A stretch of 64,000 nucleotides of DNA from Nitrospira sp. (lineage in GTDB: Bacteria; Nitrospirota; Nitrospiria; Nitrospirales; Nitrospiraceae). Under the pieces are notes generated by a model that saw only the letters and a list, made by a program, of their open reading frames with translations, was not told where the DNA came from and ran no database searches. Positions 1 through 64,000 of this stretch are shown in pieces; the stretch's first letter is position 1; every line of letters starts with the position of its first letter. The stretch is from contig CP092079.1 in the NCBI GenBank assembly GCA_022226955.1, positions 1,829,053-1,893,052 on the forward strand, given 5' to 3'. The translations under genes and the position numbers were made by a program.

Positions 1-381
1 GGTTGGACTCAGCCGTTCATAATACCCTCGCCAACCGGGAAGTCCTGAACTATGCGTCAACAGATGCCAGATCGACGCCTGGCCGATCGGACGGCCAGCC
101 AGCTCCGGAAGTATCGATTCAACTCGATCATCAAGCTGATATTGTCCGGCTTGGATAAGCAACGCCACGGCCGTCACCGTGGACAATGGCTTCGTGAGCG
201 ACGCCAAATCGTAGACCGTCGCCAGCTGAACGCGGTGAGCCGCGTCAAGCGTCGACACGAGCCCCGCGGTGAACTGGTCGATCTGGCCGCCGCCACGACG
301 CACCGCCAACACGACTCCGGGAAACACGCCGTCCGTGACGGCCTGTTCAAGCGCCGCCTGAATTAGAGGGGAATTCGACAT
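1..381 (-). CDS. Serine hydrolase of the class C beta-lactamase family (N-terminal part, runs off the left edge)
   Basis: The open frame starts at an ATG at 381 and reads without a stop for 127 codons to the window edge. Residues 61-64 are SLTK, the SxxK motif that carries the nucleophilic serine and general-base lysine of beta-lactamase/DD-peptidase-like hydrolases. It lies in the usual context (YDLASLTKPL), and LLTHSSGLPGW follows at about residue 108, another family hallmark. No signal peptide is visible, so a cytoplasmic esterase or peptidase is as likely as a true beta-lactamase. The Y-x-N and C-terminal motifs lie outside the window, so substrate cannot be judged. It follows the DivIVA-like gene on the same strand after about 110 bases with no visible terminator, so it may be the tail of the dcw operon. 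Confidence 0.85.
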   Translation of the reverse strand, partial: MSNSPLIQAALEQAVTDGVFPGVVLAVRRGGGQIDQFTAGLVSTLDAAHRVQLATVYDLASLTKPLSTVTAVALLIQAGQYQLDDRVESILPELAGRPIGQASIWHLLTHSSGLPGWRGYYERLSPT

Positions 382-491
382 AATAGTGGAGAGTCACTCA
401 CGAAGCTGACAAGCGCGCGTTGCCCACGCATCAACACACTGGAGCAGGAGACCGGAAACAAAAGCGATTCAACCGCGCGCCGCCGAAAACA

Positions 492-1007
492 TCATGAGCG
501 CGCCGGGCTCGACTCGCCCTCCATCTTTCCCTCGGACACAACCCCGCCGTCTTGATAGGCTTCCGTCGACTCGACATCCAGCATACGCTCGAACGTATGG
601 AGGGTGGCTCGCATTCGCTCGACCATGAGCAGCCGTTGTTTCTGCAACTGGGATAAATCCCGCTGCGTCTCGCCCAATTCCACTCGCGCTTGGCGAATAA
701 CCTCGCCGGCCTTTAGCTCCGCTTCCTTGACGATCAGTTCGGCATCGCGGTTCGCGCTGCGCTTGACATCGTCGGCCAGCGCCTGCGCGGCAACCAGCGT
801 GTTCGACAGCGTCGTCTCGGTCCGCTTTAATTCGGACACCTGCTGCTCCGCCATGCCCAGCCGCTCCCGCAGGAGCGCATTGTCGCGATTCAACGATTCC
901 ACGGTTTGCGCCAACTCTTCGAGAAACCGGTTGACCTCCTCGCGATCGTAGCCGCGAAGTTTCGTGCTGAACACCATTTGCTGAATGTCGAGCGGTGTGA
1001 TCTTCAT
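492..1007 (-). CDS. DivIVA-domain coiled-coil protein
   Basis: The protein has 171 residues. It opens with MKITPLDIQQMVF and GYDREEVNRFLEEL, the DivIVA N-terminal signature that binds curved membranes in Gram-positive homologues. About 110 residues of heptad-like helix rich in Glu, Arg and Leu follow, and the tail is short and acidic. I chose the ATG at 1007 because GGGGG lies 6-8 bases upstream; an ATG at 1019 would add four residues. Its position at the end of the dcw operon, directly after yggT, matches the place of divIVA in Firmicutes and several other phyla, so a role in septum or pole organisation is likely. That role is inferred from family and neighbourhood. Confidence 0.88.
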   Translation of the reverse strand: MKITPLDIQQMVFSTKLRGYDREEVNRFLEELAQTVESLNRDNALLRERLGMAEQQVSELKRTETTLSNTLVAAQALADDVKRSANRDAELIVKEAELKAGEVIRQARVELGETQRDLSQLQKQRLLMVERMRATLHTFERMLDVESTEAYQDGGVVSEGKMEGESSPARS

Positions 1008-1027
1008 AGATGCCCCCATTCGTTGAA

Positions 1028-1324
1028 TCAGTTCATCCGCAACGCCAAATCTTTTAAGGACTGCACCACCGCAAACTGCAGAAACGTCAATGCGAGAATG
1101 GCGATAATCGGCGAGAGGTCGATGCCCATGCGCCACCCCATCCACCGGCGAATAGGCGCGAGCACCGGCTCCGTTGCGCGGTCGAGGAATTGGACAATCG
1201 GATTCCATGGGTCGGGATTAACCCAGGAAATCAACGCCCGGGCAATAATGATCCACATATACAGCCACAACACATAATCCAGCACCGTGGCCACCCCCAA
1301 CAACACATTCCCAAACACAAACAT
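1028..1324 (-). CDS. YggT family membrane protein
   Basis: The 98-residue protein has two hydrophobic spans, at about residues 5-30 and 70-90. Between them lies the family pattern ALISWVNPDPWNPIVQFL followed by an EPVLAPIRR stretch. YggT proteins are small inner-membrane proteins encoded near proC and yggS or divIVA; in some bacteria they affect chromosome or envelope organisation, but no biochemical activity is settled. Its ATG overlaps the last base of the proC stop codon, so the two are probably translationally coupled. The DivIVA-like gene starts about 20 bases after its stop. Confidence 0.9.
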   Translation of the reverse strand: MFVFGNVLLGVATVLDYVLWLYMWIIIARALISWVNPDPWNPIVQFLDRATEPVLAPIRRWMGWRMGIDLSPIIAILALTFLQFAVVQSLKDLALRMN

Positions 1325-2142
1325 CAGCGTCCAAGCTCCTGAGATCGTTTTGTCGCCGCTTCGACAGCATTGATGAGCGTCGCGCGCATCCCCCCGACTT
1401 CGAGACGATGCAGGCCGGCAATCGTCGTCCCGCCCGGAGAGGCGACTTTGTCTTTGAGTCGAGCGGGATGTTCACCGGTTTCAATCACCATCTTGGCGGC
1501 ACCTAAAACGGTTTGCGCGGCCAACACTTCTGCCGTCGCGCGGGGCAATCCCATCTTCACGCCGCCGTCGGCCATCGCTTCGATAGCCAGAAACACGTAG
1601 GCCGGACCGCTGCCACTAAGTCCCGTGACCGCATCCATCAACCGCTCTTCAACCGTCACAACTTTCCCAACCGATTCAAACATGGCGCGCGCCGTGCCGG
1701 CGTCCGACTCAGAGACTCCCGGCCCGATGGCCAGCGCCGTCATCCCTTCCTGCACCATGGCCGGGGTGTTCGGCATGGCTCGCACCACTCGCGTTCCCAC
1801 CCCGCCGGCTTTCGTAATGGCCTCCATCGGAATCCCGGCAGCCACGGATACCGTGAGCGCACGTTTCAATTCCCCAGCAATATCCTTCATGACTCCGTCG
1901 AGAATCTGCGGCTTGACGGCGAGCACAATAATCCCGGCCCACGCAGCCGCCTCTCGATTCGTCCCGCCCACACGAATACCGTAGAGGCGCTTCAATGTCT
2001 CGCCGCGCGCCGCCACCGGATCTGTGGCCCAGATCCGATCAGGTTCGCACCGGCGGGTCGCCACCAGCCCTGCGATCAACGCCTCGGCCATCTGGCCGCC
2101 GCCGATAAACGCAATATTTTCCGCAATGCCGGGCTTAGACAT
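1324..2142 (-). CDS. proC: Pyrroline-5-carboxylate reductase
   Basis: This NAD(P)H-dependent enzyme catalyses the last step of proline synthesis, reducing pyrroline-5-carboxylate. The 272-residue protein carries the N-terminal Rossmann motif IGGGQMAEALIAG, the VRAMPNTPAMVQEG stretch, and the C-terminal signature LSGSGPAYVFLAIEAMADGGVKMGLPR, close to the usual 270 residues. An ATG further upstream at 2172 exists, but the start at 2142 puts the Rossmann motif at the normal distance from the N-terminus. GGAG precedes it, and it overlaps the end of yggS by 8 bases. Its presence here reflects a conserved yggS-proC-yggT cassette rather than a proline operon. Confidence 0.95.
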   Translation of the reverse strand: MSKPGIAENIAFIGGGQMAEALIAGLVATRRCEPDRIWATDPVAARGETLKRLYGIRVGGTNREAAAWAGIIVLAVKPQILDGVMKDIAGELKRALTVSVAAGIPMEAITKAGGVGTRVVRAMPNTPAMVQEGMTALAIGPGVSESDAGTARAMFESVGKVVTVEERLMDAVTGLSGSGPAYVFLAIEAMADGGVKMGLPRATAEVLAAQTVLGAAKMVIETGEHPARLKDKVASPGGTTIAGLHRLEVGGMRATLINAVEAATKRSQELGR

Positions 2143-2848
2143 GGCGCGCTCCGAAAAGCGCCGTGCCAACACGCACCAGCGTGGCTCCCTCTTCGATCGC
2201 TATTTCAAAATCGTGCGACATGCCCATGGACAACTCCTGCATCGCCAACGACGGAATCCCTTCTGCCTTAATGCGCACGCCGAGCTCACGCAGCGCACGA
2301 AAATACGGCCGGGCTGCTTCCGGCTGCGCCGTTGGAGGCGGAATCGTCATCAACCCTTGAATCCGGAGATGCGGCAGACCGCCGAGACTTGCCAAGGCCC
2401 GCATCAACCCGTCCGGCTGAAACCCGGCCTTACTGGCTTCACCGGCAATGTTCACTTCCAGCAGCACCGCCTGCGTCACACCGGCAGCACCGGCACGGCG
2501 ATCGATTTCCTGCGCCAGTTCGACAGAGTCCACCGAATGAATCAGCTCGAACCGGCCGATCGCATCGCGCACTTTTCGCCGCTGGAGCTGGCCGATAAAA
2601 TGCCAGCGGGGCGACAGATCTCGAAGTAGCGCGCCTTTTGACAGCGCCTCCTGCATCCGATTCTCCCCCAAGAGGGAGAGGCCGGCCTGGAGTCCTTCCC
2701 TGATCCGCTCCGCCGAAACAGTCTTCGTTGCGGCAACAAGCCGGACAGACTCCGGCGATCTACCGGTCCGTTCCGCGGCACTGCGGAGACGATCCAGCAC
2801 CCGATGCACGCGCCGGGCAAGAGAATCGTCTGCGTCCCGCTCCATCAT
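2135..2848 (-). CDS. yggS: YggS/PROSC family pyridoxal-phosphate homeostasis protein
   Basis: The 237-residue protein is a single TIM-barrel of the alanine racemase N-terminal fold. LVAATKTVSAERIREGL contains the lysine that binds pyridoxal phosphate. GENRMQEALSK, WHFIGQLQRRKV, HSVDSVELAQEI and LSMGMSHDFEIAIEEGATLVRVGTALFG follow in family order. Homologues buffer free PLP and have no racemase activity. Three start codons lie in tandem (GTG 2851, ATG 2848, ATG 2845) and no strong ribosome binding site separates them; I give the first ATG. It overlaps proC, and a 96-base gap separates it from pgeF. Confidence 0.93.
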   Translation of the reverse strand: MMERDADDSLARRVHRVLDRLRSAAERTGRSPESVRLVAATKTVSAERIREGLQAGLSLLGENRMQEALSKGALLRDLSPRWHFIGQLQRRKVRDAIGRFELIHSVDSVELAQEIDRRAGAAGVTQAVLLEVNIAGEASKAGFQPDGLMRALASLGGLPHLRIQGLMTIPPPTAQPEAARPYFRALRELGVRIKAEGIPSLAMQELSMGMSHDFEIAIEEGATLVRVGTALFGARHV

Positions 2849-2947
2849 CACTGCACCAGCGCACGTCCTATTCCCATATACCCGACCAGCTGGCGCTATT
2901 CTAACGGAACCCCTTGGGAATTGGCAGAGGCGCTGCCACCGCCGCTT

Positions 2948-3682
2948 TTACATGCTCGCGGATAGCCCGATCGCGCTCACCATCGTCCCAATCACTTTGC
3001 CTTCGCGGCGATAGGAGAAAAAGAGATCTTCGTGGCAAATCGTACAGACGTTGACACTGGTGACCCGCTCACCGGCAATCCCGCAATCCTGCGCTTGCTG
3101 CCTGATCAACGCTTTCAAATCAAGGCGCGCTTTGCCCTCGCGATAATCGCGCAACACCGTCTCCCACCAAGGGAATCGCCGCCGGATTTCATCCAACACC
3201 GGTTCGTCCACCTCATAGCAGCAGACGCCGGCAGAAGGACCGATGCTGACGTGCAGTTGGTCGAGATCGGCTCCGAATCGCGCCTGCATCAGCGCCAGCG
3301 TCTTCGGCACAATCCCGGCCACGGCCCCGCGCCATCCGGCATGGATCGCAGCCACCACCCGCCGCCGCGCATCGTGCACCAGCACTGGCACGCAGTCGGC
3401 GGTGCGCACCGCCACCATCGTCCCAGGCTGATCGGTGACCAGCGCATCCCATCCGCCATCGAACCGGTCGGCATCGGTCACCGGACGATCGACGACGAGC
3501 GCCTCCGTCCCATGCACCTGTTTCACCGATAAGATCCAGGGGGCCGAAACACCGGGCGCGCGCATTGGCGCGCCGGTCCCCAACCGCAGTTGTTCGGCAT
3601 GCGCTCTGGTGCCGAAAAAGTGCCGGACTCCACTCCTCGCAGAAGCAAACGCCGGCACCGTAATCACCGATGCTCGTCCCAT
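2948..3682 (-). CDS. pgeF: Peptidoglycan editing factor / YfiH laccase-domain protein
   Basis: The 244-residue protein has the conserved metal-site motifs of the multi-copper-oxidase-like YfiH family: RTADCVPVLVHD, AAIHAGWRGAVAGI and GPSAGVCCYEVDEPV. The E. coli member hydrolyses misincorporated amino acids from UDP-MurNAc-L-Ser, and other members deaminate purine nucleosides. Its position right after ftsZ supports the cell-wall quality-control role. The start at 3682 is preceded by AGAGG 8 bases upstream; a longer frame to 3718 would add a basic, low-complexity N-terminus. Confidence 0.92.
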   Translation of the reverse strand: MGRASVITVPAFASARSGVRHFFGTRAHAEQLRLGTGAPMRAPGVSAPWILSVKQVHGTEALVVDRPVTDADRFDGGWDALVTDQPGTMVAVRTADCVPVLVHDARRRVVAAIHAGWRGAVAGIVPKTLALMQARFGADLDQLHVSIGPSAGVCCYEVDEPVLDEIRRRFPWWETVLRDYREGKARLDLKALIRQQAQDCGIAGERVTSVNVCTICHEDLFFSYRREGKVIGTMVSAIGLSASM

Positions 3683-3731
3683 GCGTCGATCCTCTTGCCT
3701 TTTACCTCGCGGCGCCAAGAATGGCGCGCGC

Positions 3732-4934
3732 CTAGTTCACTTGCTTCCGAAGGAACGTGGGCACATCCCATTCATCTTCCGCCACGAGCGCCCGATCGAT
3801 CGCCTCACGGGTATCGTTTCGTTGGCGCAGGAAGGTGGGACGATCCAGATCTTTCATCGGCCGATCGGTCATGCCCATGGCCGTGCTCACCCCCACACCC
3901 GCCAACACCGGCTGCACCGGCTTCGCCGCGCGGGCCGACGTCTGTTCGACGCTCGCCGTCATTGCGACCATGTCTTCTTCGAATTCAAAGCCCGTCGCGA
4001 TCACCGTCACCACCAAATCGTCGCCCATATCGGGATTGATCACTTGACCAACAATGATGTTCGCCTCCGAATCGGCGGTTTGCTGAATGATCGAGGCCGC
4101 CTCTTCAATTTCGTGCAACGTCATGTTCGGGCCGCCGGTGATGTTCAGCAGTACGCCGCGGGCGCCCTGCACACTGCCTTCTTCCAGGAGCGGGCTGCAG
4201 ATCGCCCGTTGAGCGGACTCGATCGCGCGATTGGCGCCCCGCGCGATGCCCATGCCCATGACCGCGCGGCCCGTATGCGACATGATCGTCCGCACATCGG
4301 CAAAGTCGACGTTGACGTGGCCCGTCGTCGTGATCACATCGGCAATGCCTTGAATCGCCTGGCGCAGCACATCGTCGGCAACCTTGAAGGCTTCGAGCAA
4401 CGGCGTCGACTTATCGACAATCCCTAACAGACGCTGATTCGGAATCACGAGCAACGTATCGACATGCCGGCGAAGATCGCGAATGCCTTCTTCCGCATGT
4501 TTATGACGGCGCTGGCCTTCATATTGAAACGGCTTGGTCACCACGCCCACGGTGAGAATGCCTTGCTCCCGCGCAATGCTGGCCACGATGGGGGCCGCGC
4601 CGGTGCCGGTGCCGCCGCCCATGCCGGCCGTGACGAACACCATGTCGGCGCCTTCGAGGCATTCCCGGATGTGCTCTTTGCTCTCAAGCGCCGCGTCTTT
4701 CCCAATCTCCGGACGAGCGCCCGCGCCGAGTCCGCGAGTCCGCTCGGGACCCAATTGAATCTTGTATGGCGCCAGCGACCGGTCGAGCGCTTGCAGGTCG
4801 GTGTTGGCCGCGATGAAATCGACCCGGGCAAGCCCCGACCCGATCATCGTATTCACGGCATTGCAGCCGGCCCCGCCGACTCCGACAACTTTGATCCTGA
4901 CCGGTAATAACGCATCTTCTTGGAATGAGAACAT
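3732..4934 (-). CDS. ftsZ: Cell division GTPase FtsZ
   Basis: FtsZ is the tubulin-like GTPase that polymerises into the Z-ring. The 400-residue protein has the tubulin signature GGGTGTG at residues 106-112, the N-terminal nucleotide loop [13 protein letters not shown] at 18-30, and the T7-loop segment [12 protein letters not shown] variable linker leads to a C-terminal [12 protein letters not shown] peptide of the type that binds FtsA and ZipA. The ATG at 4934 has an excellent ribosome binding site (GAGGAGGT). The frame upstream to 5036 is spurious and overlaps ftsA. Confidence 0.98.
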
Positions 4935-4987
4935 TGCGGCACCTCCTCGCCTGTGATCGCCGAGCGGCACCATGCCGCGCGCGAAAG

Positions 4988-6220
4988 TTAGAACACTTCC
5001 AACACCCGTTTCGTCCACCCCACCATCTTGGTCCAAGCCCCTCCGTTCCGGAGACCCGCGGTATCCAATTCGTCGGCATGCTTCCGGGCATGCAACAACA
5101 GCCCGACGCCGGTGGCATGGCCGGGATTGCTCACAATATCTCTGAGCCCGCCGACGCCCGACGGCGTCCCACGGCGCGCCGGCAGGTTCAACACCTTCTC
5201 CGCCGCATCCGGCATCCCTTCGAGCAACGACGTGCCGCCGGTCAACACCACCCCGGCGCCTAACATGCCTTCGTACCCGGCCCGGGCGATCTCGCGCCGG
5301 ACCAGCTCGAACATTTCCTCGACTCGCGGTTCGAGAATCTCGGCGATATCCCGGCGGGAGAACGTCCGGGCCGGACGGTCGCCCACCGACGGCACCTCGA
5401 CAGTCTCATGTCCAGCTACCAAGTCTGTCCGGGCCGTGCCGTACTGCATCTTGATTTTCTCGGCCTCGGTCTGAGACGTCAGCAAGCCAATCGCCAGATC
5501 CTTCGTGAGATTCTGCCCGCCGATGGGAAGCACCGCCGAATGCCGGATGCTGCCCTCGAAGAAAATCGCCAGGTCGGTCGTCCCTCCGCCGAGATCCACC
5601 ATGGCCACGCCCAAATCGCGCTCCTCCTGGCTCAAGACCGCTTCGCTGGACGCCAGGGGCTGGAGAATGATGTCCACCACATCGAGCCCCGCGCGGTTGA
5701 CGCTCTTGATGATGTTTTGCGCGGAGGTCACCGCGCCGGTAATCACATGCACGTTGACTTCGAGCCTGGTCCCGGACAGCCCGAGCGGCTCGCGCACGCC
5801 GTCCTGCCCATCGACCATGTATTCGCGGGGCAAGACGTGCAGAATGCGCCGCTCATGCGGAATCACCGCCAGCGTCCGGGCGCTTTCGATCGCCCGGTGA
5901 ATATCCTCGCGCGTCACTTCGGCCTTCTTCAGCGCCACGACGCCCTTGCAGTTCTCCGCCGAGATATGGCTGCCGGCGATGCCGGTATAGACCGAATTGA
6001 TCTGGACCGCCGCCATCAGCTCAGCCTCTTCGACCGCCTTCTTAATCGACTCCACCGTGCTCTCGATATCGACGACCACCCCTTTGCGGAGGCCGCGAGA
6101 CGGACTGGCGCCGACGCCGATGACGTTCAACGCGCCGTCGTCCGTAATCTCCACGACAATCGCGCAGATCTTGGTCGTTCCGATATCGAGCCCGACAAGG
6201 ATTTGATCTCGTTTTGACAC
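4988..6220 (-). CDS. ftsA: Cell division protein FtsA
   Basis: FtsA is the actin-like ATPase that tethers FtsZ to the membrane. The 410-residue protein shows the phosphate-1 motif [14 protein letters not shown], the SHVI-like 1C domain region near residues 90-170, the phosphate-2 segment [14 protein letters not shown], and [14 protein letters not shown]. The C-terminus ends [15 protein letters not shown], an amphipathic helix typical of the membrane-targeting sequence. I chose GTG at 6220 because AGGGGGTGAT lies 6 bases upstream and closely matches the anti-Shine-Dalgarno sequence. GTG at 6229, which overlaps the ftsQ stop as GTGA, is the alternative. Confidence 0.97.
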
Positions 6221-6225
6221 CGCGA

Positions 6226-7101
6226 TCACCCCCTCTCTCGCACAATCACACGATTCTCGTATCGCAGATCGATTTCATTCCCGCTCCGGCCATGCCCATC
6301 GAACGTCACCGTCTTGAGCGACGGCTTGATTCGTTGAAATCGCTCCCATTGATCGCTCACCGCCTCTTCACCGAATTGAAACTGCACGCCCCGGACGGAG
6401 GCCACCAGGTTGGCAGGATTCGCGGCGTTCACTTGCAAACGCCCCTCGATGCTCTGCCCGACTAATCGCGCCAGTTCAATGCCGGACTTGACCGCCCGGC
6501 GCGCCGCCGCATCCCCGCGCAACAGCTCCCGGGAGCCCAAGCCCGTGACCATCGGAAACATCACGTTGTCGTCCTGCCCCAATCGCGCCAGCACATGCCC
6601 CTCGTCATCGCTCAAGAAGTTTTCCGAATTGGCGTGCACGATCGCCGCGGGTTTGCGCTCGACCACGGAAATATGCAGCTCATGAAACAGCACCCGAGTC
6701 ACCACCGCATCCTTCACCCAGGGATGAGACTCCACCCGTTCCTTTATCGCCGTCGTCACGATGTGGTGAAGCGGGGTTCCAGGCTTGAGGGCCAGCCGAT
6801 CCACCAGCTCCTGCTTTCCGATCTGATGCGCCCCTTCAACCGTCACCGTCTTGATCTCGAGGAGGCGCTGAAGCAACGGGCCTGAGCGCTGCACGCCAAC
6901 GACCAAGCCCCAGCCAACCAGCACCGCACCGACCCCAATCGCACTCCATCGAATGAACTGCCGGCCCTTCGCCGCCACCTGCGCGCGGCGAGCCACACGG
7001 CTCTGATTCGCGGCCTGATTGGAGCGATCCCCTTTCCATTGATTCTGCCGGGGGCCATCCGGCTTCTGCGCATTGCGGCGCGCGACCGTCCAGTTTTTCA
7101 T
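6226..7101 (-). CDS. ftsQ: Cell division protein FtsQ/DivIB
   Basis: This is a bitopic divisome protein linking cytoplasmic and periplasmic division components. The 291-residue protein has a long basic cytoplasmic tail (about 50 residues), one transmembrane helix near residues 52-70, then a POTRA domain (IKTVTVEGAHQIGKQEL through WVKDAVVTRVL, HISVVERKPAAIV) and a beta domain to the end. Its ATG overlaps the ddl stop and GAGGG precedes it. The tail is longer than in E. coli FtsQ and rich in Gln, Arg and Asn. Confidence 0.93.
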   Translation of the reverse strand: MKNWTVARRNAQKPDGPRQNQWKGDRSNQAANQSRVARRAQVAAKGRQFIRWSAIGVGAVLVGWGLVVGVQRSGPLLQRLLEIKTVTVEGAHQIGKQELVDRLALKPGTPLHHIVTTAIKERVESHPWVKDAVVTRVLFHELHISVVERKPAAIVHANSENFLSDDEGHVLARLGQDDNVMFPMVTGLGSRELLRGDAAARRAVKSGIELARLVGQSIEGRLQVNAANPANLVASVRGVQFQFGEEAVSDQWERFQRIKPSLKTVTFDGHGRSGNEIDLRYENRVIVRERG

Positions 7102-8096
7102 ACCCTCGATCCTTTGCCTTTTCCGACGGACGCCATTCTGCCGGCGCGGTCCAGCGCCGACTGCAAGATGCGCTCGACTAAGCTGTCGTAATCGATGCCG
7201 GCTTGGCCCGCCGCCATTGGCAACAAACTGGTCTCCGTCATGCCGGGCACGGTATTGATCTCCAACATGTAGGGCTTGCCGCGAGGGGTAACTCTGAAAT
7301 CCACGCGCGCGGCCCCTTCACAACCCAGCGCCTCATAGGTCCGGCGCCCCAATTCGGCAATCTGCTTCAATATCTTGGCGGGCAGTGGAGCCGGACAGAG
7401 ATATTGGGTTTTGCCTTTTTGATACTTCGCTGAAAAATCGTAAAAGCCGCCTGGCGCCACGATTTCCACCGCCGGCAAGATCGTGAGCGCCCCGGACGGC
7501 CCGCCCAAAATCGACACCGTCGTTTCGTGACCAGGGATATAGGCTTCGACCATCGCATCCGGATCGTACCGATGGGCCAGCGCCAGCGCTTCTTTCCACT
7601 GGCCAGGCTTCCGGACAATGGAGACGCCAATCGTGGACCCCTGCGAGGCCGGCTTCACCACCACCGGCAATGCCAGTTTCGCCGCCTTCAGCACCATCGC
7701 CAACGACGGCTGTTCTCCGCGCCGCACTTGCGTCCCAGCCGGAACCGGCACGTGGGCCGACACCGCCAGCGTTTTCGTCGTCACCTTGTGCATGCCCATC
7801 GCGCTCGCCTGCACACCGGATCCCGTGTAGGGAATTCCGAGCGTTTCTAAAAACCCCTGGATCGTCCCGTCTTCGCCGCCCGGGCCATGCAGGGCAAGAA
7901 ACGCCAGCTCGACCTTGTGCTTCGCCACATCGCGATACAGATTCGGGCTCACGTCGATCGCCACCGCTCGATAGCCCCGGCGGAGCAGCGACTGGTGCAC
8001 CGCCCGCCCGGTGCGCAGGGAAATCTCGCGCTCGGACGATTGCCCACCCATCAACACCCCGATTTGCTTTTTCGTAAGCACCCGCCGATTCGCCAT
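7098..8096 (-). CDS. ddl: D-alanine--D-alanine ligase
   Basis: This ATP-grasp ligase makes the D-Ala-D-Ala dipeptide for MurF. The 332-residue protein has the N-terminal VLMGGQSSEREISLRTG, the lid/ATP segment LPVVVKPASQGSTIGVSIV, the GCEGAARVDFRVT stretch, and the catalytic end LEINTVPGMTETSLLPMAA. GAGGAGCGGTC lies immediately upstream of the ATG, a clear ribosome binding site. It sits between murB and ftsQ, the classical dcw order. Confidence 0.97.
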   Translation of the reverse strand: MANRRVLTKKQIGVLMGGQSSEREISLRTGRAVHQSLLRRGYRAVAIDVSPNLYRDVAKHKVELAFLALHGPGGEDGTIQGFLETLGIPYTGSGVQASAMGMHKVTTKTLAVSAHVPVPAGTQVRRGEQPSLAMVLKAAKLALPVVVKPASQGSTIGVSIVRKPGQWKEALALAHRYDPDAMVEAYIPGHETTVSILGGPSGALTILPAVEIVAPGGFYDFSAKYQKGKTQYLCPAPLPAKILKQIAELGRRTYEALGCEGAARVDFRVTPRGKPYMLEINTVPGMTETSLLPMAAGQAGIDYDSLVERILQSALDRAGRMASVGKGKGSRV

Positions 8097-8109
8097 GACC
8101 GCTCCTCGC

Positions 8110-9054
8110 TTACGCCCGTCCGACCACCTTGAGTTCCAATTCCAGTTTCACGCCCGTCTTTTTCGCCACCGCCGTCCGGACTTTCCGAATCAGCGCCAGC
8201 ACATCCTTGGCACTCGCCTGCCCTTGATTCACAATAAAGTTCGCATGCCTGTCCGAGACCTGCGCATCGCCGACCTGGGCGCCTTTGAGCCCCGCCGAAT
8301 CGATAACGCGCCCCGCCGAATCCTTGGGGGGGTTCTTGAACACACAACCGGCGCTCGGCAGCGCCAGCGGCTGCGTATCACGGCGGTAGTGCAGATAGTC
8401 TTTCACGACTTTCTCGACTTCCGCCCGCACACCCGCCTTCAGCTGCATCCATACGCCCACGACCACGCCGGCAGGCAACGCCGCCCGGCGATAGGCGAAA
8501 GGAATCTCCGACGCGGGAATCTCGACAATCTCGCCCTTGCGATTCACCAGCCGCACGGCCTTCACCGCATCTTTCATCTCACCCAGCCTTGTGCCCGCAT
8601 TCATCACGACGCATCCCGCGACCGTGCCGGGAATACCGGCGGCCCATTCGAGCCCGGCCAGCGCATGGCGGATGGCATATCCGATCAACGTCGGCATCCC
8701 CACGCCTCCTTCGGCATAGAGCACCGCTCCCGGCTCTTCCCTGATCGCGCGGAGCGTTCCAAGATTGACCACCACCCCTTTGATCCCCTTGTCGCGAATG
8801 AGGAGATTCGTCCCGCCCACCACAAACAGCGGCAGCTTCTGAGCCGCCGTTTGCCGGACCAGCCGCGCCACGTCCTCGACATCGGCCGGTTCGACCAAGA
8901 CATCGGCCGGTCCCCCGATTCGGAAGGACGTGTACTCTTTGAGCGGCGCATTGAACGACACGGTCCCGCGAATCCCCTCGACCGCAGCGTCCAATCGACG
9001 CTGAGCGATGGCCCGGCGGCCGGTCTGTCCATCTGTCCGTCCTTGCCCCGCCAT
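8110..9054 (-). CDS. murB: UDP-N-acetylenolpyruvoylglucosamine reductase
   Basis: MurB is the FAD enzyme that reduces the enolpyruvyl product of MurA to UDP-MurNAc using NADPH. The 314-residue protein has YTSFRIGGPADVLVEP, FVVGGTNLLIRDKG, GLEWAAGIPGTVAGCVVMNAGT, and the serine-containing LPSAGCVFKNPP near the catalytic site. The lack of an inserted Tyr loop suggests a type II MurB. It starts 3 bases after the murC stop. No strong ribosome binding site is visible at the ATG, so reinitiation from murC is likely. Confidence 0.96.
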   Translation of the reverse strand: MAGQGRTDGQTGRRAIAQRRLDAAVEGIRGTVSFNAPLKEYTSFRIGGPADVLVEPADVEDVARLVRQTAAQKLPLFVVGGTNLLIRDKGIKGVVVNLGTLRAIREEPGAVLYAEGGVGMPTLIGYAIRHALAGLEWAAGIPGTVAGCVVMNAGTRLGEMKDAVKAVRLVNRKGEIVEIPASEIPFAYRRAALPAGVVVGVWMQLKAGVRAEVEKVVKDYLHYRRDTQPLALPSAGCVFKNPPKDSAGRVIDSAGLKGAQVGDAQVSDRHANFIVNQGQASAKDVLALIRKVRTAVAKKTGVKLELELKVVGRA

Positions 9055-9057
9055 TGC

Positions 9058-10452
9058 CTATGTCGCGGAATCGGGCGCCAGTCGCGCCAGCAATCCCGTC
9101 CCAGCTTTCCAAATATCGCCGGCCCCCAGCGTCACGACCAGATCGCCCGGCTGCAAATGCGGCAAAACCTGGTCCGGCAATGTTTCCTTCTTCTCGATGA
9201 ACGTGACACTCTGATGCCCGGCAGCCTTGATACTGTCGGCCAGCGCGGCGCCGGAGACGCCCGGGATCGGCGCTTCACCGGCCGCATAGATCTCCGTCAT
9301 AAACAACAGGTCCGCTTGATCGAAGGCATGCGTAAATTCATTGATCACATCGCGTGTCCGGCTGTACCGGTGCGGTTGGAACAGCACGACAAGGCGGCGG
9401 CCCCACCCCTGCTTCGCCGCCGCCAAGGTCGCCTTGACCTCGGTAGGATGATGGCCGTAGTCGTCCACGACCATAATCCCGTTCGCTTCTCCGCGCAGAT
9501 GAAACCGCCGCTCCACACCCGTGAACGCCGCCAGCCCCTTGCGGATCAAATCGACCGGCACCTCCAGTTCGATACCGATGGCGATTGCCGCCAATGCGTT
9601 GGAGACGTTGTGGATACCGGGAACGGCGAGCCTGAACGGCCCGAGGTTTTTCCCTCGAAAATGGGCACGGAATTCAGCCCCCCATTGCTTGAGGCTGATA
9701 TCGGTCGCTCTGAAATCCGGCACCACCCCGGGGCGTTCGTGCAGCCCATAGGTGTGGTATCGCTTCACGATACGAGGAAACAGCGCGTGCAACCGCTCGT
9801 CGTCGGAGCAGAGCACCGCCAGCCCATAGAAGGGAATCTTATTAATGAATTCGAGAAAGCTGTCGTAGATCTTTTCCATCGACCCGTAGTGGTCGAGGTG
9901 CTCGCGGTCCAGATTGGTCACCGCCACAATCGTGGGCGACAGACGGAGAAACGAGCCGTCGCTCTCATCGGCTTCCGCCACCAGCAACTCGCCGCGGCCG
10001 AGCCGCGCATGGCTGCCGAGGGCATTCACCTTGCCGCCGATCACCATCGTCGGGTCCAATCCGCCGGAAGCCAGCACGTTCGCGACCATCGAGGTCGTTG
10101 TCGTCTTGCCATGGGCCCCGGCGATGGCGACACCGAACTTCAACCGCATCAGCTCGGCCAGCATTTCCGCCCGGGGAATCACCGGCACTTGCCTGGCCTT
10201 CGCCGCCTGCACTTCAGAATTGGTCGCAGCTACCGCGGAGGAGATCACCACCACCTGCGCCTCGCCGATATTGGCTTCCTGATGGCCGATGGCAATCCGT
10301 CCGCCAAGCTCTTCCAGCCGCCTGGTGGTTTCCGAGGCCTGCAAATCCGACCCGCTGACTTTGTACCCCATGGTCAGCAAGACCTCTGCGATCCCGCTCA
10401 TGCCCGACCCACCGATTCCGACCAGATGAATGTGTTGTGTTTTTCGAAACAT
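9058..10452 (-). CDS. murC: UDP-N-acetylmuramate--L-alanine ligase
   Basis: MurC adds the first amino acid of the stem peptide. The 464-residue protein has the Mur N-terminal Rossmann segment [17 protein letters not shown], the P-loop GAHGKTTTT at residues 112-120, [15 protein letters not shown], and the C-terminal-domain block [16 protein letters not shown] with FQPHRYSRT. The ATG at 10452 places the N-domain correctly and has GAGG about 10 bases upstream. The frame continuing to 10557 overlaps murG and is discounted. Confidence 0.97.
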
Positions 10453-10519
10453 GGCCGTTCGCCTCAATCCTGGTGATCCTGTTGATGGTCGCTGTCCCTG
10501 TCCTCGCGTCGTGACTGCA

Positions 10520-11650
10520 TTAGACTCCTGCCGCGCCAACAGTCCGGTGGATGTCATGATTCATCCCCATGAGCGCATAGCATTCGTGGACAATCTTCTC
10601 GGCCGCATCGGTTCGACTCATCGCCCGGCTCTTCTCCCGCATCGCGCGCAGACGGTCCGGCTGCTGCAACAACGTGGCGATGGACTCCGCCAGCTGCGCT
10701 CCGGTCAACTCCGGCTGCGGCAGCACCACCGCGCCGCCCGCCGCCTCCATCGCCCGCGCATTCTTCATTTGATGGTCATAGATCGCCGTCGGCAGCGGGA
10801 TCAGAATGGCCGGCTTCCCGCAGGCCGTCAGCTCCGCAATCGTCATCGCTCCGGCGCGCGCCACCACGAGATCGGCCGCCCCCAACACCGCCGGCATGTC
10901 GTAGAAAAACGGGGCGATCTGAGCCTGCTCAGCCCCAACACCCGCCTGCCGATAGGCCTCGACCACCCGCGCATGATCGGCCTCGCCGGTTTGATGCGTG
11001 ATGGAAAGCCCAGGCAGTTTCTGCGCCAATGCCGCCAATCCATCGACGACGGCGCTGTTGATCGCCTTCGCGCCCTGGCTGCCGCCAAAAATCAACAATC
11101 GTGGCCGAGTCCCGCTTACCGGCGCAGACGGGTCGAGCACCTCCAAAAACGGCTGCCTGATCGGAGTGCCGAACAGGCGAACTTTGTCCTTCGCAAATTT
11201 CTCGGCGGCGGAAGCAAACCCCAGGAACACACGTTGCGCACAAGAGCCGACCGCAATATTCGCCATACCCGGATAGGCATTCGGCTCCAGAATGACTCGA
11301 GCGATCCTCTTCAATGCCGCCGCCACGACCATCGCCGGGCTGGTGTAGCCGCCCACGCCGATCACGAGATCCGCCCGATACCGGGAGATCAGCCGCATCG
11401 ACTGCCAGAGGCTGGCCGGCACAGAACACAACCCTCGCAATGCGTCCCCCAATCCTTTTCCCATCACCGGCTTCGCCGTAATGAGTTCGAGTGGAAACCC
11501 TTCATGCGCCAGCACCTTGGTTTCAATTCCTTTCGCCGTACCGACAAACACGATCCTGGTCGATGGATCGTGCCGCTGAAACTCCCGAGCCAATGCCACC
11601 GCTGGATACAGATGTCCGCCCGTGCCTCCTGCGGCAATGAGGATTGTCAT
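10520..11650 (-). CDS. murG: UDP-GlcNAc:undecaprenyl-PP-MurNAc-pentapeptide GlcNAc transferase
   Basis: MurG converts lipid I to lipid II on the inner leaflet. The 376-residue protein starts [20 protein letters not shown], the G-loop signature. [33 protein letters not shown] and the UDP-GlcNAc-binding block [22 protein letters not shown] follow. The ATG at 11650 overlaps the ftsW stop. The same frame stays open far upstream through ftsW (to 13009), but that part lacks homology and is antisense-free shadow. Confidence 0.97.
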
Positions 11651-12855
11651 CCGCGCCCGGACCCGCCGCGGCCGCTCCGCCGGCCGCCTTCTTCCGGGCC
11701 CGCTTGGCGGTCTCTCGAAATATTCAATAAGATCCCGACCGCCAGCAGACTGACCACCAGGGACGATCCGCCATAGCTCACGAACGGCAGCGTCAATCCT
11801 TTGGTCGGCAACATCCCCGTCGCCACCGCGGCATTCACCAGCGCCTGCCCGCCGATCAGCAGCGTGATCCCGATGCCCAAATACCGTCCGAAGGGCATCC
11901 GGGCTCTGGCGGCAATCTGAAAACCGCGCACCACAAACAACGCAAAGAGCAATACGATCGCACCCGTCCCCACCAAGCCCAACTCTTCGCCGACCAGCGC
12001 CAGCACGAAGTCCGTATGGGCTTCGGGAAGAAAGAACAGTTTCTGCTTCCCCTCCCCCAACCCCACTCCGAAAGGGCCTCCGCTGCCGAACGCGAGAAAG
12101 GACTGGGTGATCTGAAATCCGGCGTTTGCCGGGTCCTTCCAAGGCGCCAAAAACGTCATGAGGCGCTGCCGCCGGTAACTCGAGCCGAGGACGAGCACCA
12201 AAACGACCGGCACCGCGCACAATCCCAACCCCAGCAGATGTTTCAATTCCGCGCCGCCGAGAAACAGCAGTCCGATCGTCACGAGACCGATCACGACCAC
12301 CGTCCCGAGGTCCGGTTCCAACAACACCAGACCGCATAGCACGCCGATCACGAGCAGCACGGGCAGCAGGCCAGAGGAGAAGCTCTTGATCAGGTCTTCC
12401 TTTTTGGTCAGATAGGCCGCCAGATAAATCACCGCCACCAGCTTGACCATCTCGGCCGGCTGAATCGAAATTGGCCCGAGACGCAACCAACGCCGCGCGC
12501 CTTTGGCCGCAACCCCGAGCGAGGGGACCAAAACCATTGCCAGCAGCAGCGTCATTAGCCCCAACAGCGGCACCGACAGCCGCTTCCACCAGATGTAGTC
12601 GACCCGCGACGCGATGTGCAGCAGCACGAATCCGAAGGCCAGCCAGGCCAGCTGCCGTTTGAGAAAATAGCCAGAGTCGTGAAACCGATTCCCCGCCACC
12701 ACCGCGCTCGCGCTGAACACCATCACCAGGCCGACCAAGGCCAGCACCATCGTGACAATCAACAGCGTGTGATCCATCGGCACCCGCTTCTTCGCGGCGC
12801 GGGAGCTCGTAGTGGGCCACGGCAATGACAAGGTTCCTGCGGCTCTCTGTGACAT
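11647..12855 (-). CDS. ftsW: Lipid II-dependent SEDS glycosyltransferase FtsW
   Basis: FtsW is the SEDS-family septal peptidoglycan polymerase that works with FtsI. The 402-residue protein has about ten transmembrane spans, with family landmarks VMVFSASAVVAGN, RRWLRLGPISIQPAEMVKL, PDLGTVVVI, EAHTDFVLALVGEELGL and LTLPFVSYGGSSLVVSL near the end. From the ATG at 12855 it has a basic cytoplasmic tail of about 26 residues before the first span; starting at 12777 would remove it. Neither has an ideal ribosome binding site. Confidence 0.95.
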   Translation of the reverse strand: MSQRAAGTLSLPWPTTSSRAAKKRVPMDHTLLIVTMVLALVGLVMVFSASAVVAGNRFHDSGYFLKRQLAWLAFGFVLLHIASRVDYIWWKRLSVPLLGLMTLLLAMVLVPSLGVAAKGARRWLRLGPISIQPAEMVKLVAVIYLAAYLTKKEDLIKSFSSGLLPVLLVIGVLCGLVLLEPDLGTVVVIGLVTIGLLFLGGAELKHLLGLGLCAVPVVLVLVLGSSYRRQRLMTFLAPWKDPANAGFQITQSFLAFGSGGPFGVGLGEGKQKLFFLPEAHTDFVLALVGEELGLVGTGAIVLLFALFVVRGFQIAARARMPFGRYLGIGITLLIGGQALVNAAVATGMLPTKGLTLPFVSYGGSSLVVSLLAVGILLNISRDRQAGPEEGGRRSGRGGSGRG

Positions 12856-12890
12856 CGTCCAGCGTCACATCTCCTTTGACTCGCCGCCCG

Positions 12891-14300
12891 TTAGGCCGGC
12901 AACGATTGCACGAGGGCCTTAAACTGCCGGCCCCGGTCCTGATAATCCGCGAACATGTCGAAACTGGCGCAGGCCGGAGAAAACAGCACGACGCCGCCGG
13001 ATGCGGCACTGTCGGCCGCCGTCTGCACCGCCTCCTTCAATGTGGCCGCCCGGCTGACCGCAGGGAATCCGTCCATCGCCTGCGCAATCAACGGTGCCGC
13101 CTCTCCGATCAAAATCAGCCCCTTCACACGCCGGCGAATGGCCGGCGCGAGGCGAGAAAAATCTCCACCCTTGTCGCGGCCGCCGGCAATCAACCACAGG
13201 GGTTGATCGATACTTTCAATCGCTTTGAGGGTGGCATCGACATTCGTTCCCTTGGAATCGTTGACGAACCGGACTCCGCGGCGATCCCGCACAATTTCCA
13301 GCGCATGCTCCAGGCCCGGGAAGGTCTGAAGAACCCGCCTGACCGATTCAAGCGAACCACCGCCCAGCAGCGCATAGGTGGCGGCCACCATCGCGTTCTC
13401 CACGTTGTGATCGCCGATGATCTTGATCTCCTGCCGCCGGCAGATCTCCTGCCGCGCGCCCATCACCGTCGTCATGAGTCGATCGCCATCCAGATACGTG
13501 CCACCGGTGACGTCCACCGGCAGCGCCGATTGCCTCGTGAATCCCAACACTCTGGCTTTGACATGGTGTCGAAGCGCTGCCACGCGTTGATCGTCCAGGT
13601 TGAAGAGGGCATAGTCGGTCTGCTTCTGGCTTTCGAAAATGCGCCGCTTCGCCGCCACATATTCGTCGATCGACTCGTAGCGGTCCTGATGATCCACCGT
13701 CACATTCAGAAGCCCGGCGATCCAGGGATGGAATTGCTCGACCGTCTCCAACTGAAAGCTGGAGACCTCCACCACGAGAACATCGAACGGATTGGGCAAT
13801 CCCTGCTGCGACGCCAGCACCATTGGCATGGCTGCTTCGCTCAGCGCCGTGCCGAGATTTCCTCCGACAAACACCCGCTTCCCGCTGTCTTGCAGCATTT
13901 TCCCGATCAGCGTGACGGTCGTGCTTTTGCCGTTGGTTCCAGTCAGCGCCAGCATCGGAGCCGAGACAAATCGCGACGCCAATTCCAACTCGCTAATCAC
14001 CTTCACACCACGCCGCCGCACCCGCTCCAGCGCCTCCATCCGATAGGGCACGCCGGGACTGATGACGACAAGTTCAGCCGACTCCAACGCCGTTTCGTAC
14101 CGGCTGCCGACTATGACTTCGACAGGCGTGCCCTCTAATTGCGCGAAGGCTGGACCGAGCTCGCCCCGCTCTTTCCGGTCGGCCACGGTAACGTGGGCGC
14201 CGACGGCCTGGAGCAACCGCGCGGCAGCGACGCCGCTGCGGGCCAACCCAACCACCGTGACCTTCGTACTCTTCAATTGCATGACGTCTTCGCTCACCAT
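12891..14300 (-). CDS. murD: UDP-N-acetylmuramoyl-L-alanine--D-glutamate ligase
   Basis: MurD adds D-glutamate to UDP-MurNAc-L-Ala. The 469-residue protein has the N-domain segment VTVVGLARSGVAAARLL, the P-loop GTNGKST at residues 121-127, LLNVTVDHQDRYES, and FVNDSKGTNVDATLKAIES with LIAGGRDKGGDFS in the C-terminal domain. An alternative ATG six codons in (14282) is possible. It begins 28 bases after the mraY stop and ends 35 bases before ftsW. Confidence 0.97.
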   Translation of the reverse strand: MVSEDVMQLKSTKVTVVGLARSGVAAARLLQAVGAHVTVADRKERGELGPAFAQLEGTPVEVIVGSRYETALESAELVVISPGVPYRMEALERVRRRGVKVISELELASRFVSAPMLALTGTNGKSTTVTLIGKMLQDSGKRVFVGGNLGTALSEAAMPMVLASQQGLPNPFDVLVVEVSSFQLETVEQFHPWIAGLLNVTVDHQDRYESIDEYVAAKRRIFESQKQTDYALFNLDDQRVAALRHHVKARVLGFTRQSALPVDVTGGTYLDGDRLMTTVMGARQEICRRQEIKIIGDHNVENAMVAATYALLGGGSLESVRRVLQTFPGLEHALEIVRDRRGVRFVNDSKGTNVDATLKAIESIDQPLWLIAGGRDKGGDFSRLAPAIRRRVKGLILIGEAAPLIAQAMDGFPAVSRAATLKEAVQTAADSAASGGVVLFSPACASFDMFADYQDRGRQFKALVQSLPA

Positions 14301-14328
14301 GTCATTCCGCTCATTCCACCTTCGCGCG

Positions 14329-15405
14329 TTATCGCAACTTCAGCGTGCTCAAGCTTAAGAGGGCCAGGAGAATAGCGATGATCCAGAGCCGAACGACGAC
14401 CTTCGGTTCTTCCCACCCTTTCATTTCGAAGTGATGGTGAATCGGGGCCATCAGGAAGATCCGCTTCCCGCGCGACTTGAACGACAGGACTTGAAAAATG
14501 ACCGATACCGCTTCGATGACGAACACGCCGCCGACCAGGAGGAGCAACAATTCGTGTTTGCTGATGACGGCGACGGTGCCGAGCGCGGCGCCGAGCGGAA
14601 GCGACCCCACATCGCCCATGAACACGGACGCCGGATAGGTGTTGAACCATAAGAACCCGAGGCTCGACCCGAGAATGGCCGCGGTGAACACGGCGATTTC
14701 ACCGGCATTTTCAATGTGCGGGATCAGCAGATAGTCCGACATCAGCCGGTGCCCGGCAACATAGGCGACAATCGTATAGGCCAGGGCCGTAATCATGACC
14801 GGGCCGATGGCCAGGCCGTCGAGACCGTCGGTCAGATTGACGGCGTTCGAACTTCCCACGATGACGAGCACCGCGAAAACGATGTAGAACCAGCCTAGGT
14901 CCGGCGTGAAGTTCTTGAAAAATGGCACGCTGAGCTTGGTCGTGTATCCCGGCAGGAAATACAGCGTCAGAGCGATCGCCAAGGCAATCGCGACTTGCGC
15001 GATAAACTTCTGCGACGCCGACAATCCCTTCGATTGCCGTTTGATGAATTTGAGATAGTCGTCGGCAAACCCGATCGCGCCGAACCCCACCATCGCCCCA
15101 AGCACCAGCCACACATATGGCTTCGTAATATCGGCCCAGAGCAGCGTGGAAAGAACGACCGCGAAGAGAATCAGCAGGCCGCCCATCGTGGGAGTCCCGC
15201 TCTTCGCCAAATGACTCTTCGGTCCATCGTCGCGGATCTGCTGGCCCAGCTTAATTTCTTGTAGTTTGCGGATCAGCCAGGGCGCCAGAATGAAGGCAAT
15301 CAGAAACGCCGTCACCGCCGCATAAATAATGCGGAAGCTTTGATAGCGAAAGACGTTCAGGAACGAGAACTCTGTGTGGAGCGGATAGAGCCAGTTATAC
15401 AGCAT
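14329..15405 (-). CDS. mraY: Phospho-MurNAc-pentapeptide transferase
   Basis: MraY transfers phospho-MurNAc-pentapeptide to undecaprenyl phosphate to make lipid I. The 358-residue polytopic protein shows [35 protein letters not shown] (catalytic Asp pair), [32 protein letters not shown], and the [17 protein letters not shown] loop. All are standard for the family. It lies between murF and murD as in most dcw clusters. Confidence 0.98.
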
Positions 15406-15469
15406 AGGACAACCGTCACGACGGCGCTGGGGGCCTACAGCACCGAACTTCTTTCTGCCCCTAAGAGAA

Positions 15470-16924
15470 TTACGAGGCCTTCGTCGAAACCCGCTTCACG
15501 CCCTGCAAGGCGCTGACGACTTGCTCCATCTTCATCCCGCGCGACGCCTTGACGAGCACCACGTCCCCGGCGGCCGCCATGGCTTTCGTCGCGGCTGCGG
15601 CTGCGGCCGCATCCGCCACTTCCAACACTCTGGCCGGCTCCATCCCGGCCCGGCGCGCGCCCTCTGCCAACCCACGCCCCAATGTGCCGGATGCGATCAA
15701 GTGCGAAATGCCCTGCTCCGCGACAAAGGCGCCGACCTCTTCGTGCATGCGCAACGCGCCCGGCCCGAGTTCCAGCATATCGCCCAACACCGCAATGGTC
15801 TTTCGTCCAGCCCCCGATTGAGCCAGCAGCTGCACGGCCGCCTTCATCGAGGCAGGATTCGCGTTATAACAATCGTTGATCACTCGGATTCCCTGGCTCA
15901 TGACCATCTGCGACCGCATCGCCGCCGGACGAAATCGCGACAGGCCCTGCGCAATGTCGGCGCCGGACAGGCCGAGCACCGTTCCGACCGCCGCGGCAGC
16001 CAAGGCATTCGCCACATTATGCGAACCCTGCACCTTCATGCGGACGATGGTGTGACGCATCTTCCCTGGCAAGAGCAGCCGAAACACTGTTCCATCGAAC
16101 CCGTCGGACTTTTCCTGGAGCGCCTGCACATCCGCTTTGGACGAATATCCGAAGGACAGGACGCGGCATCGGGCCCGCGCGGCCAAATAGTCGAAATACG
16201 GATCGTCGGCGTTCAGAACGGCTGTACCCTCCGGCGGCAACAGATCGAGCAATTCCGCCTTCGCCTGCGCCGATCCCTCCATGCTGCCGAAAAACTCCAG
16301 GTGATCCGGCCCAATATTCGTGATGATGCCGATGGTCGGGCGGGCGATTTCGCATAGGCGCGTCGTCTGCCCGATGTTGTCGACGCCCATTTCGATGACG
16401 GCGGCCTCATGCCGGTCCGTCAACCTCAAGAGAGTGTGCGGCACGCCGATCCGATTATTGAAATTGCTTTCCGTCTTCAACACCCGCCAGCGCTGTCCCA
16501 TGACGCTCGCCACCATGTCCTTCGTGGTGGTCTTTCCGTTACTACCCGTCACGGCCACCAGAGGAATGTTGAACCGGCTGCGGTGATGCGTGGCCAGCTG
16601 CTGATAGGCGAAGAGCGGATCTCGCACGCCCAGGATGAAGGGCGGCGCCGACTTGGCTCCCGCCTTCAACAAGGCCGGAGTAACGGCATAGTTGTCCTGC
16701 ACAATGACGCCGGCAGCGCCCAGGGAGAGCGCCGCCGCCACATAGTCATGACCGTCGAATCGATCGCCTCGAATCGCGATAAAGAGCTCGCCCGCGCGGA
16801 TGGCCCGCGAGTCGAGACTGAGCTGTCGAATACGTTGTTTCGCCCATCGAGACGCATCGCCGGACAGCATTTTGACGCTGATCACTTCTCGAAGCTCTTC
16901 GCCGGTTAAGAGCGGCATGGGCAT
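15470..16924 (-). CDS. murF: UDP-MurNAc-tripeptide--D-alanyl-D-alanine ligase
   Basis: MurF adds the D-Ala-D-Ala made by Ddl, completing the pentapeptide. The 484-residue protein has the N-terminal [27 protein letters not shown] segment, the P-loop [15 protein letters not shown] near residue 125-140, [30 protein letters not shown], and [11 protein letters not shown]. An ATG two codons in is equally possible. The C-terminus is rich in alanine ([18 protein letters not shown]), a mild low-complexity stretch within an otherwise normal Mur ligase. Confidence 0.96.
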
Positions 16925-16952
16925 CCCAATCTGTGACAGAACCCCGGTTGAA

Positions 16953-18458
16953 TCAGGCGCAATTTGTCAACTCACGGATCGCATCGCGGGCGACTTCACG
17001 GTCGTCAAAATGAAACTTTTTTGTCCCGATAATTTGATAGTCCTCATGCCCCTTCCCGGCAATGAGCACCATGTCGCCTGGCTGGGCGGCCCGCATGGCG
17101 ACGGCAATCGCTTCACGCCGATCGGCTACCTTCCGATAGGTCACGTGCGGCCGCTGTTGCAGCGCTTCCCGCACGCCGACTTCCACTTCATCCAGAATCG
17201 ATAAAGGATTTTCCGTGCGCGGGTTATCCGATGTCAGGATAACCACGTCGCTGTACTGAACGGCCGCGCGCCCCATCTTGGGCCGCTTCCCGCGATCTCG
17301 ATCTCCTCCGCACCCGAACACGGTAATGATCCGGCCAGCCTTCAACGCCTGCGCAGCGGACAGCAACCGAACCAGTGCGTCTTCCGTATGGGCGTAATCC
17401 ACGACGACGGTAAACGGCTGCCCGGCCATGACACGCTCGAATCGCCCAGGCACATTGGTAACGCGGGGCACGGCCTGCCGCACCTGATCGACCGTCGCGC
17501 CTTCGTGCAAAGCCACGCCGATGGCTGCCAGCATGTTGTAGACGTTGTGCTCGCCGACCAGATGGCTGTCGACCGGAAAGGTCCCGGCGGGCGTCGCCGC
17601 CATAAACGTGGTGCCGTCGAGAGAAAGCTGCACGCGCTCCGCCCGAAGGTCGGCCTTGCCCTTGATTCCGTATGTCCACACCGGCGCGGCGCAGAGAGAC
17701 GCGATGCGGACCCCGCTGGGGTCGTCGCTGTTGACGATCGCCCGCTTGTTCGGCTTTTTGGTCCCAGTCAATCCTGTAAACAGCCGCAGCTTGGCCTGAA
17801 AATATTCTTCCATCGTCTTATGGAAATCGAGATGATCCTGGGTCAAATTCGAAAACACGGCGACGTCATACTCGCTTCCGCTCACGCGATCCTGCGCAAG
17901 CGCGTGCGACGACACTTCCATCACCGCTGCCGAGCAGCCACTGTCAACCATTCGCTTCAAAAGTTGCTGCAACTCCAGCGCGCCCGGCGTGGTATGGGAC
18001 GCCGGAACGATCTCGCACCCGATCTGATACGCCACGGTTCCGATCAAACCGATCGTGCCTCCAACAGCTTCCAGCAAGGCCTTGCACACATAGGCCGTCG
18101 TCGTCTTTCCATTCGTTCCGGTAATGCCGATCATTCGCAGGCGTCCGGATGGATCGCCATAAAACCGGCTTCCCAAATACCCCAGCGCCTTGCGTGAATC
18201 CGAAACCCGCACGTGCGGACGATCGATCCCGGCAACCGGCTCCTGCATCACCACGGCCGCCGCCCCGGCTGCGAGCGCGGAAGAAATATAGCGGTGGCCA
18301 TCGACCTGCTCGCCCTTCACAGCAACAAAGAGACTTCCCGCCTGGACCGCTCTGGAATCGTCGGTAATAGCAGCCAGCGACACCTGGCGATCCCCCCACT
18401 GCTCAAGAACCTCGACCTGCCCGCGCAACGACTCCGTCAATTGTTCCAAGGTCATCAT
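16953..18458 (-). CDS. murE: UDP-MurNAc-L-alanyl-D-glutamate--2,6-diaminopimelate ligase
   Basis: MurE adds the third stem residue. The 501-residue protein has ITDDSRAVQAGSLFVAVKG, the P-loop GTNGKTT at 114-120, NLTQDHLDFHKTMEEYF, VVDYAHTEDAL, and the GKGHEDYQ block. Residues 411-414 are DNPR, the sequence that in this family recognises meso-diaminopimelate rather than lysine, so peptidoglycan here is predicted to be meso-DAP type. It starts 12 bases after ftsI. Confidence 0.97.
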   Translation of the reverse strand: MMTLEQLTESLRGQVEVLEQWGDRQVSLAAITDDSRAVQAGSLFVAVKGEQVDGHRYISSALAAGAAAVVMQEPVAGIDRPHVRVSDSRKALGYLGSRFYGDPSGRLRMIGITGTNGKTTTAYVCKALLEAVGGTIGLIGTVAYQIGCEIVPASHTTPGALELQQLLKRMVDSGCSAAVMEVSSHALAQDRVSGSEYDVAVFSNLTQDHLDFHKTMEEYFQAKLRLFTGLTGTKKPNKRAIVNSDDPSGVRIASLCAAPVWTYGIKGKADLRAERVQLSLDGTTFMAATPAGTFPVDSHLVGEHNVYNMLAAIGVALHEGATVDQVRQAVPRVTNVPGRFERVMAGQPFTVVVDYAHTEDALVRLLSAAQALKAGRIITVFGCGGDRDRGKRPKMGRAAVQYSDVVILTSDNPRTENPLSILDEVEVGVREALQQRPHVTYRKVADRREAIAVAMRAAQPGDMVLIAGKGHEDYQIIGTKKFHFDDREVARDAIRELTNCA

Positions 18459-18470
18459 CCGGTACTCACG

Positions 18471-20189
18471 CTACCGGCGGTGAGGTGCCATCGCCAGCTT
18501 CACTGGCTCATTCGAGGAGACGCCGAGATAATTCAGCACTTGCTCGCCGACACGGCGAAAAACTGGTGCGGCAATCGTTCCGCCCCAGGATTCGCCTTGC
18601 GGCTCATCGATCACCACAATCATCGCCAAGCGGGGATTGTCGGCAGGAACAAACCCGACGAACGACCCAACAAACAACGTCGACGAATAGGCGCCGGTGC
18701 GCGGATCGATCTTCTGCGCCGTGCCCGTCTTTCCGGCCACTCTGAACCCAGGGATCGCCGCCTTTACCCCGGTCCCGTCCGTCACCACACTTTCAAGGAT
18801 CGACGTCACCGCCCGCGCGGTTTCGGGCGACACCACTCGACGTTTGACTTGCGGCAAAACCTGCCGAAGCATTTTCCCCTGCGCATCGCGGACCTCGGAC
18901 ACCACATACGGCTTCATCAACACCCCGCCGTTCGCCAAGGCCGCCACAGCGGACACCATCTGAATCGGCGTCACTCCGATTTCTTGCCCCATTGAAATCG
19001 AGGCCAGCGATCGACGCCCCCACTCTTTGGGATGTTTGACCAGCCCCCCGACTTCCCCAGGAAGATCAATCTCCGTCTTCTGCCCAAACCCAAAGGCCTG
19101 CAGATAGCGATACAACCGCTGATCGCCCAGAGCCATCCCGGTTTTGGCTGCACCGATGTTGCTCGACTTCTGAATCACCTGGGCAAACGTCATCCATCCA
19201 AGTTTTTCGTGGTCATGGATGACGGTGTTCGCAATCGTCATCCGTCCGTTTTCACCATTCACCATGGTGCCCGGCTTCATGACTTTCTCTTCCAACGCCG
19301 CCGCCGCGACGAGCGCTTTCATCGTCGAGCCAGGCTCGTAAGCATCGGTCAACGCTCGATTCCGCCAGCGATCCGCCGTCAGGGAAGCCACCGCATTCGG
19401 ATCGAAACGAGGACTGACCGCCAGCGCAAGGACTGCACCGGTCTGAGGGTCGAGCACAATGACGGCGCCGGACTTCGCACGGGCTTTGGCAACAGCCTCT
19501 TCCAATTCTTTTTCAGCGATGTACTGAATGACTTCGTCGATCGTCATGACCAGACTATGACCGGCGGCAGGAACCTGCTCGGCCTGCCCTTTCGGAAACA
19601 CCGTCCGGCCCATGGCATCGCGCTGCAAAATCACGACTCGCTTCTCGCCATGGAGCTGCGACTCATACCGCCGCTCAAGCCCCTCAAGCCCTTCTCCATC
19701 CATCCCGGCAAATCCCAGCACATGAGCCAGAAGCGGCCCCTTGGGGTAAAATCGGCGCCCCTCCATCACTAGCCCAATCCCCTCCATCGGCATACGCTCA
19801 AGGCGATGCCCTTGCTCAGGATCCAGCTTTCTCGCGAGCCACACAAAACTGCGATCCTGCCGGAGCTTCTTTTCCAATTCGTCGGTTCGGACCTGCAGCA
19901 CGGGCGAGAGAGAACGAGCCGTTTTAGCAGGGCTTTCGAGAGCGGTCGGAATGCCGAACACGGAAGGCACTTCCATATTCATCGCGAGCACTTTGCCGTG
20001 ACGATCCATCACAGTCCCTCGAGCCCCCTCCAGGGACACCGTCTTCTGATGTTGACGGTCGGCCTTGGCCGTAAGCTCCGCCGCCTGCAATACCTGCAAA
20101 CTCACCAATCGAAACAGCACCACCGCAAACCCGCAGAGCATCACCAACAGCAGCGCATACCGCCGGCCCCGTGACGGCGAACCAGTCAC
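18471..20189 (-). CDS. ftsI: Septal peptidoglycan transpeptidase FtsI (class B penicillin-binding protein)
   Basis: FtsI cross-links septal peptidoglycan with FtsW. The 572-residue protein has a short basic cytoplasmic tail, one transmembrane helix (about residues 11-30), the PBP dimerisation domain (RGTVMDRHGKVLA), and a transpeptidase domain with SxxK at Ser288-Lys291 (STMK), SSN in QKSSNIG, and KTGT in VAGKTGTAQK. No PASTA domains are present. The start is GTG at 20189, overlapping the last base of the ftsL stop. Confidence 0.97.
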   Translation of the reverse strand: MTGSPSRGRRYALLLVMLCGFAVVLFRLVSLQVLQAAELTAKADRQHQKTVSLEGARGTVMDRHGKVLAMNMEVPSVFGIPTALESPAKTARSLSPVLQVRTDELEKKLRQDRSFVWLARKLDPEQGHRLERMPMEGIGLVMEGRRFYPKGPLLAHVLGFAGMDGEGLEGLERRYESQLHGEKRVVILQRDAMGRTVFPKGQAEQVPAAGHSLVMTIDEVIQYIAEKELEEAVAKARAKSGAVIVLDPQTGAVLALAVSPRFDPNAVASLTADRWRNRALTDAYEPGSTMKALVAAAALEEKVMKPGTMVNGENGRMTIANTVIHDHEKLGWMTFAQVIQKSSNIGAAKTGMALGDQRLYRYLQAFGFGQKTEIDLPGEVGGLVKHPKEWGRRSLASISMGQEIGVTPIQMVSAVAALANGGVLMKPYVVSEVRDAQGKMLRQVLPQVKRRVVSPETARAVTSILESVVTDGTGVKAAIPGFRVAGKTGTAQKIDPRTGAYSSTLFVGSFVGFVPADNPRLAMIVVIDEPQGESWGGTIAAPVFRRVGEQVLNYLGVSSNEPVKLAMAPHRR

Positions 20190-20512
20190 TATCGCCTCCC
20201 GTCCAATACATCGTTCCTGGCAATCCGCAGTTCCGCTGCGGAGGCAGGCGAGTCCTTTGATTTCGATTGCACCATCACAACCTGGCCAGGCTGCGGCAAA
20301 CTCATTCCAAACTTTTCGGTCGCAACCTTCGCAATCCGATCGGGCGAGCTCAGCGCTGAGAACTTGACCTTCAGCTCATCGCGTTCCCGCTCGAGCACTA
20401 CCTTCTCATGCTTCAACCGCTCAACCTGATATCCCAGACGCACCGTATCCACCCGCTCCCACACAAACACGAACACCAGACAAAGCCCGGCTGTCACAGC
20501 GAGCATTTTCAT
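20189..20512 (-). CDS. ftsL: FtsL-like division protein
   Basis: The 107-residue bitopic protein has one N-terminal hydrophobic segment (residues 3-18) followed by a heptad-patterned coiled coil (VRLGYQVERLKHEKVVLERERDELK) and a short periplasmic tail. These small proteins diverge strongly in sequence; size, topology and the position between rsmH and ftsI are what identify it. In characterised systems FtsL bridges FtsB/FtsQ and FtsWI. The ATG overlaps the rsmH stop by 4 bases (ATGA), indicating coupled translation. Confidence 0.85.
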   Translation of the reverse strand: MKMLAVTAGLCLVFVFVWERVDTVRLGYQVERLKHEKVVLERERDELKVKFSALSSPDRIAKVATEKFGMSLPQPGQVVMVQSKSKDSPASAAELRIARNDVLDGRR

Positions 20513-21459
20513 TGCATAGACTCCTTCGCCAGACGCTCAACGACCCGCAACTTGGCGCTACGCGCGCGAGGATTCGCCTGACACTCTGCCTCGGAAGGGA
20601 CCTGAGGCTTCTTGGTCAGCACCGCCACCAGAGGATGCGGCCGCTCCGCTAAATCGCGGAACGTATGCTTCACAATTCGATCTTCGAGCGAATGAAACGA
20701 AATGACTGCGAGACGACCGCCGGGCCGCAACATGTCGACCGCGTCACGGATCGCTGGCTCAAGCACATCCAACTCACGATTGACCGCAATGCGCAGCGCC
20801 TGAAACGTCCTTGTCGCGCAGTGGATGCGCCCGCGCCGATACGCAGCGGGCACGGAGTCCTTGATCACCGCGGTCAAATCCTGCGTCGAAGCCAGCGCCT
20901 GCCGCTCGCGGGCACGAACAATCGCACGCGCAATGCGGCGGGAGAATCGCTCTTCGCCATACTGAAAAATGAGATCCGCCAATTCCGACTCCGGCAATGC
21001 ATTCACCAACTGGCCGGCCGTTGCCCCCATCGATTGATCCATACGCATATCCAGCGGGCCATCTTTCTGAAAACTGAACCCTCGGCTCGGATCGTCCAAC
21101 TGAGGTGAAGACACCCCAAGATCAAACAGAGCTCCGTCAACTGCGGAAACGTCGACCGTTCGCAATAGCCGTTTCACGTCGACGAAGTCTCCCCTGATCA
21201 GAATTGCACGCGCGCCAAACTCGGCAAGGCGCACCTTAGAATAGGTGAGCGCTTCCTCATCTCGATCAATCCCGACAAGAACGGCTTTATTTCCAGCCGT
21301 TTCAAGCAACTTCTTGCTATGCCCACCATACCCCACTGTGCCATCGACAAATGTCTCCGCAAGATCCCTAACGAGCCAAGCTGTTACTTCATCAATAAAA
21401 ACAGGGGCATGCCTAACACCACCAGAAATACTTTTCTCACCACTTATATCCACTTTCAC
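20509..21459 (-). CDS. rsmH: 16S rRNA (cytosine(1402)-N4)-methyltransferase
   Basis: RsmH (MraW) methylates C1402 in the ribosomal P site. The 316-residue protein has HAPVFIDEVTAWL, the SAM-binding FVDGTVGYGGHSKKLLE, DGALFDLGVSSPQLDDPSRGFSFQKDGPLDMRMD, and a C-terminal GRLAVISFHSLEDRIVKHTF. The apparent start is GTG at 21459. A predicted promoter places the RNA 5' end only a few bases upstream of it, so translation may use a near-leaderless mRNA. It is the first gene of the dcw operon here; no mraZ precedes it. Confidence 0.96.
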   Translation of the reverse strand: MKVDISGEKSISGGVRHAPVFIDEVTAWLVRDLAETFVDGTVGYGGHSKKLLETAGNKAVLVGIDRDEEALTYSKVRLAEFGARAILIRGDFVDVKRLLRTVDVSAVDGALFDLGVSSPQLDDPSRGFSFQKDGPLDMRMDQSMGATAGQLVNALPESELADLIFQYGEERFSRRIARAIVRARERQALASTQDLTAVIKDSVPAAYRRGRIHCATRTFQALRIAVNRELDVLEPAIRDAVDMLRPGGRLAVISFHSLEDRIVKHTFRDLAERPHPLVAVLTKKPQVPSEAECQANPRARSAKLRVVERLAKESMQ

Positions 21460-21472
21460 CCACTTAAAGGCG

Positions 21473-21500
21473 AGTATACTCCCGATTGACTCCTTGTCAA
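21473..21500 (-). promoter_or_regulatory. Predicted sigma-70-type promoter of the dcw operon
   Basis: On the minus strand TTGACA (21500-21495) and TATACT (21478-21473) are separated by 16 bases, close to the consensus for housekeeping sigma factor. The predicted RNA start is about 21465, only some six bases before the rsmH GTG. The -35 element is part of the inverted repeat TTGAC-N5-GTCAA (21486-21500), and the -10 lies within the palindrome GAGTATACTC (21472-21481). Either could be an operator, though both may be chance. Confidence 0.65.
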
Positions 21501-21811
21501 TAGCAAATTCATGGACTTAGATGATTTTAAGTCGGCGATGAAATTCGCCTGAAATTTCAGAGAGGACGCTCGAATTTGAGCAGATCGACTGAACCTGCTT
21601 TCTGAATTTTTTGCTAAATCCACCACATCTTAGTTGCAGAGGCCTGATCGCAATGTGACCTGTTACGATCCACGATTAGGGCATGGCCCGCGGAACATCC
21701 CGCATTCGTCGAGAAATTACGGGCCAGCCTCATCAACCCGAGATCAGACCGACACTGTTCCGATAGAGTAGATTCGTTGACTTTGATGAACTAGGAGGGG
21801 AGAATCTTTTT
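21501..21811. other. Intergenic region between the dcw operon and the repeat-tail protein gene
   Basis: About 310 bases separate the dcw promoter from the plus-strand gene at 21812. I see no MraZ-like coding sequence. A 13-codon plus-strand frame (21511-21552, beginning MDLDDFKSAMK) is too short to support. The only clear signal is the ribosome binding site GGAGGGGAG, 9 bases before the ATG at 21812. No convincing -35/-10 pair for that gene is visible. Confidence 0.5.
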
Positions 21812-22858
21812 ATGCTTTCCGCAAGACAACAACGCCTGACCATGACCATCCTCGCTTTAGCAGGCATCATCTCTTTTCTTGGGTACGTTACGCGCGCAGA
21901 AGCCGCTCCTCAACTCGAATTTTGCGAACACAGCTCTTCCGATCAACAATTGCGAGCCTCTAGGAATACATCCTCATCTAGCGCTACCGGCTGCGTGCCC
22001 CTGGTAGAAAAGAAAGAGCCATCCACGCTCGATGGACGCATAAACCAGGAATCAGCGCGCCAAATGAAGGTCGACAATTTACAAAGCGAAGCCGTGACGT
22101 TTCTTCAACGGTACAATCAGTTTCTTGAATGTTGCAGGACCGATTTGACCGAGCTCCAATCGGTGGAAGAGCTCGGCAACGAGGTCAATGAATTATTGAT
22201 CATGGCCCAAACAGGCCTCTTCAGTGAACATATGAAGCTCAGGGGCTGGACCATTGCGGAGCTTTTGCCGCCCGTCGCCAAGGCACGCGCGGATTTGAAG
22301 CGATTGCACGCTAGACTAGAAACCATCGGCAACGCACGGAGCCAGCTCGACCAGCTTGACTACGAATCCTCCGCAAAGGAATCGCGCCGCATCCACGAGC
22401 TGGAAGATTCCATTCAAAAAGATTTCCAGACTCGCTCCCTGCCAGGGGGGCCAAAAACCGGAGCAGGCATTGGCGCCAGCTCAACCGTAGGCACCAACAT
22501 CGGACGAACACCACGAGCCGGCACGGACATTGGAGCCGGAGGTTCGCAGGCAAGCGATGTCGGCGCGACGCCGCGAAGCGGGGCATCCATCGGAGCCAGC
22601 GGACCGACCGGTTTTGACATCGGAGCAACCGGCCGCGCCGGAGCAAATATCGGTGAGTCGCGCCTGAATTCAGATCAATCCGCGGTAGGATCCAGCCTGC
22701 AACAATCGACTGTCGGATCGAACATCGGCGACACGTCGGTAGGATCCAGCCTAGGGCAATCGACCATCGGGTCCAGCTTAAGCGACACCTCCATCGGGTC
22801 ATCGCTCGGCGGGTCATCAATCGGATCAAGCCTGCAAAACCGCAGTACCAATCGCTGA
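21812..22858 (+). CDS. Secreted protein with a C-terminal glycine/serine/isoleucine repeat tail
   Basis: I do not recognise a family. The 348-residue protein starts with a hydrophobic segment (residues 11-25) ending at ARAEAA, a plausible Sec signal peptide. Residues 60-205 are helical and charged, with a CC pair in FLECCRTDL, and look like a coiled-coil or helical bundle. From about residue 212 the sequence becomes repetitive: first decapeptides of the form G-x-[NDS]-I-G-x5 (GTNIGRTPRA, GASIGASGPT, GFDIGATGRA), then 9-residue units [VI]GSSLxxxS repeated about five times. The tail ends with the gene and has no membrane anchor or sorting signal. A strong ribosome binding site precedes the ATG. 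It stands alone, divergent from the dcw operon and convergent with the Ycf48-like gene. A surface, adhesive or matrix role is only a guess. Confidence 0.85.
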   Translation: MLSARQQRLTMTILALAGIISFLGYVTRAEAAPQLEFCEHSSSDQQLRASRNTSSSSATGCVPLVEKKEPSTLDGRINQESARQMKVDNLQSEAVTFLQRYNQFLECCRTDLTELQSVEELGNEVNELLIMAQTGLFSEHMKLRGWTIAELLPPVAKARADLKRLHARLETIGNARSQLDQLDYESSAKESRRIHELEDSIQKDFQTRSLPGGPKTGAGIGASSTVGTNIGRTPRAGTDIGAGGSQASDVGATPRSGASIGASGPTGFDIGATGRAGANIGESRLNSDQSAVGSSLQQSTVGSNIGDTSVGSSLGQSTIGSSLSDTSIGSSLGGSSIGSSLQNRSTNR

Positions 22859-22884
22859 CAGTCCCTCCCTCCCTGCCTGTCAAT

Positions 22885-23928
22885 TCAGGGATGCATCTCA
22901 TTTCCGGCGTAGAGCGGCGGCATCGACTCCCACGTTTCGCCCGCATCCTTACTCCGATACAATCCACTCCCATTCGTCCCCGCATAGAACAGCTTCGGAT
23001 CCGACGGGCTCTGCGCAATCGTTCGAATATTGGTCGTTGCAAATCCGCGATTCATTGCCATCCAAGTCGCGCCACCGTCTTCGCTCCGATGCACGCCATC
23101 GCGCCCCGTGATGTAAACCACCCCTTTACGCGTACGATCGAGCAGCATGGCAATAATCATCTGATCCGCCAGCGACTCTCCGATGCGCTTCCAGGAGACC
23201 GCTCCATCCGTTGTTTTGTAGAGGCCGGCGAGCGTCGCCGCATAAACCGTGTCAGGCTCGTAGGGATCGACGTGAATCGACGTGACATTCAACGCGCGCG
23301 ACGTCTTCACCATATCCGCCGGCACCAACCCATTATTCGCTTTTTCCCAATGCCCCGCCTGGTCGACCGACTTGTACACGCCTCCACTCGTCCCTGCATA
23401 GAGAATCGCCGGGCGCGTCGGATCCATGCCCAACGTCACCACCATCAGCACTTCTTTCATCCCCTCCATCCGCTTCGTCCAGCTCTCGCCGCCATTCTTG
23501 GTTTCAAAGACCCCCATCGTGGTCGCAATGAGAATGTGCTGATTGTCGGCCGGATCGAACACGAATTGATTCACCACCGACGTAATGGTGGCATCATCCA
23601 ACCCTGAACGCATTGAGGCCCATCGCTGACCGCCATCGTGACTCTTAAAGACCGCATCGCCTTTCGTCCCGGCATACACCGTCGCGGGATAGGCCGAATC
23701 AATCGCCAGCGAGATCACCCGCGAGTGGCTCATTCCCTTCGACAGATTCGCCCACGTCTGCCCGGCGTCACGCGTCTTATAGATGTAATCGTTCGTCGCG
23801 ACATAGATGATGTCAGGATTCTTGGGATGGAGCTGTAACACAACAATAGGGTCGCTGCGATTGCAGCCGGCGAGAGCGGCTAGGAACAGCAGCAAAGAGA
23901 AAAGACTTGTCATGAGGCGGAGATGCAC
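22885..23928 (-). CDS. Ycf48-like beta-propeller lipoprotein
   Basis: The 347-residue protein begins with a lipoprotein signal peptide whose lipobox is LAGC (Cys about residue 22). It continues with BNR/Ycf48-type propeller repeats: IYKTRDAGQTWANL, VFKSHDGGQRW, VFETKNGGESWTKR, LYKTTDGAVSW, VHRSEDGGATWMAM and LYRSKDAGETWESM. About seven blades are present. The fold occurs in photosystem assembly factors, sialidases and many uncharacterised envelope proteins, so enzymatic activity should not be assumed. It is followed 9 bases after its start codon by the end of yajQ on the same strand, so the two may be co-transcribed. Confidence 0.88.
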   Translation of the reverse strand: MHLRLMTSLFSLLLFLAALAGCNRSDPIVVLQLHPKNPDIIYVATNDYIYKTRDAGQTWANLSKGMSHSRVISLAIDSAYPATVYAGTKGDAVFKSHDGGQRWASMRSGLDDATITSVVNQFVFDPADNQHILIATTMGVFETKNGGESWTKRMEGMKEVLMVVTLGMDPTRPAILYAGTSGGVYKSVDQAGHWEKANNGLVPADMVKTSRALNVTSIHVDPYEPDTVYAATLAGLYKTTDGAVSWKRIGESLADQMIIAMLLDRTRKGVVYITGRDGVHRSEDGGATWMAMNRGFATTNIRTIAQSPSDPKLFYAGTNGSGLYRSKDAGETWESMPPLYAGNEMHP

Positions 23929-23937
23929 GCCACGGCC

Positions 23938-24435
23938 TTATCGATAATTGGTAAATTGCAGATCAATCCCGAAATCTTTCCCCTTGAGGAACGACATCGT
24001 GGCCTGCAAATCGTCTTTGCTCTTGCTGAGCACCCGCACTTGCTCGCCTTGAATCTGCGCCTGCACTTTCAGCTTCGATTCCTTGACCGCCTTCGTAATC
24101 TCTTTCGCCTTCTCGGTGGCAATCCCGCTCTGAATCTTCGCTGTTTGCCGAACCGTCCCGCTGAGCGCCGGCTCAATGGCGCCATAATCGAATGCCTTCA
24201 ACGACACTCCGCGCTTCGTGCATTTCGTCTTAATGATGTCGATCACCGCATTGAGCTTGTACTCGTCATCCGACAGAATCACGAGCTCCTTCTCTTTTTC
24301 CTTGAGCGTAATCTCGGTTTTTGAATCCTTGAAATCGAACCGCTGCTTCACTTCCTTCGTCGCCTGATCGACCACATTCCGCAACTCCTGCATATTCACT
24401 TCCGACACCACATCGAATGAAAATTGATCCGCCAT
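23938..24435 (-). CDS. yajQ: YajQ family nucleotide-binding protein
   Basis: The 165-residue protein matches the family end to end: SFDVVSEVNMQELRNVVDQA, RFDFKDSKTEI, ILSDDEYKL, KRGVSLKAFDYG, and a terminal GKDFGIDLQFTNYR. YajQ proteins have two ferredoxin-like domains, and some bind cyclic di-GMP and act with transcription factors. This would fit a genome with several PilZ proteins, but binding here is untested. It lies between cstA and the propeller lipoprotein gene on the same strand. Confidence 0.95.
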   Translation of the reverse strand: MADQFSFDVVSEVNMQELRNVVDQATKEVKQRFDFKDSKTEITLKEKEKELVILSDDEYKLNAVIDIIKTKCTKRGVSLKAFDYGAIEPALSGTVRQTAKIQSGIATEKAKEITKAVKESKLKVQAQIQGEQVRVLSKSKDDLQATMSFLKGKDFGIDLQFTNYR

Positions 24436-24448
24436 CTCTTCCTCCTCG

Positions 24449-26467
24449 CTAACAACAGCCGGTTCCGTCCGGCAACCTGAATCCCTTACAAGGCTCCTCT
24501 TTCGTCACCGCCGTTTGCATCCGCCCCGCCGAACCGCCACCGGCCATCACCACGACTTCACTGCTCGTGAAGGGCTTCTTCAAAATCACATAGCCATACC
24601 ACTGCCTCATGCTGTCGCTCAAGACGATCAATCCGAGAATCGCCACCACCGCCACAAGCGCCGCGTCGAGATACAGCGAAAACGCCTGCCCCGCTGCCAG
24701 CGTTGAGGCCTTCGTCATGAACATTCCGAACATCTCATAGGACCCAGCCAGCGTCACGACACCAACAAACAACATCGGCACGGCCGTCACCCAGAGATAC
24801 GGCGACTTCCACATTTTGATCAACACCGTCGTCCCGATGCAGAGAGCCAGCGTCCCCAGCAGTTGATTCGCCGCGCCGAACATCGGCCAGATCGTCGAGA
24901 TGCTTCCCGTCCCGATCAAATAGGACCAGGAACCGACCACGAGCGCACTGCTCAGCAACACTCCAGGCCACCAATTCATCCGGCGAAACGGCGCATAGAC
25001 CCGCCCCGCCATTTCCTGAATCAGATAGCGCGCCACACGCGTCCCCGTATCGATCGTGGTCAGAATAAACAAGGCCTCAAACACCAGGGCGAACTGATAC
25101 CAGTAGGCCATCAACCCCGCCATCCCCGGCAGGGCGGCAAAGATCGACGCCATGCCCACCGCAAGCGAGACCGCTCCGCCTGGCCGGCCAGCCACCTCCA
25201 CCTCAACCAACTGCGACAGGTCCGCAATGCGCGACGGAGCAAATCCCATCGCCGCCAGCGTATCGGCACTCAACGTCGTATTGATCGCCAGGTAATCGCC
25301 GGGAATCAGCACCGACGCCGCAATCAACGCCATCACGCCGACGAAACTTTCCAGCAGCATCGCCGCATAACCCACCACCGCCTGCGACTCCTGCTCGATC
25401 ATCTTCGGCGTCGTGCCGGACGCGACCAGCGAGTGAAAGCCCGACACCGCCCCACAGGCAATCGTAATAAAGAGAAAGGGAAAGAGCGTGCCGGGAATAA
25501 TCGGCCCGCCGCCATCGGCAAACGCCGTCACGCGCGGCATCTCAATCGTCGGCGCCATGAGCACCACACCAAACCCGAGGAGAAACACCACACCCAGCTT
25601 CATAAAGGTGCTGAGATACCCACGCGGCACCAGCAGCATCCAACCGGGCAAGACCGACGCGAGAAACCCATAGCCGCCCAAGAGCCAGACCAGTGCCGGC
25701 CGGTCGAACTCAAAGAGCCAGGCATACGACGACTGTCCGACCACACGGCCAAACAACACCGCCGCAATCAGCAGCACCACACCGATGCTTGAGACTTCTG
25801 CCACTGCGCCGGGACGAAATTTTTGGAGATAAAACCCCATGATAAAACCGATGGGAATCGTCATCGCGATCGTGAACGTGCCCCAGGCATTGTGGTAGAG
25901 CGCATTCACCACTGCGAAGCCCAGCCCAGCCAGCGCCACCACGACAATAAAGAGTACCGCCACCGCCGTAGCCGTTCCGGTGATAGACCCGAGTTCATCG
26001 TGCGCAATCTCGGGGAGCGACCGGCCATTCCGCCGCATCGACGCCACGAGGATAATGAAATCCTGCACCGCCCCCGCCAGCACCGCACCGACCACCAACC
26101 AGAGAAACCCTGGGAGAAAACCGAACTGCGCCGCCAGCACCGGCCCCAACAACGGCCCCGCCCCGGCAATCGCCGCAAAGTGATGACCGAAGAGCACAAC
26201 TTTATTCGTGGGGTGAAAATTCACTCCGTCGTTCATCCGCACAGCGGGAGTGACCCGCTGATTGTTTAGCTCGACGACCTGCCGGGCGAGCCAGCGGCCA
26301 TAGAAGCGATAGGCCAGCACATAGATGCAGGCCGCCGCGACGACCAGCCACAGCCCATTCACTTTTTCATGGGGATTGACGACGCCGACCACATGGGCCA
26401 GCGCCACAGCGCCAAGAACAGAGAGCAGCACCCAGATGAGATGAAGGACGTGTCGCACGCGGCGCAT
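24449..26467 (-). CDS. cstA: Carbon starvation protein A (peptide/pyruvate transporter family)
   Basis: The 672-residue protein has some 16-18 hydrophobic spans and the CstA landmarks HVVGVVNPHEKVNGLWLVV, TNKVVLFGHHFAAIAGAGPLLGPVLAAQFG, CGAVSGFHSLVASGTTPKMI, and IDTGTRVARYLIQEM. E. coli CstA and its paralogue BtsT transport peptides and pyruvate. The C-terminal tail is short and cysteine-containing (TGCC). The gene ends 14 bases before the yajQ start. A 75-base decayed copy of its 5' end lies at 27105-27179. Confidence 0.95.
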   Translation of the reverse strand: MRRVRHVLHLIWVLLSVLGAVALAHVVGVVNPHEKVNGLWLVVAAACIYVLAYRFYGRWLARQVVELNNQRVTPAVRMNDGVNFHPTNKVVLFGHHFAAIAGAGPLLGPVLAAQFGFLPGFLWLVVGAVLAGAVQDFIILVASMRRNGRSLPEIAHDELGSITGTATAVAVLFIVVVALAGLGFAVVNALYHNAWGTFTIAMTIPIGFIMGFYLQKFRPGAVAEVSSIGVVLLIAAVLFGRVVGQSSYAWLFEFDRPALVWLLGGYGFLASVLPGWMLLVPRGYLSTFMKLGVVFLLGFGVVLMAPTIEMPRVTAFADGGGPIIPGTLFPFLFITIACGAVSGFHSLVASGTTPKMIEQESQAVVGYAAMLLESFVGVMALIAASVLIPGDYLAINTTLSADTLAAMGFAPSRIADLSQLVEVEVAGRPGGAVSLAVGMASIFAALPGMAGLMAYWYQFALVFEALFILTTIDTGTRVARYLIQEMAGRVYAPFRRMNWWPGVLLSSALVVGSWSYLIGTGSISTIWPMFGAANQLLGTLALCIGTTVLIKMWKSPYLWVTAVPMLFVGVVTLAGSYEMFGMFMTKASTLAAGQAFSLYLDAALVAVVAILGLIVLSDSMRQWYGYVILKKPFTSSEVVVMAGGGSAGRMQTAVTKEEPCKGFRLPDGTGCC

Positions 26468-26583
26468 CCTAACAACCCGCCAGCTGCTTGTAAATCAAGA
26501 GTCTTGCCGCTAATCTAGTGAAGCCTGCTGAATTTAGGACAGTGTTTATCAGGCTTTTGATCCCTAGTTTCACCCAAAACGAG

Positions 26584-26775
26584 ATGTCTATGCCTTCGGC
26601 CAAAGAACAAATCGCAAAGATTCTTCAGGATCAGCCAGACGACAGTTCCTACGATGAAATTCTGCGGGAGTTAGCTTTCGCGCGAATGATCGAAAGAGGC
26701 CTGGCCGACTCGGATGCAGGGAGAACCATTAGTCATGAAGAGATGGGACGCCGCATCAAGACATGGCAGAGCTGA
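26584..26775 (+). CDS. Antitoxin of a ParE/RelE-type toxin-antitoxin pair
   Basis: The 63-residue acidic protein has the layout of small antitoxins paired with ParE/RelE toxins. An N-terminal helix (SAKEQIAKILQDQPDDSSYDEILRELAFARMIERGL) is followed by the frequent C-terminal signature DSDAGRTISHEEMGRRIKTW. It overlaps the downstream toxin gene by 13 bases. ATG at 26584 or 26590 are both possible starts. A weak promoter (TTGTAA, 17 bases, TAATCT at 26488-26516) lies upstream. The class assignment rests on size, overlap and the C-terminal pattern. Confidence 0.88.
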   Translation: MSMPSAKEQIAKILQDQPDDSSYDEILRELAFARMIERGLADSDAGRTISHEEMGRRIKTWQS

Positions 26776-27059
26776 CCTGGACAGCAGAAGCCCAACGATG
26801 GCTGCGCGACATCCATGATTTTATCGCGCAAGATAACCCCGCCGCTGCAACACGCACCGTTACCACGCTCTACCAGAAAACCGAGATCCTCCGAGAGTTC
26901 CCCGAGTCAGGCTACCGCTACTGGCAACAGCCAGACCGCCACATCCGCATTCTTTTACATGGGCACTACAGAATTGCCTACGCGCTCAAGCCTAACGGAG
27001 CGATCGATATCCTCGGCATCTTTCACGGCGCACTGAGTATCGACCGCTACATGCTGTAG
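26763..27059 (+). CDS. ParE/RelE superfamily toxin
   Basis: The 98-residue protein begins AELTWTAEAQRWLRDIHDFIAQDNPAAA, the helix-pair start typical of ParE-like toxins. FPESGYRYWQQPDRHIRILLHGHYRIAYAL and an IDILGIFHGA strand follow, matching the ParE/RelE fold. ParE members poison gyrase and RelE members cut mRNA; the sequence does not decide between them with certainty. The gene lies directly after cstA and just before a decayed cstA fragment, suggesting that the pair arrived as a mobile or selfish unit. Confidence 0.9.
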   Translation: MAELTWTAEAQRWLRDIHDFIAQDNPAAATRTVTTLYQKTEILREFPESGYRYWQQPDRHIRILLHGHYRIAYALKPNGAIDILGIFHGALSIDRYML

Positions 27060-27104
27060 TAAGGCCTCCCCCAGCAGCCTCCGTTCTTCATACACAAAAA
27101 CAAC

Positions 27105-27179
27105 GCCGCCGGGACGACCAGCCAAAGTCCATTCATTTTTTCGTGAGGATTGACGACACCGACAAGGTGGCCAGCGCCA
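27105..27179 (-). pseudogene. Decayed fragment of a cstA 5' end
   Basis: These 75 bases align to 26331-26406 inside the intact cstA start with one indel and about ten mismatches. On the minus strand the fragment reads HLVGVVNPHEKMNGLWLVV, against HVVGVVNPHEKVNGLWLVV in the intact protein. The preceding ALA lies in another frame because of the indel. Homology ends abruptly at both sides. It has the same orientation as cstA, so the toxin-antitoxin pair is flanked by a direct repeat. Confidence 0.85.
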
Positions 27180-27290
27180 GAGTGAACCGCTCACTAGAAC
27201 CATCTAGACAGACATGCAGTTTATATTCACACACGGAGAAAGAGGCCGGAACACTCTGAGCTACGCCTCTGAACCGACTGTTGACACTCC

Positions 27291-27319
27291 ATATTGAACG
27301 CAGTAGCCTGTCGCAACTT
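27291..27319 (+). promoter_or_regulatory. Candidate promoter of the methylase/ParB-like operon
   Basis: A perfect TTGACA (27291-27296) is followed after 17 bases by TAGCCT (27314-27319), a weak -10. The predicted leader is about 35 bases and contains GAGGAG roughly 10 bases before the ATG at 27361. No other promoter-like pair is seen for these genes. Confidence 0.4.
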
Positions 27320-27360
27320 GCTGTCTTTGGAGCACTTTTGCATAGAGGAGACGCAGATTA

Positions 27361-28170
27361 ATGCCCAGGGATAGAGTAGCGCCATTCCTCAGATGGGCAG
27401 GCAGCAAACGTAAGTTACTCCCCCGCCTCACTCCGTATTGGGGAAGTGGCCACACCCGATATATTGAGCCATTCATGGGTTCAGCAGCCTTCTTTTATGC
27501 TACGACTCCAACCTCAGCAATTTTAAGCGATATAAACCAGGACTTGGTAAGCACCTTTGTCTCGGTTCGTGATCATCCTCGCGCGGTTTACAATCGACTC
27601 CTCGACATTCCCAAAGGGAAGCGTAGCTATATAGGGTTACGAAAACTAAATCCGAACTCCCTCGACTCTCTTGATCGAGCCGCTCGGTTTATCTTTCTCA
27701 ATCGCTTCTGCTTCAACGGCATCTATCGCACAAATACAACGGGTGCTTTCAATGTTCCATATTCTCCATCTGGAACGGGAAAACTTCCAACCTGGGATAC
27801 TTTCTTGGCTGCAGCGCGCCCACTAAAATTCGCAGAAATTGTTTGCGATGACTTTGAGTCAGTAGTGGATAACCACGTGCGCACGGGAGACTTTGTATAT
27901 TTGGATCCTCCATATGCAGTGGAGAATCGCCGGGTCTTCAGACAATACGGCCCTCAGACTTTTGGGCTCGAAGACTTGAAACGCATGGATAGTGCTCTAG
28001 AGACGATTGATAAGCGAGGCGCGAAATTCGTTCTCTCTTATGCCTATTCACCGGAAGCAAGAAACTACTTTCAAAACTGGAAAAGCAGAAAAGTTTTTAC
28101 GCAAAGAAACGTTTCAGGATTTGCAAAACATCGCCGAATGGCAGCCGAAGTGATATTCACCAATATCTAA
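27361..28170 (+). CDS. D12-class DNA adenine N6-methyltransferase
   Basis: The 269-residue protein has the D12 (Dam-type) layout: FLRWAGSKRKLLPRL at residues 9-23, EPFMGSAAFF (motif I, SAM binding) at 36-45, FNGIYRTNTTGAFNVPY near 118-133, and the catalytic DPPY at 182-185. It is close to the length of Dam and of D12 restriction methylases. The sequence does not reveal the recognition site. It heads a tight three-gene operon (30 bases to the next gene) that is AT-richer than its surroundings and next to a toxin-antitoxin pair, so horizontal acquisition is likely. It could be the modification arm of a restriction-like system or an epigenetic partner of the ParB-like protein. Confidence 0.93.
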   Translation: MPRDRVAPFLRWAGSKRKLLPRLTPYWGSGHTRYIEPFMGSAAFFYATTPTSAILSDINQDLVSTFVSVRDHPRAVYNRLLDIPKGKRSYIGLRKLNPNSLDSLDRAARFIFLNRFCFNGIYRTNTTGAFNVPYSPSGTGKLPTWDTFLAAARPLKFAEIVCDDFESVVDNHVRTGDFVYLDPPYAVENRRVFRQYGPQTFGLEDLKRMDSALETIDKRGAKFVLSYAYSPEARNYFQNWKSRKVFTQRNVSGFAKHRRMAAEVIFTNI

Positions 28171-28200
28171 GCATCACACTGAGTCGTCAGGAGATTAATC

Positions 28201-29142
28201 TTGGCCGATAGTGTTCAACTCGTAGACCCTCGGTCCTTAAGAGTTAATAAGGACAACCCTCGCCTCATCTTTCATCAGAAAGAACTAGACGAACTTCAGG
28301 ATAGCATCGACAAACAAGGCATTCTGGTTCCCCTCGCAGTCTTCAGGGAAGGGAAAGGATTCCAACTACTGGACGGGGAACGAAGGTGGCGGTGTGCTTT
28401 AAAACTAGGGCTTTCCAGCGTACCAGTGTTGGTACAACCAAAACCTCCAAAGCTGCAAAACCTGATGATGATGTTCGCCATCCATCACGCGCGAAAAGAC
28501 TGGGACCCTCTCCCAACTGCACTCAAGCTCCAAGACTTAGAAAAGGAGTTCAGTGTAATACAAGGTCGGCACCCTTCCGAGGCAGAACTAGCAGGCCTTG
28601 CCTCAATGAGTCGTGGCGAAATAAGGCGATTAAAAAAGCTCCTTGCATTACCTGAGACATATCGAGATGAATTGCTAAAAGAACTTGAAAAGCCACGATC
28701 CGAGCAAATCCTAACAGTTGATCAAGTCCTGGAAGCCACAACCGCTGCAAGCGCCCTTCGCAAGCGAGATGTTGTGACTGCGAAAGGAGAAGATGGACTG
28801 CGCAGAGCAATAATTCAAAAATTTAGAAGCCGAGTTGAAAACAATACCGTTGCCCCAAGACTTCTTGCCAAACTTGCCAGAGGAGTCCAGCGAAACGAGG
28901 TACCTCTTCAAGTAGCAAAGCGGGTTGCAGAAAAGCTCATCAAAGATCCCAAATACTCTATCTCTGACGCATTTAGAGACTCTGTCGCTCAATCAGATTT
29001 TGAGCACAGCATTGAACAACTAGCTGATCGGATCTTCGATAGGCTCAAGGAACACGAAGAGCGCGGATATAAAATAACTGAGAAACTCTTCGCCACCCTC
29101 AAGGCACTAGCGAAAAGGATAGAGCGCTTGCGTGAGGATTAA
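28201..29142 (+). CDS. ParB/Spo0J-like DNA-binding protein
   Basis: The 313-residue protein starts at TTG (28201) with AGGAG suitably upstream. Residues 5-75 form a ParB/sulfiredoxin-type N-terminal domain: VDPRSLRVNKDNPRLIF, ELQDSIDKQGILVPLAVF, and LLDGERRWRCALKLG, with the GERR box at 59-62 that in ParB proteins contributes to CTP binding. Residues 125-150 look like a helix-turn-helix (SEAELAGLASMSRGEIRRLKKLL). The C-terminal half is helical and charged. There is no parA in the window, so this is not an ordinary plasmid or chromosome partition pair. The next gene begins 5 bases later. A site-binding or CTP-switch role in the methylase operon is inferred. Confidence 0.87.
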   Translation: MADSVQLVDPRSLRVNKDNPRLIFHQKELDELQDSIDKQGILVPLAVFREGKGFQLLDGERRWRCALKLGLSSVPVLVQPKPPKLQNLMMMFAIHHARKDWDPLPTALKLQDLEKEFSVIQGRHPSEAELAGLASMSRGEIRRLKKLLALPETYRDELLKELEKPRSEQILTVDQVLEATTAASALRKRDVVTAKGEDGLRRAIIQKFRSRVENNTVAPRLLAKLARGVQRNEVPLQVAKRVAEKLIKDPKYSISDAFRDSVAQSDFEHSIEQLADRIFDRLKEHEERGYKITEKLFATLKALAKRIERLRED

Positions 29143-29147
29143 AGGGC

Positions 29148-29969
29148 ATGGCCAGGCGTACCTATAAAACACTGGCGCTCGAGCTTGAGGAGTATGCGGA
29201 TCGCGTTATACAACACTTAGAGGACCACGGCTACAAAGTCCAAGTAGAGAGAATTGAACTTGGATTCCCACATACCCCTACTCTTCTTGCCAAGAGAGAC
29301 CGCACAACCCTAATCATTGAGGTCGACTCCACAATCAAATTTGACCGTCTTGACGCCTGGAGACGGTATGGAAAGTCCTGTAACCATGACGTTCGAATAA
29401 TTGTCTGCCTCCCAGACAGTGTTCAGGCTTCACCTAAAGATCAGGAACAGATCCGCACCAAGGGGCTTGGTTTATCAACTATCTCGCAAACTGGGGCTAC
29501 TGGCGTTATAGCTCCCATTGATTTGTCTCTCAATATTGCTCTGCCAGATCGAGCCACTCTCCCTAAGAAGCTTAAAGCTCTCTTGGGTGCAACTTATGAT
29601 CATTTTGACCAAGGGTCTTGGCGTGATGGTTTTGAAGAAGCAAGTCGTGTCTTGGAGATTCAGAGCCGTCGATATCTCAAGCATTGGATGCGTACAGGTC
29701 GCATCCAACTGATATCAGCAAAAGGTCCGAGAAAGCTTACAGGCTCAGCAATTGAGAAACTTCCTATGGGAGCACTAGCCAAAACATTTAGAGAGATCGC
29801 AGCCAAAAACGGAACCGATTCTCAGATTGAGAAGACTCTGGAAGCAATCAATCAAGATCGAGTGTCGGTTGTACACCATAGGCACAAGAAAAGAACGGAA
29901 ACGCGGCTCAGGTCAAATGTAGGCCAGAATATGTGGGCGATTGTGGAGGCACTCAAGCTGATAGTTTAG
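29148..29969 (+). CDS. Unknown protein: possible degenerate PD-(D/E)xK-like domain followed by HEPN-like domain
   Basis: I do not recognise a named family in this 273-residue protein. Residues 10-90 have an alpha-beta pattern (ELEEYADRVIQHLEDHGYKVQVERI, then TLLAKRDRTTLIIEVDS, then VRIIVCLPD) that resembles a restriction-endonuclease core. The active-site lysine is replaced (EVD rather than ExK) and no clear PD aspartate is present. Residues 150-273 are helical with FDQGSWRDGFEEASRVLE and, at 238-243, RVSVVH, an R-x4-H that fits the HEPN RNase motif. Translation probably couples to the ParB-like gene 5 bases upstream. The protein is basic overall. Both domain readings are mine and need a profile search. 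Confidence 0.8.
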   Translation: MARRTYKTLALELEEYADRVIQHLEDHGYKVQVERIELGFPHTPTLLAKRDRTTLIIEVDSTIKFDRLDAWRRYGKSCNHDVRIIVCLPDSVQASPKDQEQIRTKGLGLSTISQTGATGVIAPIDLSLNIALPDRATLPKKLKALLGATYDHFDQGSWRDGFEEASRVLEIQSRRYLKHWMRTGRIQLISAKGPRKLTGSAIEKLPMGALAKTFREIAAKNGTDSQIEKTLEAINQDRVSVVHHRHKKRTETRLRSNVGQNMWAIVEALKLIV

Positions 29970-30010
29970 CCCCCTCGCTTCTATCACAACCGCTTCCAAA
30001 CTCAATGAGA

Positions 30011-30043
30011 AGGGGAAGAAGGAGGTCGAAGGAAGATTCCCCT
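30011..30043 (-). terminator. Weak terminator-like hairpin after the small minus-strand ORF
   Basis: AGGGGAA (30043-30037 read on the minus strand) pairs with TTCCCCT (30017-30011) across a 19-base loop, and a pyrimidine-rich tract TCTC follows. The stem begins inside the TAG stop of the small ORF. The loop is long and the T-run poor, so efficiency is doubtful. Confidence 0.3.
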
Positions 30044-30174
30044 AGCCTTTTCTCCAACCAGAATTGATCCCTTTCCCTTCATCCAGAAGATACATTCTGT
30101 ACGACAGCTGATTCAGCTCGCTGACGAGATTCTGCTCACCTACCTGACCTTGAGTCTTTCACCTCTTCCTTCAT
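30042..30174 (-). pseudogene. Frameshifted ORF for a 43-residue small protein
   Basis: An ATG at 30174 has GGAGG 5 bases upstream, but its frame stops after 12 codons. Removing one A from the AAA in GTGAAAGACT joins it to a frame that runs to TAG at 30042 and encodes 43 residues: MKEEVKTQGQVGEQNLVS, then ELNQLSYRMYLLDEGKG, then INSGWRKG. The span 30042-30174 is 133 bases, exactly 44 codons plus one base. The composition of the downstream frame looks protein-like. It may be a pseudogene, a homopolymer sequencing error, or a real shifted gene. I recognise no family. Confidence 0.5.
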
Positions 30175-30367
30175 ATACCCTCCATGTTGACGCTCATCCA
30201 GTTTCCCTGGTCGCTGTTCTGCATTACAGTTCGGCATATCCTTGAGCAGCAGGGCACCCTGTTCAGATACCGCCCCATTCCCTTCCACAAACAGGCGTCC
30301 ATTATCAAAGCCTCGCGCGTTCGAGCCAACCACCTGCATTTGGCTCTCCCTCGCATCTGCCGACTTT

Positions 30368-30375
30368 GCTATACT
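30368..30375 (+). promoter_or_regulatory. Extended -10 promoter of the first PilZ gene
   Basis: TGCTATACT (ending at 30375) combines the TGn extension with a near-perfect -10. The predicted RNA start is about 30382, four bases before the ATG at 30386, and no ribosome binding site is present, so the mRNA should be leaderless or nearly so. The same GCTAYACTGCG-N7-ATG arrangement precedes the other PilZ gene at 43443. Confidence 0.55.
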
Positions 30376-30385
30376 GCGACGCACC

Positions 30386-30784
30386 ATGCCATCAGACGCG
30401 CCGGCTTCGCAGCCCTCGGGAAAAGATCGCCGCGAGTATTACCGGATCACCGTCACGCTGCCCATCCGGATTCAGCTCGAAACGGACACAACAGAGCGTG
30501 CGCTGGTTGCCCAATCTGTCAACCTCAGCGGCGGCGGATTCGGCGTGACGATCTCGACTCTCTATCGACCCGACGACCTTCTCACTGTCACGTTACTCCT
30601 TCCCGACCATGGCCTCTTCACATCCTCCGCCGAAGTATTACGGCTCGACCCCATCCCCTACCACGAAGGAACGTATCGCCTCCACGCTCGCTTCGTTCGG
30701 ATGCCCTCGCAGGACCGGGAAGTGCTGATTAAACACATCCTGCAATTTCAACGAGACCACCTGCACACACACTATTCTGCCTGA
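30386..30784 (+). CDS. PilZ domain protein (cyclic di-GMP receptor candidate)
   Basis: The 132-residue protein is a single PilZ domain. The arginine box is REYYR (residues 16-20), and the second c-di-GMP motif is NLSGGGFG starting at Asn46 (N-x-S-x-x-G). Both binding motifs are complete, so c-di-GMP binding is likely. The frame is open upstream to 30242, but the ATG at 30386 sits just downstream of an extended -10 promoter and puts the R-box at the usual distance. It is monocistronic and lies about 2 kb from the polysaccharide locus, whose enzymes it could regulate. Confidence 0.92.
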   Translation: MPSDAPASQPSGKDRREYYRITVTLPIRIQLETDTTERALVAQSVNLSGGGFGVTISTLYRPDDLLTVTLLLPDHGLFTSSAEVLRLDPIPYHEGTYRLHARFVRMPSQDREVLIKHILQFQRDHLHTHYSA

Positions 30785-30877
30785 CAGCCCCCGCATCATA
30801 TCGCGTCTATCGAATAAGCAATTGCGCTCCTCGTGATCGTCCGGGACCTTGCCCACGATCAATAAATGACAATCTCC

Positions 30878-30906
30878 TTGGCGATTGCGCAGCCTTCTCA
30901 TAGACT
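30878..30906 (+). promoter_or_regulatory. Predicted promoter of the M48 metalloprotease gene
   Basis: TTGGCG (30878-30883) and TAGACT (30901-30906) are 17 bases apart; each matches consensus at four of six positions. The predicted leader of roughly 24 bases contains AGGAGG before the ATG at 30938. This supports that start over the longer open frame beginning at 30866. Confidence 0.45.
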
Positions 30907-30937
30907 GGGTTCGACCTTAGGAGGAAATTCCAACCCA

Positions 30938-32578
30938 ATGCCCGATACGCAATTGGAACAATTGGCGCGCCGCCTCGAATCCCACGCCAGGCAACATCCA
31001 ACCCGGTATAAACTGAATGTCGCGCTGGCCGCCTTGCTGGGCTACGCCTATGTGCTGGCGATTCTAGGTCTGGTTCTGGGCGGCAGCGCCTGGTTGTTTT
31101 TCGCGCTCAATGATGGGAACACCGACGATCTCGGCTCAATTGCACTGAGGTTCGGTCTCGGCCTGCTCGCAGTCATCATTGCGTATGCGTTCTGCATGCG
31201 CCTTTCCCTCCCGGCCGGATTCGAGGTCCATCGTGAAGAGGCCCCACGCCTGTTTCTCCTGATCGACAAACTAACGAATGCGCTGGACGCACCGCCTCTC
31301 CACCAGGTACTCATCGTGAACGAGCTCACGGCCGCCATCGCGCAGACTCCACGCTTCGGCATCTTCGGCTGGCATCGGAACTCTTTGCTGATCGGCCTGC
31401 CGCTAATGCTGGCGATGACACCAGTCCAGTTCCGTGCCGTGCTCGCACACGAGTTCGGGCATCTCGGCCACCATCAGAGCCGTTTTGCCGCATGGGTCTA
31501 TCGCACTCGCATGGTCTGGTCTCGCCTGCTGAGCGAGCTGACCGCGCGCCCCTATTGGAGCACCTTTCTTTTTAGAAAATTTCTGGTCTGGCACGCGCCA
31601 TTTTTCAACGCCTACACCTTTGTCCTGACGCGCGATCAAGAATACGAGGCCGACCGGCAGGCCGCCAGGCTGGTAGGGGTCGCCTGCCTGAAAGACGCAT
31701 TGGCCGTGCGGCACATCGTCGAACGCATGATGAACGACCTCTATTGGCCCGCGCTGAACCGCCGGACCATTACCAATCCCACACCGCCCGCGTCGCATCT
31801 CGATGAGCTAATCACCCTGCTGCAACAAGTGCCGGCGCCTGGCACGCTACAGGAATGGATGACGGCCGCGTTGCAACAAACCTCCGGCTATGCCGACACC
31901 CATCCGGCATTAGTTGATCGACTCGCGGCCTTGGATGCGCTTCAGGAGAAGCAGGACGCGCCGGCCCTGCCTCCCACTTTTCCGAACCTGCGCGACCCTC
32001 ATGAGGAGACCGCGGCCACTTTTTATCTGGGGACGCATGCCACCGCCACGCGCGCAGGGCTCGACCGTCTCTGGGCGGACTCCGTTGCGGACGAGTGGAA
32101 ACAGAAGCATCAGGAAATGGCCCTCGTGCGGGCTCGCTGCCAGGCGTTAAGCGATAAATCCGCCACCGTGGGACTCTCGATCAACGAACTTTGGGAGTAT
32201 GCCTGCCAGATGGAAGCGCTCGAAAGCGGCATGGCCGCCCTTCCCCTCCTACAGCAATTACTGACGAAGGATCCGAACCATGCTGCGGCGAACCTGGCGA
32301 TGGGCCGCCTCTTACTGGCGCAAGACGATCAGTCCGGCTTGCAATATCTCGAGACAGCCCTGGCGCAAGACCACGAGGCGGTCATTTCAGCTTGCCAGCT
32401 GGCCTGTAGCTTTCTTGAGCGTCGAGGCAACCATAAAGAATCCATGCGTTACCGCATCAAAGCCCAGCGGCAGCGGCAACAGCTTCTCGAAACCGAACGC
32501 CGTCCACTCAAGCCAGAGGATGCAGTTGAACCGCACAACGCGGCCGCTCCAGAAAAACACCTGCATCCTCACCGCTGA
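30938..32578 (+). CDS. M48 family membrane zinc metalloprotease with TPR-like C-terminus
   Basis: The 546-residue protein has two N-terminal transmembrane segments (about residues 30-57 and 68-90). The zinc motif HEFGH is at 171-175, and the third ligand is in EYEADRQAARL about 60 residues later, the HtpX/Ste24-type arrangement. The C-terminal 110 residues (ALPLLQQLLTKDPNHAAANLAMGRLLLAQ, then YLETALAQDHEAVISACQLACSF) have tetratricopeptide-like helices. M48 enzymes degrade misfolded membrane or envelope proteins; the TPR tail could recruit substrates or partners. It is monocistronic with its own promoter. Confidence 0.92.
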   Translation: MPDTQLEQLARRLESHARQHPTRYKLNVALAALLGYAYVLAILGLVLGGSAWLFFALNDGNTDDLGSIALRFGLGLLAVIIAYAFCMRLSLPAGFEVHREEAPRLFLLIDKLTNALDAPPLHQVLIVNELTAAIAQTPRFGIFGWHRNSLLIGLPLMLAMTPVQFRAVLAHEFGHLGHHQSRFAAWVYRTRMVWSRLLSELTARPYWSTFLFRKFLVWHAPFFNAYTFVLTRDQEYEADRQAARLVGVACLKDALAVRHIVERMMNDLYWPALNRRTITNPTPPASHLDELITLLQQVPAPGTLQEWMTAALQQTSGYADTHPALVDRLAALDALQEKQDAPALPPTFPNLRDPHEETAATFYLGTHATATRAGLDRLWADSVADEWKQKHQEMALVRARCQALSDKSATVGLSINELWEYACQMEALESGMAALPLLQQLLTKDPNHAAANLAMGRLLLAQDDQSGLQYLETALAQDHEAVISACQLACSFLERRGNHKESMRYRIKAQRQRQQLLETERRPLKPEDAVEPHNAAAPEKHLHPHR

Positions 32579-32736
32579 CCAGCAGATACCGCACCAATGG
32601 ATCACCCTCCTGAGGGCAATTCGTAATCCACCATCCTGGACAGCCTTGCCACCCCTTCATTGCTACCGCAACAATTCTCGCAGACACCGCTAGATGTTCC
32701 TCTGTCCGAACGAAAGGGCCATTGAGTCATTACCGA

Positions 32737-34212
32737 TTACGATTTCTGCTTCTGATCTAAAACCAACAGGCTTTCCGAAAGAAACGAACGAGCTTGAGAG
32801 ATTTCTTCCTGACTCAATTCCCCCAACGTCAGATACGCCAGAAGGATCACCGCACTAATGGCCGCTAATTTGACCAGTAACAAAAAGCCGCTAACTGGCC
32901 ACACCAGTGCCAGCGTATAGACCAGCACACTGATGATCGCACTCCGCCACAACGTCCCGGCTGGCGGGACAATCGCCCATAGCCGATAGATAATGCCTAC
33001 GGACACCATCGCACCGATTACTTGGCACAAGGCCGTCGCTGTTGCTGCGCCGAATGCGCCGAATGCGCGGATAAACACATAACTTGCGATCGTTCCGAAA
33101 AATATAGAGAACAGACTTAAATGCAGTGCGAACCGGGGAACCCCCGAAGCCGTTGCGATAACGCTCGCGACGGAAACCATGACAAACGCAACGGCTCCGA
33201 GAATCAAGAGCGCCAGGAGCGGGGCCGCAGACTCGAATGACACTCCAAACACCCAGATCACGATCTCACGGGCAGACCCTGCAACGAGTGCCCCAAACGG
33301 CAATAAGCCCGCCACCACTCGCAGGGCACCCCGCCCCATGTCCTTTGCCTGAGCAATTTTTCCATCGGACAGCAGCCGGCTCACGGTTGACAGCAACAAC
33401 GGAGACAACGCGACCCCGAACAGGCTGGGAAGGATCGAGAGATTCTGCGCTGCACCGTAGACCCCCACCTCTTCGATCGTTCCGCCAAGAGCTTTCAACA
33501 TGACCACGCCCAGGCTGGAAAATATCTGGGTCAACAAGGCAGAGAATCCCAACAGAATGCCGAGATCAAAGAAAGGTCGAGTCGGCACGGCAATGCGGCC
33601 ATATAACGGGAGCGTAATGTATCGGCGCGTAATCGCCAATTCCACGGCGGCCGCCCCAAGGGATCCGAGGATGGCGCCGGGAACGGACAGGCCTATTTCG
33701 ACAAGGAACAGAATCAACCCAAGCCGCGCAATCCAGCGGCCGGCATTGCTCATAGCCTTTTGACGAAAATTGCCTTTCCCAATAAGGATATTCTGGTGTC
33801 CCTGCGAAAGACTGCTGATCGGCACATGAAATGCGTACAAGGCGAGATAGGAGGCTAACTCAGGTTCTTGGAACAGCCAGGACAAGGGAATTGCTAAGAG
33901 TCCAAGTAACAATCCCCCCACAACTCCGGCCAACACATGCAAGCGAATGACGGTCATGCCCACGGGGCGCCAGTCTGCCGCCACCCCAACCAGCCGAATC
34001 GTGGCCCGGGAGAAAAATGCATTGATGGTCAACTCGACCCACCCAAACAGGGTCGTGGATAGCACGAGCAACCCATACCCATCGGCGCCCAGCCGTCTCG
34101 TCAAGAACGCCGCGGTAATGATGCCTGTCAGCGGCAGCAAGAGCCCCGCAAGAAACACTCGCGCCGTTCCATCCAAGAGGTGCCGACCGGACTGTGTGGA
34201 TAACGCACTCAC
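32737..34212 (-). CDS. Wzx-type oligosaccharide flippase (copy 1)
   Basis: The 491-residue protein has about 12-14 transmembrane spans and the MOP/Wzx polysaccharide-transporter pattern (GLLLPLTGIITAAFLTRRLGADGYGLLVL; VGVYGAAQNLSILPSLFGVALSPLLL). It is clearly paralogous to the flippase at 53706-55172. Aligning the two starts supports GTG at 34212, which overlaps the stop of the SGNH hydrolase gene as GTGA. It is the last gene of its transcription block. Such proteins flip undecaprenyl-linked repeat units across the inner membrane. Confidence 0.92.
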   Translation of the reverse strand: MSALSTQSGRHLLDGTARVFLAGLLLPLTGIITAAFLTRRLGADGYGLLVLSTTLFGWVELTINAFFSRATIRLVGVAADWRPVGMTVIRLHVLAGVVGGLLLGLLAIPLSWLFQEPELASYLALYAFHVPISSLSQGHQNILIGKGNFRQKAMSNAGRWIARLGLILFLVEIGLSVPGAILGSLGAAAVELAITRRYITLPLYGRIAVPTRPFFDLGILLGFSALLTQIFSSLGVVMLKALGGTIEEVGVYGAAQNLSILPSLFGVALSPLLLSTVSRLLSDGKIAQAKDMGRGALRVVAGLLPFGALVAGSAREIVIWVFGVSFESAAPLLALLILGAVAFVMVSVASVIATASGVPRFALHLSLFSIFFGTIASYVFIRAFGAFGAATATALCQVIGAMVSVGIIYRLWAIVPPAGTLWRSAIISVLVYTLALVWPVSGFLLLVKLAAISAVILLAYLTLGELSQEEISQARSFLSESLLVLDQKQKS

Positions 34213-35231
34213 TGCGGAAACCACGGTTGGCGCTGCACATAGTCCGCCAATGATTCCCCGATGCGATGATGGACCGCGGCGGATGGATGCGAGTCGAATC
34301 GACTGGCCCTGAACTGTTCCTCCGAAAACTCATTCTTTACGCTCGAAAAATCAATGTACGCGATGCGGTCGCGTGTTAATTGATCCACCACAGCCCCCCA
34401 ATCTTTCGTCCGCATCCTGGGGAGCAGCATAACCACGCAGGGGAGCCCGCGTTCTTCTGCAATCGTTTTGAATTGCCGGACATGCGCATATGCTTCTGGA
34501 ATGTAGCCCTGCGAAATCATTTGTCCGATGTCCGGGGAAGGAAAGAACCAGCGCACGCCGATTCCCCTGAGAACATAGACCAGATGAACCTGGCGAAGCA
34601 CCCGCGTGATCATCGAACCAGACGGACTGAAACGATGTAATTCCTGATCGATTAAATAACCCTCCGCATCAATCGTGGGGGTTCGAGCCAGATTGAAATC
34701 CGACGTGATGATGGCCATCACCACAAGGTCCGGCTGGATATCCAACGTGCGATACCGAAGCGTGGCGACCATCTCCTTGACGCTGTAGGCAGATGCGCCG
34801 AAGTTGAACGTCTTGACAGTCACAGCCCGGCGCCGCTGATTGAGCCGGTCTTCCAACACCTGGGCGAACGTATCGTCCGTTCGTGCAACGCCCTCCCCGA
34901 ACGTGTAGGAGTCTCCGATCAGAGCAATGCGATACTCGTTCGGCTGTTTGGCCCCATGCAACGCCCCGGCAATCTTTGCCCGGAGCCCCAAACTATCGGT
35001 ATTAATCAAGGCAAGGCCGCGCGCCCGCGCATTCACGAGATTGGGCTTGTGGATATAGGACAGGTCCTCGGGCCGATCGTACGGCCTGTAAATAGGATCA
35101 TATATGTGCGGTTGCGCATACCCCCATATCCTAACCGCGACTTCGAGCAAGATCAGGGTAATGAGTAGAATGGACACGGTTCCAAGAAATTTTCGGAGAA
35201 GCCCTCGCATCATGATGAGGCGTTTGCTCAT
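34209..35231 (-). CDS. SGNH/GDSL hydrolase, membrane-anchored
   Basis: The 340-residue protein has a basic N-terminus, a transmembrane segment at about residues 14-32, and then a periplasmic domain. The block I motif is ALIGDSYTFGEGV with the nucleophile serine, and the C-terminal FDSHPSAAVH supplies the Asp and His. SGNH proteins in glycan loci commonly add or remove acyl groups on sugars, so a role in polysaccharide O-acetylation is plausible. Its ATG overlaps the upstream glycosyltransferase stop (ATGA). The open frame upstream to 35573 is spurious. Confidence 0.88.
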   Translation of the reverse strand: MSKRLIMMRGLLRKFLGTVSILLITLILLEVAVRIWGYAQPHIYDPIYRPYDRPEDLSYIHKPNLVNARARGLALINTDSLGLRAKIAGALHGAKQPNEYRIALIGDSYTFGEGVARTDDTFAQVLEDRLNQRRRAVTVKTFNFGASAYSVKEMVATLRYRTLDIQPDLVVMAIITSDFNLARTPTIDAEGYLIDQELHRFSPSGSMITRVLRQVHLVYVLRGIGVRWFFPSPDIGQMISQGYIPEAYAHVRQFKTIAEERGLPCVVMLLPRMRTKDWGAVVDQLTRDRIAYIDFSSVKNEFSEEQFRASRFDSHPSAAVHHRIGESLADYVQRQPWFPQ

Positions 35232-36148
35232 ATCGCCGGGGACTGCGAACCAGCCCTGCCACGCGCTCCTCTTGCGCGCTCCCAGAAAAAACCCGCCGCA
35301 TTGGCGGCCTGGGCGGCAATGAGCAACAGCACGACCGCTATCGCTTTTCCGAACGCAATCTTCCCGAATGGATAGGCGAGCAAATTGGCGTAGAAGGCGG
35401 GCGGCTCGATTTTCATCGATTGCCGGCGGTGGCGGGCTCTCAAGAGATGGTAATAGTACGCGCCGCACCCATAATGAAAATGCTGGCGGAGAAACGTCTT
35501 CGCCGTCAAATGATGGGCGTGGTAGACCACCGCTTCCGGCACATATCTCAACCGATAGCCCCGATGCTGCCATCGATCACACAACTCGCGGTCTTCTCCC
35601 GCAGATCGAGGGAACGAGAGGTCGAACCCTCCTATTTCGAGAAACTGCTTGGTCGGAAACGCCACGTTGCAGGAAGGGAAGAACCGCACTCTCTCAGGAA
35701 TGTCGCTGTAGTACGCAAGAAGATAGGAGACGAGCAATTGGCTTGCGGTCGAATAGAGATTCTGCGTGAGCGCATTATATGTCTCTCCACCAACCGCACT
35801 ATCCGGCGACGCGACGAATTGTGCCGCCACGACCTTTAACCAGTCGGACGCAGGCATACAGTCGTCATCCGTAAAAATGAGGACTTCGCCGGCAGCCTCG
35901 ACGGCGCCCTTATTTCGCGCCGCCGCCGGGCCGGCATTTTCTTGCCGCAGGAGCGTGAGCGTGAGCAGGCCGTGAAACGGCTTCACCGCTTCATCCAACG
36001 GCGCGCCCCCTCCGTCGTCAACCACAATCACTTCACAACGATCACGCGGGTAGTCAAGACGACTACAGGCCCGCAGACAGGCGGCGAGCTGATCCGGCCG
36101 GTTATAGGTCGGAATCACGATTGAAATGAATGGCCGCTCCTTCTTCAT
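35228..36148 (-). CDS. GT2 family glycosyltransferase
   Basis: The 306-residue protein starts ISIVIPTYNRPDQLAACL, a GT-A nucleotide-binding beginning. EVIVVDDGGGAP and EVLIFTDDDCMPASDWL follow, the latter with the DxD metal-binding site. GAYYYHLLRARHRR and a hydrophobic C-terminal segment (residues about 268-290) suggest membrane attachment. The sugar donor cannot be assigned. GAGGCGTT precedes the ATG. It lies between the AlkP-superfamily and SGNH genes with tight spacing. Confidence 0.93.
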   Translation of the reverse strand: MKKERPFISIVIPTYNRPDQLAACLRACSRLDYPRDRCEVIVVDDGGGAPLDEAVKPFHGLLTLTLLRQENAGPAAARNKGAVEAAGEVLIFTDDDCMPASDWLKVVAAQFVASPDSAVGGETYNALTQNLYSTASQLLVSYLLAYYSDIPERVRFFPSCNVAFPTKQFLEIGGFDLSFPRSAGEDRELCDRWQHRGYRLRYVPEAVVYHAHHLTAKTFLRQHFHYGCGAYYYHLLRARHRRQSMKIEPPAFYANLLAYPFGKIAFGKAIAVVLLLIAAQAANAAGFFWERARGARGRAGSQSPAI

Positions 36149-36154
36149 AACGCC

Positions 36155-37744
36155 TCACCCCGCCATCGGCGTCGTTCCTGTGCTCAACAACGGGCGACAC
36201 ACGCACCGATTCAGAATCCGGTTCATCCCGCTCTGGGGCAACGGATGGCCCATGAGGAATTGGAACGCCGGAGCAAAATCCAACGGCGAGACGTCACCGA
36301 GATCCCTGCCCACCTCGATAGAAGGACCGGCAGCGGCCACGAAGCCGCTGAAGGTATGATAACTGCTCCGGTTGTAGTGCGATCGCCCCTGAACGAGTTC
36401 GGCCTTTGGATGACTCACCCGGTCCATCAAATACGGAGTGGCCCTCCACTCAACGGACAGATCGGGGAGGACCGTGGGAGAGGCACAGCGAAATGCGTCG
36501 GCGGTTCTAATCACTCTCTCAACGGCCGGCTTGCCGCTGCGCACATCCACTAACTGCCTAAGATCGGCCTCGATCTGATTCAGAAGGCGTTCATACTCAC
36601 CCCCCGGCTCGACAATGCCTTGCGGCTCACGCCCGCGAAGATTCACGCGCACGAAGCTCGTATTGAGAGCCGGGATAGAGAATGCTTTGGTTTGAGCCCA
36701 ATTCGTTTCAGGCTGGAGCCGGTCGGCCTCCAATCGAACTTGCACTCGCCGCGGAAGCCACTGACTCATTCTTGCGCGCACGTCGGGAGAAATGGATCGG
36801 CGAAGCCAGGTGAGCGCGTTAGGACTGCGCCGATCTCTCTGTGCAAGAGTCTGATACCCCAATTTCCTGCAAAAATCCTCGATGAGGCCCGTCGTGGGAT
36901 GGAGATCTTTCATTCCGAACAGCGAAACGACGAAGACGTTTGCCTCATCGGGTAATTGCTTCAGCAACAGGCCCATTTCGCGGTCGATAGCCTGATAGAC
37001 ATCTCGTATGGCCGTGCTCAGGACACTCCCTTTGCCTGCCGCCTCGGCACATCGAATCCCTCCAGGGCGATAGTCCCAAAATCGATGCGCCGCCGTATGC
37101 GCTTCGACAAACGTAATGACCGCCAAATCATACCGATCCTGCGCCAGCAATCGGCGGCACAGCGTACCCTTCTCTTCTATGCGCTTGCGCATAAGGCGGC
37201 ACGCCTCGATATCGTCTCGAAGCGAGCTGCCAGGTTTGAACACATCAATGTGTATCGGCGGGCCAACGTGGCGGCGAATCTCGCTCAACAGACTCGCGGG
37301 CTCGGCAGAAGGGGGAACGATCGCATGATTGTACTGTTGCTGAATTGCCCAATTCGTCAATTGAATGCCAGGCAAATCCGGCAAAAGCTCTGCTTCGAGG
37401 GCATCAATGATTGCAACTTTCTTCGAACCACCGCGCAAATAAGACCAGAACGGCAGAGTCTGAGCATCTTGCGCGGTAACATTTCGGAGGTCATATGTGC
37501 CTGGCATTAACTGGCGATTGAAATAATGCCCGTGCTCGCTCCGCGAGAGGCCGCTGAAAAATGACAGCCACGCCCCTTGCGTCGACAGCAACTCAGGGCC
37601 GCCGATGCGCCCATAGCAACCGCGCTGCATGATCGAGGCAATGGTCGGTAGATATCCGTCTTCAGTCCACTGTCGGATGAATCCAGCGTCGCCCCCATCA
37701 AGCCCCAATACAACCAGCGGCGGAATGTTGTTGCCCTTAGCCAT
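36155..37744 (-). CDS. Alkaline phosphatase superfamily protein (type I phosphodiesterase/nucleotide pyrophosphatase-like)
   Basis: The 529-residue protein begins PPLVVLGLDGGDAGFIRQWTEDGYLPTIASIM, the first metal-binding aspartate and usual entry of this superfamily. ITFVEAHTAAHRFWDY and the HPTTG segment further on likely provide further metal ligands. There is no signal peptide, so a cytoplasmic location is expected if the start at 37744 is right; an ATG at 37777 would overlap the preceding gene. Homologues hydrolyse phosphodiesters or nucleotide-sugar-type bonds. In a polysaccharide operon it might act on lipid-linked or nucleotide-sugar intermediates. No specific substrate can be read from the sequence. 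Confidence 0.85.
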   Translation of the reverse strand: MAKGNNIPPLVVLGLDGGDAGFIRQWTEDGYLPTIASIMQRGCYGRIGGPELLSTQGAWLSFFSGLSRSEHGHYFNRQLMPGTYDLRNVTAQDAQTLPFWSYLRGGSKKVAIIDALEAELLPDLPGIQLTNWAIQQQYNHAIVPPSAEPASLLSEIRRHVGPPIHIDVFKPGSSLRDDIEACRLMRKRIEEKGTLCRRLLAQDRYDLAVITFVEAHTAAHRFWDYRPGGIRCAEAAGKGSVLSTAIRDVYQAIDREMGLLLKQLPDEANVFVVSLFGMKDLHPTTGLIEDFCRKLGYQTLAQRDRRSPNALTWLRRSISPDVRARMSQWLPRRVQVRLEADRLQPETNWAQTKAFSIPALNTSFVRVNLRGREPQGIVEPGGEYERLLNQIEADLRQLVDVRSGKPAVERVIRTADAFRCASPTVLPDLSVEWRATPYLMDRVSHPKAELVQGRSHYNRSSYHTFSGFVAAAGPSIEVGRDLGDVSPLDFAPAFQFLMGHPLPQSGMNRILNRCVCRPLLSTGTTPMAG

Positions 37745-37763
37745 AGAATGACCGTTCGAAAGT

Positions 37764-38744
37764 CTAGATCGCGCCATGTTCCTTGAACCATGCGGCGGTG
37801 CGATGCACCGCCTCTTTCGTGCCCACCTTCGGGCCGTAACCGAGTTCGCGGCGACTTTTGGAAAGGTCGAACGCCCTGTCCCCAAGATAGAGATCAATCC
37901 GGTCCGCGCGTGGAAGCCGGCAGCCAATCCACGAATACAGATACCGGCTCGCCGCCTCGTACAATCGGAACGGCTTTGCCGGAAAATTAGCCGGTAGGGC
38001 AGGCGCTCCAATCGCCTCGACAATGGTTTGAACGAGATCCCGCAGCCGCACCGACTCGGGACCGGCAAGGATATACGTTCGTCCCTCAATGCCGGCGACC
38101 GATCCGCAAAGAATCAAGCCCTCCACAATATCTGTGATATCCGCGACATGGTGATGATTATGACCATCGCCGATCAAGCGGAACCGGCCGGCCGCAATGG
38201 TTTTAAATAAGTTCAGCCAGCTCATGGCTCCCGGACCAAGCACAGCAGAGGTCCGTGCCAACACAACCGGCAAACCATCGCGCTGATGGGAGGACAAGAG
38301 CGCCTGTTCGGCCGCGAATTTAGATTGCCCATAGGGCGAATCAGGAATGGGGACCGTATCCTCGGTAATTGAACGGTTCTTGATCGCGCGGCCAAACACC
38401 GCGCCGCTGGTGCAGAAGACGAGCCGGCTGGCTCCGGCAACCAGTGCCGCTCGCGCGACGTTCACGGCGCCTTGCACATTGACTGCCTCAAAATCTTTTC
38501 GGGACGGTCCGGAGGCTTCGGTTCTGGCTGCGAGGTGAAAAATCCGCTGGCAATTCGAAGCGGCCCGTTGCACACTTTGGTAATCGAGCACATCCCCGCG
38601 AACGATTTCGACATCAAAACGATCGAGCACGGACAGATTCTCTTCCGGAAAAGCCAGCGCGCGAACAGAAACCTTCTCGGCAGTCAGCCTCTCGATGAGA
38701 TGGCGGCCGATAAAGCCCGTGGCACCGGTCACGAGAACGGTCAT
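37764..38744 (-). CDS. NAD-dependent epimerase/dehydratase (SDR, copy 1)
   Basis: The 326-residue extended SDR has the NAD motif VTGATGFIGRHL, FHLAARTEA, a serine in FCTSGAVFG, and the catalytic YxxxK (YGQSK). GGAGA lies just upstream of the ATG at 38744. It is paralogous over its full length to the epimerase at 39909-40904, with the intervening Gfo/Idh/MocA gene between them. It probably modifies a nucleotide sugar, with exact chemistry unknown. Confidence 0.93.
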   Translation of the reverse strand: MTVLVTGATGFIGRHLIERLTAEKVSVRALAFPEENLSVLDRFDVEIVRGDVLDYQSVQRAASNCQRIFHLAARTEASGPSRKDFEAVNVQGAVNVARAALVAGASRLVFCTSGAVFGRAIKNRSITEDTVPIPDSPYGQSKFAAEQALLSSHQRDGLPVVLARTSAVLGPGAMSWLNLFKTIAAGRFRLIGDGHNHHHVADITDIVEGLILCGSVAGIEGRTYILAGPESVRLRDLVQTIVEAIGAPALPANFPAKPFRLYEAASRYLYSWIGCRLPRADRIDLYLGDRAFDLSKSRRELGYGPKVGTKEAVHRTAAWFKEHGAI

Positions 38745-38799
38745 CCTCTGCTCTCCTTCTCCTGAGGGTCGTACACCGCAATATGGAGCCCTTCGACAC

Positions 38800-39873
38800 T
38801 CACGATACGATACGGTCGGATGACTGCTGCTCAATGGTCACCGGCCGCCTCAGAGCCAAGGCTTCTTTAGCGGCAAGAACCACTTGCAACGCGCGCCGGC
38901 CCTCTTCTAGCGCACAATCTGGCCTTGTATCTTGACGGATCGCATCCATGCAGTGCTGCCATCCCACGCGATATGAGTCGATAAAATCGCCGCCGTAGCG
39001 CATCCGAGCCAGACCTTGCGGCAGTTCCCTCAAGGTCTGTGACGCCAGCTGCACACGAGTTTTAATATCTCCTGGATGGACTTCCGGCGGGAAATACTCG
39101 AAACCATCGAAACGATAACAGGAGATTTTCAGGCGGCCCATCTGGCCATAGATCTCGATCTCGTCGTTCCTGCTCTCGCCTTCCGAGAAGGTGGAAGAAA
39201 CGAGCGCCCCGTTCGCCAATCGCGCAGTCACAACCACCGTCGATTCATCGACGGTGCTCGCGGCAAGGATTTCATTGACCTCATTTCGAAGCAACGCATG
39301 CACTGCATCGAAGTGATGCACGCCAAACTGATAGAGAATCCCCTTCACCGCATGGCGATCGCCTTCCTCATGAAAACTCCGGCGCTCCGGATTTCTGCCG
39401 GTCAAGACGGTGCGAATCAGCTCGAGTTTCCCTAAACTCCCCTGCCTGACCACTTCTTGTGCGCGGCGCACGAGTCGATGCCAGCGGCGCGGCAACCCTA
39501 CCACCATGATTTTCAGGCTGGCTTGCGTGGCTTGCGCCATCAGCCTATCCCACACCGCCAGGTCGAAGACCAAGGGCTTGTCGATAAACAGATGCTTTCC
39601 TGCGGCAAGAACGGCCTGCGCCGCCTCAACCTGGCGGACGGCTGGCAGCCATACCCCGACGGCTTCGATAGCCGGATCGTCGAGCAGCACACGGTAGTCG
39701 GCATATCGGCGCTGAACCTGAAATTGATCTGCCACTCGCTTCAGCCGATCAGGATCGTCGTCGGCCATAGCTACGACATCCGCGGCTCTGCCCCCTCTCA
39801 AGGCCGGCAAATGCAAGGTCTCTGTTACCCATCCGCATCCTATAATGCCCAGCTTTACCGCGGCACTTCTCAT
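38800..39873 (-). CDS. Gfo/Idh/MocA family oxidoreductase
   Basis: The 357-residue protein has the Rossmann start LGIIGCGWVTETLHLPAL, VGVWLPAVRQVEAAQAVLAAGKHLFIDKPLV (family EKP motif as DKP), and a C-terminal beta-sheet domain with GVHHFDAVHALL. Members reduce or oxidise sugar C-3 or similar positions using NAD(P). It lies between two paralogous epimerases, suggesting the three modify the same nucleotide sugar. Substrate is not evident. Confidence 0.93.
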   Translation of the reverse strand: MRSAAVKLGIIGCGWVTETLHLPALRGGRAADVVAMADDDPDRLKRVADQFQVQRRYADYRVLLDDPAIEAVGVWLPAVRQVEAAQAVLAAGKHLFIDKPLVFDLAVWDRLMAQATQASLKIMVVGLPRRWHRLVRRAQEVVRQGSLGKLELIRTVLTGRNPERRSFHEEGDRHAVKGILYQFGVHHFDAVHALLRNEVNEILAASTVDESTVVVTARLANGALVSSTFSEGESRNDEIEIYGQMGRLKISCYRFDGFEYFPPEVHPGDIKTRVQLASQTLRELPQGLARMRYGGDFIDSYRVGWQHCMDAIRQDTRPDCALEEGRRALQVVLAAKEALALRRPVTIEQQSSDRIVS

Positions 39874-39908
39874 AGTTATCGATGCCTCCCTTCCCCCTGA
39901 TAGCCTCT

Positions 39909-40904
39909 TCAGTCAAACTGAGGAAGATGGCCGCGCGCCCGAAACCATTCCGCCATACGGTGAATCGTATTTTTTAAGGCAATTTCAGGCACATATCCCA
40001 GTTCTTGACGGGCTCGCCCAATGTCAAACCTGCGGTCGCCAAGGAACAACGCAAGACGGTCCGCACGAGGCAATTTACGCCCGATCAAAGCAACCGCCAT
40101 CCTGTCGAGCGCCCTATAGATATGCAAGGGAGCGGCTGGAAGATTCGTCGGGAAACGGCTCCTGTTCACTTCCTCTCCGATCATCTCGATCAATCGTTTC
40201 AGTTGCACCGGCTCGCTTCCTGAGAGAATGTACGTTCGCCCCTCCACTCCCTTCACAAACCCGCACAGACACAACCCTTTGACGATATCGGAAACATCGG
40301 CGATATGATGATAGTTCGCCCCTTCCCCAATTAGGCGGAACCGCCCGGCTGCAATGCTTTGAAACAAACCCAGCCAGCTTGTCGTGCCCGGCCCCCACAC
40401 CGTCGAGATCCGAGCCACAACGACTGGCAACCCGTCCCGCTGCCAAGCAGATAGGACAACTCGCTCGCCAAGCACCTTCGATTCGCCGTACGGGGAATCC
40501 GGGTCTGTCGCTGTGCTCTCCTCAATCAGCCGATGAGGAACGATGCGGCCGTACACCGCGACGCTGCTGCAAAACACCAATCGCTCAATACCCGCCCGCA
40601 AGGCCGCACGCGTGACGTTCTCGGCGCCCCGGATATTGGCCATTTGCACATCATGCTTTGACAAGAGACCGACGGACTCGGTTTTCGCTGCCAAGTGAAA
40701 CACGATCTTGCGCTTATCCGCTGCCCGCTCGACGGCGCCCGCATCGCCGATGTCGCCTCGCAGAACCTCGACTCCGAGAGTATCGAGCCAAGCAGCCGGT
40801 GCAGACGGCCGCACCAATGCCCGCACCTGCTCTCCCGCCGCCACCAGCCGCTCGACTAGGTGGCGACCGATGAATCCTGTCGCCCCGGTCACAAGGATGG
40901 CCAT
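39909..40904 (-). CDS. NAD-dependent epimerase/dehydratase (SDR, copy 2)
   Basis: The 331-residue protein is a near twin of the 37764 gene: ILVTGATGFIGRHLVERL, FHLAAKTESVGLLSK, FCSSVAVYG, and the YGESK catalytic motif. The pair share an SDR core and the C-terminal ELGYVPEIALKNTIHRMAEWF (GLGY/ELGY type) end, so they arose by duplication. It opens 47 bases after the end of the GT2 gene upstream. Sugar specificity is unknown. Confidence 0.93.
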   Translation of the reverse strand: MAILVTGATGFIGRHLVERLVAAGEQVRALVRPSAPAAWLDTLGVEVLRGDIGDAGAVERAADKRKIVFHLAAKTESVGLLSKHDVQMANIRGAENVTRAALRAGIERLVFCSSVAVYGRIVPHRLIEESTATDPDSPYGESKVLGERVVLSAWQRDGLPVVVARISTVWGPGTTSWLGLFQSIAAGRFRLIGEGANYHHIADVSDIVKGLCLCGFVKGVEGRTYILSGSEPVQLKRLIEMIGEEVNRSRFPTNLPAAPLHIYRALDRMAVALIGRKLPRADRLALFLGDRRFDIGRARQELGYVPEIALKNTIHRMAEWFRARGHLPQFD

Positions 40905-40951
40905 CTCAGTATCTGTTCCTGTTACCCTGTCCGCTCAACGTCCAGACGTTC

Positions 40952-41953
40952 TTAAACTGACTCTGCCCACTGCTTCATGGATTCCGGAGACATCATCGTG
41001 CAATACATCCCCGCCATCTCCATTGTACGCGCGGCGCAGGACATGGCCAGGACCAATGGCAGCAGCGCCACTCGCCGAACAGGATGCACACCCAGCAATC
41101 GGCTGACTCGAAACCAGCGCGGGACATCCAACGAGATATGCCAGACCATCGTCATTACGGGTTCGAGAAATGCCATGCGCGCAATCCACTGATTCGGATA
41201 ATGCTTGTTCAAGCGCCGCAACATGAACACCTCGTATCCGTACCGAAAATGCAGGCCCTTCAACCAATAGAGCCACGAAAAATAATGCGTGACCCGCTGA
41301 TGCGGCTGGAGGACCACTCTCTCTCCACCATCAAGGAACGACTGCATGAGCAGGGGCGCGCCGCACAACCGGCCGAATTTCGTATTGTACTGGTGCCGGC
41401 GGAAGGTCTCGACGCGAAGGCCGAAATTATGGTCCATAAATCCGACAGGCATCGGTAGACGCCGCTGAGAATCGAGAGTTTTGCCGACCACCCAGCCCCA
41501 GGTGATCGACGCAGCCGCCAGCCTGGTCGCCCGATTCCACTCCCAATTGGTAGCACTCTTAAACAGGCTTAGCCCGATCGATACATCGCCGCCCCCACGG
41601 ATGCCTTCGACCAGCGACGATAACCAGGTGCGATGCGGGTACACGTCGGAATCGGTAAAGGCCAGAATATCGGCGGACGCAAACTGAGCGCCCCGATTCT
41701 TCAACTGCAGGTACGAGAGCCCCTCGGCTTCAACCGCCTGAATACCCCAAAATGGCGTAGGCTGTCCGTAGAGCGCGCGCCACTCTTTGACCTGGTCGGC
41801 ACTGCCCATCAGAACAATCTCAACCTGATCCGCGGGAAAATCTTGCCGTTGCAGCGCGTCGATCGTATTCACCGCTTTTCCGAGATCGCGTGACTCGTTA
41901 TAGCCCTCCACAATTACGGAGACGACAGGCTTCTCTGGCCGCAGTGCGCTCAT
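40952..41953 (-). CDS. GT2 family glycosyltransferase with C-terminal membrane segment
   Basis: The 333-residue protein begins PVVSVIVEGYNESRDLGKAVNTI, and AFTDSDVYPHRTWLSS carries the DxD-like metal site. The C-terminal 60 residues are hydrophobic and resemble those of the 51375-52304 transferase (RTMEMAGM against THVLEIPGM), implying related membrane-associated enzymes. It starts 6 bases after the upstream GT4 gene. Donor and acceptor sugars cannot be assigned. Confidence 0.92.
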   Translation of the reverse strand: MSALRPEKPVVSVIVEGYNESRDLGKAVNTIDALQRQDFPADQVEIVLMGSADQVKEWRALYGQPTPFWGIQAVEAEGLSYLQLKNRGAQFASADILAFTDSDVYPHRTWLSSLVEGIRGGGDVSIGLSLFKSATNWEWNRATRLAAASITWGWVVGKTLDSQRRLPMPVGFMDHNFGLRVETFRRHQYNTKFGRLCGAPLLMQSFLDGGERVVLQPHQRVTHYFSWLYWLKGLHFRYGYEVFMLRRLNKHYPNQWIARMAFLEPVMTMVWHISLDVPRWFRVSRLLGVHPVRRVALLPLVLAMSCAARTMEMAGMYCTMMSPESMKQWAESV

Positions 41954-41959
41954 ATCCGC

Positions 41960-43192
41960 TTATCTCCTTACTGCCTGCATCGGCGTTTCCGCATGGACAG
42001 AATCGGCAACCGGTGCCCCTGAGACCATCTGCCGATATAGCGCCACGAATTGCTCGCATTGCCGGGACAAACTAAACTGTGTCACAGCAAGAGCCCGGCC
42101 CGACGTCCCCATTGTTTCTGCTTTGGCTCGATCACTCAGGACTTCTTTCAGTTTCTCAGCCAGCGCGTGCGGGTCGTTTGGAGGAACCAACAACCCAGTT
42201 GCTCCATCCCGCACAATTTCGCTTAATCCGCCCATGGAGCTGGCCACTACCGCAGTGCCTCGCATCATGGCTTCAACAGCCACCAGCCCAAACGGCTCTG
42301 CCCATCGAGACGGCACCACCTGCACCCAGGCTTGAGCAAACCTGCGTTCCATCTCTTCTTTGGAAAGATGGCCCAGAAACGTCACGCGCGTGGCTATATC
42401 CAGCTTTTCAACCAATGCTGCGAGCGCGGCACGTTCAGGCCCATCGCCGGCAAGAACGAGCCGTGCCTCGGGAAGCTCGCGCGCAACGATGGCAAACGCA
42501 TGGAGCAACACGTCGACACCCTTCTCGGAAACTAACCGGCCGGCAAACACGGCAACCGGCTTGGGGGACAATACTCGCGTGAGAGATTCAACGGTCACCC
42601 CATTGTGGATCACCTCAACCGATCCGATCCCGTCGGCAATCAAGCGCTCTTGCACAGCTCGACTATTGGCGACGATTCGCCTAAAGACAGGCCGCCACGC
42701 TCTCCAGAGCCTCATTTGCAATTGCAGCGGCATCCAATCCCGCAATGGCACACAGGCATTCTTGCGACAAGCATGTCCGGCAGGGCTCTGACAAGAGGCC
42801 CCCGTCGGCAAGAGTTTCGTACCTGTCAGACAGATGGGCCGATACCACACCACATGATACAGAGCAGGAATCCGGCGAAGGAGCGGGAGGATCAATGGAG
42901 AGAGTTGCGTTAAAAACATTCGGACATGCACGACGTCCGGCTGAAACTCTTGCAACACGCGGCGCAGTCGAACAAAGGCCCACGGATTCAGCATCTGCAA
43001 CAGTGTCCTGAACCGAGAGAGCGTCCCGTAGCAGAGGTAGTCGGCCTCCGACGAAGCAGGCAATGTGCCGGCGGAACTGGCAAACAGCCGCACATCGTGT
43101 CCCAGCCGCCGCAACTCATCTCGCAGCGCAAAGGTCAGGACCTCTGCCCCGCCAATCGGCGCGCCATAATCATTGATCAAAAGAATCTTCAT
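41960..43192 (-). CDS. GT4 family glycosyltransferase
   Basis: The 410-residue GT-B enzyme starts MKILLINDYGAPIGGAEVLTF, with the donor-binding C-domain VAVFAGRLVSEKGVDVLLHAF and the EX7E-type motif in VPSRWAEPFGLVAVEAMMRGTAVVAS. A cysteine-rich stretch (SCQSPAGHACRKNACVPL) in the acceptor domain is shared with other GT4s of glycan loci. It is the first gene of its block and faces the PilZ gene divergently over about 250 bases. Confidence 0.94.
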   Translation of the reverse strand: MKILLINDYGAPIGGAEVLTFALRDELRRLGHDVRLFASSAGTLPASSEADYLCYGTLSRFRTLLQMLNPWAFVRLRRVLQEFQPDVVHVRMFLTQLSPLILPLLRRIPALYHVVWYRPICLTGTKLLPTGASCQSPAGHACRKNACVPLRDWMPLQLQMRLWRAWRPVFRRIVANSRAVQERLIADGIGSVEVIHNGVTVESLTRVLSPKPVAVFAGRLVSEKGVDVLLHAFAIVARELPEARLVLAGDGPERAALAALVEKLDIATRVTFLGHLSKEEMERRFAQAWVQVVPSRWAEPFGLVAVEAMMRGTAVVASSMGGLSEIVRDGATGLLVPPNDPHALAEKLKEVLSDRAKAETMGTSGRALAVTQFSLSRQCEQFVALYRQMVSGAPVADSVHAETPMQAVRR

Positions 43193-43426
43193 GCCCCTCG
43201 GCGCCCTGCCTGTCCGTCACACATCGTCATATACATCCTATGTCTCCATGACGATACTGCACGAAGGTCCGAACCATACTCTCATCCTACAAAGATCGAC
43301 GCCGAGCCACAACCCACAGTTTGAGGGGATGAATATGCTCCTCCCTACCCATGCCCCGCACTAACTCGCGGGCGCGATGTCCGCAGCCCCTCCAAGGAGG
43401 GATACGTTTACGACCTCACGCCACGC

Positions 43427-43432
43427 TACACT
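43427..43432 (+). promoter_or_regulatory. -10 element of the second PilZ gene
   Basis: GCTACACTGCG here matches GCTATACTGCG before the first PilZ gene, and in both cases exactly seven bases separate it from the ATG. No ribosome binding site is visible, so the transcript should be leaderless. The -35 region is weak. The rest of the 250-base divergent region to 43193 shows no clear promoter for the GT4 gene. Confidence 0.45.
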
Positions 43433-43442
43433 GCGGATTGCC

Positions 43443-43802
43443 ATGGCACAGACTACGTCTTACAAACGCGAACATTACCGGCTACCGCTGCCCACAGCGT
43501 ATCCTGTCATGTTTGCAGGCGCCGCCGCGATCGGAGAAGGCACGGTCACGAACCTCTCCGTACTCGGCTGCACGATTGAATGCGACGCGATGCCGCCCTC
43601 TGTGACAAATTTGTTGCTGCGAGTGATTCTCCCAGACCGGCAGGAATCGCTGCCTATCGAAGAAGCGGAAGTGCGATGGATGGAGGATCGGCGAATCGGC
43701 GTCCAGTTCAGAAAAGTGGAGCGCGCAGCCAATCTTCGCCTGCACGGATTCGTATGGGACCGGATGCTCGAACGGCTTCAGGCCATCTCGCAGAACCGCT
43801 AA
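43443..43802 (+). CDS. PilZ domain protein (cyclic di-GMP receptor candidate)
   Basis: This 119-residue single-domain PilZ protein has the R-box REHYR (residues 9-13) and the NLSVLG motif (37-42). Both c-di-GMP contacts are present. The start at 43443 is preferred over the longer frame from 43377 because it places the R-box near the N-terminus and follows the promoter motif. It is the only plus-strand gene within the polysaccharide locus, between its two blocks, so post-translational control of synthesis by c-di-GMP is a reasonable inference. Confidence 0.92.
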   Translation: MAQTTSYKREHYRLPLPTAYPVMFAGAAAIGEGTVTNLSVLGCTIECDAMPPSVTNLLLRVILPDRQESLPIEEAEVRWMEDRRIGVQFRKVERAANLRLHGFVWDRMLERLQAISQNR

Positions 43803-43894
43803 CTACTATTAGCTATCGCCCTCCTCTTACGCTAAGCAACTATGCGAGCGGTAACACATTGTCCGCGCCCGGTCTCGACCAGAGCATCAGCAGG

Positions 43895-45451
43895 TCAGAA
43901 CTTCTCACCCACCCGCTGCCATCCCTCCTCCAGGAGCTGTGTTCCCAACAAAACGGGCGGGCTTTCCCGCCAATACCAGATACGTTCGTGATGTGCATCA
44001 AAATCTAGCAACTCTGAACCCCAATCTTTTGAATAGGCAAATCCTATGACATGCATGCCAATTGAAATTCCTGTCAGCCCTATGACTACATACCTCGCCC
44101 AGGCCCTCTGACCGATTCGCTCGAGGGCCGGCGCCATCAAGTAACAAAGGAACGGGGCACTATCCGCTAACAGCCTTGGGCCGTACCCATGACCGCCCCA
44201 CCAACTCCCGAGTGTTGCGACCGGAATGAGCAACAAGAGCGGCGCCACGCTGAGATACCGTAGAAAGAGCTGTCCCGGCGTTCTCCATACCACCACCATG
44301 CCAACCAGCGCGCAAAGGAAAATAGGCGAATAGATGAATAGCCCACGTGCCGGGGAAAATAACACGCCCGCAAGCCCTTCGAGGAAGGGCGTGTTGAACC
44401 AGGAGAGATGGTGTCCGACGAGGGATGCCGGAGTGACAACAGTCGCGCCAAATCCGGTTCGGACGGGCGAACCGAAATACGCTGCGTTGTACCACAGGAA
44501 CAGCAACAGCGGAGGCATGCCGGCAAGCACGAACCCCAGGCAGCGATCTCGATGCTCATGGAACACATACAGCGCAATCGGAAGCGCCATCACGAGATTC
44601 AGCGGGCGACAGATAACCGCCACCCCAAGTACCAGCCCGGCCCACGCAACAGCGGCGGGCGTTTCCTTGCCCCTTACCAGGCAATACAGAGTAAGTGAAA
44701 AAAAGAGCTGGCTCGGGCCATGCTGCCACGACGCTTGACTGATGAGGCTCAGGCTGCTTGTCCCGAATGCGTAGACAAAGGCAACAAACCATGCCACGCG
44801 CGGCGGCGTGACGCGCCGCAACCCGACAAATAACGTAAGCACCGACAGCGCAACCATGAGCATGCCTGCCCGCTTTTCCAAATCGAACAGCGCCTCGGCT
44901 CCGATTCTTGCCCCTGCCTTGAGGACGGGGAAAAAATACACCGGCACGGACAAGACAGCGCCCCATGGAGGGTACGTCGATATCAGGTGTCCGTCGATGA
45001 TCCGTATAAAGTATTGTTCCTCGTACTGCTCAATGGTGGACGCATACTCATCGAGATAAAAATCATGGTCCGTGAGGAGGCTGACGGGAAGAAACCGCGC
45101 CGGCAGCGTATCCGCCATCTCAAATGTATGGCCATTGAGGTAATACAGGCTCAGCGAGCCGATGAACAAGAGGAGAGGAGACTGCGCCCACTCGGCTGCC
45201 GAGAGCCCGGCCCGCCTCCCTTCCAGCCACGTCGTGGCGCATGCGAAGGCCAAACAGAGCAGCAGCCAGTTCCTCAGAGAATAGGCATGAAGATGAACGG
45301 GGCCGACCGTGATATCGTAGCCTCCTTGAACAAAGAACAAGACGAGCACATTCGCGCAAACCAGATAAAACAGAACACGAATCCCCTTCTCGAAGAGAGT
45401 GCCTGGCTGGGAATCAGTACCCGTCATGGGCGTCACGCGCCGACCAAACAT
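43895..45451 (-). CDS. GT-C-like polytopic membrane protein (GT39/PMT-like)
   Basis: The 518-residue protein has about ten to twelve hydrophobic spans. YLNGHTFEMADTLPARFLPVSLLTDHDFYLDEYAS in the first periplasmic loop has acidic residues where GT-C glycosyltransferases bind metal or the polyprenyl donor. WGAVLSVPVYFF and PPRVAWFVAFVYAFGTSSLS resemble GT39 relatives. I chose ATG at 45451, which has GAGGG about 9 bases upstream. It ends the second block. It might transfer a sugar from a lipid carrier, or be a polymerase-like protein. Confidence 0.82.
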   Translation of the reverse strand: MFGRRVTPMTGTDSQPGTLFEKGIRVLFYLVCANVLVLFFVQGGYDITVGPVHLHAYSLRNWLLLCLAFACATTWLEGRRAGLSAAEWAQSPLLLFIGSLSLYYLNGHTFEMADTLPARFLPVSLLTDHDFYLDEYASTIEQYEEQYFIRIIDGHLISTYPPWGAVLSVPVYFFPVLKAGARIGAEALFDLEKRAGMLMVALSVLTLFVGLRRVTPPRVAWFVAFVYAFGTSSLSLISQASWQHGPSQLFFSLTLYCLVRGKETPAAVAWAGLVLGVAVICRPLNLVMALPIALYVFHEHRDRCLGFVLAGMPPLLLFLWYNAAYFGSPVRTGFGATVVTPASLVGHHLSWFNTPFLEGLAGVLFSPARGLFIYSPIFLCALVGMVVVWRTPGQLFLRYLSVAPLLLLIPVATLGSWWGGHGYGPRLLADSAPFLCYLMAPALERIGQRAWARYVVIGLTGISIGMHVIGFAYSKDWGSELLDFDAHHERIWYWRESPPVLLGTQLLEEGWQRVGEKF

Positions 45452-45499
45452 CACAGCTTACCCTCAGTTATATTTCCCGGTTCCCTGGCCACTGGGCTT

Positions 45500-46441
45500 T
45501 TACGCCGTCCCCTTAATCGACTTGCCGGCAAGCCACCGCCGCAGGCCTTGAGGCATGAGCCAGATTCCGGCAAACACACAGGCATCGAGCACGCTGGAAG
45601 CCCCGAAACGACAGGCATTCTTCAAGAGCGGCCAGAATGCCGATCTGTCCCCCTGTTCAATCGCATTGGCGCTCAACCAGGTCAATAGGAACGAGGCATA
45701 GGCTTGAGAGGTCATCAACTGGCGATTCCGTTGCGCCCAAGACAGCGAAAATCTCCAGTCTTTCCGACTGCTCATTGTTTCCAGATGCTCCGGCCTGTGC
45801 CAAATCGCAAGCGGCTCAGAAAACGGCGCGAATTCAACGACTCTCTCGCCGCGCGCGGTGGCCCGGACAAGCCAGTCGAGGTCATCGTGCCTTCGCGCCT
45901 CTGCTCGAAACGGGACTGTCTGCAACAGGTTCTTGGTCGTAAAGACCGTAGACGTTTGCACGAGGCCTTCTCCCCCACACAAGCGCGTACGGCGGAACAA
46001 ATATTCGCTCATGGGCTCGCCGGACACCGGCAGCCTCCGCGGCAGCACCACATCATCGATATCGCTTCGCTTGATGAACCGGCATGCAATGATGGGATCC
46101 TTGAACGTGGATTGTTGCGCGGCGCGCAACTGGACCTCAAGCTTGCGTGGGTGCCATTCGTCGTCATCGTCGAGAAAGGCGATCCATTGACTGCGAGCCG
46201 CTCCGACGCCTGCGTTACGGGCCTGCGCAGCACCCTGGGACTGCAACAGCAGCTTCACCAGAAGCCTGGACTCATCCAGCGCGGCAAGCACCTTTTCCGT
46301 TTTCTCATCGGGCCCATCAATGACCACGACCACTTCGATCGATTGCAGCGTTTGCGCCAACGCGCTCCGAACCGCGCGCACGACTAATTGCGGCCGGTTG
46401 ACTGTCGGGATCACGACTGATACCAGCGGATGATCGTTCAT
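45500..46441 (-). CDS. GT2 family glycosyltransferase
   Basis: The 313-residue protein starts PLVSVVIPTVNRPQLVVRAV, and SIEVVVVIDGPDEK and WIAFLDDDDEWHPRKLEVQL (DxD) follow, classical GT-A motifs. AFFPFSEP-like C-terminal text and a short hydrophobic stretch follow. GAGG lies 8 bases before the ATG at 46441; a GTG at 46444 is also possible. It starts 18 bases after the cytochrome P450 stop. Confidence 0.93.
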   Translation of the reverse strand: MNDHPLVSVVIPTVNRPQLVVRAVRSALAQTLQSIEVVVVIDGPDEKTEKVLAALDESRLLVKLLLQSQGAAQARNAGVGAARSQWIAFLDDDDEWHPRKLEVQLRAAQQSTFKDPIIACRFIKRSDIDDVVLPRRLPVSGEPMSEYLFRRTRLCGGEGLVQTSTVFTTKNLLQTVPFRAEARRHDDLDWLVRATARGERVVEFAPFSEPLAIWHRPEHLETMSSRKDWRFSLSWAQRNRQLMTSQAYASFLLTWLSANAIEQGDRSAFWPLLKNACRFGASSVLDACVFAGIWLMPQGLRRWLAGKSIKGTA

Positions 46442-46459
46442 CACGCGAACCTCTTTGCC

Positions 46460-47809
46460 CTAATCCCGCCGATGCAATCGCATCATGATCCCGTTTTGGG
46501 GGCGCAACGTCATTTTCGGTTCCGGCACAATCGCCTGCCCCGGCACCAATGACAATCTGAACCGCTGGGCAATGGCGGTAAGCGTCAGAATCGCTTCCAT
46601 CTTGGCAAAGTGCTCCCCAATGCAAACCCGGGCCCCGCCGCCGAACGGAAAATACGCAAACTGCGGCCGCTCTTTCTTGGCCGTTTCGGTAAACCGTTCT
46701 GGGTTAAACCGCTCAGGGTCAGAGAAATATTGCGGGTTGCGATGCATGACATACGGACACAAATAGATTTTCACTCCCGCAGGAATGACTGCACCGCTCG
46801 GCAATTTATCCTCTTCCAGCGCCACCCGAATAAAAATCCAGGTGGGCGGATAGAGCCGAATGGATTCCGCCAGCACCATCCCAGTGTATGTGAGCCTCGA
46901 AAGATCTTCGGCTGACGGAGGCCGGCGGCCGAGAACGCCGTCCACCTCCGTGAAGAAGGCCGCTTCAATCTCCGGATGTTGAGACAGGAGATAGGAGGTC
47001 CACGTCAACGCCTCCGCAATCGTCTCATACCCGGTTACAAACAGGGTCACTGCCTCATCGCGAACCTGCTGATCGGTCATTCCGGTCCCATCATCGTACT
47101 GCGCGCGAAGAAGCCGCGCGAGCAGATCCTCACCGCCTGTGGGATGCGCGCGGCGCGACTGAATTGCGCGATAGACGATGTCGTCGATCCGGCGCATCGC
47201 CTTGCGATAGGCCCACCCGATCCGACTCGGCACCCACTCGGGAACCGGCGAAAAAAACACATGCTCCATATACAGCCGCCTGACCGTAATGGCCTCTAGC
47301 AGCGCCGGCATGTCCTCGTCCGCATCCGGTCCTAACAACGTCTTAACGATGTTTTCTTGAGCCAGGCCCATCATTTCCTGGTTGAGATCGATCTGCATGC
47401 CATCCGTCCACCAGTCGAGCATGGCGGCGATTCCGGTTGTGACCGTGTGCGAAAAAGACTCCATGACCTTCCGGTAGAACACCGGCTGCATCATCCTCCG
47501 CTGCCTGAGATGCGCCGTGCCCACGCTGGTCAAGAGGCCGGATCCCGACAGCCGCTTCCCGCTCACGCTGGTCATGCGAGGCGATTTGACATAGTTATCC
47601 GGGTTTATCACCAACACATGCTTGACGTCTTCCGGATGATTGAGCACATACGTCGGCTCGCCAATGTTCAATTTGACCACATCGCCATACACAGCCGCAC
47701 AACGTGAGAGAAAGCCGAGCTTGTCGTATAAGAATACCGGGAGATGCCCCACAAGCGGGTAACCAGCCGGCCCCTGAGCCGCCGATTCGACGTTGTCGCC
47801 GCTACTCAT
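46460..47809 (-). CDS. Cytochrome P450
   Basis: The 449-residue protein has all P450 signatures. The I-helix oxygen-activation motif is FVTGYETIA, K-helix ExxR is ESIR in LAESIRLYPP, the PERF motif is in DPERFNPERF, and the heme loop FPFGGGARVCIGEHFA has proximal Cys396. There is no N-terminal membrane anchor, so it should be soluble and depend on a separate redox partner, none of which is in the window. It overlaps the upstream GT4 gene by 8 bases, so co-expression with glycan biosynthesis is likely. An oxidative tailoring step on a glycan or lipid carrier is one reading. Confidence 0.95.
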   Translation of the reverse strand: MSSGDNVESAAQGPAGYPLVGHLPVFLYDKLGFLSRCAAVYGDVVKLNIGEPTYVLNHPEDVKHVLVINPDNYVKSPRMTSVSGKRLSGSGLLTSVGTAHLRQRRMMQPVFYRKVMESFSHTVTTGIAAMLDWWTDGMQIDLNQEMMGLAQENIVKTLLGPDADEDMPALLEAITVRRLYMEHVFFSPVPEWVPSRIGWAYRKAMRRIDDIVYRAIQSRRAHPTGGEDLLARLLRAQYDDGTGMTDQQVRDEAVTLFVTGYETIAEALTWTSYLLSQHPEIEAAFFTEVDGVLGRRPPSAEDLSRLTYTGMVLAESIRLYPPTWIFIRVALEEDKLPSGAVIPAGVKIYLCPYVMHRNPQYFSDPERFNPERFTETAKKERPQFAYFPFGGGARVCIGEHFAKMEAILTLTAIAQRFRLSLVPGQAIVPEPKMTLRPQNGIMMRLHRRD

Positions 47810-49043
47810 CTTGAGCCAATTCTTCGCAGGCCACGACCGATGCACCCTTCCTTTTTCCGATAGCGCCGATGATTCGGAGATAGCGGTCCAGATAGCGTTC
47901 TCTGGAATAGAACGTCTCGTACCCGACTCGAGCCCGTTGCGCAAGGGTTTCTCGTAAATCACCGTCCCGGGCCAGTGCGGAAAGCATTCTCTGGAGTTCC
48001 TCTCCAGACCGGTACACAAATCCACCGCCGGTTTTCTCGACCGCTTCACCGCTCCCACCGACGTCATGGACCACTGCTGGCGTTCCACAAGCCAGCGCTT
48101 CAAGCACGGCCAGCGGGAACACTTCCGGAGCCAACGACGGCACAATCACCGCTGTAGCCTTCTGGTACAGCCCGATCAGCTCAGACTGCGGGCGCACACC
48201 TAGAAAACGAATGTGTGGAACCCCCTCATACCGCGCCTGAAGATCTACAAGCAAATCTCCACTACCCACAACATCCAAGTCAAATTCCGGCAATCGCACA
48301 AACTCTTCAAGCAACCGATCGATACCCTTGGAGGCGGTTACTCTGCCGACAAACAAAAAACGCGGCCGCCCAACCCAAATGCGCCGCGCGGGCGGACCCG
48401 GCTCCATATTGGAAAATGTCGGCAGAACATCGATCGGCGCGATCACCCCCGCAGCTCGATGCTGTTGCGCCGTGAATTCGCTCGGGGCCAACAGGGCGTC
48501 CACATTGGCCACGCTGCGCTGGCTCAAATTCGTATACCGCCACAATTGAGGGGGGACTCCCGACCGAATACAACAAGTGAAGCACTCCGGGCCATCGCAG
48601 GCGCGAGCTTGGTTCTTCCACAGAATATGGGTCGGACAGAGTAGCCAATGTTCGTGCAGGGTATACAGCGTCACCGGTGCGCGACTCAGTTGAAGGGCAC
48701 CGGGACCTCCGATCAACGAAATATTATGGAAATTGACCACGTCGAAATCACGGTCGAGCACCGCTCGCAGCTGCGCCGCTTTGACTCCCGGATGGCCCGT
48801 TTGCTGCGTGATCAACGGAGACAGCTTGCCGAAGGGACTGTGCAGACGATGCACGACAATCCCGTCCTGTTCACCCTGCGCAGCCGGTTCTGCCCTGCCT
48901 CGCAAGCGATAGGCATCTTCGCAATGCACCACTTCAACATGGTGCCCTTTCGCCACCAGCGCGCGAGCCAATCCCTGCACAAACGTGGCGTCGCCGCCAA
49001 AATGATAGGGCGGATAGAATGTCGTCACCATGCAAAACCGCAT
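47802..49043 (-). CDS. GT4 family glycosyltransferase
   Basis: The 413-residue GT-B protein opens RFCMVTTFYPPYHFGGDATFVQGLARAL. It has RFLFVGRVTASKGIDRLLEEF in the donor domain and VIVPSLAPEVFPLAVLEALACGTPAVVHDVGG (E-x7-E). CDGPECFTCCIRSG in the acceptor domain is a cysteine cluster seen in other GT4 proteins of such loci. It follows a truncated GT2 fragment and overlaps the P450 gene. Confidence 0.94.
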   Translation of the reverse strand: MRFCMVTTFYPPYHFGGDATFVQGLARALVAKGHHVEVVHCEDAYRLRGRAEPAAQGEQDGIVVHRLHSPFGKLSPLITQQTGHPGVKAAQLRAVLDRDFDVVNFHNISLIGGPGALQLSRAPVTLYTLHEHWLLCPTHILWKNQARACDGPECFTCCIRSGVPPQLWRYTNLSQRSVANVDALLAPSEFTAQQHRAAGVIAPIDVLPTFSNMEPGPPARRIWVGRPRFLFVGRVTASKGIDRLLEEFVRLPEFDLDVVGSGDLLVDLQARYEGVPHIRFLGVRPQSELIGLYQKATAVIVPSLAPEVFPLAVLEALACGTPAVVHDVGGSGEAVEKTGGGFVYRSGEELQRMLSALARDGDLRETLAQRARVGYETFYSRERYLDRYLRIIGAIGKRKGASVVACEELAQDE

Positions 49044-49107
49044 CGGCAGTGAATCCTGTTACTTTGGCCGATTCACGGACCCTATCCGATGGACAGATCC
49101 GCTCAAC

Positions 49108-49215
49108 TCACAGCGCTGTTTGAGACCGCAGATGCCCCATCGTCTTGCGGATCGTGGCATACCGGCCCGGGGTCGCAAGGATCACCGACAACACAGGGGT
49201 GTTCGATTCGGTCAT
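49108..49215 (-). pseudogene. Truncated GT2 glycosyltransferase N-terminus
   Basis: A 35-codon frame starts at an ATG at 49215 with AGAGGA about 10 bases upstream. It reads MTESNTPVLSVILATPGRY and ATIRKTMGHLRSQTAL before a TGA. This is the standard start of a GT2 glycosyltransferase (strand VLSVILATPGRY, first helix) cut off before the DxD site. The same frame after the stop (VERICPSDRV) shows no GT2 homology, so the rest of the gene is missing rather than only stopped. It lies in the 210-base gap between two intact glycosyltransferase genes. Confidence 0.7.
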
Positions 49216-49253
49216 TTCGTATTGTCCTCTTCAACCCGGTCCCGGGTACGGGC

Positions 49254-50204
49254 CTACGCCAAATGCCTCGGGCTATTACCTGGGCCAAAGAGATACCCGA
49301 CGAACTCACCTGCGGCATGACAAGTCACAACCAAGACCGTGAGCGGCAGACTCGCTAAGGCATGCTTCAGCAGCCGCCGCTTTCGTATCACAGGGCCTTG
49401 AGTCACCCATAACAGGTAGGCCGGCAAAATAGCGCAGCCGCCGAGCCGAATCAGCCGTTCGACCCATGAGACGCGCTGGAGACGAAACCCAGCGATCGAC
49501 CGGCCGTTATGGAAATGCGCCGCAAAGGTTCCCCAAAACCCCCAGGTCTGATTATGCGAAACGATGAGCCGATCGTCCGCGATAAGGATTTCCCCTTGTT
49601 CGCACAATGTGCGATTGAACAAAAACTCCATCATGCCGAGTCGAGAGAGTGTCCGTGGAACGACCCGCCGTTTGTACGAGATGTTGGCTTGCAACGAAAT
49701 GGTTCGTTGTAGGCCCGTTTCAATCGGCGCGGTGAAGGGCCCGAACACGATCAGGAAATTGGACCAGTCGATGAGTCTGGTGGTCGCGCCGTTTTCGACA
49801 ACCCCACCGATCGCGGCGGCTTCCGGATGATTTCGATGCGCCGCCAGCATTCGTTCACACCACTCGGGCGTCACCGTGCAATGGTCTTCGGTCACCGCCA
49901 CGACGTCGCCGGCGGCCTGGGTCATGGCAAGCTCGCGCAGGAAAAACACCGACCCACCGGACCATGGTATCCACTTCACTTCCGGATAGCGCTCAGCCAC
50001 ATCGACCGGCAACCCCTGGCCATGCCCATCCCCCACCAACACCTCCGCGCCGATTGCCAAGGCCTGGGCATGAAGCGACTCAAGGCAGAGCTGGATTTCC
50101 GGCCAGGCCTTGGTTGTCGCAATGACGACCGATAAGGGAACGGAGCCTCCGCTGCCCATTCCTGCCGTCTCTGGGTCCACCATCCGCTCAGGCGCCATAT
50201 CCAT
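49254..50204 (-). CDS. GT2 family glycosyltransferase
   Basis: The 316-residue protein begins VPLSVVIATTKAWPEIQLCLESL, and AEVLVGDGHGQGLPVD and VVAVTEDHCTVTPEWCERML follow, the metal site being EDH rather than DxD. The C-terminal 70 residues contain two hydrophobic stretches (CAILPAYLLWVTQGP, LPLTVLVVTCHAAGEFVGYLF). It starts 6 bases after the GT4 gene at 50211. Substrate unknown. Confidence 0.9.
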   Translation of the reverse strand: MDMAPERMVDPETAGMGSGGSVPLSVVIATTKAWPEIQLCLESLHAQALAIGAEVLVGDGHGQGLPVDVAERYPEVKWIPWSGGSVFFLRELAMTQAAGDVVAVTEDHCTVTPEWCERMLAAHRNHPEAAAIGGVVENGATTRLIDWSNFLIVFGPFTAPIETGLQRTISLQANISYKRRVVPRTLSRLGMMEFLFNRTLCEQGEILIADDRLIVSHNQTWGFWGTFAAHFHNGRSIAGFRLQRVSWVERLIRLGGCAILPAYLLWVTQGPVIRKRRLLKHALASLPLTVLVVTCHAAGEFVGYLFGPGNSPRHLA

Positions 50205-50210
50205 CGGGCC

Positions 50211-51353
50211 TTACCGGCGCGCCATGTTCATCGCCGCTTGATAACTTTTCACTGTCGCCCTCGCCGTCTGGTCCCATCGGTACTGGCGGGCCTGTTCAAG
50301 TCCCTCGCTCTGCCGTTTGGCCCGAAGCCTATCGTCGGACAACAGCCGTCGCATCGCATCGGCCAGCCCCACCACGTCGTCCGGAGCAACAAGCTCAGCC
50401 GCAGCCTCAAGATTCTCCGTCAGCGAGGAGGACCTGGTGCTGATCACCGGCACGCCGCACGCCATCGCCTCCAGCGGAGGAAACCCGAACCCTTCATGGA
50501 GGGAGGGATAGACAAACAGTCTCGCGCCCGCATACAGGGCGGGAAGGTCCTGTTGGCTCACATAGCCGGCAAGGTGTACTTTCCCGCGCAGAGCCGGCGC
50601 CTGGATCTGCTCCAGCAACGCCTCATATCCCCAGCCCAATTTGCCAGCGAGCACCAGGCGCTCCTTGATCGCGCCGGCCTCAACAAGCCGCCGATAGGCT
50701 TCGACCAATACCGGAATATTCTTTCTTGGCTCAAGAGTCCCAACATACAGAATGTAGGGATCCGGGAGCGCCAGCCGCGCCACGACACCCCGGACCGACG
50801 CAGGGTCACAAGGCCGGAACTCTTCACCGATTCCCGGCACGGTCACATGAATTCGATCCGGGTCCAGGTTCGGGAGAAATTCCAAGATCGCCTGCCTGGT
50901 CGCTTGAGAAGGCGCCACTACCACATCCGCCCGGTTGAGACTCACCAACACCATTCGCCGATACAAAGCGCTTCGCCGCAGGGCAATGTGGCATTGTGGA
51001 TGAGAAAAAGACGTCATGTCATGGACCGTCAACACATGCCGCGCCATCCCTCGCAGATACGGCATGATGAACGATGGGGAATGCACCACATCCGCGCCCC
51101 AAAGGGTCGCCGCCGCCGGCAAGAATATCTGCTGGGAGGCCAGGCGAATCGGCCTAGGCCGCGCGCTCAGGGAAGCATGAGAAACATTCTCCGGCAGTCC
51201 CTCAGCAAAGAGATACCGATCCTCATGGTTATGATAGATCCTGTACTGACTGGTTCGATCGACCTTCGCCAGGTGCCACACCAGTTGCTTCAAGTACGTG
51301 TCGATCCCCGTCATCTGGGGAATGAACGCAGTGAAATCGAATGCGACTCTCAT
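50211..51353 (-). CDS. GT4 family glycosyltransferase (mannosyltransferase-like)
   Basis: The 380-residue protein opens MRVAFDFTAFIPQMTGIDTYLKQL, and PYILYVGTLEPRKNIPVLVEAYRRL, ALYAGARLFVYPSLHEGFGFPPLEAMACGVPVIST and the acidic pair in this stretch give the GT4 retaining fold. ATLWGADVVHSPSF and LTVHDMTSFSHPQ fit the mannosyltransferase-like subgroup. AGGGTGA lies just before the ATG. Confidence 0.94.
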   Translation of the reverse strand: MRVAFDFTAFIPQMTGIDTYLKQLVWHLAKVDRTSQYRIYHNHEDRYLFAEGLPENVSHASLSARPRPIRLASQQIFLPAAATLWGADVVHSPSFIMPYLRGMARHVLTVHDMTSFSHPQCHIALRRSALYRRMVLVSLNRADVVVAPSQATRQAILEFLPNLDPDRIHVTVPGIGEEFRPCDPASVRGVVARLALPDPYILYVGTLEPRKNIPVLVEAYRRLVEAGAIKERLVLAGKLGWGYEALLEQIQAPALRGKVHLAGYVSQQDLPALYAGARLFVYPSLHEGFGFPPLEAMACGVPVISTRSSSLTENLEAAAELVAPDDVVGLADAMRRLLSDDRLRAKRQSEGLEQARQYRWDQTARATVKSYQAAMNMARR

Positions 51354-51374
51354 CCGTCACCCTGCCTCGCATGC

Positions 51375-52304
51375 CTACCGGTACTGGCTCCCCACGATGG
51401 CTTCGCCGCGAAACGCCTGCCACATCCCGGGGATTTCGAGGACATGCGTCACAACGGTCAGCCCCAATGCCAGCGGCAGCTCGTGGAGCTTCACGTTATA
51501 GTGGCGGAAGCACCGGAGGCAGTCGCGGACGCTATCGAGGGTCTTCCCTGCCACGATCAACGGAATGGCCATGGCGCCGGCACGAATGAGCCAGGCATAC
51601 GGCAGTCGGTCATCGCGCAGCCGCGTGATGACGGTGCTATAGCCATGATTGCGCCGGATGTCCCGCTCCATCGGCCACCCTTCAAAATCATGCGTCACCA
51701 CCAGCTCGGGGTCGAATAACAGAGTCGCGCCGTCCCGCAGAAACGCCTCCGACTGGATCCGGGATGCAAAGGCGCCCATCCCAACGGGAAGTGGATGGCG
51801 CTGATAGATGTCGCGTCTAAACGCCGTCGCATTGCCGGAGATGAAACGAGTAGGACCACGCCGCCCAGGGTCAAGGTACGACCGCGATAACAGCCCCAGG
51901 AGTCGCTCCATGCGCGACCGGCCCGGATATAAGGTCCTGGCGCTGATGGCCGCTGCGCCGGGATGCTCGGCAATGGCGGCGCGCAGCACTCGCAGCCACG
52001 ACCGGCGCGGGATGCAGTCGGCATCGACAATGGCCAGCCAGTCACCGGTGGCAGCCTCCACCGCCTGGTTCTTCAGTTCATAAGAGGACTCGGCGTCGAC
52101 GTACAGAATTTTCAGGTTGGGAATCATCGCGGCCACATCTTCCGGTACCCGGCCTTTGAACCGTGAGGACTCGACAAGCATGAATTCGTCGGCAGGCATC
52201 CCCTCTTGCTCCACCCATACCCGCAACGCACACCGGAGATCCTCCCACGACTTCTCCTCGCCGGCCGCGTAGTCGGAAACCACAATGACGGAAAGTGTGC
52301 TCAT
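51375..52304 (-). CDS. GT2 family glycosyltransferase
   Basis: The 309-residue protein starts STLSVIVVSDYAAGEEKSWEDL, and WLAIVDADCIPRRSWLRVL carries the DxD site. PGRRGPTRFISGNATAFRRDIY is a family acceptor-binding region, and the C-terminal 70 residues are partly hydrophobic. AAGGGA precedes the ATG at 52304. The C-terminus resembles that of the 40952-41953 enzyme. Confidence 0.93.
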   Translation of the reverse strand: MSTLSVIVVSDYAAGEEKSWEDLRCALRVWVEQEGMPADEFMLVESSRFKGRVPEDVAAMIPNLKILYVDAESSYELKNQAVEAATGDWLAIVDADCIPRRSWLRVLRAAIAEHPGAAAISARTLYPGRSRMERLLGLLSRSYLDPGRRGPTRFISGNATAFRRDIYQRHPLPVGMGAFASRIQSEAFLRDGATLLFDPELVVTHDFEGWPMERDIRRNHGYSTVITRLRDDRLPYAWLIRAGAMAIPLIVAGKTLDSVRDCLRCFRHYNVKLHELPLALGLTVVTHVLEIPGMWQAFRGEAIVGSQYR

Positions 52305-52326
52305 CGTCGCATCCCTTGTGTGTTGT

Positions 52327-53604
52327 TCATGCAATGATCTCCTCTGAAACACCTGTCTTGGAGCACCTATCCTGTTCAAATACTGGCGTCGCGGGATTTC
52401 CCACAGCCGCAGAGCCAACTGGCGCCACAGACTGCCGGACCTCCTCGGGTGACGGCGGACACATGCGTGGCAGCGAACAAAAAACCGTCGTCCGAATCGT
52501 CTCTCGGATGAAGTGCTTCAAGATTTCCGCATGGCGGTCGACAGCAAATTGTCCACGCAACTCCTCTGATGGGGCCTGACATGCCAACTGATCCGCTTCG
52601 GACGAACTCAAGAAGGCAACCCAATCCTCCGCGTTGTCCTTCGCCACCAAGCCCGGTCCGGAGGCGCAGGAAAAACCGCGTACAGCCTGTGTGGTAGCCA
52701 GCACCGGCATTCGATGGTGCAGGCTCTCCGCAACTTTGATATTGACGCCGGCACCCGCGCGAGTGGGGCACACCATAATATCGACTTGGCTCCAAACTGT
52801 TGCGAGATCCGGCACTCTGCCGTGAAGCACGACTCGATCCGAGACGGGCAGACGCTCGCTCCCCCGCCCAAAGACATGGACCTGGAGAGGCCGGTGAATC
52901 CTTGAAAGAACCTCCTCAGTCAGCCACTGCCAATTCCGTCGATTCGGCCACCAGGCGAAATCGGCAAGGTATCCGAGGCGCAACGGGCTGCTCACCCGAT
53001 GCCGCCGAGATGCCGGCGGCGCCGTAAAGAGCGGCGGGACATGAAGCGCCCGGACATTGGGGACCTGCCCCTTGCCCCAGGCCATTTCATCGGCTGAAAG
53101 AAAGATCACACCGGCGGCGCGATGAAAGGCCTCGATCTCATATTGCCGCTGCTTACGCACTTCTCGCTCGAACAAATAAGAGAAGAGTGGATAGAGAGAC
53201 ACTTGCTGTGCAAGCACCCGGTGCTCAAGATTGTGGGCAACCAGCAGGATCGGGATCTCTGAGGGCAATTCCTCGACGGCCCAAAACATATCGCTTCCAT
53301 TGATCACGACTGCTGCGTACCGGCGCACGCGGACCGCCTCGCGGATTCTCCTTCTGAACTCTCCCCGCAATGTAAAGAGCACTTTTGCAGGATGCGTTGA
53401 AACACACGAGCGCGCCAAAGACATGACTTGCCGAACATGCCTCCACGGCCCTGACGGCGGATACAGAGGCCCCAACAAATCCACATCAAATCGATGCTCC
53501 CCCTGCTGGAGCGCAGCTACCAATCCTCGCGTATAGGTCCCTGCCCCGCCAGGATGCGTGGCCGGATCGACCAGCGATACGATGAGAATGCTCGACGACG
53601 CCAT
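52327..53604 (-). CDS. GT4-like glycosyltransferase
   Basis: The 425-residue protein begins SSILIVSLVDPATHPGGAGTYTRGLVAAL, and HVFGRGSERLPVSDRVVLHGRVPDLATVWSQVDIMVCPTRAGAGVNIKVAESLHHRMPVLAT provides the GT-B donor site with Glu in KVAES. The C-terminal 50 residues (CPPSPEEVRQSV and beyond) are unlike GT4 relatives and low in conservation. GAGAGG precedes the ATG at 53604. It ends 22 bases before the following GT2 gene start. Confidence 0.88.
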   Translation of the reverse strand: MASSSILIVSLVDPATHPGGAGTYTRGLVAALQQGEHRFDVDLLGPLYPPSGPWRHVRQVMSLARSCVSTHPAKVLFTLRGEFRRRIREAVRVRRYAAVVINGSDMFWAVEELPSEIPILLVAHNLEHRVLAQQVSLYPLFSYLFEREVRKQRQYEIEAFHRAAGVIFLSADEMAWGKGQVPNVRALHVPPLFTAPPASRRHRVSSPLRLGYLADFAWWPNRRNWQWLTEEVLSRIHRPLQVHVFGRGSERLPVSDRVVLHGRVPDLATVWSQVDIMVCPTRAGAGVNIKVAESLHHRMPVLATTQAVRGFSCASGPGLVAKDNAEDWVAFLSSSEADQLACQAPSEELRGQFAVDRHAEILKHFIRETIRTTVFCSLPRMCPPSPEEVRQSVAPVGSAAVGNPATPVFEQDRCSKTGVSEEIIA

Positions 53605-53705
53605 CAACAACCTCTCATTACTTCCAGGGATCCCGCAGAGCACCTGTCGTTGAGTTCACGAACAGCGTTGCATACCGCACTCTCGGCTCCGCCATGGCTG
53701 CGTCC

Positions 53706-55172
53706 TCAAGCCGCCTGCGCCGGCTCGCGCTTTCGAAACAACATCGAGCGAACTGCGGCCAGCTCTCCATGGCGAAACTCCCCGACCAACCAATAGCCGA
53801 ACAGACTGAAGATTCCCAGCAACATCAGTTTGGCGAACACCAGCAGCCCAGGAGTCGGCCATGCCCACGACGCCGCGCCGACGACAAGGCCGACCGCCAG
53901 GCTTCGCACAAGCGTCCCGGCCGGCGGCCACACCTTCCATAGCCCGTACACACTCATGAGAGCCACAGACGCACCCAGCGCAGAAACCGTGACGGTGACC
54001 AGCGCGGCTCCTTGCTGCCCCAATCGAGGAATCACGATGAGATGTCCAACCAGCGCCAGTAAGACCAATGGCGCCGTGAACAGCACCGTTCTAGCCGGGA
54101 GTCCCGCGGCCGTCATGATCGTGATCGACACCATCAGCATGACATTCGAGACCGCCCCGATTATCAAGAGCGCCAGCAGAGGGCTCGCGGGCACAAACTC
54201 GGAGCCGAAGACCACCTGCACAATCTCCGGCGATGCACCGGCAATAATGGCCGCGACCGGAAGAAAGAACATCGTGACGCGCATCGAATCCCGCGCGAGA
54301 TCCCTGGCCTTGTCCCTCTGGCCCTCCGCAAGCTGACGGCTCAACGTAGCCAGCAGCAGCGAGGAAAATGCCCAGGAAAACAGTCCAGGCAGGAGCGACA
54401 AGCTCTGAGCCGCGCTGTAAATACCGGATTGCAACGCGGTGCCGCCAAGAATTTTCAGCATGAACAGATCCATCCCATTGAAAAAGATGAGACAGATCGA
54501 GGAGAGAAACAACAGCGCTCCGTACCGCTGAATCGGAAAAGGCACCGACGCGTGCTTGGAGAACATCCCTTCTCCGAGGTACCAGCGACTCAGCAACAGC
54601 TCTGCCAGCGACGAACCGATCACGCCGAGCAACGCCCCCGTGATGGAGAAGCCTGCCTGCACAAGCCCCACGACAAGCCCCATTCTGACCAGCCAGCGGC
54701 CGGCCCTGGCAACGGCCCCAGCCTGGTAATCGCCCAATCCAATCAACACATTTCGATAGGCTTGTCCAATACACAACAAGGGAATATCGAGCGCGCACAC
54801 GCGAAGATAGAAAGCCAAATCCGGCTCTTTGAGCAGTGCGCTGAGCGGTGTGGCTAGAACCCAGACGAGCGCCATTGCCGCGAGGCCAATCTTCAGACTG
54901 AGGCGAATCACCATGGCACCGACTGGTTTCCAATCGTCCGTTTCACCGACAAATTTGATCGTCGCCTTGGCAAAAAATGAGCTGATCGCGCTTTCAACCC
55001 AAATAATGGTGGTCAGCGTGAGCGCCAGCAATCCATACCCGTGCGGACCGAGCTTCCTGGTCAAAAAGCCAGTCGTAATAAGAGCCGTAAGTGGGAACAG
55101 CATCTCCGCCAAAAATATCCTGGCGGTCCCGTCCATCATGCGGCGGCCACTCGCTGTTGTCAGTAAGCTCAT
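53706..55172 (-). CDS. Wzx-type oligosaccharide flippase (copy 2)
   Basis: The 488-residue polytopic protein shares start, length and motifs with copy 1 at 32737: DGTARIFLAEMLFPLTALITTGFLTRKLGPHGYGLLAL and QSGIYSAAQSLSLLPGLFSWAFSSLLLATL. Two flippases suggest two different lipid-linked glycans or a duplication of the whole pathway. A minus-strand promoter lies 139 bases upstream. Confidence 0.93.
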   Translation of the reverse strand: MSLLTTASGRRMMDGTARIFLAEMLFPLTALITTGFLTRKLGPHGYGLLALTLTTIIWVESAISSFFAKATIKFVGETDDWKPVGAMVIRLSLKIGLAAMALVWVLATPLSALLKEPDLAFYLRVCALDIPLLCIGQAYRNVLIGLGDYQAGAVARAGRWLVRMGLVVGLVQAGFSITGALLGVIGSSLAELLLSRWYLGEGMFSKHASVPFPIQRYGALLFLSSICLIFFNGMDLFMLKILGGTALQSGIYSAAQSLSLLPGLFSWAFSSLLLATLSRQLAEGQRDKARDLARDSMRVTMFFLPVAAIIAGASPEIVQVVFGSEFVPASPLLALLIIGAVSNVMLMVSITIMTAAGLPARTVLFTAPLVLLALVGHLIVIPRLGQQGAALVTVTVSALGASVALMSVYGLWKVWPPAGTLVRSLAVGLVVGAASWAWPTPGLLVFAKLMLLGIFSLFGYWLVGEFRHGELAAVRSMLFRKREPAQAA

Positions 55173-55558
55173 GTCACTCTTTCGGATATCATGCGCACAA
55201 GCCGCTCCATCTCCTCCAACAGGCTAAGCCCCCTTCTCTTTTCAGTAGCCCACTTGGCAACGCCCATACAACGCCGATGGAGCGCTCCCGGGTAAAAACC
55301 GCCCGCGGGTTTAACCTAGTATAGAAACACGATGGCCGGTAGCCAATACCTCTTACCTCACTCCGTCCCTACTAAAGAGGGGCCGCAGGCATAAAACCTT
55401 GCGGTGGTGCCAGAGCGATTCCGTTGAACGGCGTTCGCATTGGCCGGATTGCCCGGCTATCTTTGTTGCCTTGAGACTCTATGCGGGGAACCCGCATAGG
55501 GAGCTGAAGGGATCCGGCGCGCGCAAGCCACCCACAGGGTCTGGTCATGAAGGGGGAA
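55173..55558. other. Intergenic region between GT2 and flippase genes, with three hairpins
   Basis: This 386-base region contains the promoter at 55318-55346 and, between it and the upstream gene, three perfect inverted repeats: CTATGCGGG-N3-CCCGCATAG at 55479-55499, GCCGG-N5-CCGGC at 55443-55457, and CCGT-N3-ACGG at 55421-55431. No T-run follows the first, so it is not a textbook terminator. I see no coding frame with support, and it does not match a riboswitch I know. Confidence 0.5.
55318..55346 (-). promoter_or_regulatory. Predicted internal promoter before the second flippase
   Basis: On the minus strand TTGGCT (55346-55341) and TATACT (55323-55318) are separated by 17 bases. The predicted RNA starts near 55311, giving a leader of about 139 bases before the flippase ATG at 55172. 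This would allow the downstream genes to be transcribed separately from those at 55559-64000. Confidence 0.5.
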
Positions 55559-57133
55559 TTACCGGCTCATTCGACGTTTCACAGTCCCGCGCCATTCCGT
55601 CAACATCAGGCCCACGGTGAGGGCTGCAATTCCCACCGCGCATACCTGAACCGCGAAGGGGGGCGTCCCATGCAATACCAGCCCAAGCCCCCATGCGGCG
55701 CTTAGAACGCCCAGGGTGATTAAGTGCGGCCATAACGCGAAGGAGGCGCGCGCAGGGGCTGTCGTCTTGGGAGTCGTGATAAAAGGGACTTGGCGGTTGA
55801 CCAGGACATCGGCAATGGCCGCCACTTGATAGGGCCACTTCGCGAATTGCAGGAGACGGGCCCGCCAATGAGTCCCCTGCTCCAATTTCCGATTCAAGTA
55901 GAACCGCTGCCGATACCACTCCCAGATCCGCAGCATCGCAACCATGAACCCGGCACTGACGATCGTTTCGACCGTCGCGATCGTTGGCGCTTGCCCCAGG
56001 ATAAGTATGAGCGCGGCGAGAAGCACCGCGATCGGCAGCACAACACCCCGATGGACATAATTCACTCCGTGCAAGACGTTCAGCAATGCGGAGGCCGGCG
56101 AGAGATTGCGAGTGACTGCCGGCGCGATTCGCAGTTTGAGATCGAGCACGGCACGGGTCCACCGTCGCTGTTGATTGAGATACGCCGGCCAATCGGCGGG
56201 AGCCAATCCCCGTGCGAGGGTCTCGGGAACATACACCCCTTCCCATCCATGATTCCGATACAGGAGCGTCAGCAGCAGGTCGTCGGCATCGTGTGCTGCG
56301 AACCCGCCGCACTCGCGCAACGCGCTGAGACGATGCGTGTTGTGACACCCGATGATGAGCGGATATCCGTTTCCAAAACATGCCATTTGCACGAGCGAAT
56401 AGAACTCATAGGTTTCTTCAGCCGCCCCTCTGGCGATAAAACTCTCCTCTTGATTGCCATACACCTGCGGCGCCTGCACATAGCCCACTCGCGCATCATC
56501 GAAATATCCGAGGACTTTGGCGAGATACACAGAGTCCGGCACATGATCGGGATCGAACGCCGTTAAAATCTCGTAGCGGTCGAATCCGATCTCATGGAGC
56601 CAGGCATTATAGTTTCCGTGCTTGGACGCCTTTCGAAACAGACCGACCTCGGTCTGATAATGCGGGAACGGCTTGCGACTGAAATGATGGACACCAAGTG
56701 CGGCACAGACCTGCTTGATCCGCTCGTCATCTCCCTCGTCCAAGACCCAGGTATCGTGAGGATAGTCGAGGGCGACCAACGCCCTCAGAGTACGCTCCAG
56801 CAAGTCCAATGACTCAACTCCCGGCACATGCGTGGTCACGACCGCAACCTTCCAACCTGGCCTCGGCGCAATAGCGCGGGGCCGCTGCATGCTGGGGAGA
56901 AGCACCCATCGCCCAAGGTTATTGAGAAACAGCACCGCGAGAAGCCCCGAACAAACCGTCATGACAAAAGAATGTTCCCCCCAGGCCGGGAGTTGAAACC
57001 AGGCCACGAGAAACGCCGCGATCGCCGCCACTCCCAACACCGTCAACAGCCAGTAGACGACACGGTCTCTCAGCTGAAGGACAGGGTCACGCATCACACC
57101 GATCGGAACACTGCGCCCTGAAGACCGCGCCAT
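55559..57133 (-). CDS. Membrane GT2 glycosyltransferase (cellulose synthase-like)
   Basis: The 524-residue protein has two N-terminal spans (about residues 28-50 and 57-77). The catalytic GT-A domain has WVLDEGDDERIK, ILTAFDPDHVPDSVYL, AADDLL-like HDADDLLL and the product-site motif QQRRW (QxxRW), followed by three to four C-terminal spans. This is the processive beta-glycosyltransferase architecture (cellulose, hyaluronan or poly-GlcNAc synthases). No PilZ domain is fused, though two separate PilZ genes are nearby. Product sugar unknown. Confidence 0.92.
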   Translation of the reverse strand: MARSSGRSVPIGVMRDPVLQLRDRVVYWLLTVLGVAAIAAFLVAWFQLPAWGEHSFVMTVCSGLLAVLFLNNLGRWVLLPSMQRPRAIAPRPGWKVAVVTTHVPGVESLDLLERTLRALVALDYPHDTWVLDEGDDERIKQVCAALGVHHFSRKPFPHYQTEVGLFRKASKHGNYNAWLHEIGFDRYEILTAFDPDHVPDSVYLAKVLGYFDDARVGYVQAPQVYGNQEESFIARGAAEETYEFYSLVQMACFGNGYPLIIGCHNTHRLSALRECGGFAAHDADDLLLTLLYRNHGWEGVYVPETLARGLAPADWPAYLNQQRRWTRAVLDLKLRIAPAVTRNLSPASALLNVLHGVNYVHRGVVLPIAVLLAALILILGQAPTIATVETIVSAGFMVAMLRIWEWYRQRFYLNRKLEQGTHWRARLLQFAKWPYQVAAIADVLVNRQVPFITTPKTTAPARASFALWPHLITLGVLSAAWGLGLVLHGTPPFAVQVCAVGIAALTVGLMLTEWRGTVKRRMSR

Positions 57134-57136
57134 ATC

Positions 57137-58720
57137 CTATCGCCCTCTCTCCTGCTCGCTGAGCGGGCGAAGCCGTTCGGCATCGGTGCTCCGCCAGGTC
57201 TGGCGCGCTCCTGTCCGAACCGCGAGAGCACGGTACGCACCGGCTCCGAACACGGTACGCAGCCACAACCTGCCGAGAACCCGCCAATAGCCCCACCCCA
57301 CTTGGGCGAGCTTGAACGAGGACATCCCCATGTCCGGCGTGCGGTTGATCCAGGAAATCGGGACTTCCTTCACCTGATACCCCATCAGCAGCGGTTGCAA
57401 CCCGGTTTCCGCATTCACCGCGAACCAGGGCTCCTCAAGGCAGAGCTGTTCCACGACGTCGCGGCGAAGCAGCTTCAAATTATTGGTGAGGTCGCGGAAG
57501 CGGCGGAACAAGAGAAGCTGCGCGATCAAATGAAACCCACGGTTGGCAACGATTTTCCCGAACGGATAGTTCAGCAAGACACTATGCCGGGAGAACCGGC
57601 TTCCGACGACGACGTCGTACCCCTTCACGGCCGCATCGAACAGATCCGCGATCTCCGGCAACAGATGCTGAAAATCGCAATCCATGGTGAGGATATAGCG
57701 GCCCGTCGCCGCTCGATACCCATCGGACAAGGCTCGGCCAACTCCGTTCGGGCCAGTCCTGGAAACCAGCCGTATCCGAGTATCGAGCGCCGCCATGCGC
57801 GCAATCACTGCCGCGGTCTCGTCCTTGCTGTTATCGTCGACCAAAATGATTTCGTGCAGATAGTCGTCATAGAGCCGTCGCAACCCGTCTACAAGCGGCC
57901 CGACGTTCATCTGTTCGTTGTAGCAGGGAATGACGACGGACAGCGCGCGCTGGAGCGACTGATGATGAGCCAGCGACACCGCCGGTCGTTCGGCGATGCG
58001 GGGAGGTTTTTGCGCATGCACCAGGATGGCACCTGCCAAGGTCCGAATCCCCGGCGCATTTTCCAGAATGATCGACAGATTGCGAAAGAGCCAGACCAAC
58101 CGTGGCGAGAGCGGGGCGAACACGAAATCGTTGAATACGGCAAATACTCGAATAAAGCCCACTTCCGACATGAGCTCATATAATTGGCCGCGGCTCAGAA
58201 GGGACCGAGGGTCCCTCTTGCCGAAGAGGCGCGCCAGTAGGCGACGCAGCTTCAGGGCGATATTCCAGGGATTGCTTTCATAAAACACCACCTGCCCGCC
58301 AGGCTTTAAGAGCTCCAGCACATGCTGGAGCACCGTCGCGCAACTGCGTGTATCGAGCAGGTCCATCGCAACGACGAAATCGAATTGCCGCCCGCTCAGC
58401 GTATCCGGAAAGGTCTCCGCAACGACGAACTCAACGGGATCCTGAATGCGGTCCGGCTTGCCGGCAAGCGCATCGAAGGTCACGGCGGCAATGGGGTTTC
58501 TTCCATGAGTGACCTGTGCGAGTTGCCGCGTAAAGAGGCCCTGGCCGCAGCCCAATTCAAGGATCGTTTGCCCGGGCAAGAGATGAACCAGATGCCGAAA
58601 CGATTGCGCGCGCCAATGCAAGCGGTCCGCCGCAATAGGATCCCGCTGCAGGAAATAGCGATCCCGCGTCTTCTCGCGAAGCGCGAGGGTGTCGAGCATC
58701 GATCGATCAGAGGCACTCAT
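57137..58720 (-). CDS. Fusion of SAM-dependent methyltransferase and GT2 glycosyltransferase
   Basis: Residues 40-235 are a class I methyltransferase with the SAM loop LELGCGQG at 54-61 and FVVAMDLLDTRSC then LKPGGQVVFYESNPW. Residues 260-500 are a GT2 domain similar to dolichol-phosphate mannosyltransferases: LSVVIPCYNEQMNVGPLV, EIILVDDNSKDETAAVI, LTMDCDFQHLLPEI (DxD) and VGSRFSRHSVLLNYPFGKIVANRG. The reading frame is continuous without a break. It sits between the membrane GT2 (gap 3) and an epimerase (gap 9). Coupling methylation and glycosyl transfer in one chain suggests a chain-capping or methylated-sugar step. Confidence 0.92.
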   Translation of the reverse strand: MSASDRSMLDTLALREKTRDRYFLQRDPIAADRLHWRAQSFRHLVHLLPGQTILELGCGQGLFTRQLAQVTHGRNPIAAVTFDALAGKPDRIQDPVEFVVAETFPDTLSGRQFDFVVAMDLLDTRSCATVLQHVLELLKPGGQVVFYESNPWNIALKLRRLLARLFGKRDPRSLLSRGQLYELMSEVGFIRVFAVFNDFVFAPLSPRLVWLFRNLSIILENAPGIRTLAGAILVHAQKPPRIAERPAVSLAHHQSLQRALSVVIPCYNEQMNVGPLVDGLRRLYDDYLHEIILVDDNSKDETAAVIARMAALDTRIRLVSRTGPNGVGRALSDGYRAATGRYILTMDCDFQHLLPEIADLFDAAVKGYDVVVGSRFSRHSVLLNYPFGKIVANRGFHLIAQLLLFRRFRDLTNNLKLLRRDVVEQLCLEEPWFAVNAETGLQPLLMGYQVKEVPISWINRTPDMGMSSFKLAQVGWGYWRVLGRLWLRTVFGAGAYRALAVRTGARQTWRSTDAERLRPLSEQERGR

Positions 58721-58729
58721 ACCGCTTGC

Positions 58730-59785
58730 TCACCCATGCAACCGAACATTCCAGGCGGCGATCATGTCCCGAAACACGTCTTCGAGCGATTTGGTCACAG
58801 ACCACTTTGGATAATGCTGCTGAAATCTAGCAAGGTCGCTGATATAGCACACATGATCGCCGGCGCGTGGCTGATCAAGATACTCGTAGTGCATTTTCTT
58901 GCCGGTCAGTTCCTCGACCCTGTCGAACGCCTCCAGGATAGAGCAAGAATTTTCCCGCCCTCCCCCCATGTTATACACTTCACCGCACCGGGGATTGGCA
59001 TAGATTTCTTCTATGGCCCGAGCGACATCGAAACTGTGAATATTATCCCGTACCTGCTTTCCTTTATATCCGTAAATCCGATAGGTCTTCCCGCTCAACT
59101 GCGTTTTGACCAGATACGATAAAAACCCATGGAGTTCGACGCCTGAATGATTCGGGCCAGTCAGACATCCCCCACGGAGACAATGCGTCTTCAAGCCAAA
59201 ATACCGGCCGTACTCTTGCGTCACCACATCGGCGGCAACCTTGCTGGCCCCGAAAATGGAATGTTTCGACCGGTCGATCCGCATGGTTTCCGCCACCCCT
59301 CGGTAATCCTCCGGCCGAGCGTATTCCCAGCGCCGCTCCAGTTCTTTCAGCGGCAGTTCATTGGGCGCATCCCCATAGACCTTATTCGTCGACATAAAGA
59401 CGACGACGGCTTCCGGGGAATGTTGCCGAGTCGTCTCTAACACATTGAGCGTCCCTGTCGCATTGACATCGAAATCGTCGAATGGGCGGCGGGCCGCGAG
59501 GTCATGGCTGGGCTGAGCCGCGCAATGCACGATCAGATCGAATGGACCTTCGCGTTTGAACAGATCGGCCAGTCCGTCTCGATTCCGAACATCGAGCGGA
59601 TGATGCGAGAAGCGCGTTGTGCTCTGGCGCAGCCGTTCAAGATTCCACGTCGTATCGCCTTCTGCGCCGAAGAAGTCCGCCCGCATATTATTATCGACGC
59701 CGATCACCCGAGCGGCCCGGCGATCAAAATAGGTCACAAGCTCAGACCCAATCAGACCGCTCGAACCGGTAATGAACACTTTCAT
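58730..59785 (-). CDS. NAD-dependent epimerase (CDP-paratose 2-epimerase-like)
   Basis: The 351-residue extended SDR starts [22 protein letters not shown] with [22 protein letters not shown], close to the CDP-paratose 2-epimerase (RfbE/TylE) consensus. It also has [34 protein letters not shown] in place of the usual Y-x3-K context, and [26 protein letters not shown]-paratose epimerases make CDP-tyvelose; the CDP-glucose genes they need are not visible in the window, so substrate identity is uncertain. Confidence 0.88.
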
Positions 59786-59810
59786 ATCGTGGCCTGCCTC
59801 CTCTCGGTCG

Positions 59811-60965
59811 TCAGACTTTCTTCATCGACATGGCGGAAATAAACAACGAAGAAAAAACAGTCCCTCCGCCAATAATCACAAGCGTCGCGCCCAGCGACGC
59901 CCACTCGGGACGGGAGAGTGGCAAAAATCCAGACTGCGCCCACTCCCATACCAAGAATCCGAGAAGCGCAATCCCGATCAGCAGAATCCCCCCACCAAGC
60001 AACAGACCGGTCTCAAGACGAAACCAACTATAAAACGCATCGAGCCCCTTATTGTTTTTATCGAAGCGGCGGCTCCAGGAATAGGTCTTGGCGTGCAACC
60101 CTAAACTCAGGACTTGAAATCCCGCCACACTGAAGATCGTGCCAAAAATTCCCGTCGCGGTTCCAAGAGGCTTCCCGTTGAATTGAATGAGACCGGTCAG
60201 CGATATGAGATGCGCCGCCACTCCCAGCGCCAGTGAAAGGAAGCCCGGAAAAAAGAACACCTTATTGGGGCAATAGACCAGCATCATGCGCAAGCTTCGC
60301 CAGCCATCGTGGAACGTGCGCAGCTTCGACTCCCCTTTCCGCTCGGCCAGCTGGATGGGCAATTCCGCCGTCTGTAATCCCGCCAAACCCGCGTTGATGG
60401 CCAGTTCAAGGTTAAACTCCATGCCGGGGCTGACCGGTTGAATGAGATCGTACGCGCGCCGGCTAAACGCGCGATAGCCGCAATACACATCGGTATAGGC
60501 GGTCTTGAACAATCCGTTCAGGATCTTCGTCAGGAGCGGGTTTCCGAACGTGCGATGGAGAAAAGGAATGGTCGCCTGCCCGCCTTCCAAATACCGGCTC
60601 CCGGTCACAAAATCGTGGCCTTCGTGCAGCTTGCCGAGAAAAGCAGGGATCATCGTAAAGTCATAGGTATCGTCGGCATCGCCCATGACGAGGTACGTGC
60701 CCTTCGCGTGCGCAAACCCTTTCAAGTAGGCATTGCCATATCCGCGTTCCGGCTGATGCACGACCCGGGCGCCCATCGCTTCCGCAATCGCGACAGATCG
60801 GTCCGTCGATCCATTGTCGCAAACAACAATTTCTCCGTCGAGCTGCGCCTTCGCGAACGTGTCCCTGATTTTCTGCAAGCAAGCGCCGATGGCGGCCTCT
60901 TCATTGAGGCAGGGGAGCACAACAGACACCAACGGCCCCCTTGCGGGCACACATTCGTCGCTCAT
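59811..60965 (-). CDS. GT2 glycosyltransferase with C-terminal transmembrane region (dolichol-P-glucose synthase-like)
   Basis: The 384-residue protein has a GT2 domain ([88 protein letters not shown]) and four C-terminal spans. This is the layout of polyprenyl-phosphate hexose synthases, which load a sugar onto undecaprenyl phosphate for GT-C enzymes. Its start overlaps the stop of the next GT39-like gene by 4 bases (ATGA). Confidence 0.92.
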
Positions 60966-62620
60966 GGCTGAACCATCCTTCGAAATTGCTGGGCTTCATC
61001 GGAAGCTCGGGTGACAAGAAAGAGCATCCGGTTCTCCTGCCGGCGCAACAACTCCAAGCGCCATTCTCCCGCCATCAAGTCGGAAAGAAGCCAGTTGAAA
61101 TCCGGAACGGAGAGGCCGTTGGATAGCGGCCCGCCGAGAAACCCACCATGCACATAGAGAAAAAAACGGTCGCGAGATTGCTGGAACGCTCGAGAGTCTT
61201 TCACATTCATGCGAAACCAGGGATTGAGGTCTATCATGCCTCGGTCCATCGTGTCGTGCCCCATATGCCTCAAAGAGGCGTCTGGATCTGCCAAATACAC
61301 AAGCCGCGACGACAAACCGCCCGGTGCATAGTGGGCCAGCATCATGAAGTTGTGGGGATCGGAGATCACGATGGGAAGCTCGTCCGTTGCACTGGCGGTC
61401 AAAAACTCGGCCACGGGATCCACGGCTGACGCCGCCGTGTACGGCACGGCCCGCACCGTTAACATCGCAAACCCCACGACCGTGAGAATCCCCCCCACAA
61501 CTCCCAACAACGCTCGGCCATTGCAAAGCCGGAACAATGCCAGCGAGACCAAGACACTGACCCCTAGGACCATGGGCAGCGCATAGCGCGCCGTGAATGC
61601 GCCGGTCGTACACAACGTAATCGCCACACCGATCACCGGCAAGGCGGCAAACGCCAGCGCGGCGCCCCATTCATGATCGGGAATCGCCGGCAACGCCGGC
61701 GCCGGTGTCCGAGCGCTTTTGCCCTGCTGCAGATACGCAACCGCACCGGCGCCGATCAGCAGCAGCATAAAGAGCAGCGGAGCGGGCATCAGCAACGTCG
61801 AGTAGGTATCGGGAATCCCCTTCCAACTTGGAATCGCCCAAAACCCTCGAGAATAGCCCCGCGCTTGCTGGATCAGCGGCCAAAGGAACCCGAGCGGAAG
61901 CAGCCCGCCAACAATCGCCACCCACAAGGACCAATCGGGCCGTCGAGTGCGATACAGCCTCACGCATTCGGCAATCCCAAGAGGGACAAACACAAATACC
62001 GCGTAGTAGTGAGAGCACACCGCTGCGCTGAGGCCTCCCCACACGCCAAGGAGCGACCAGGGCCGCTCCTTCCCTTCTGCGGCGGAGGCCCAGCAGACCC
62101 ACGCGATCGCCGCGAACCCCAGCACGAGTCCGTAGGGCCTGGCTTCATAACTGTAGAAGTGTGCGTTGGTGACAAGCAGGCACAGCATCGCCATGAATCC
62201 ATAGAGCGCTGAACTCCGGCGATTGACGAGCAGGAATAGGCACACCGCCGCCACCCACACTCCGACTATTTCAGGCAGACGCAAGGCCCACTCGTTCACG
62301 CCGAACAAAAACATCGACCATCGAGACAGCACATAGAACGGGAAGGGACTCTGGTCCGCCCCCGTAAGCAGCGCCGCCCAAATACCGGATAGTGTCGGCG
62401 CCTGGGCGATAAAATAAGTGAACAGCTCGTCATTCCACATGGGCTTGCGCATGGCCAGCACACTAGCCGCCGCAAAGTAGACCAACGAGAATACTCCGAG
62501 CAGCAATCCCCAGCGCCTCTCGCACACATCCCGCACTGTTTCCGCCATACCGTCAAGCCATTGCACCGCCCGACTAAGCATCCCGGCCTGCTCCACCGCC
62601 GGCCTCTCAACGGGCTTCAT
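60962..62620 (-). CDS. GT39-family-like membrane glycosyltransferase
   Basis: The 552-residue protein has about 11 hydrophobic spans. After the first span comes KPMWNDELFTYFIAQ, the D-E loop of GT39/ArnT-like enzymes that use polyprenyl-phosphate sugars. NAHFYSYEARPYGLVLGFAAI follows. A soluble C-terminal domain of about 130 residues completes it. It starts 14 bases inside the upstream gene. It is probably supplied by the polyprenyl-phosphate hexose synthase encoded next to it. Confidence 0.9.
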   Translation of the reverse strand: MKPVERPAVEQAGMLSRAVQWLDGMAETVRDVCERRWGLLLGVFSLVYFAAASVLAMRKPMWNDELFTYFIAQAPTLSGIWAALLTGADQSPFPFYVLSRWSMFLFGVNEWALRLPEIVGVWVAAVCLFLLVNRRSSALYGFMAMLCLLVTNAHFYSYEARPYGLVLGFAAIAWVCWASAAEGKERPWSLLGVWGGLSAAVCSHYYAVFVFVPLGIAECVRLYRTRRPDWSLWVAIVGGLLPLGFLWPLIQQARGYSRGFWAIPSWKGIPDTYSTLLMPAPLLFMLLLIGAGAVAYLQQGKSARTPAPALPAIPDHEWGAALAFAALPVIGVAITLCTTGAFTARYALPMVLGVSVLVSLALFRLCNGRALLGVVGGILTVVGFAMLTVRAVPYTAASAVDPVAEFLTASATDELPIVISDPHNFMMLAHYAPGGLSSRLVYLADPDASLRHMGHDTMDRGMIDLNPWFRMNVKDSRAFQQSRDRFFLYVHGGFLGGPLSNGLSVPDFNWLLSDLMAGEWRLELLRRQENRMLFLVTRASDEAQQFRRMVQP

Positions 62621-64000
62621 GATGTTCCGCTCCAGTCAAAGTATTCTGAAAGAGACTGCGTAGCACCCCATCCTGTTCAGGCTGAACCGCAGCGGCTACC
62701 GGATGAAGGCGTTCATAAATGGCGAAGGCCTGCTCGTGCCGATCTCCCGTCTCTGTCGTGACGTCATCGCTGTACACGCGTTTCCAGCGCTCAGGGAATC
62801 GCTCGACCACCCCTTTTGTAAAACGCTGACTATCGATCGCGAGCCCCTCATCCAGAACGAGATAGGTCACCGGAACGGATTCCAAGAGTTGCTGGGCCTT
62901 GAGGGGGTCGGATTCGAACGGCGGCATGACCACCTTATTCCCTGTCCGGAGATGGACCCAGTGAGGCATCGATACCGCGATGATGTCATCAGCTTCGGCA
63001 TGCGCCAGCAACCAATCCACACCCGCATCGAGAGCCCGGTACGAATCCATGTAGAAAAACAAGCGATAGTCGACCGCCTCGCCCTCTCGGGTGTGATACC
63101 GTGCCTCAAGATGTCGCTTCGTATACACGGCCACGGTCGTCGCAACCTGCTGCAAGCAGATTCCTGCCACCATCAACCCGGCGACAACTCGCATGACGCC
63201 ACCCCATCGTACTGACGGATACTGCCATGATTGTTTCAAAACCCAAGCGACCGCAGCACAGAGAGCCAGGGCCAGTATGGGAACGGTTGGGCCCAGGTAT
63301 CGATTAAATTGCTCAGGCCATGGGGTGAGACACACCAATGATATGGACGCAAGGGCGCACAACGGGATAAGCCGCTGTCCATTCATGGCCAAGACGGCTA
63401 TCCCAAACAGAACAAAGCATCCCAATACATAGAGTGGAATATTGACGACCCACGGCGGCCCCAACTCTATTCCGACCCGCTTTGAAACCTCCTCCCATTC
63501 TGCTTCCCATACCCGCTTCATCGAACTCACAGACTCACCGATATATCGGGGGACCACGAAGATATTGCTGAAAAACCGCCCGGCTCGATCGCCAATGGTG
63601 GAATAGCCCAGGGCCGGATCAAAGGGATCGTTCAACGACACGTTCCTGGCATAGCTGACGTTGTAAAACATATAGTCCGCACGCTGATAGGCATAGGCGG
63701 GGTGCTGATACCCTGCACTCGTTTCAACCGACTGCACATACGAAAACCATCCAAGAACGGGAAGGGCTGCGACGACAGTCCGAATAAGCGCCGTCTTCCA
63801 TTGTTTTCGGACCAGCCCTTCGCCGATCCACGCCGCAAGCAGGGCAATCCCAGCCGTACGCAACGCGAACGCGGCAACCGCAATGGCCCCGGCCCATGCG
63901 GATGAGGAAGCGTGCGCGTCACGGCTATGGACGAGAAGAAACCCGACCGTGAGAAGACCGTAGAGCATGTCCGGGAAACACAGGTCGGACAAAAAATACG
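62607..64000 (-). CDS. GT-C-like membrane protein, C-terminal part (runs off the right edge)
   Basis: The frame is open to the window edge, and the residues before an apparent TTG at 63992 (YFLSDLCFP) match the YFLSD loop of GT39/GT-C enzymes, so the true start lies outside the window. What is visible (464 residues) has about eight hydrophobic spans and a soluble C-terminus from about residue 285 (ALDAGVDWLLAHAEADDIIAVSMPHWVHLRTGNKVVMPP). It is therefore a second GT-C enzyme next to the one at 60962. Confidence 0.85.
   Translation of the reverse strand, partial: YFLSDLCFPDMLYGLLTVGFLLVHSRDAHASSSAWAGAIAVAAFALRTAGIALLAAWIGEGLVRKQWKTALIRTVVAALPVLGWFSYVQSVETSAGYQHPAYAYQRADYMFYNVSYARNVSLNDPFDPALGYSTIGDRAGRFFSNIFVVPRYIGESVSSMKRVWEAEWEEVSKRVGIELGPPWVVNIPLYVLGCFVLFGIAVLAMNGQRLIPLCALASISLVCLTPWPEQFNRYLGPTVPILALALCAAVAWVLKQSWQYPSVRWGGVMRVVAGLMVAGICLQQVATTVAVYTKRHLEARYHTREGEAVDYRLFFYMDSYRALDAGVDWLLAHAEADDIIAVSMPHWVHLRTGNKVVMPPFESDPLKAQQLLESVPVTYLVLDEGLAIDSQRFTKGVVERFPERWKRVYSDDVTTETGDRHEQAFAIYERLHPVAAAVQPEQDGVLRSLFQNTLTGAEHHEAR

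Follow-up and report, generated by a model that had tools for sequence, protein, structure and literature searches.

The operon described here lies on the plus strand at positions 27361-29969 of a 64,000-nucleotide stretch of Nitrospira DNA (hereafter the window) and encodes a D12 adenine methylase, a ParB-family protein and a protein of 273 aa, referred to below as P3 (Table 1). The three open reading frames have the places and sizes given by an earlier sequence-only reading of the window, and they are separated by intergenic gaps of 30 and 5 bases. The same reading had called the operon AT-richer than its surroundings, which agrees with a GC content of 0.47-0.50 in the operon against 0.55-0.64 around it. 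The genome that contains the window is a single contig of 3.64 Mb.

Table 1. Features of the methylase-ParB-P3 operon, with positions counted from the first letter of the window.
Feature	Position	Strand	Size and start	Basis
D12-class (Dam/DpnM-like) N6-adenine DNA methyltransferase	27361..28170	+	269 aa, ATG	PF02086, TIGR00571, PDB 2dpm
ParB-family protein	28201..29142	+	313 aa, TTG	PF02195, TIGR00180, PDB ParB
P3, two-domain protein, predicted effector	29148..29969	+	273 aa, ATG	37-member iterative HMM family, AlphaFold, Foldseek
P3 N-domain, residues 1-121, restriction-endonuclease-like fold	29148..29510	+		AlphaFold secondary structure; Foldseek
P3 C-domain, residues 132-273, HEPN-type helical	29541..29966	+		folded alone; Foldseek
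P3 E170 codon, Ex3[KR] motif (E170-x3-R174)	29655..29657	+		invariant 36/36; motif described in PMC3710099
P3 R238-x4-H243 codons, predicted HEPN RNase motif	29859..29876	+		R and H invariant 36/36; helix position

Upstream of the operon is a toxin-antitoxin pair (26518-27059), as had been noted before. Its two genes overlap, and the antitoxin, an 85-aa protein that has no Pfam match, precedes a ParE-type toxin (PF05016, 1e-12). At other loci this pair was not seen within the conserved methylase-ParB-P3 unit. The 5' end of a carbon-starvation-like gene on the minus strand (26331-26409) is repeated, directly but imperfectly (about 80 nt, 85%), at 27105-27182 in the interval that separates the toxin-antitoxin genes from the operon, which suggests that an insertion or a duplication took place here. 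No tRNA gene was found in the 64,000-nt window, and comparison with relatives yielded no empty site, the nearest flank homologue being just 49% identical.

The first gene matches D12 methylases throughout its profiles (PF02086, E 4e-38; TIGR00571 dam, 6e-55) and in the DpnM structure (2dpm, 6e-37), with E. coli Dam matched at 1e-23 in the PDB sequence search. The DPPY catalytic motif is at 27904-27915. A cognate active restriction enzyme was not found, as the sole nuclease-fold partner of the methylase is P3, which is without catalytic residues.

The second gene is of ParB type and carries the NPR and GERR boxes that had been read from its sequence (PF02195, 2e-16; TIGR00180, 3e-17, above the cut-off; ParB structures in PDB, 5e-16). 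Its TTG start is supported by homologues that begin with MAES or MAEQ. The protein consists of an N-domain with NPR and DGERR (the latter at 28372-28386), an HTH region and a family-specific C-terminal part. In a 38-member alignment, N19-P20-R21 and D58-R62 are invariant, and alignment and structures show IHxxR in place of the canonical CTP-pocket motif ENxxR, with I94-H95 invariant and R98 kept; ENLQR is intact in the genome's own housekeeping ParB. A survey of 2025 found that ParB folds bind CTP, ATP or GTP, and that the Box II arginine is needed (PMC12704722). The window ParB is probably a nucleotide-binding switch that acts as a DNA-bound clamp. It is not the housekeeping ParB, because the chromosomal parAB of this genome is situated elsewhere, outside the operon; the operon itself has no parA gene.

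P3 has no family match in Pfam, PHROGs, NCBIfam or PADLOC, nor among PDB sequences. When its profile was run against PDB sequences, mainly designed helical proteins came up, and these matches were taken as spurious. The AlphaFold model (pLDDT 95.2) has a degenerate PD-(D/E)xK-fold domain at its N-terminus and a HEPN-type helical domain after it, and Foldseek recovered from it both of the folds that had been surmised from the sequence. The N-domain has the topology alpha-beta-beta-beta-alpha-beta in the model, and among its best Foldseek matches are 3dnx and 3fov (which we take to be MmcB-like), Bax1, Holliday junction resolvases and the small subunit of BspD6I. Matches to PD-(D/E)xK nucleases reach a probability of 1.00, with E 0.004 and above. 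In the viral library the best E is 7e-6, and MmcB-like viral proteins match at 1e-4, in agreement with our assumption about 3dnx and 3fov. The residues EVD do stand in place of ExK (58-60), and the window protein has neither the catalytic Asp (T45) nor the ExK Lys (D60). Among 36 P3 homologues, 32 have T or S at residue 45 and 31 keep E58, and a Lys at position 60 is almost always absent. Since the Asp and the ExK Lys are missing across the 36 homologues, the loss of DNA cleavage appears to be a property of the family and not decay of the window copy, and the effector is likely an RNase, not a DNase.

The C-domain, folded alone with a pLDDT of 96.8, has mostly HEPN proteins among its Foldseek matches (2q00, 8y7f Csx1, 6m6w HepT, 2hsb, 1wwp, Csm6). 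Their probability is at most 0.82 and their E is weak (0.4 and above), so the support comes from the agreement among the matches. The only invariant columns of P3 are E170, R238 and H243 (36 homologues, identity down to 13%), which means that the R-x4-H motif proposed at 238-243 is present and intact in the window, with both residues conserved in 36/36. R238-H243 closes the penultimate helix (222-243), after which comes the last helix (248-272); E170 belongs to E170-x3-R174, and position 174 is R in 20/36. HEPN RNases are described as having an Ex3[KR] element and an Rx4-6H element, the latter at the end of helix 3 or the start of the loop to helix 4 (PMC3710099). Because spacing and helix position fit this description, the three residues can be assigned to the two elements. 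The residue after R238, which in HEPN proteins is typically but not strictly polar, is N in 23/36 and V or I in 13/36, including V239 in the window. With the model and the invariant residues taken together, the C-domain is probably a HEPN RNase and the predicted effector. Of the two activities proposed earlier for the third protein, cleavage of RNA is thus the likelier, given the invariant HEPN residues, and cleavage of DNA the less likely, given the lost catalytic residues.

The distribution of the unit was followed with a scan of 84,980 species genomes anchored on the ParB alignment, which gave 62 loci. As the scan was limited by its pattern, all locus counts are lower bounds. Together with viral contigs, the scan provided 60 usable members of the ParB family, and 63 loci were examined. 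A D12 methylase lies directly upstream on the same strand in at least 52 of the 63 loci, and P3 lies directly downstream of ParB in at least 37, the window counted (by ORF calling and HMM iteration). In these 37 P3 loci the gap between ParB and P3 is always between -35 and +12 bases, and 35 have the methylase upstream on the same strand (one of the others is divergent and one possibly broken). Judged by record titles, the P3 loci are spread over about ten phyla, mostly bacterial, namely Nitrospirota (the window), Actinomycetota, Acidobacteriota, Pseudomonadota, 'Deltaproteobacteria', Verrucomicrobiota, Planctomycetota, Nitrospinota and Zixibacteria, with one Micrarchaeota MAG. The invariance of R238 and H243 in 36 homologues and the recurrence of the gene order in dozens of genomes argue that the operon is not a chance cluster. 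It had further been asked whether the co-occurrence is conserved in defence islands. The neighbourhood of the three genes is indeed conserved, but clustering with other defence genes is modest, with type I restriction-modification genes making up few of 147 flanking proteins at the other loci.

P3 is rare. A single-sequence search found it in 2/396 genomes of the window's phylum, centre genome included, and in the other of the two the gene is partial. This P3-like gene (L002, 97-450) lies at the start of its contig, is 63% identical over the last 100 residues and adjoins DUF6883 and a nucleotidyltransferase-like gene. Searches with the P3 alignment, again with the centre genome included, gave two full-length genes in 395 Luteimonas-family genomes (one with an internal stop) and 1/396 genomes in the phylum around another P3 search locus (L046). 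C-terminal-only matches in two genomes were set aside, one being Ku-like by reading and spurious, and the other having no ParB or methylase context. P3 alone as a query had no match in viral contigs, plasmids or phages, and ParB as a query had none in plasmids or cultured phages. Most further phage ParB loci were other ParB families without P3. One P3-type locus (L102) is in a phage or prophage, beside what reads as a tyrosine integrase.

While the ParB family is constant in these loci, the third gene is of four classes: P3 in 37, PRTase-CE in 17 (truncated copies counted), a protein with an Mrr_cat nuclease in 4 and a 236-aa protein in 2. The PRTase class appeared in the first ParB search of the phylum as a D12 methylase-ParB-PRTase-CE cassette on a phage contig of one distant genome, and the viral-contig scan with ParB found it in phage and prophage contigs as well. 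Its third protein matches PF24390 (4e-31), the PADLOC models of the retron type III-A effector (E down to 2e-29) and, weakly, the NCBIfam 'phosphoribosyltransferase-like anti-phage protein' (DS32). D12 methylase-ParB-PRTase-CE cassettes were seen at eight loci (L005, L007, L008, L009, L062, L064, L066, L068). The first four are in phages or prophages, L007 beside a tyrosine integrase by reading, and such phage-borne cassettes are candidate defence modules of their own. At L050, L052, L058 and L070 the ParB family member is accompanied by a protein that ends in an Mrr-type PD-(D/E)xK nuclease (Mrr_cat, PF04471, 7e-6), possibly a DNase version of the system. At L047 and L048 the methylase-ParB pair is followed by the 236-aa protein, which has no known family. 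When the N-terminal parts of the Mrr-type and 236-aa proteins were compared by hhalign with the N-domain of P3, E was 0.002-0.003 at a probability of 9-12% (reversed controls 0.27-0.28), which is only suggestive of a common origin.

The methylase changes far more often than the effector. By motif, we distinguish three methylase types across the loci (YRTN/DPPYAV, DPPYVTxHxN and YMGTK; our own classification). On the ParB tree the methylase type requires at least 11 changes, and the effector class requires 3, the minimum for four classes. The correlation of pairwise identities is 0.75 for ParB and P3 and 0.19 for ParB and methylase. Among pairs matched for overall ParB identity, the similarity of the ParB recognition helix is about equal for same and different methylase types. 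From these three comparisons it follows that ParB and the effector form a fixed core on which the methylase is exchanged. In addition, seven PRTase-type loci have no adjacent methylase, so a neighbouring methylase is not indispensable at these loci. One part of the sequence-only reading, in which ParB detects, or spreads along, sites that the operon's methylase has not modified, finds no support here. With the methylase exchanged and the recognition helix independent of its type, ParB is not favoured as a reader of that methylase's own site, unless the three methylase lineages share one specificity.

We consider it fairly probable that the operon is a modular, modification-linked system of defence or addiction in which ParB controls a HEPN RNase. 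The methylase would mark the resident DNA, and the ParB-family protein, as the permanent partner of P3, would control it. P3 would be the effector. Its dead restriction-fold domain would bind DNA or a partner, and the HEPN domain, which probably dimerises, would cut RNA upon the arrival of foreign DNA or the loss of methylation, so that growth or phage replication is stopped. We infer, in short, an RNase activity, its regulation by ParB, a role of the methylase and an anti-phage function. The replacement of P3 by PRTase-CE or an Mrr nuclease supports this reading, as these resemble conflict effectors, while the modest defence content of the flanks, the weak Foldseek E of the HEPN domain, the Val that takes the place of the usual polar residue after R238 in the window's P3 and the PRTase loci without methylase count against it. 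A more specific form of the proposal makes the ParB-type nucleotide-gated clamp itself the immune sensor, with methylation governing its loading and the clamp switching on the HEPN RNase, the Mrr DNase or the PRTase; this we regard as possible, though somewhat doubtful.

Other explanations give the same genes different roles. The operon could be a selfish addiction module of mobile elements, with P3 as a toxin kept inactive by ParB and/or by the methylation state, so that cells losing the element die or stall and defence is a by-product. Cassettes in prophages next to an integrase (L102, L007), the usual tie of the ParB family to replicon maintenance, the toxin-antitoxin pair adjoining the operon in the window and a ParB-effector pairing as fixed as that of antitoxin and toxin would all suit this explanation. 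However, there are no plasmid matches, many chromosomal copies are without a recognisable integrase close by, and the alternative third genes include a known anti-phage effector family and an Mrr-type DNase; we therefore think it unlikely. Since methylases are exchanged while ParB and P3 stay paired, this pair need not read a methylated sequence, and it might instead monitor the methylase or a host process and fire when a phage anti-restriction protein disables it, much as PrrC does for EcoprrI. PrrC-type logic has been proposed for restriction-modification-linked HEPN proteins (PMC3710099). Such a guard would have to recognise three quite different methylase lineages, and some PRTase-type loci have no methylase to be guarded, which makes this quite improbable. 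Lastly, an orphan methylase and a ParB could serve to partition an island or to control its expression, P3 being a non-toxic nucleic-acid-binding accessory. The ParB fold, the dead nuclease domain and the missing partner restriction enzyme are compatible with this, and HEPN domains can be non-catalytic. Yet the invariance of Rx4H and of the Glu upstream of it is what one would expect of an active RNase, parA is missing from the window operon, and P3 is swapped with Mrr nucleases and PRTase-CE effectors, so that we give this explanation very little weight.

The three-gene module is real, conserved and apparently unnamed, and annotation pipelines miss it because P3 has no family model. That no named system has this composition, as the sequence-only reading had supposed, agrees with PADLOC, NCBIfam, Pfam and the literature searched. 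In that literature, which covered few subscription papers and preprints and so may have missed a description, none of the D12 methylase-ParB-P3 composition was found. If the reading as a ParB-controlled defence or addiction system is true, a widespread but rare modification-linked system would be added to those known, and ParB proteins outside partition would act as controllers of effectors. There would also be a natural experiment, with one ParB lineage, swappable methylases and several effector types, and the role of ParB-like proteins in defence and prophage loci would become directly testable. If the clamp is a sensor, modification-dependent immunity would gain a new class, founded on the switch of chromosome partition.

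The closest prior statement that we found is a table line on the HEPN family MAE_28990 (PF18737), 'In operon with a ParB nuclease and DNA methylase genes' (Anantharaman et al. 2013, PMC3710099, Table 1). The window operon likewise has a HEPN RNase-type protein beside a ParB-superfamily protein and a DNA methylase. Membership of P3 in PF18737 was considered and rejected, as none of 36 P3 proteins matches it at E 0.5, nor any HEPN Pfam model, and the window's genome has no PF18737 match. Of five PF18737 loci taken from the phylum, four have a partner that reads by its motifs as DUF262-type (GmrSD-like), some with genes resembling C5-methylases and Vsr, whereas the window system has a ParB_N/GERR protein and a D12 methylase instead. 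HEPN_MAE_28990 genes beside DUF262-type proteins were seen in relatives of the window's genome at L073, L074, L075 and L077.

Several better-known systems share single elements with the operon. DndB, DpdB and similar proteins are ParB-superfamily members inside DNA-modification systems, but their partners are phosphorothioation or deazaguanine machinery, and the window has a classical ParB N-domain with HTH (TIGR00180 match) and a D12 methylase. PrrC, RloC and other restriction-modification-coupled HEPN RNases also link an RNase-type effector to a DNA-modification enzyme; in contrast, there is no type I system in the window unit, and control is presumably via ParB. The retron type III-A and the anti-phage system DS-32 share the PRTase effector family with the third gene of the sister branch. 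Here that gene is accompanied by ParB and usually also by a D12 methylase, the conserved unit has no reverse transcriptase, and the third gene in the window's ParB branch is P3. As in Type II restriction-modification of the DpnII kind, a Dam/DpnM-like D12 methylase is operonic with a restriction-endonuclease-fold protein, but in the window this fold is predicted to be dead, a HEPN domain is attached to it and ParB is inserted. The window's genome has a second D12 methylase (L086, 1315-3104), and the adjoining gene encodes a 276-aa protein that, by reading of its sequence, may be a restriction enzyme.

Follow-up and report, generated by a model that had tools for sequence, protein, structure and literature searches.

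The window, a stretch of 64,000 nucleotides of Nitrospira sp. DNA, contains a cytochrome P450 gene that overlaps the gene of a GT4-family glycosyltransferase, here named GT4b, by 8 bp on the same strand, as the original prediction stated (Table 1). The P450 starts with the ATG at 47809, where its orthologues also begin; upstream of it the frame stays open. The P450 superfamily profile PF00067 matched residues 12-441 with 259.5 bits (Pfam cut-off 22.8), and no other P450 match was obtained from the 3.64 Mb genome. The protein possesses an I-helix motif TGYETI, an ExxR motif (ESIR) and the motif FGGGARVCIG with Cys396. The haem cysteine and the Glu and Arg of ExxR were unchanged in all 58 rows of a P450 alignment, which omits L066 (the same sequence as L041), L015 (the same as L044) and L042 (frameshift near the C-terminus). 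The I-helix threonine and acid were unchanged in all 18 of its glycosyltransferase-linked (GT-linked) rows, which thus carry the complete set of superfamily residues. The earlier claim that every catalytic motif is intact was therefore confirmed. Between the window and genome G099 the P450 had a dN of 0.073 and a dS of 0.574 (dN/dS ~0.13), and GT4b a dN of 0.090 and a dS of 0.790 (dN/dS ~0.11). The P450 is under purifying selection, and its coordinates, PF00067 score, complete motifs and low dN/dS identify it as a genuine and maintained gene.

Table 1. Genes of the P450 locus, with positions in the window.
Feature	Position	Strand	Remarks
GT4 glycosyltransferase GT4a	41960..43192	-	Pfam; GT4a-like protein is the P450 partner in G186 and Rubripirellula L077
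GT-C type membrane glycosyltransferase	43895..45454	-	weak NF047440 and PMT_2 matches
GT2 glycosyltransferase GT2c	45500..46444	-	Pfam; directly downstream of P450
Cytochrome P450	46460..47809	-	449 aa; without N-terminal membrane anchor (by eye); catalytic motifs complete
GT4-family glycosyltransferase GT4b	47802..49043	-	P450 partner; 413 aa; PF13439 57.1 bits, PF00534 92.4 bits
GT2 glycosyltransferase	49254..50204	-	upstream of GT4b
GT4 glycosyltransferase	50211..51353	-	
GT2 glycosyltransferase	51375..52304	-	
GT4 glycosyltransferase	52327..53604	-	
Polysaccharide flippase (Polysacc_synt_3)	53706..55172	-	possible upstream end of the gene run holding the pair

GT4b has both the Glyco_transf_4 and the Glycos_transf_1 domain of GT4 glycosyltransferases. 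The minus-strand genes scanned, from 32.7 kb to the window end, included GT2, GT4 and GT-C glycosyltransferases and two flippases, along with SDR epimerase-like genes, a Gfo/Idh oxidoreductase, a phosphodiesterase-like gene and a GDSL-like protein. The glycosyltransferase run is broken by a plus-strand gene (43377-43802), which we take to be PilZ-like. No polymerase or export system was identified among the locus genes scanned, and the label “exopolysaccharide operon” is one that we infer. In the same region, a methyltransferase and a GT2 domain were fused in one ORF (57137-58720), and a Gfo/Idh oxidoreductase lay between two HpnA-like SDR genes (37764-40904). Elsewhere in the window, three plus-strand ORFs (27361-29969), by eye adenine methyltransferase-like, ParB-like and a third protein, were flanked by CstA-like and M48-peptidase-like genes; the content of this gap differed in G099.

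In the Pfam scan of locus genes, neither a ferredoxin nor a reductase turned up, in agreement with the original prediction. The genome held seven Fer2 matches, none of them in the window; the nearest lay ~61 kb ahead of its start and ~97 kb beyond its end. Fer4_15 had no match genome-wide.

Across the order Nitrospirales, 123 of 235 genomes had a P450 match (E <= 1e-20). Most of these belonged to two other kinds, at ~42% and ~38% identity, and no GT4b homologue was present beside them in the seven loci checked (L044-L050, 20 kb each). The close kind (48-86%) was found in the genome of the window and in G099, G160, G127, G083, G062, G128, G220, G216, G215, G227, G230 and G186, and as a fragment in G222. 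GT4b matches were recovered from 23 of the 235 genomes, 11 of them at 56% identity or higher, and in all 11 the orthologous P450 followed directly downstream of GT4b, with a single FkbM methyltransferase gene separating the two in G128. In most pairs the starts and stops overlapped or were at most 22 bp apart. A GT2c homologue was close to the P450 in 8 out of 10 Nitrospirales pair loci (L032-L041, 20 kb each). The order also had 15 places with weaker GT4b-like matches (34-46%), and the 11 that were examined all lacked an adjacent P450. A conserved protein with an IPVI-CIDVEPD start occurred near the P450 in G160, G062 and G220 (for example L052:2817-3935 and L054:4240-5280); two copies were tested and had no Pfam match.

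A scan of named genome contigs yielded 34 P450 loci. Outside Nitrospirota, complete pairs were found in MAGs, namely in L057 (Myxococcota by the taxonomy applied, with Deltaproteobacteria in its title), in L058 and L061 (Acidobacteriota, L061 being a Bryobacter MAG) and in L060 (Rubripirellula, Planctomycetota). Among 347 Acidobacteriota genomes, 11 had a GT4b match, one at 56% with a P450 and ten at 40-45% without. P450 matches at E <= 1e-85 were detected in 47 of the 347 Acidobacteriota and 6 of 343 Planctomycetota genomes, and GT4b was present at 1 of 12 and 1 of 6, respectively, of the P450 loci fetched. From these counts and the pairs in several phyla, the GT4-P450 pair is rare yet widespread. 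No relative was found on viral contigs. The original prediction held that P450s placed at random in relatives, unlinked to glycan genes, would speak against it; the 11 Nitrospirales genomes and three further phyla instead showed a conserved pair.

The pair was flanked by a conserved cluster in Acidobacteriota (L058:2561-8684) and Planctomycetota (L060:588-7558 and 11326-12174). It comprised a methyltransferase, a radical SAM protein (NF045502, 383 bits in L058), an LpxL-type acyltransferase, an acyl-carrier protein, an AMP-forming acyl ligase and a pyruvyl-transferase-like gene. A polysaccharide-pyruvyl-transferase-like gene was present at four of the five non-Nitrospirota pair loci (L057, L058, L060 and L080, the last with a broken pair); L080 also retains the methyltransferase and radical-SAM protein of the cluster. 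A 2OG-Fe(II) oxygenase-like gene occurred in L057 and L058. The Bryobacter pair (L061) had no acyl-carrier, acyl-ligase, LpxL, methyltransferase, radical-SAM, pyruvyl-transferase or 2OG-Fe(II) genes nearby. Homologues of the acyl-carrier, acyl-ligase and LpxL genes were not found in the window or the Nitrospirales loci searched, so that any argument from them has to be borrowed from other phyla.

In the P450 tree (61 rows, 59 of them different), 20 GT-linked rows lay on one side of a branch with an SH-aLRT support of 99. All 16 GT4b-paired rows fell within this group, and none of the 41 rows outside it had the pair (tblastn of the window genes against 1.5 to 2.5 kb upstream, which a very divergent glycosyltransferase could escape). 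The rows are a chosen set, with 19 of the 34 contig-scan loci and part of the loci from the genome searches. L052-L056 and L059 were left out as already represented, L064, L080, L082 and L084 as fragments, L075, L076 and L079 as near copies, and L083 and L085 as distant. A GT4 gene was immediately upstream of the P450 at 18 of 19 distinct loci of the group (15 GT4b and 3 GT4a-like), counting L037, where one gene intervenes, and L073, where a short tail remains, and taking L041 and L066 as one sequence. In L043 (G186) the P450 shared one frame with a GT4a-like domain, in L077 (Rubripirellula) a GT4a-like gene overlapped the P450 by 4 bp, and in L073 the apparent tail of a GT4a-like gene occupied part of the first 97 bases. 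The exception was L042 (G230), with a GT2 and not a GT4 gene ~518 bp upstream. The evidence supports this P450-GT4 coupling well.

In the GT4b tree (34 rows), 14 of the 15 paired GT4s formed a single clade (support 100). The Rubripirellula GT4b clustered among unpaired GT4b-like proteins, which indicates that partners were swapped. Since both trees were quick ones with midpoint rooting, the direction of exchange is not inferred. P450 and GT4b distance matrices were correlated (r 0.94, with 0 of 2000 permutations as high), a value that may also reflect the shared descent of the hosts. On the simplest reading of these sequences, the P450 lineage would have retained a GT4 partner while the type of GT4 changed.

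Some pairs were found joined or broken. In G160, GT4b (16-414) and P450 (427-874) formed a single 875-aa frame, which differed from the two-gene form by one base in a run of A when aligned with its kin. Because of this single base, the fusion may be an assembly error, and we rejected it as clear proof of physical contact. A 647-aa frame in G186 (L059), open at the contig end, had Glycos_transf_1 and p450 domains, with a GT4 of a different type. AlphaFold predicted the fused 860-aa protein as two mostly well-predicted halves (mean pLDDT 83.9, pTM 0.56) with a linker at 403-420 below 50; given this pTM and linker, no GT4b-P450 interface can be claimed. In G241 (L080:1111-3351), a broken GT4b ran to about residue 272 and there continued into the C-terminal half of the P450, being either a decayed pair or a misassembly. 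Since only these parts remain, G241 (L080 and L110) was excluded from the count of intact pairs.

The AlphaFold model of the P450 was confident, with a pLDDT of 90.1 and a pTM of 0.90. The nearest solved P450 by both sequence and fold was CYP184A1 of Streptomyces avermitilis (PDB 7wzl, 7wzm; Z 47.6, rmsd 2.2 over 437 aligned), for which a complex with oleic acid exists as well (Z 47.0); the match following had a Z of 43.4. CYP families group P450s at ~40% identity or more to a member. At 31-32% identity to the members with solved structures, the P450 falls outside the range of CYP184. A literature search, with most subscription papers outside it, found no paper naming CYP184A1. The next folds (Z ~43) were CYP51, CYP97C1, CYP120A1, CYP204A3 and P450 BM3, types that mostly take long hydrophobic substrates, going by entry titles and general knowledge. 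CYP170A1 (albaflavenone synthase; 3dbg/3el3) was the second-best PDB sequence match, and the best-scoring NCBIfam model was that of pentalenene oxygenase (NF045812), at 265.6 bits far below its cut-off of 800; both enzymes pair with terpene synthases, and no such synthase was noticed here.

The presence of the pair in at least four phyla suggests that its members act together to make an unusual molecule, oxidised and bearing sugar, which is most likely a glycolipid. The two proteins could be considered a two-enzyme module with one shared substrate. The P450 would be a working monooxygenase, probably receiving electrons from a ferredoxin and reductase encoded elsewhere, and would oxygenate a long hydrophobic molecule, most probably a fatty-acyl group or another lipid moiety. 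With a nucleotide donor, GT4b would add a sugar to this lipid, either at the new hydroxyl or at another site; alternatively, the P450 would oxidise the lipid product of GT4b. The surrounding GT2, GT4 and GT-C enzymes and the flippases may extend the oxidised glycolipid and presumably export it. A functional model exists in yeast, where CYP52M1 hydroxylates a fatty acid. In the sophorolipid pathway, CYP52M1 takes the first step and UGTA1 the first glucosylation, according to the available part of PMC8621470; these enzymes are functional analogues and not gene relatives. The intact P450, the constant GT4 coupling, the shared inheritance and the exchange of GT4 type within a P450 clade that is still GT4-linked can all be read from the sequences; a lipid-type substrate is likely, with the indirect support of the closest structure and of the acyl genes beside the pair in two other phyla. 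For the module as a whole, with GT4b and P450 acting on a shared lipid-type substrate to give an oxidised glycolipid, we judge the case to be evenly balanced. The original prediction had proposed a glycolipid, a polyprenyl-linked or a sterol-like aglycone as substrate. Its main suggestion, oxidation of a glycolipid or of a lipid aglycone, is still the best explanation, favoured by the nearest structures and by the lipid genes in other phyla; the sterol-like version is less supported.

The P450 might instead act on the sugar part, either a sugar or O-methyl sugar added by GT4b or the growing glycan, which we consider rather unlikely. The Nitrospirales setting is a glycan locus, and the pyruvyl-transferase-like genes at the pair loci of other phyla make glycan decoration plausible. 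Sixteen positions were typical of GT-linked P450s. R177 was present in 18 out of 18 GT-linked rows and had a frequency of 0.0 among 40 others; together with Y180 and E182, likewise polar and clade-specific, it lies within a predicted helix run (142-186). By P450 anatomy these residues presumably belong to substrate recognition, and their polarity would fit a sugar or a charged head group too. A P450 that acts on a sugar is known from porphyran breakdown, where it demethylates 6-O-methyl-D-galactose (PMC10033563, in the part available). Its setting is likewise one of carbohydrates, but it is catabolic, whereas the neighbours here are glycosyltransferases. No sugar P450 was recognised among the structure matches listed, and the closest folds belong to P450s that act on fatty acids, sterols, carotenoids and retinoids. 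A hopanoid hydroxylated by the P450 and glycosylated by GT4b, an improbable substrate in our view, would agree with the sterol and terpenoid P450s among the close folds. A squalene-hopene cyclase was detected in the same genome (777 bits, cut-off 431), though ~92 kb from the window. Among the 17 genomes tested that carry a GT-linked P450, 16 had a cyclase above the cut-off, a co-occurrence that has no measured weight since only genomes with such a P450 were compared. The sterol-like or hopanoid substrate, also as a required one, is weakened by the Rubripirellula MAG G237 (completeness not known), which has the pair and a best cyclase match of 60.7 bits, below the cut-off.

Constant pairing with a GT4 and the possible fusions could also be expected if the P450 were mainly a structural activator of GT4b, in the manner of EryCII and DesVIII. 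In that precedent the glycosyltransferase EryCIII forms a complex with the P450-like EryCII, which lacks the haem-ligating cysteine (available part of PMC3391682). As there, a glycosyltransferase and a protein of P450 fold belong together; the glycosyltransferase here is of GT4 type. The haem cysteine, however, is kept, Cys396, ExxR and the I-helix acid-Thr being complete in 18 of 18 GT-linked rows. The activator model TIGR04515 (EryCII/DesVIII) matched weakly, at 26.9 bits against a cut-off of 343. The complete catalytic residues disfavour a pure activator role, which we regard as very improbable. Least credible is a passenger P450, unrelated to the variable surface-glycan locus in which it lies. 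The locus is indeed patchy among relatives, and related GT4b-like genes without an adjacent P450 exist, some of them in glycosyltransferase-rich loci. Against this stand the pairing in four phyla, the single group of GT-linked P450s and the repeated pairing with different GT4s. Random insertion was rejected, as the pair is conserved in the order searches and in both trees.

Secondary metabolism and catabolism are the roles usually given to P450s. A clade with a constant glycosyltransferase partner in Nitrospirales, Acidobacteriota, Planctomycetota and Myxococcota suggests that oxygen is used to tailor a glycolipid or glycan of the cell surface. More tentatively, and with doubts prevailing, the pair could be a portable GT4-P450 cassette of at least four phyla, repeatedly rewired to different GT4s, that makes an undescribed class of oxidised surface glycolipids in which the P450-installed oxygen is the glycosylation site. 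The literature search, again with most subscription papers outside it, found neither a GT-P450 fusion nor a Nitrospira GT-P450 pair, which is weak evidence of absence. The overlapping and possibly fused gene pairs, among them the GT4b-P450 fusion of record JAGXAR010000004.1, are compact constructs for direct substrate finding. Past the window end, a further gene run (L051:9553-14289, G000:C1 ~1902605-1907341) encoded the N and C parts of a TPP enzyme (two ORFs), a class-V aminotransferase, a nucleotidyltransferase and a CDP-alcohol phosphatidyltransferase. This run resembles one for 2-aminoethylphosphonate synthesis and transfer, and the glycan or lipid of the region may be phosphonate-bearing.
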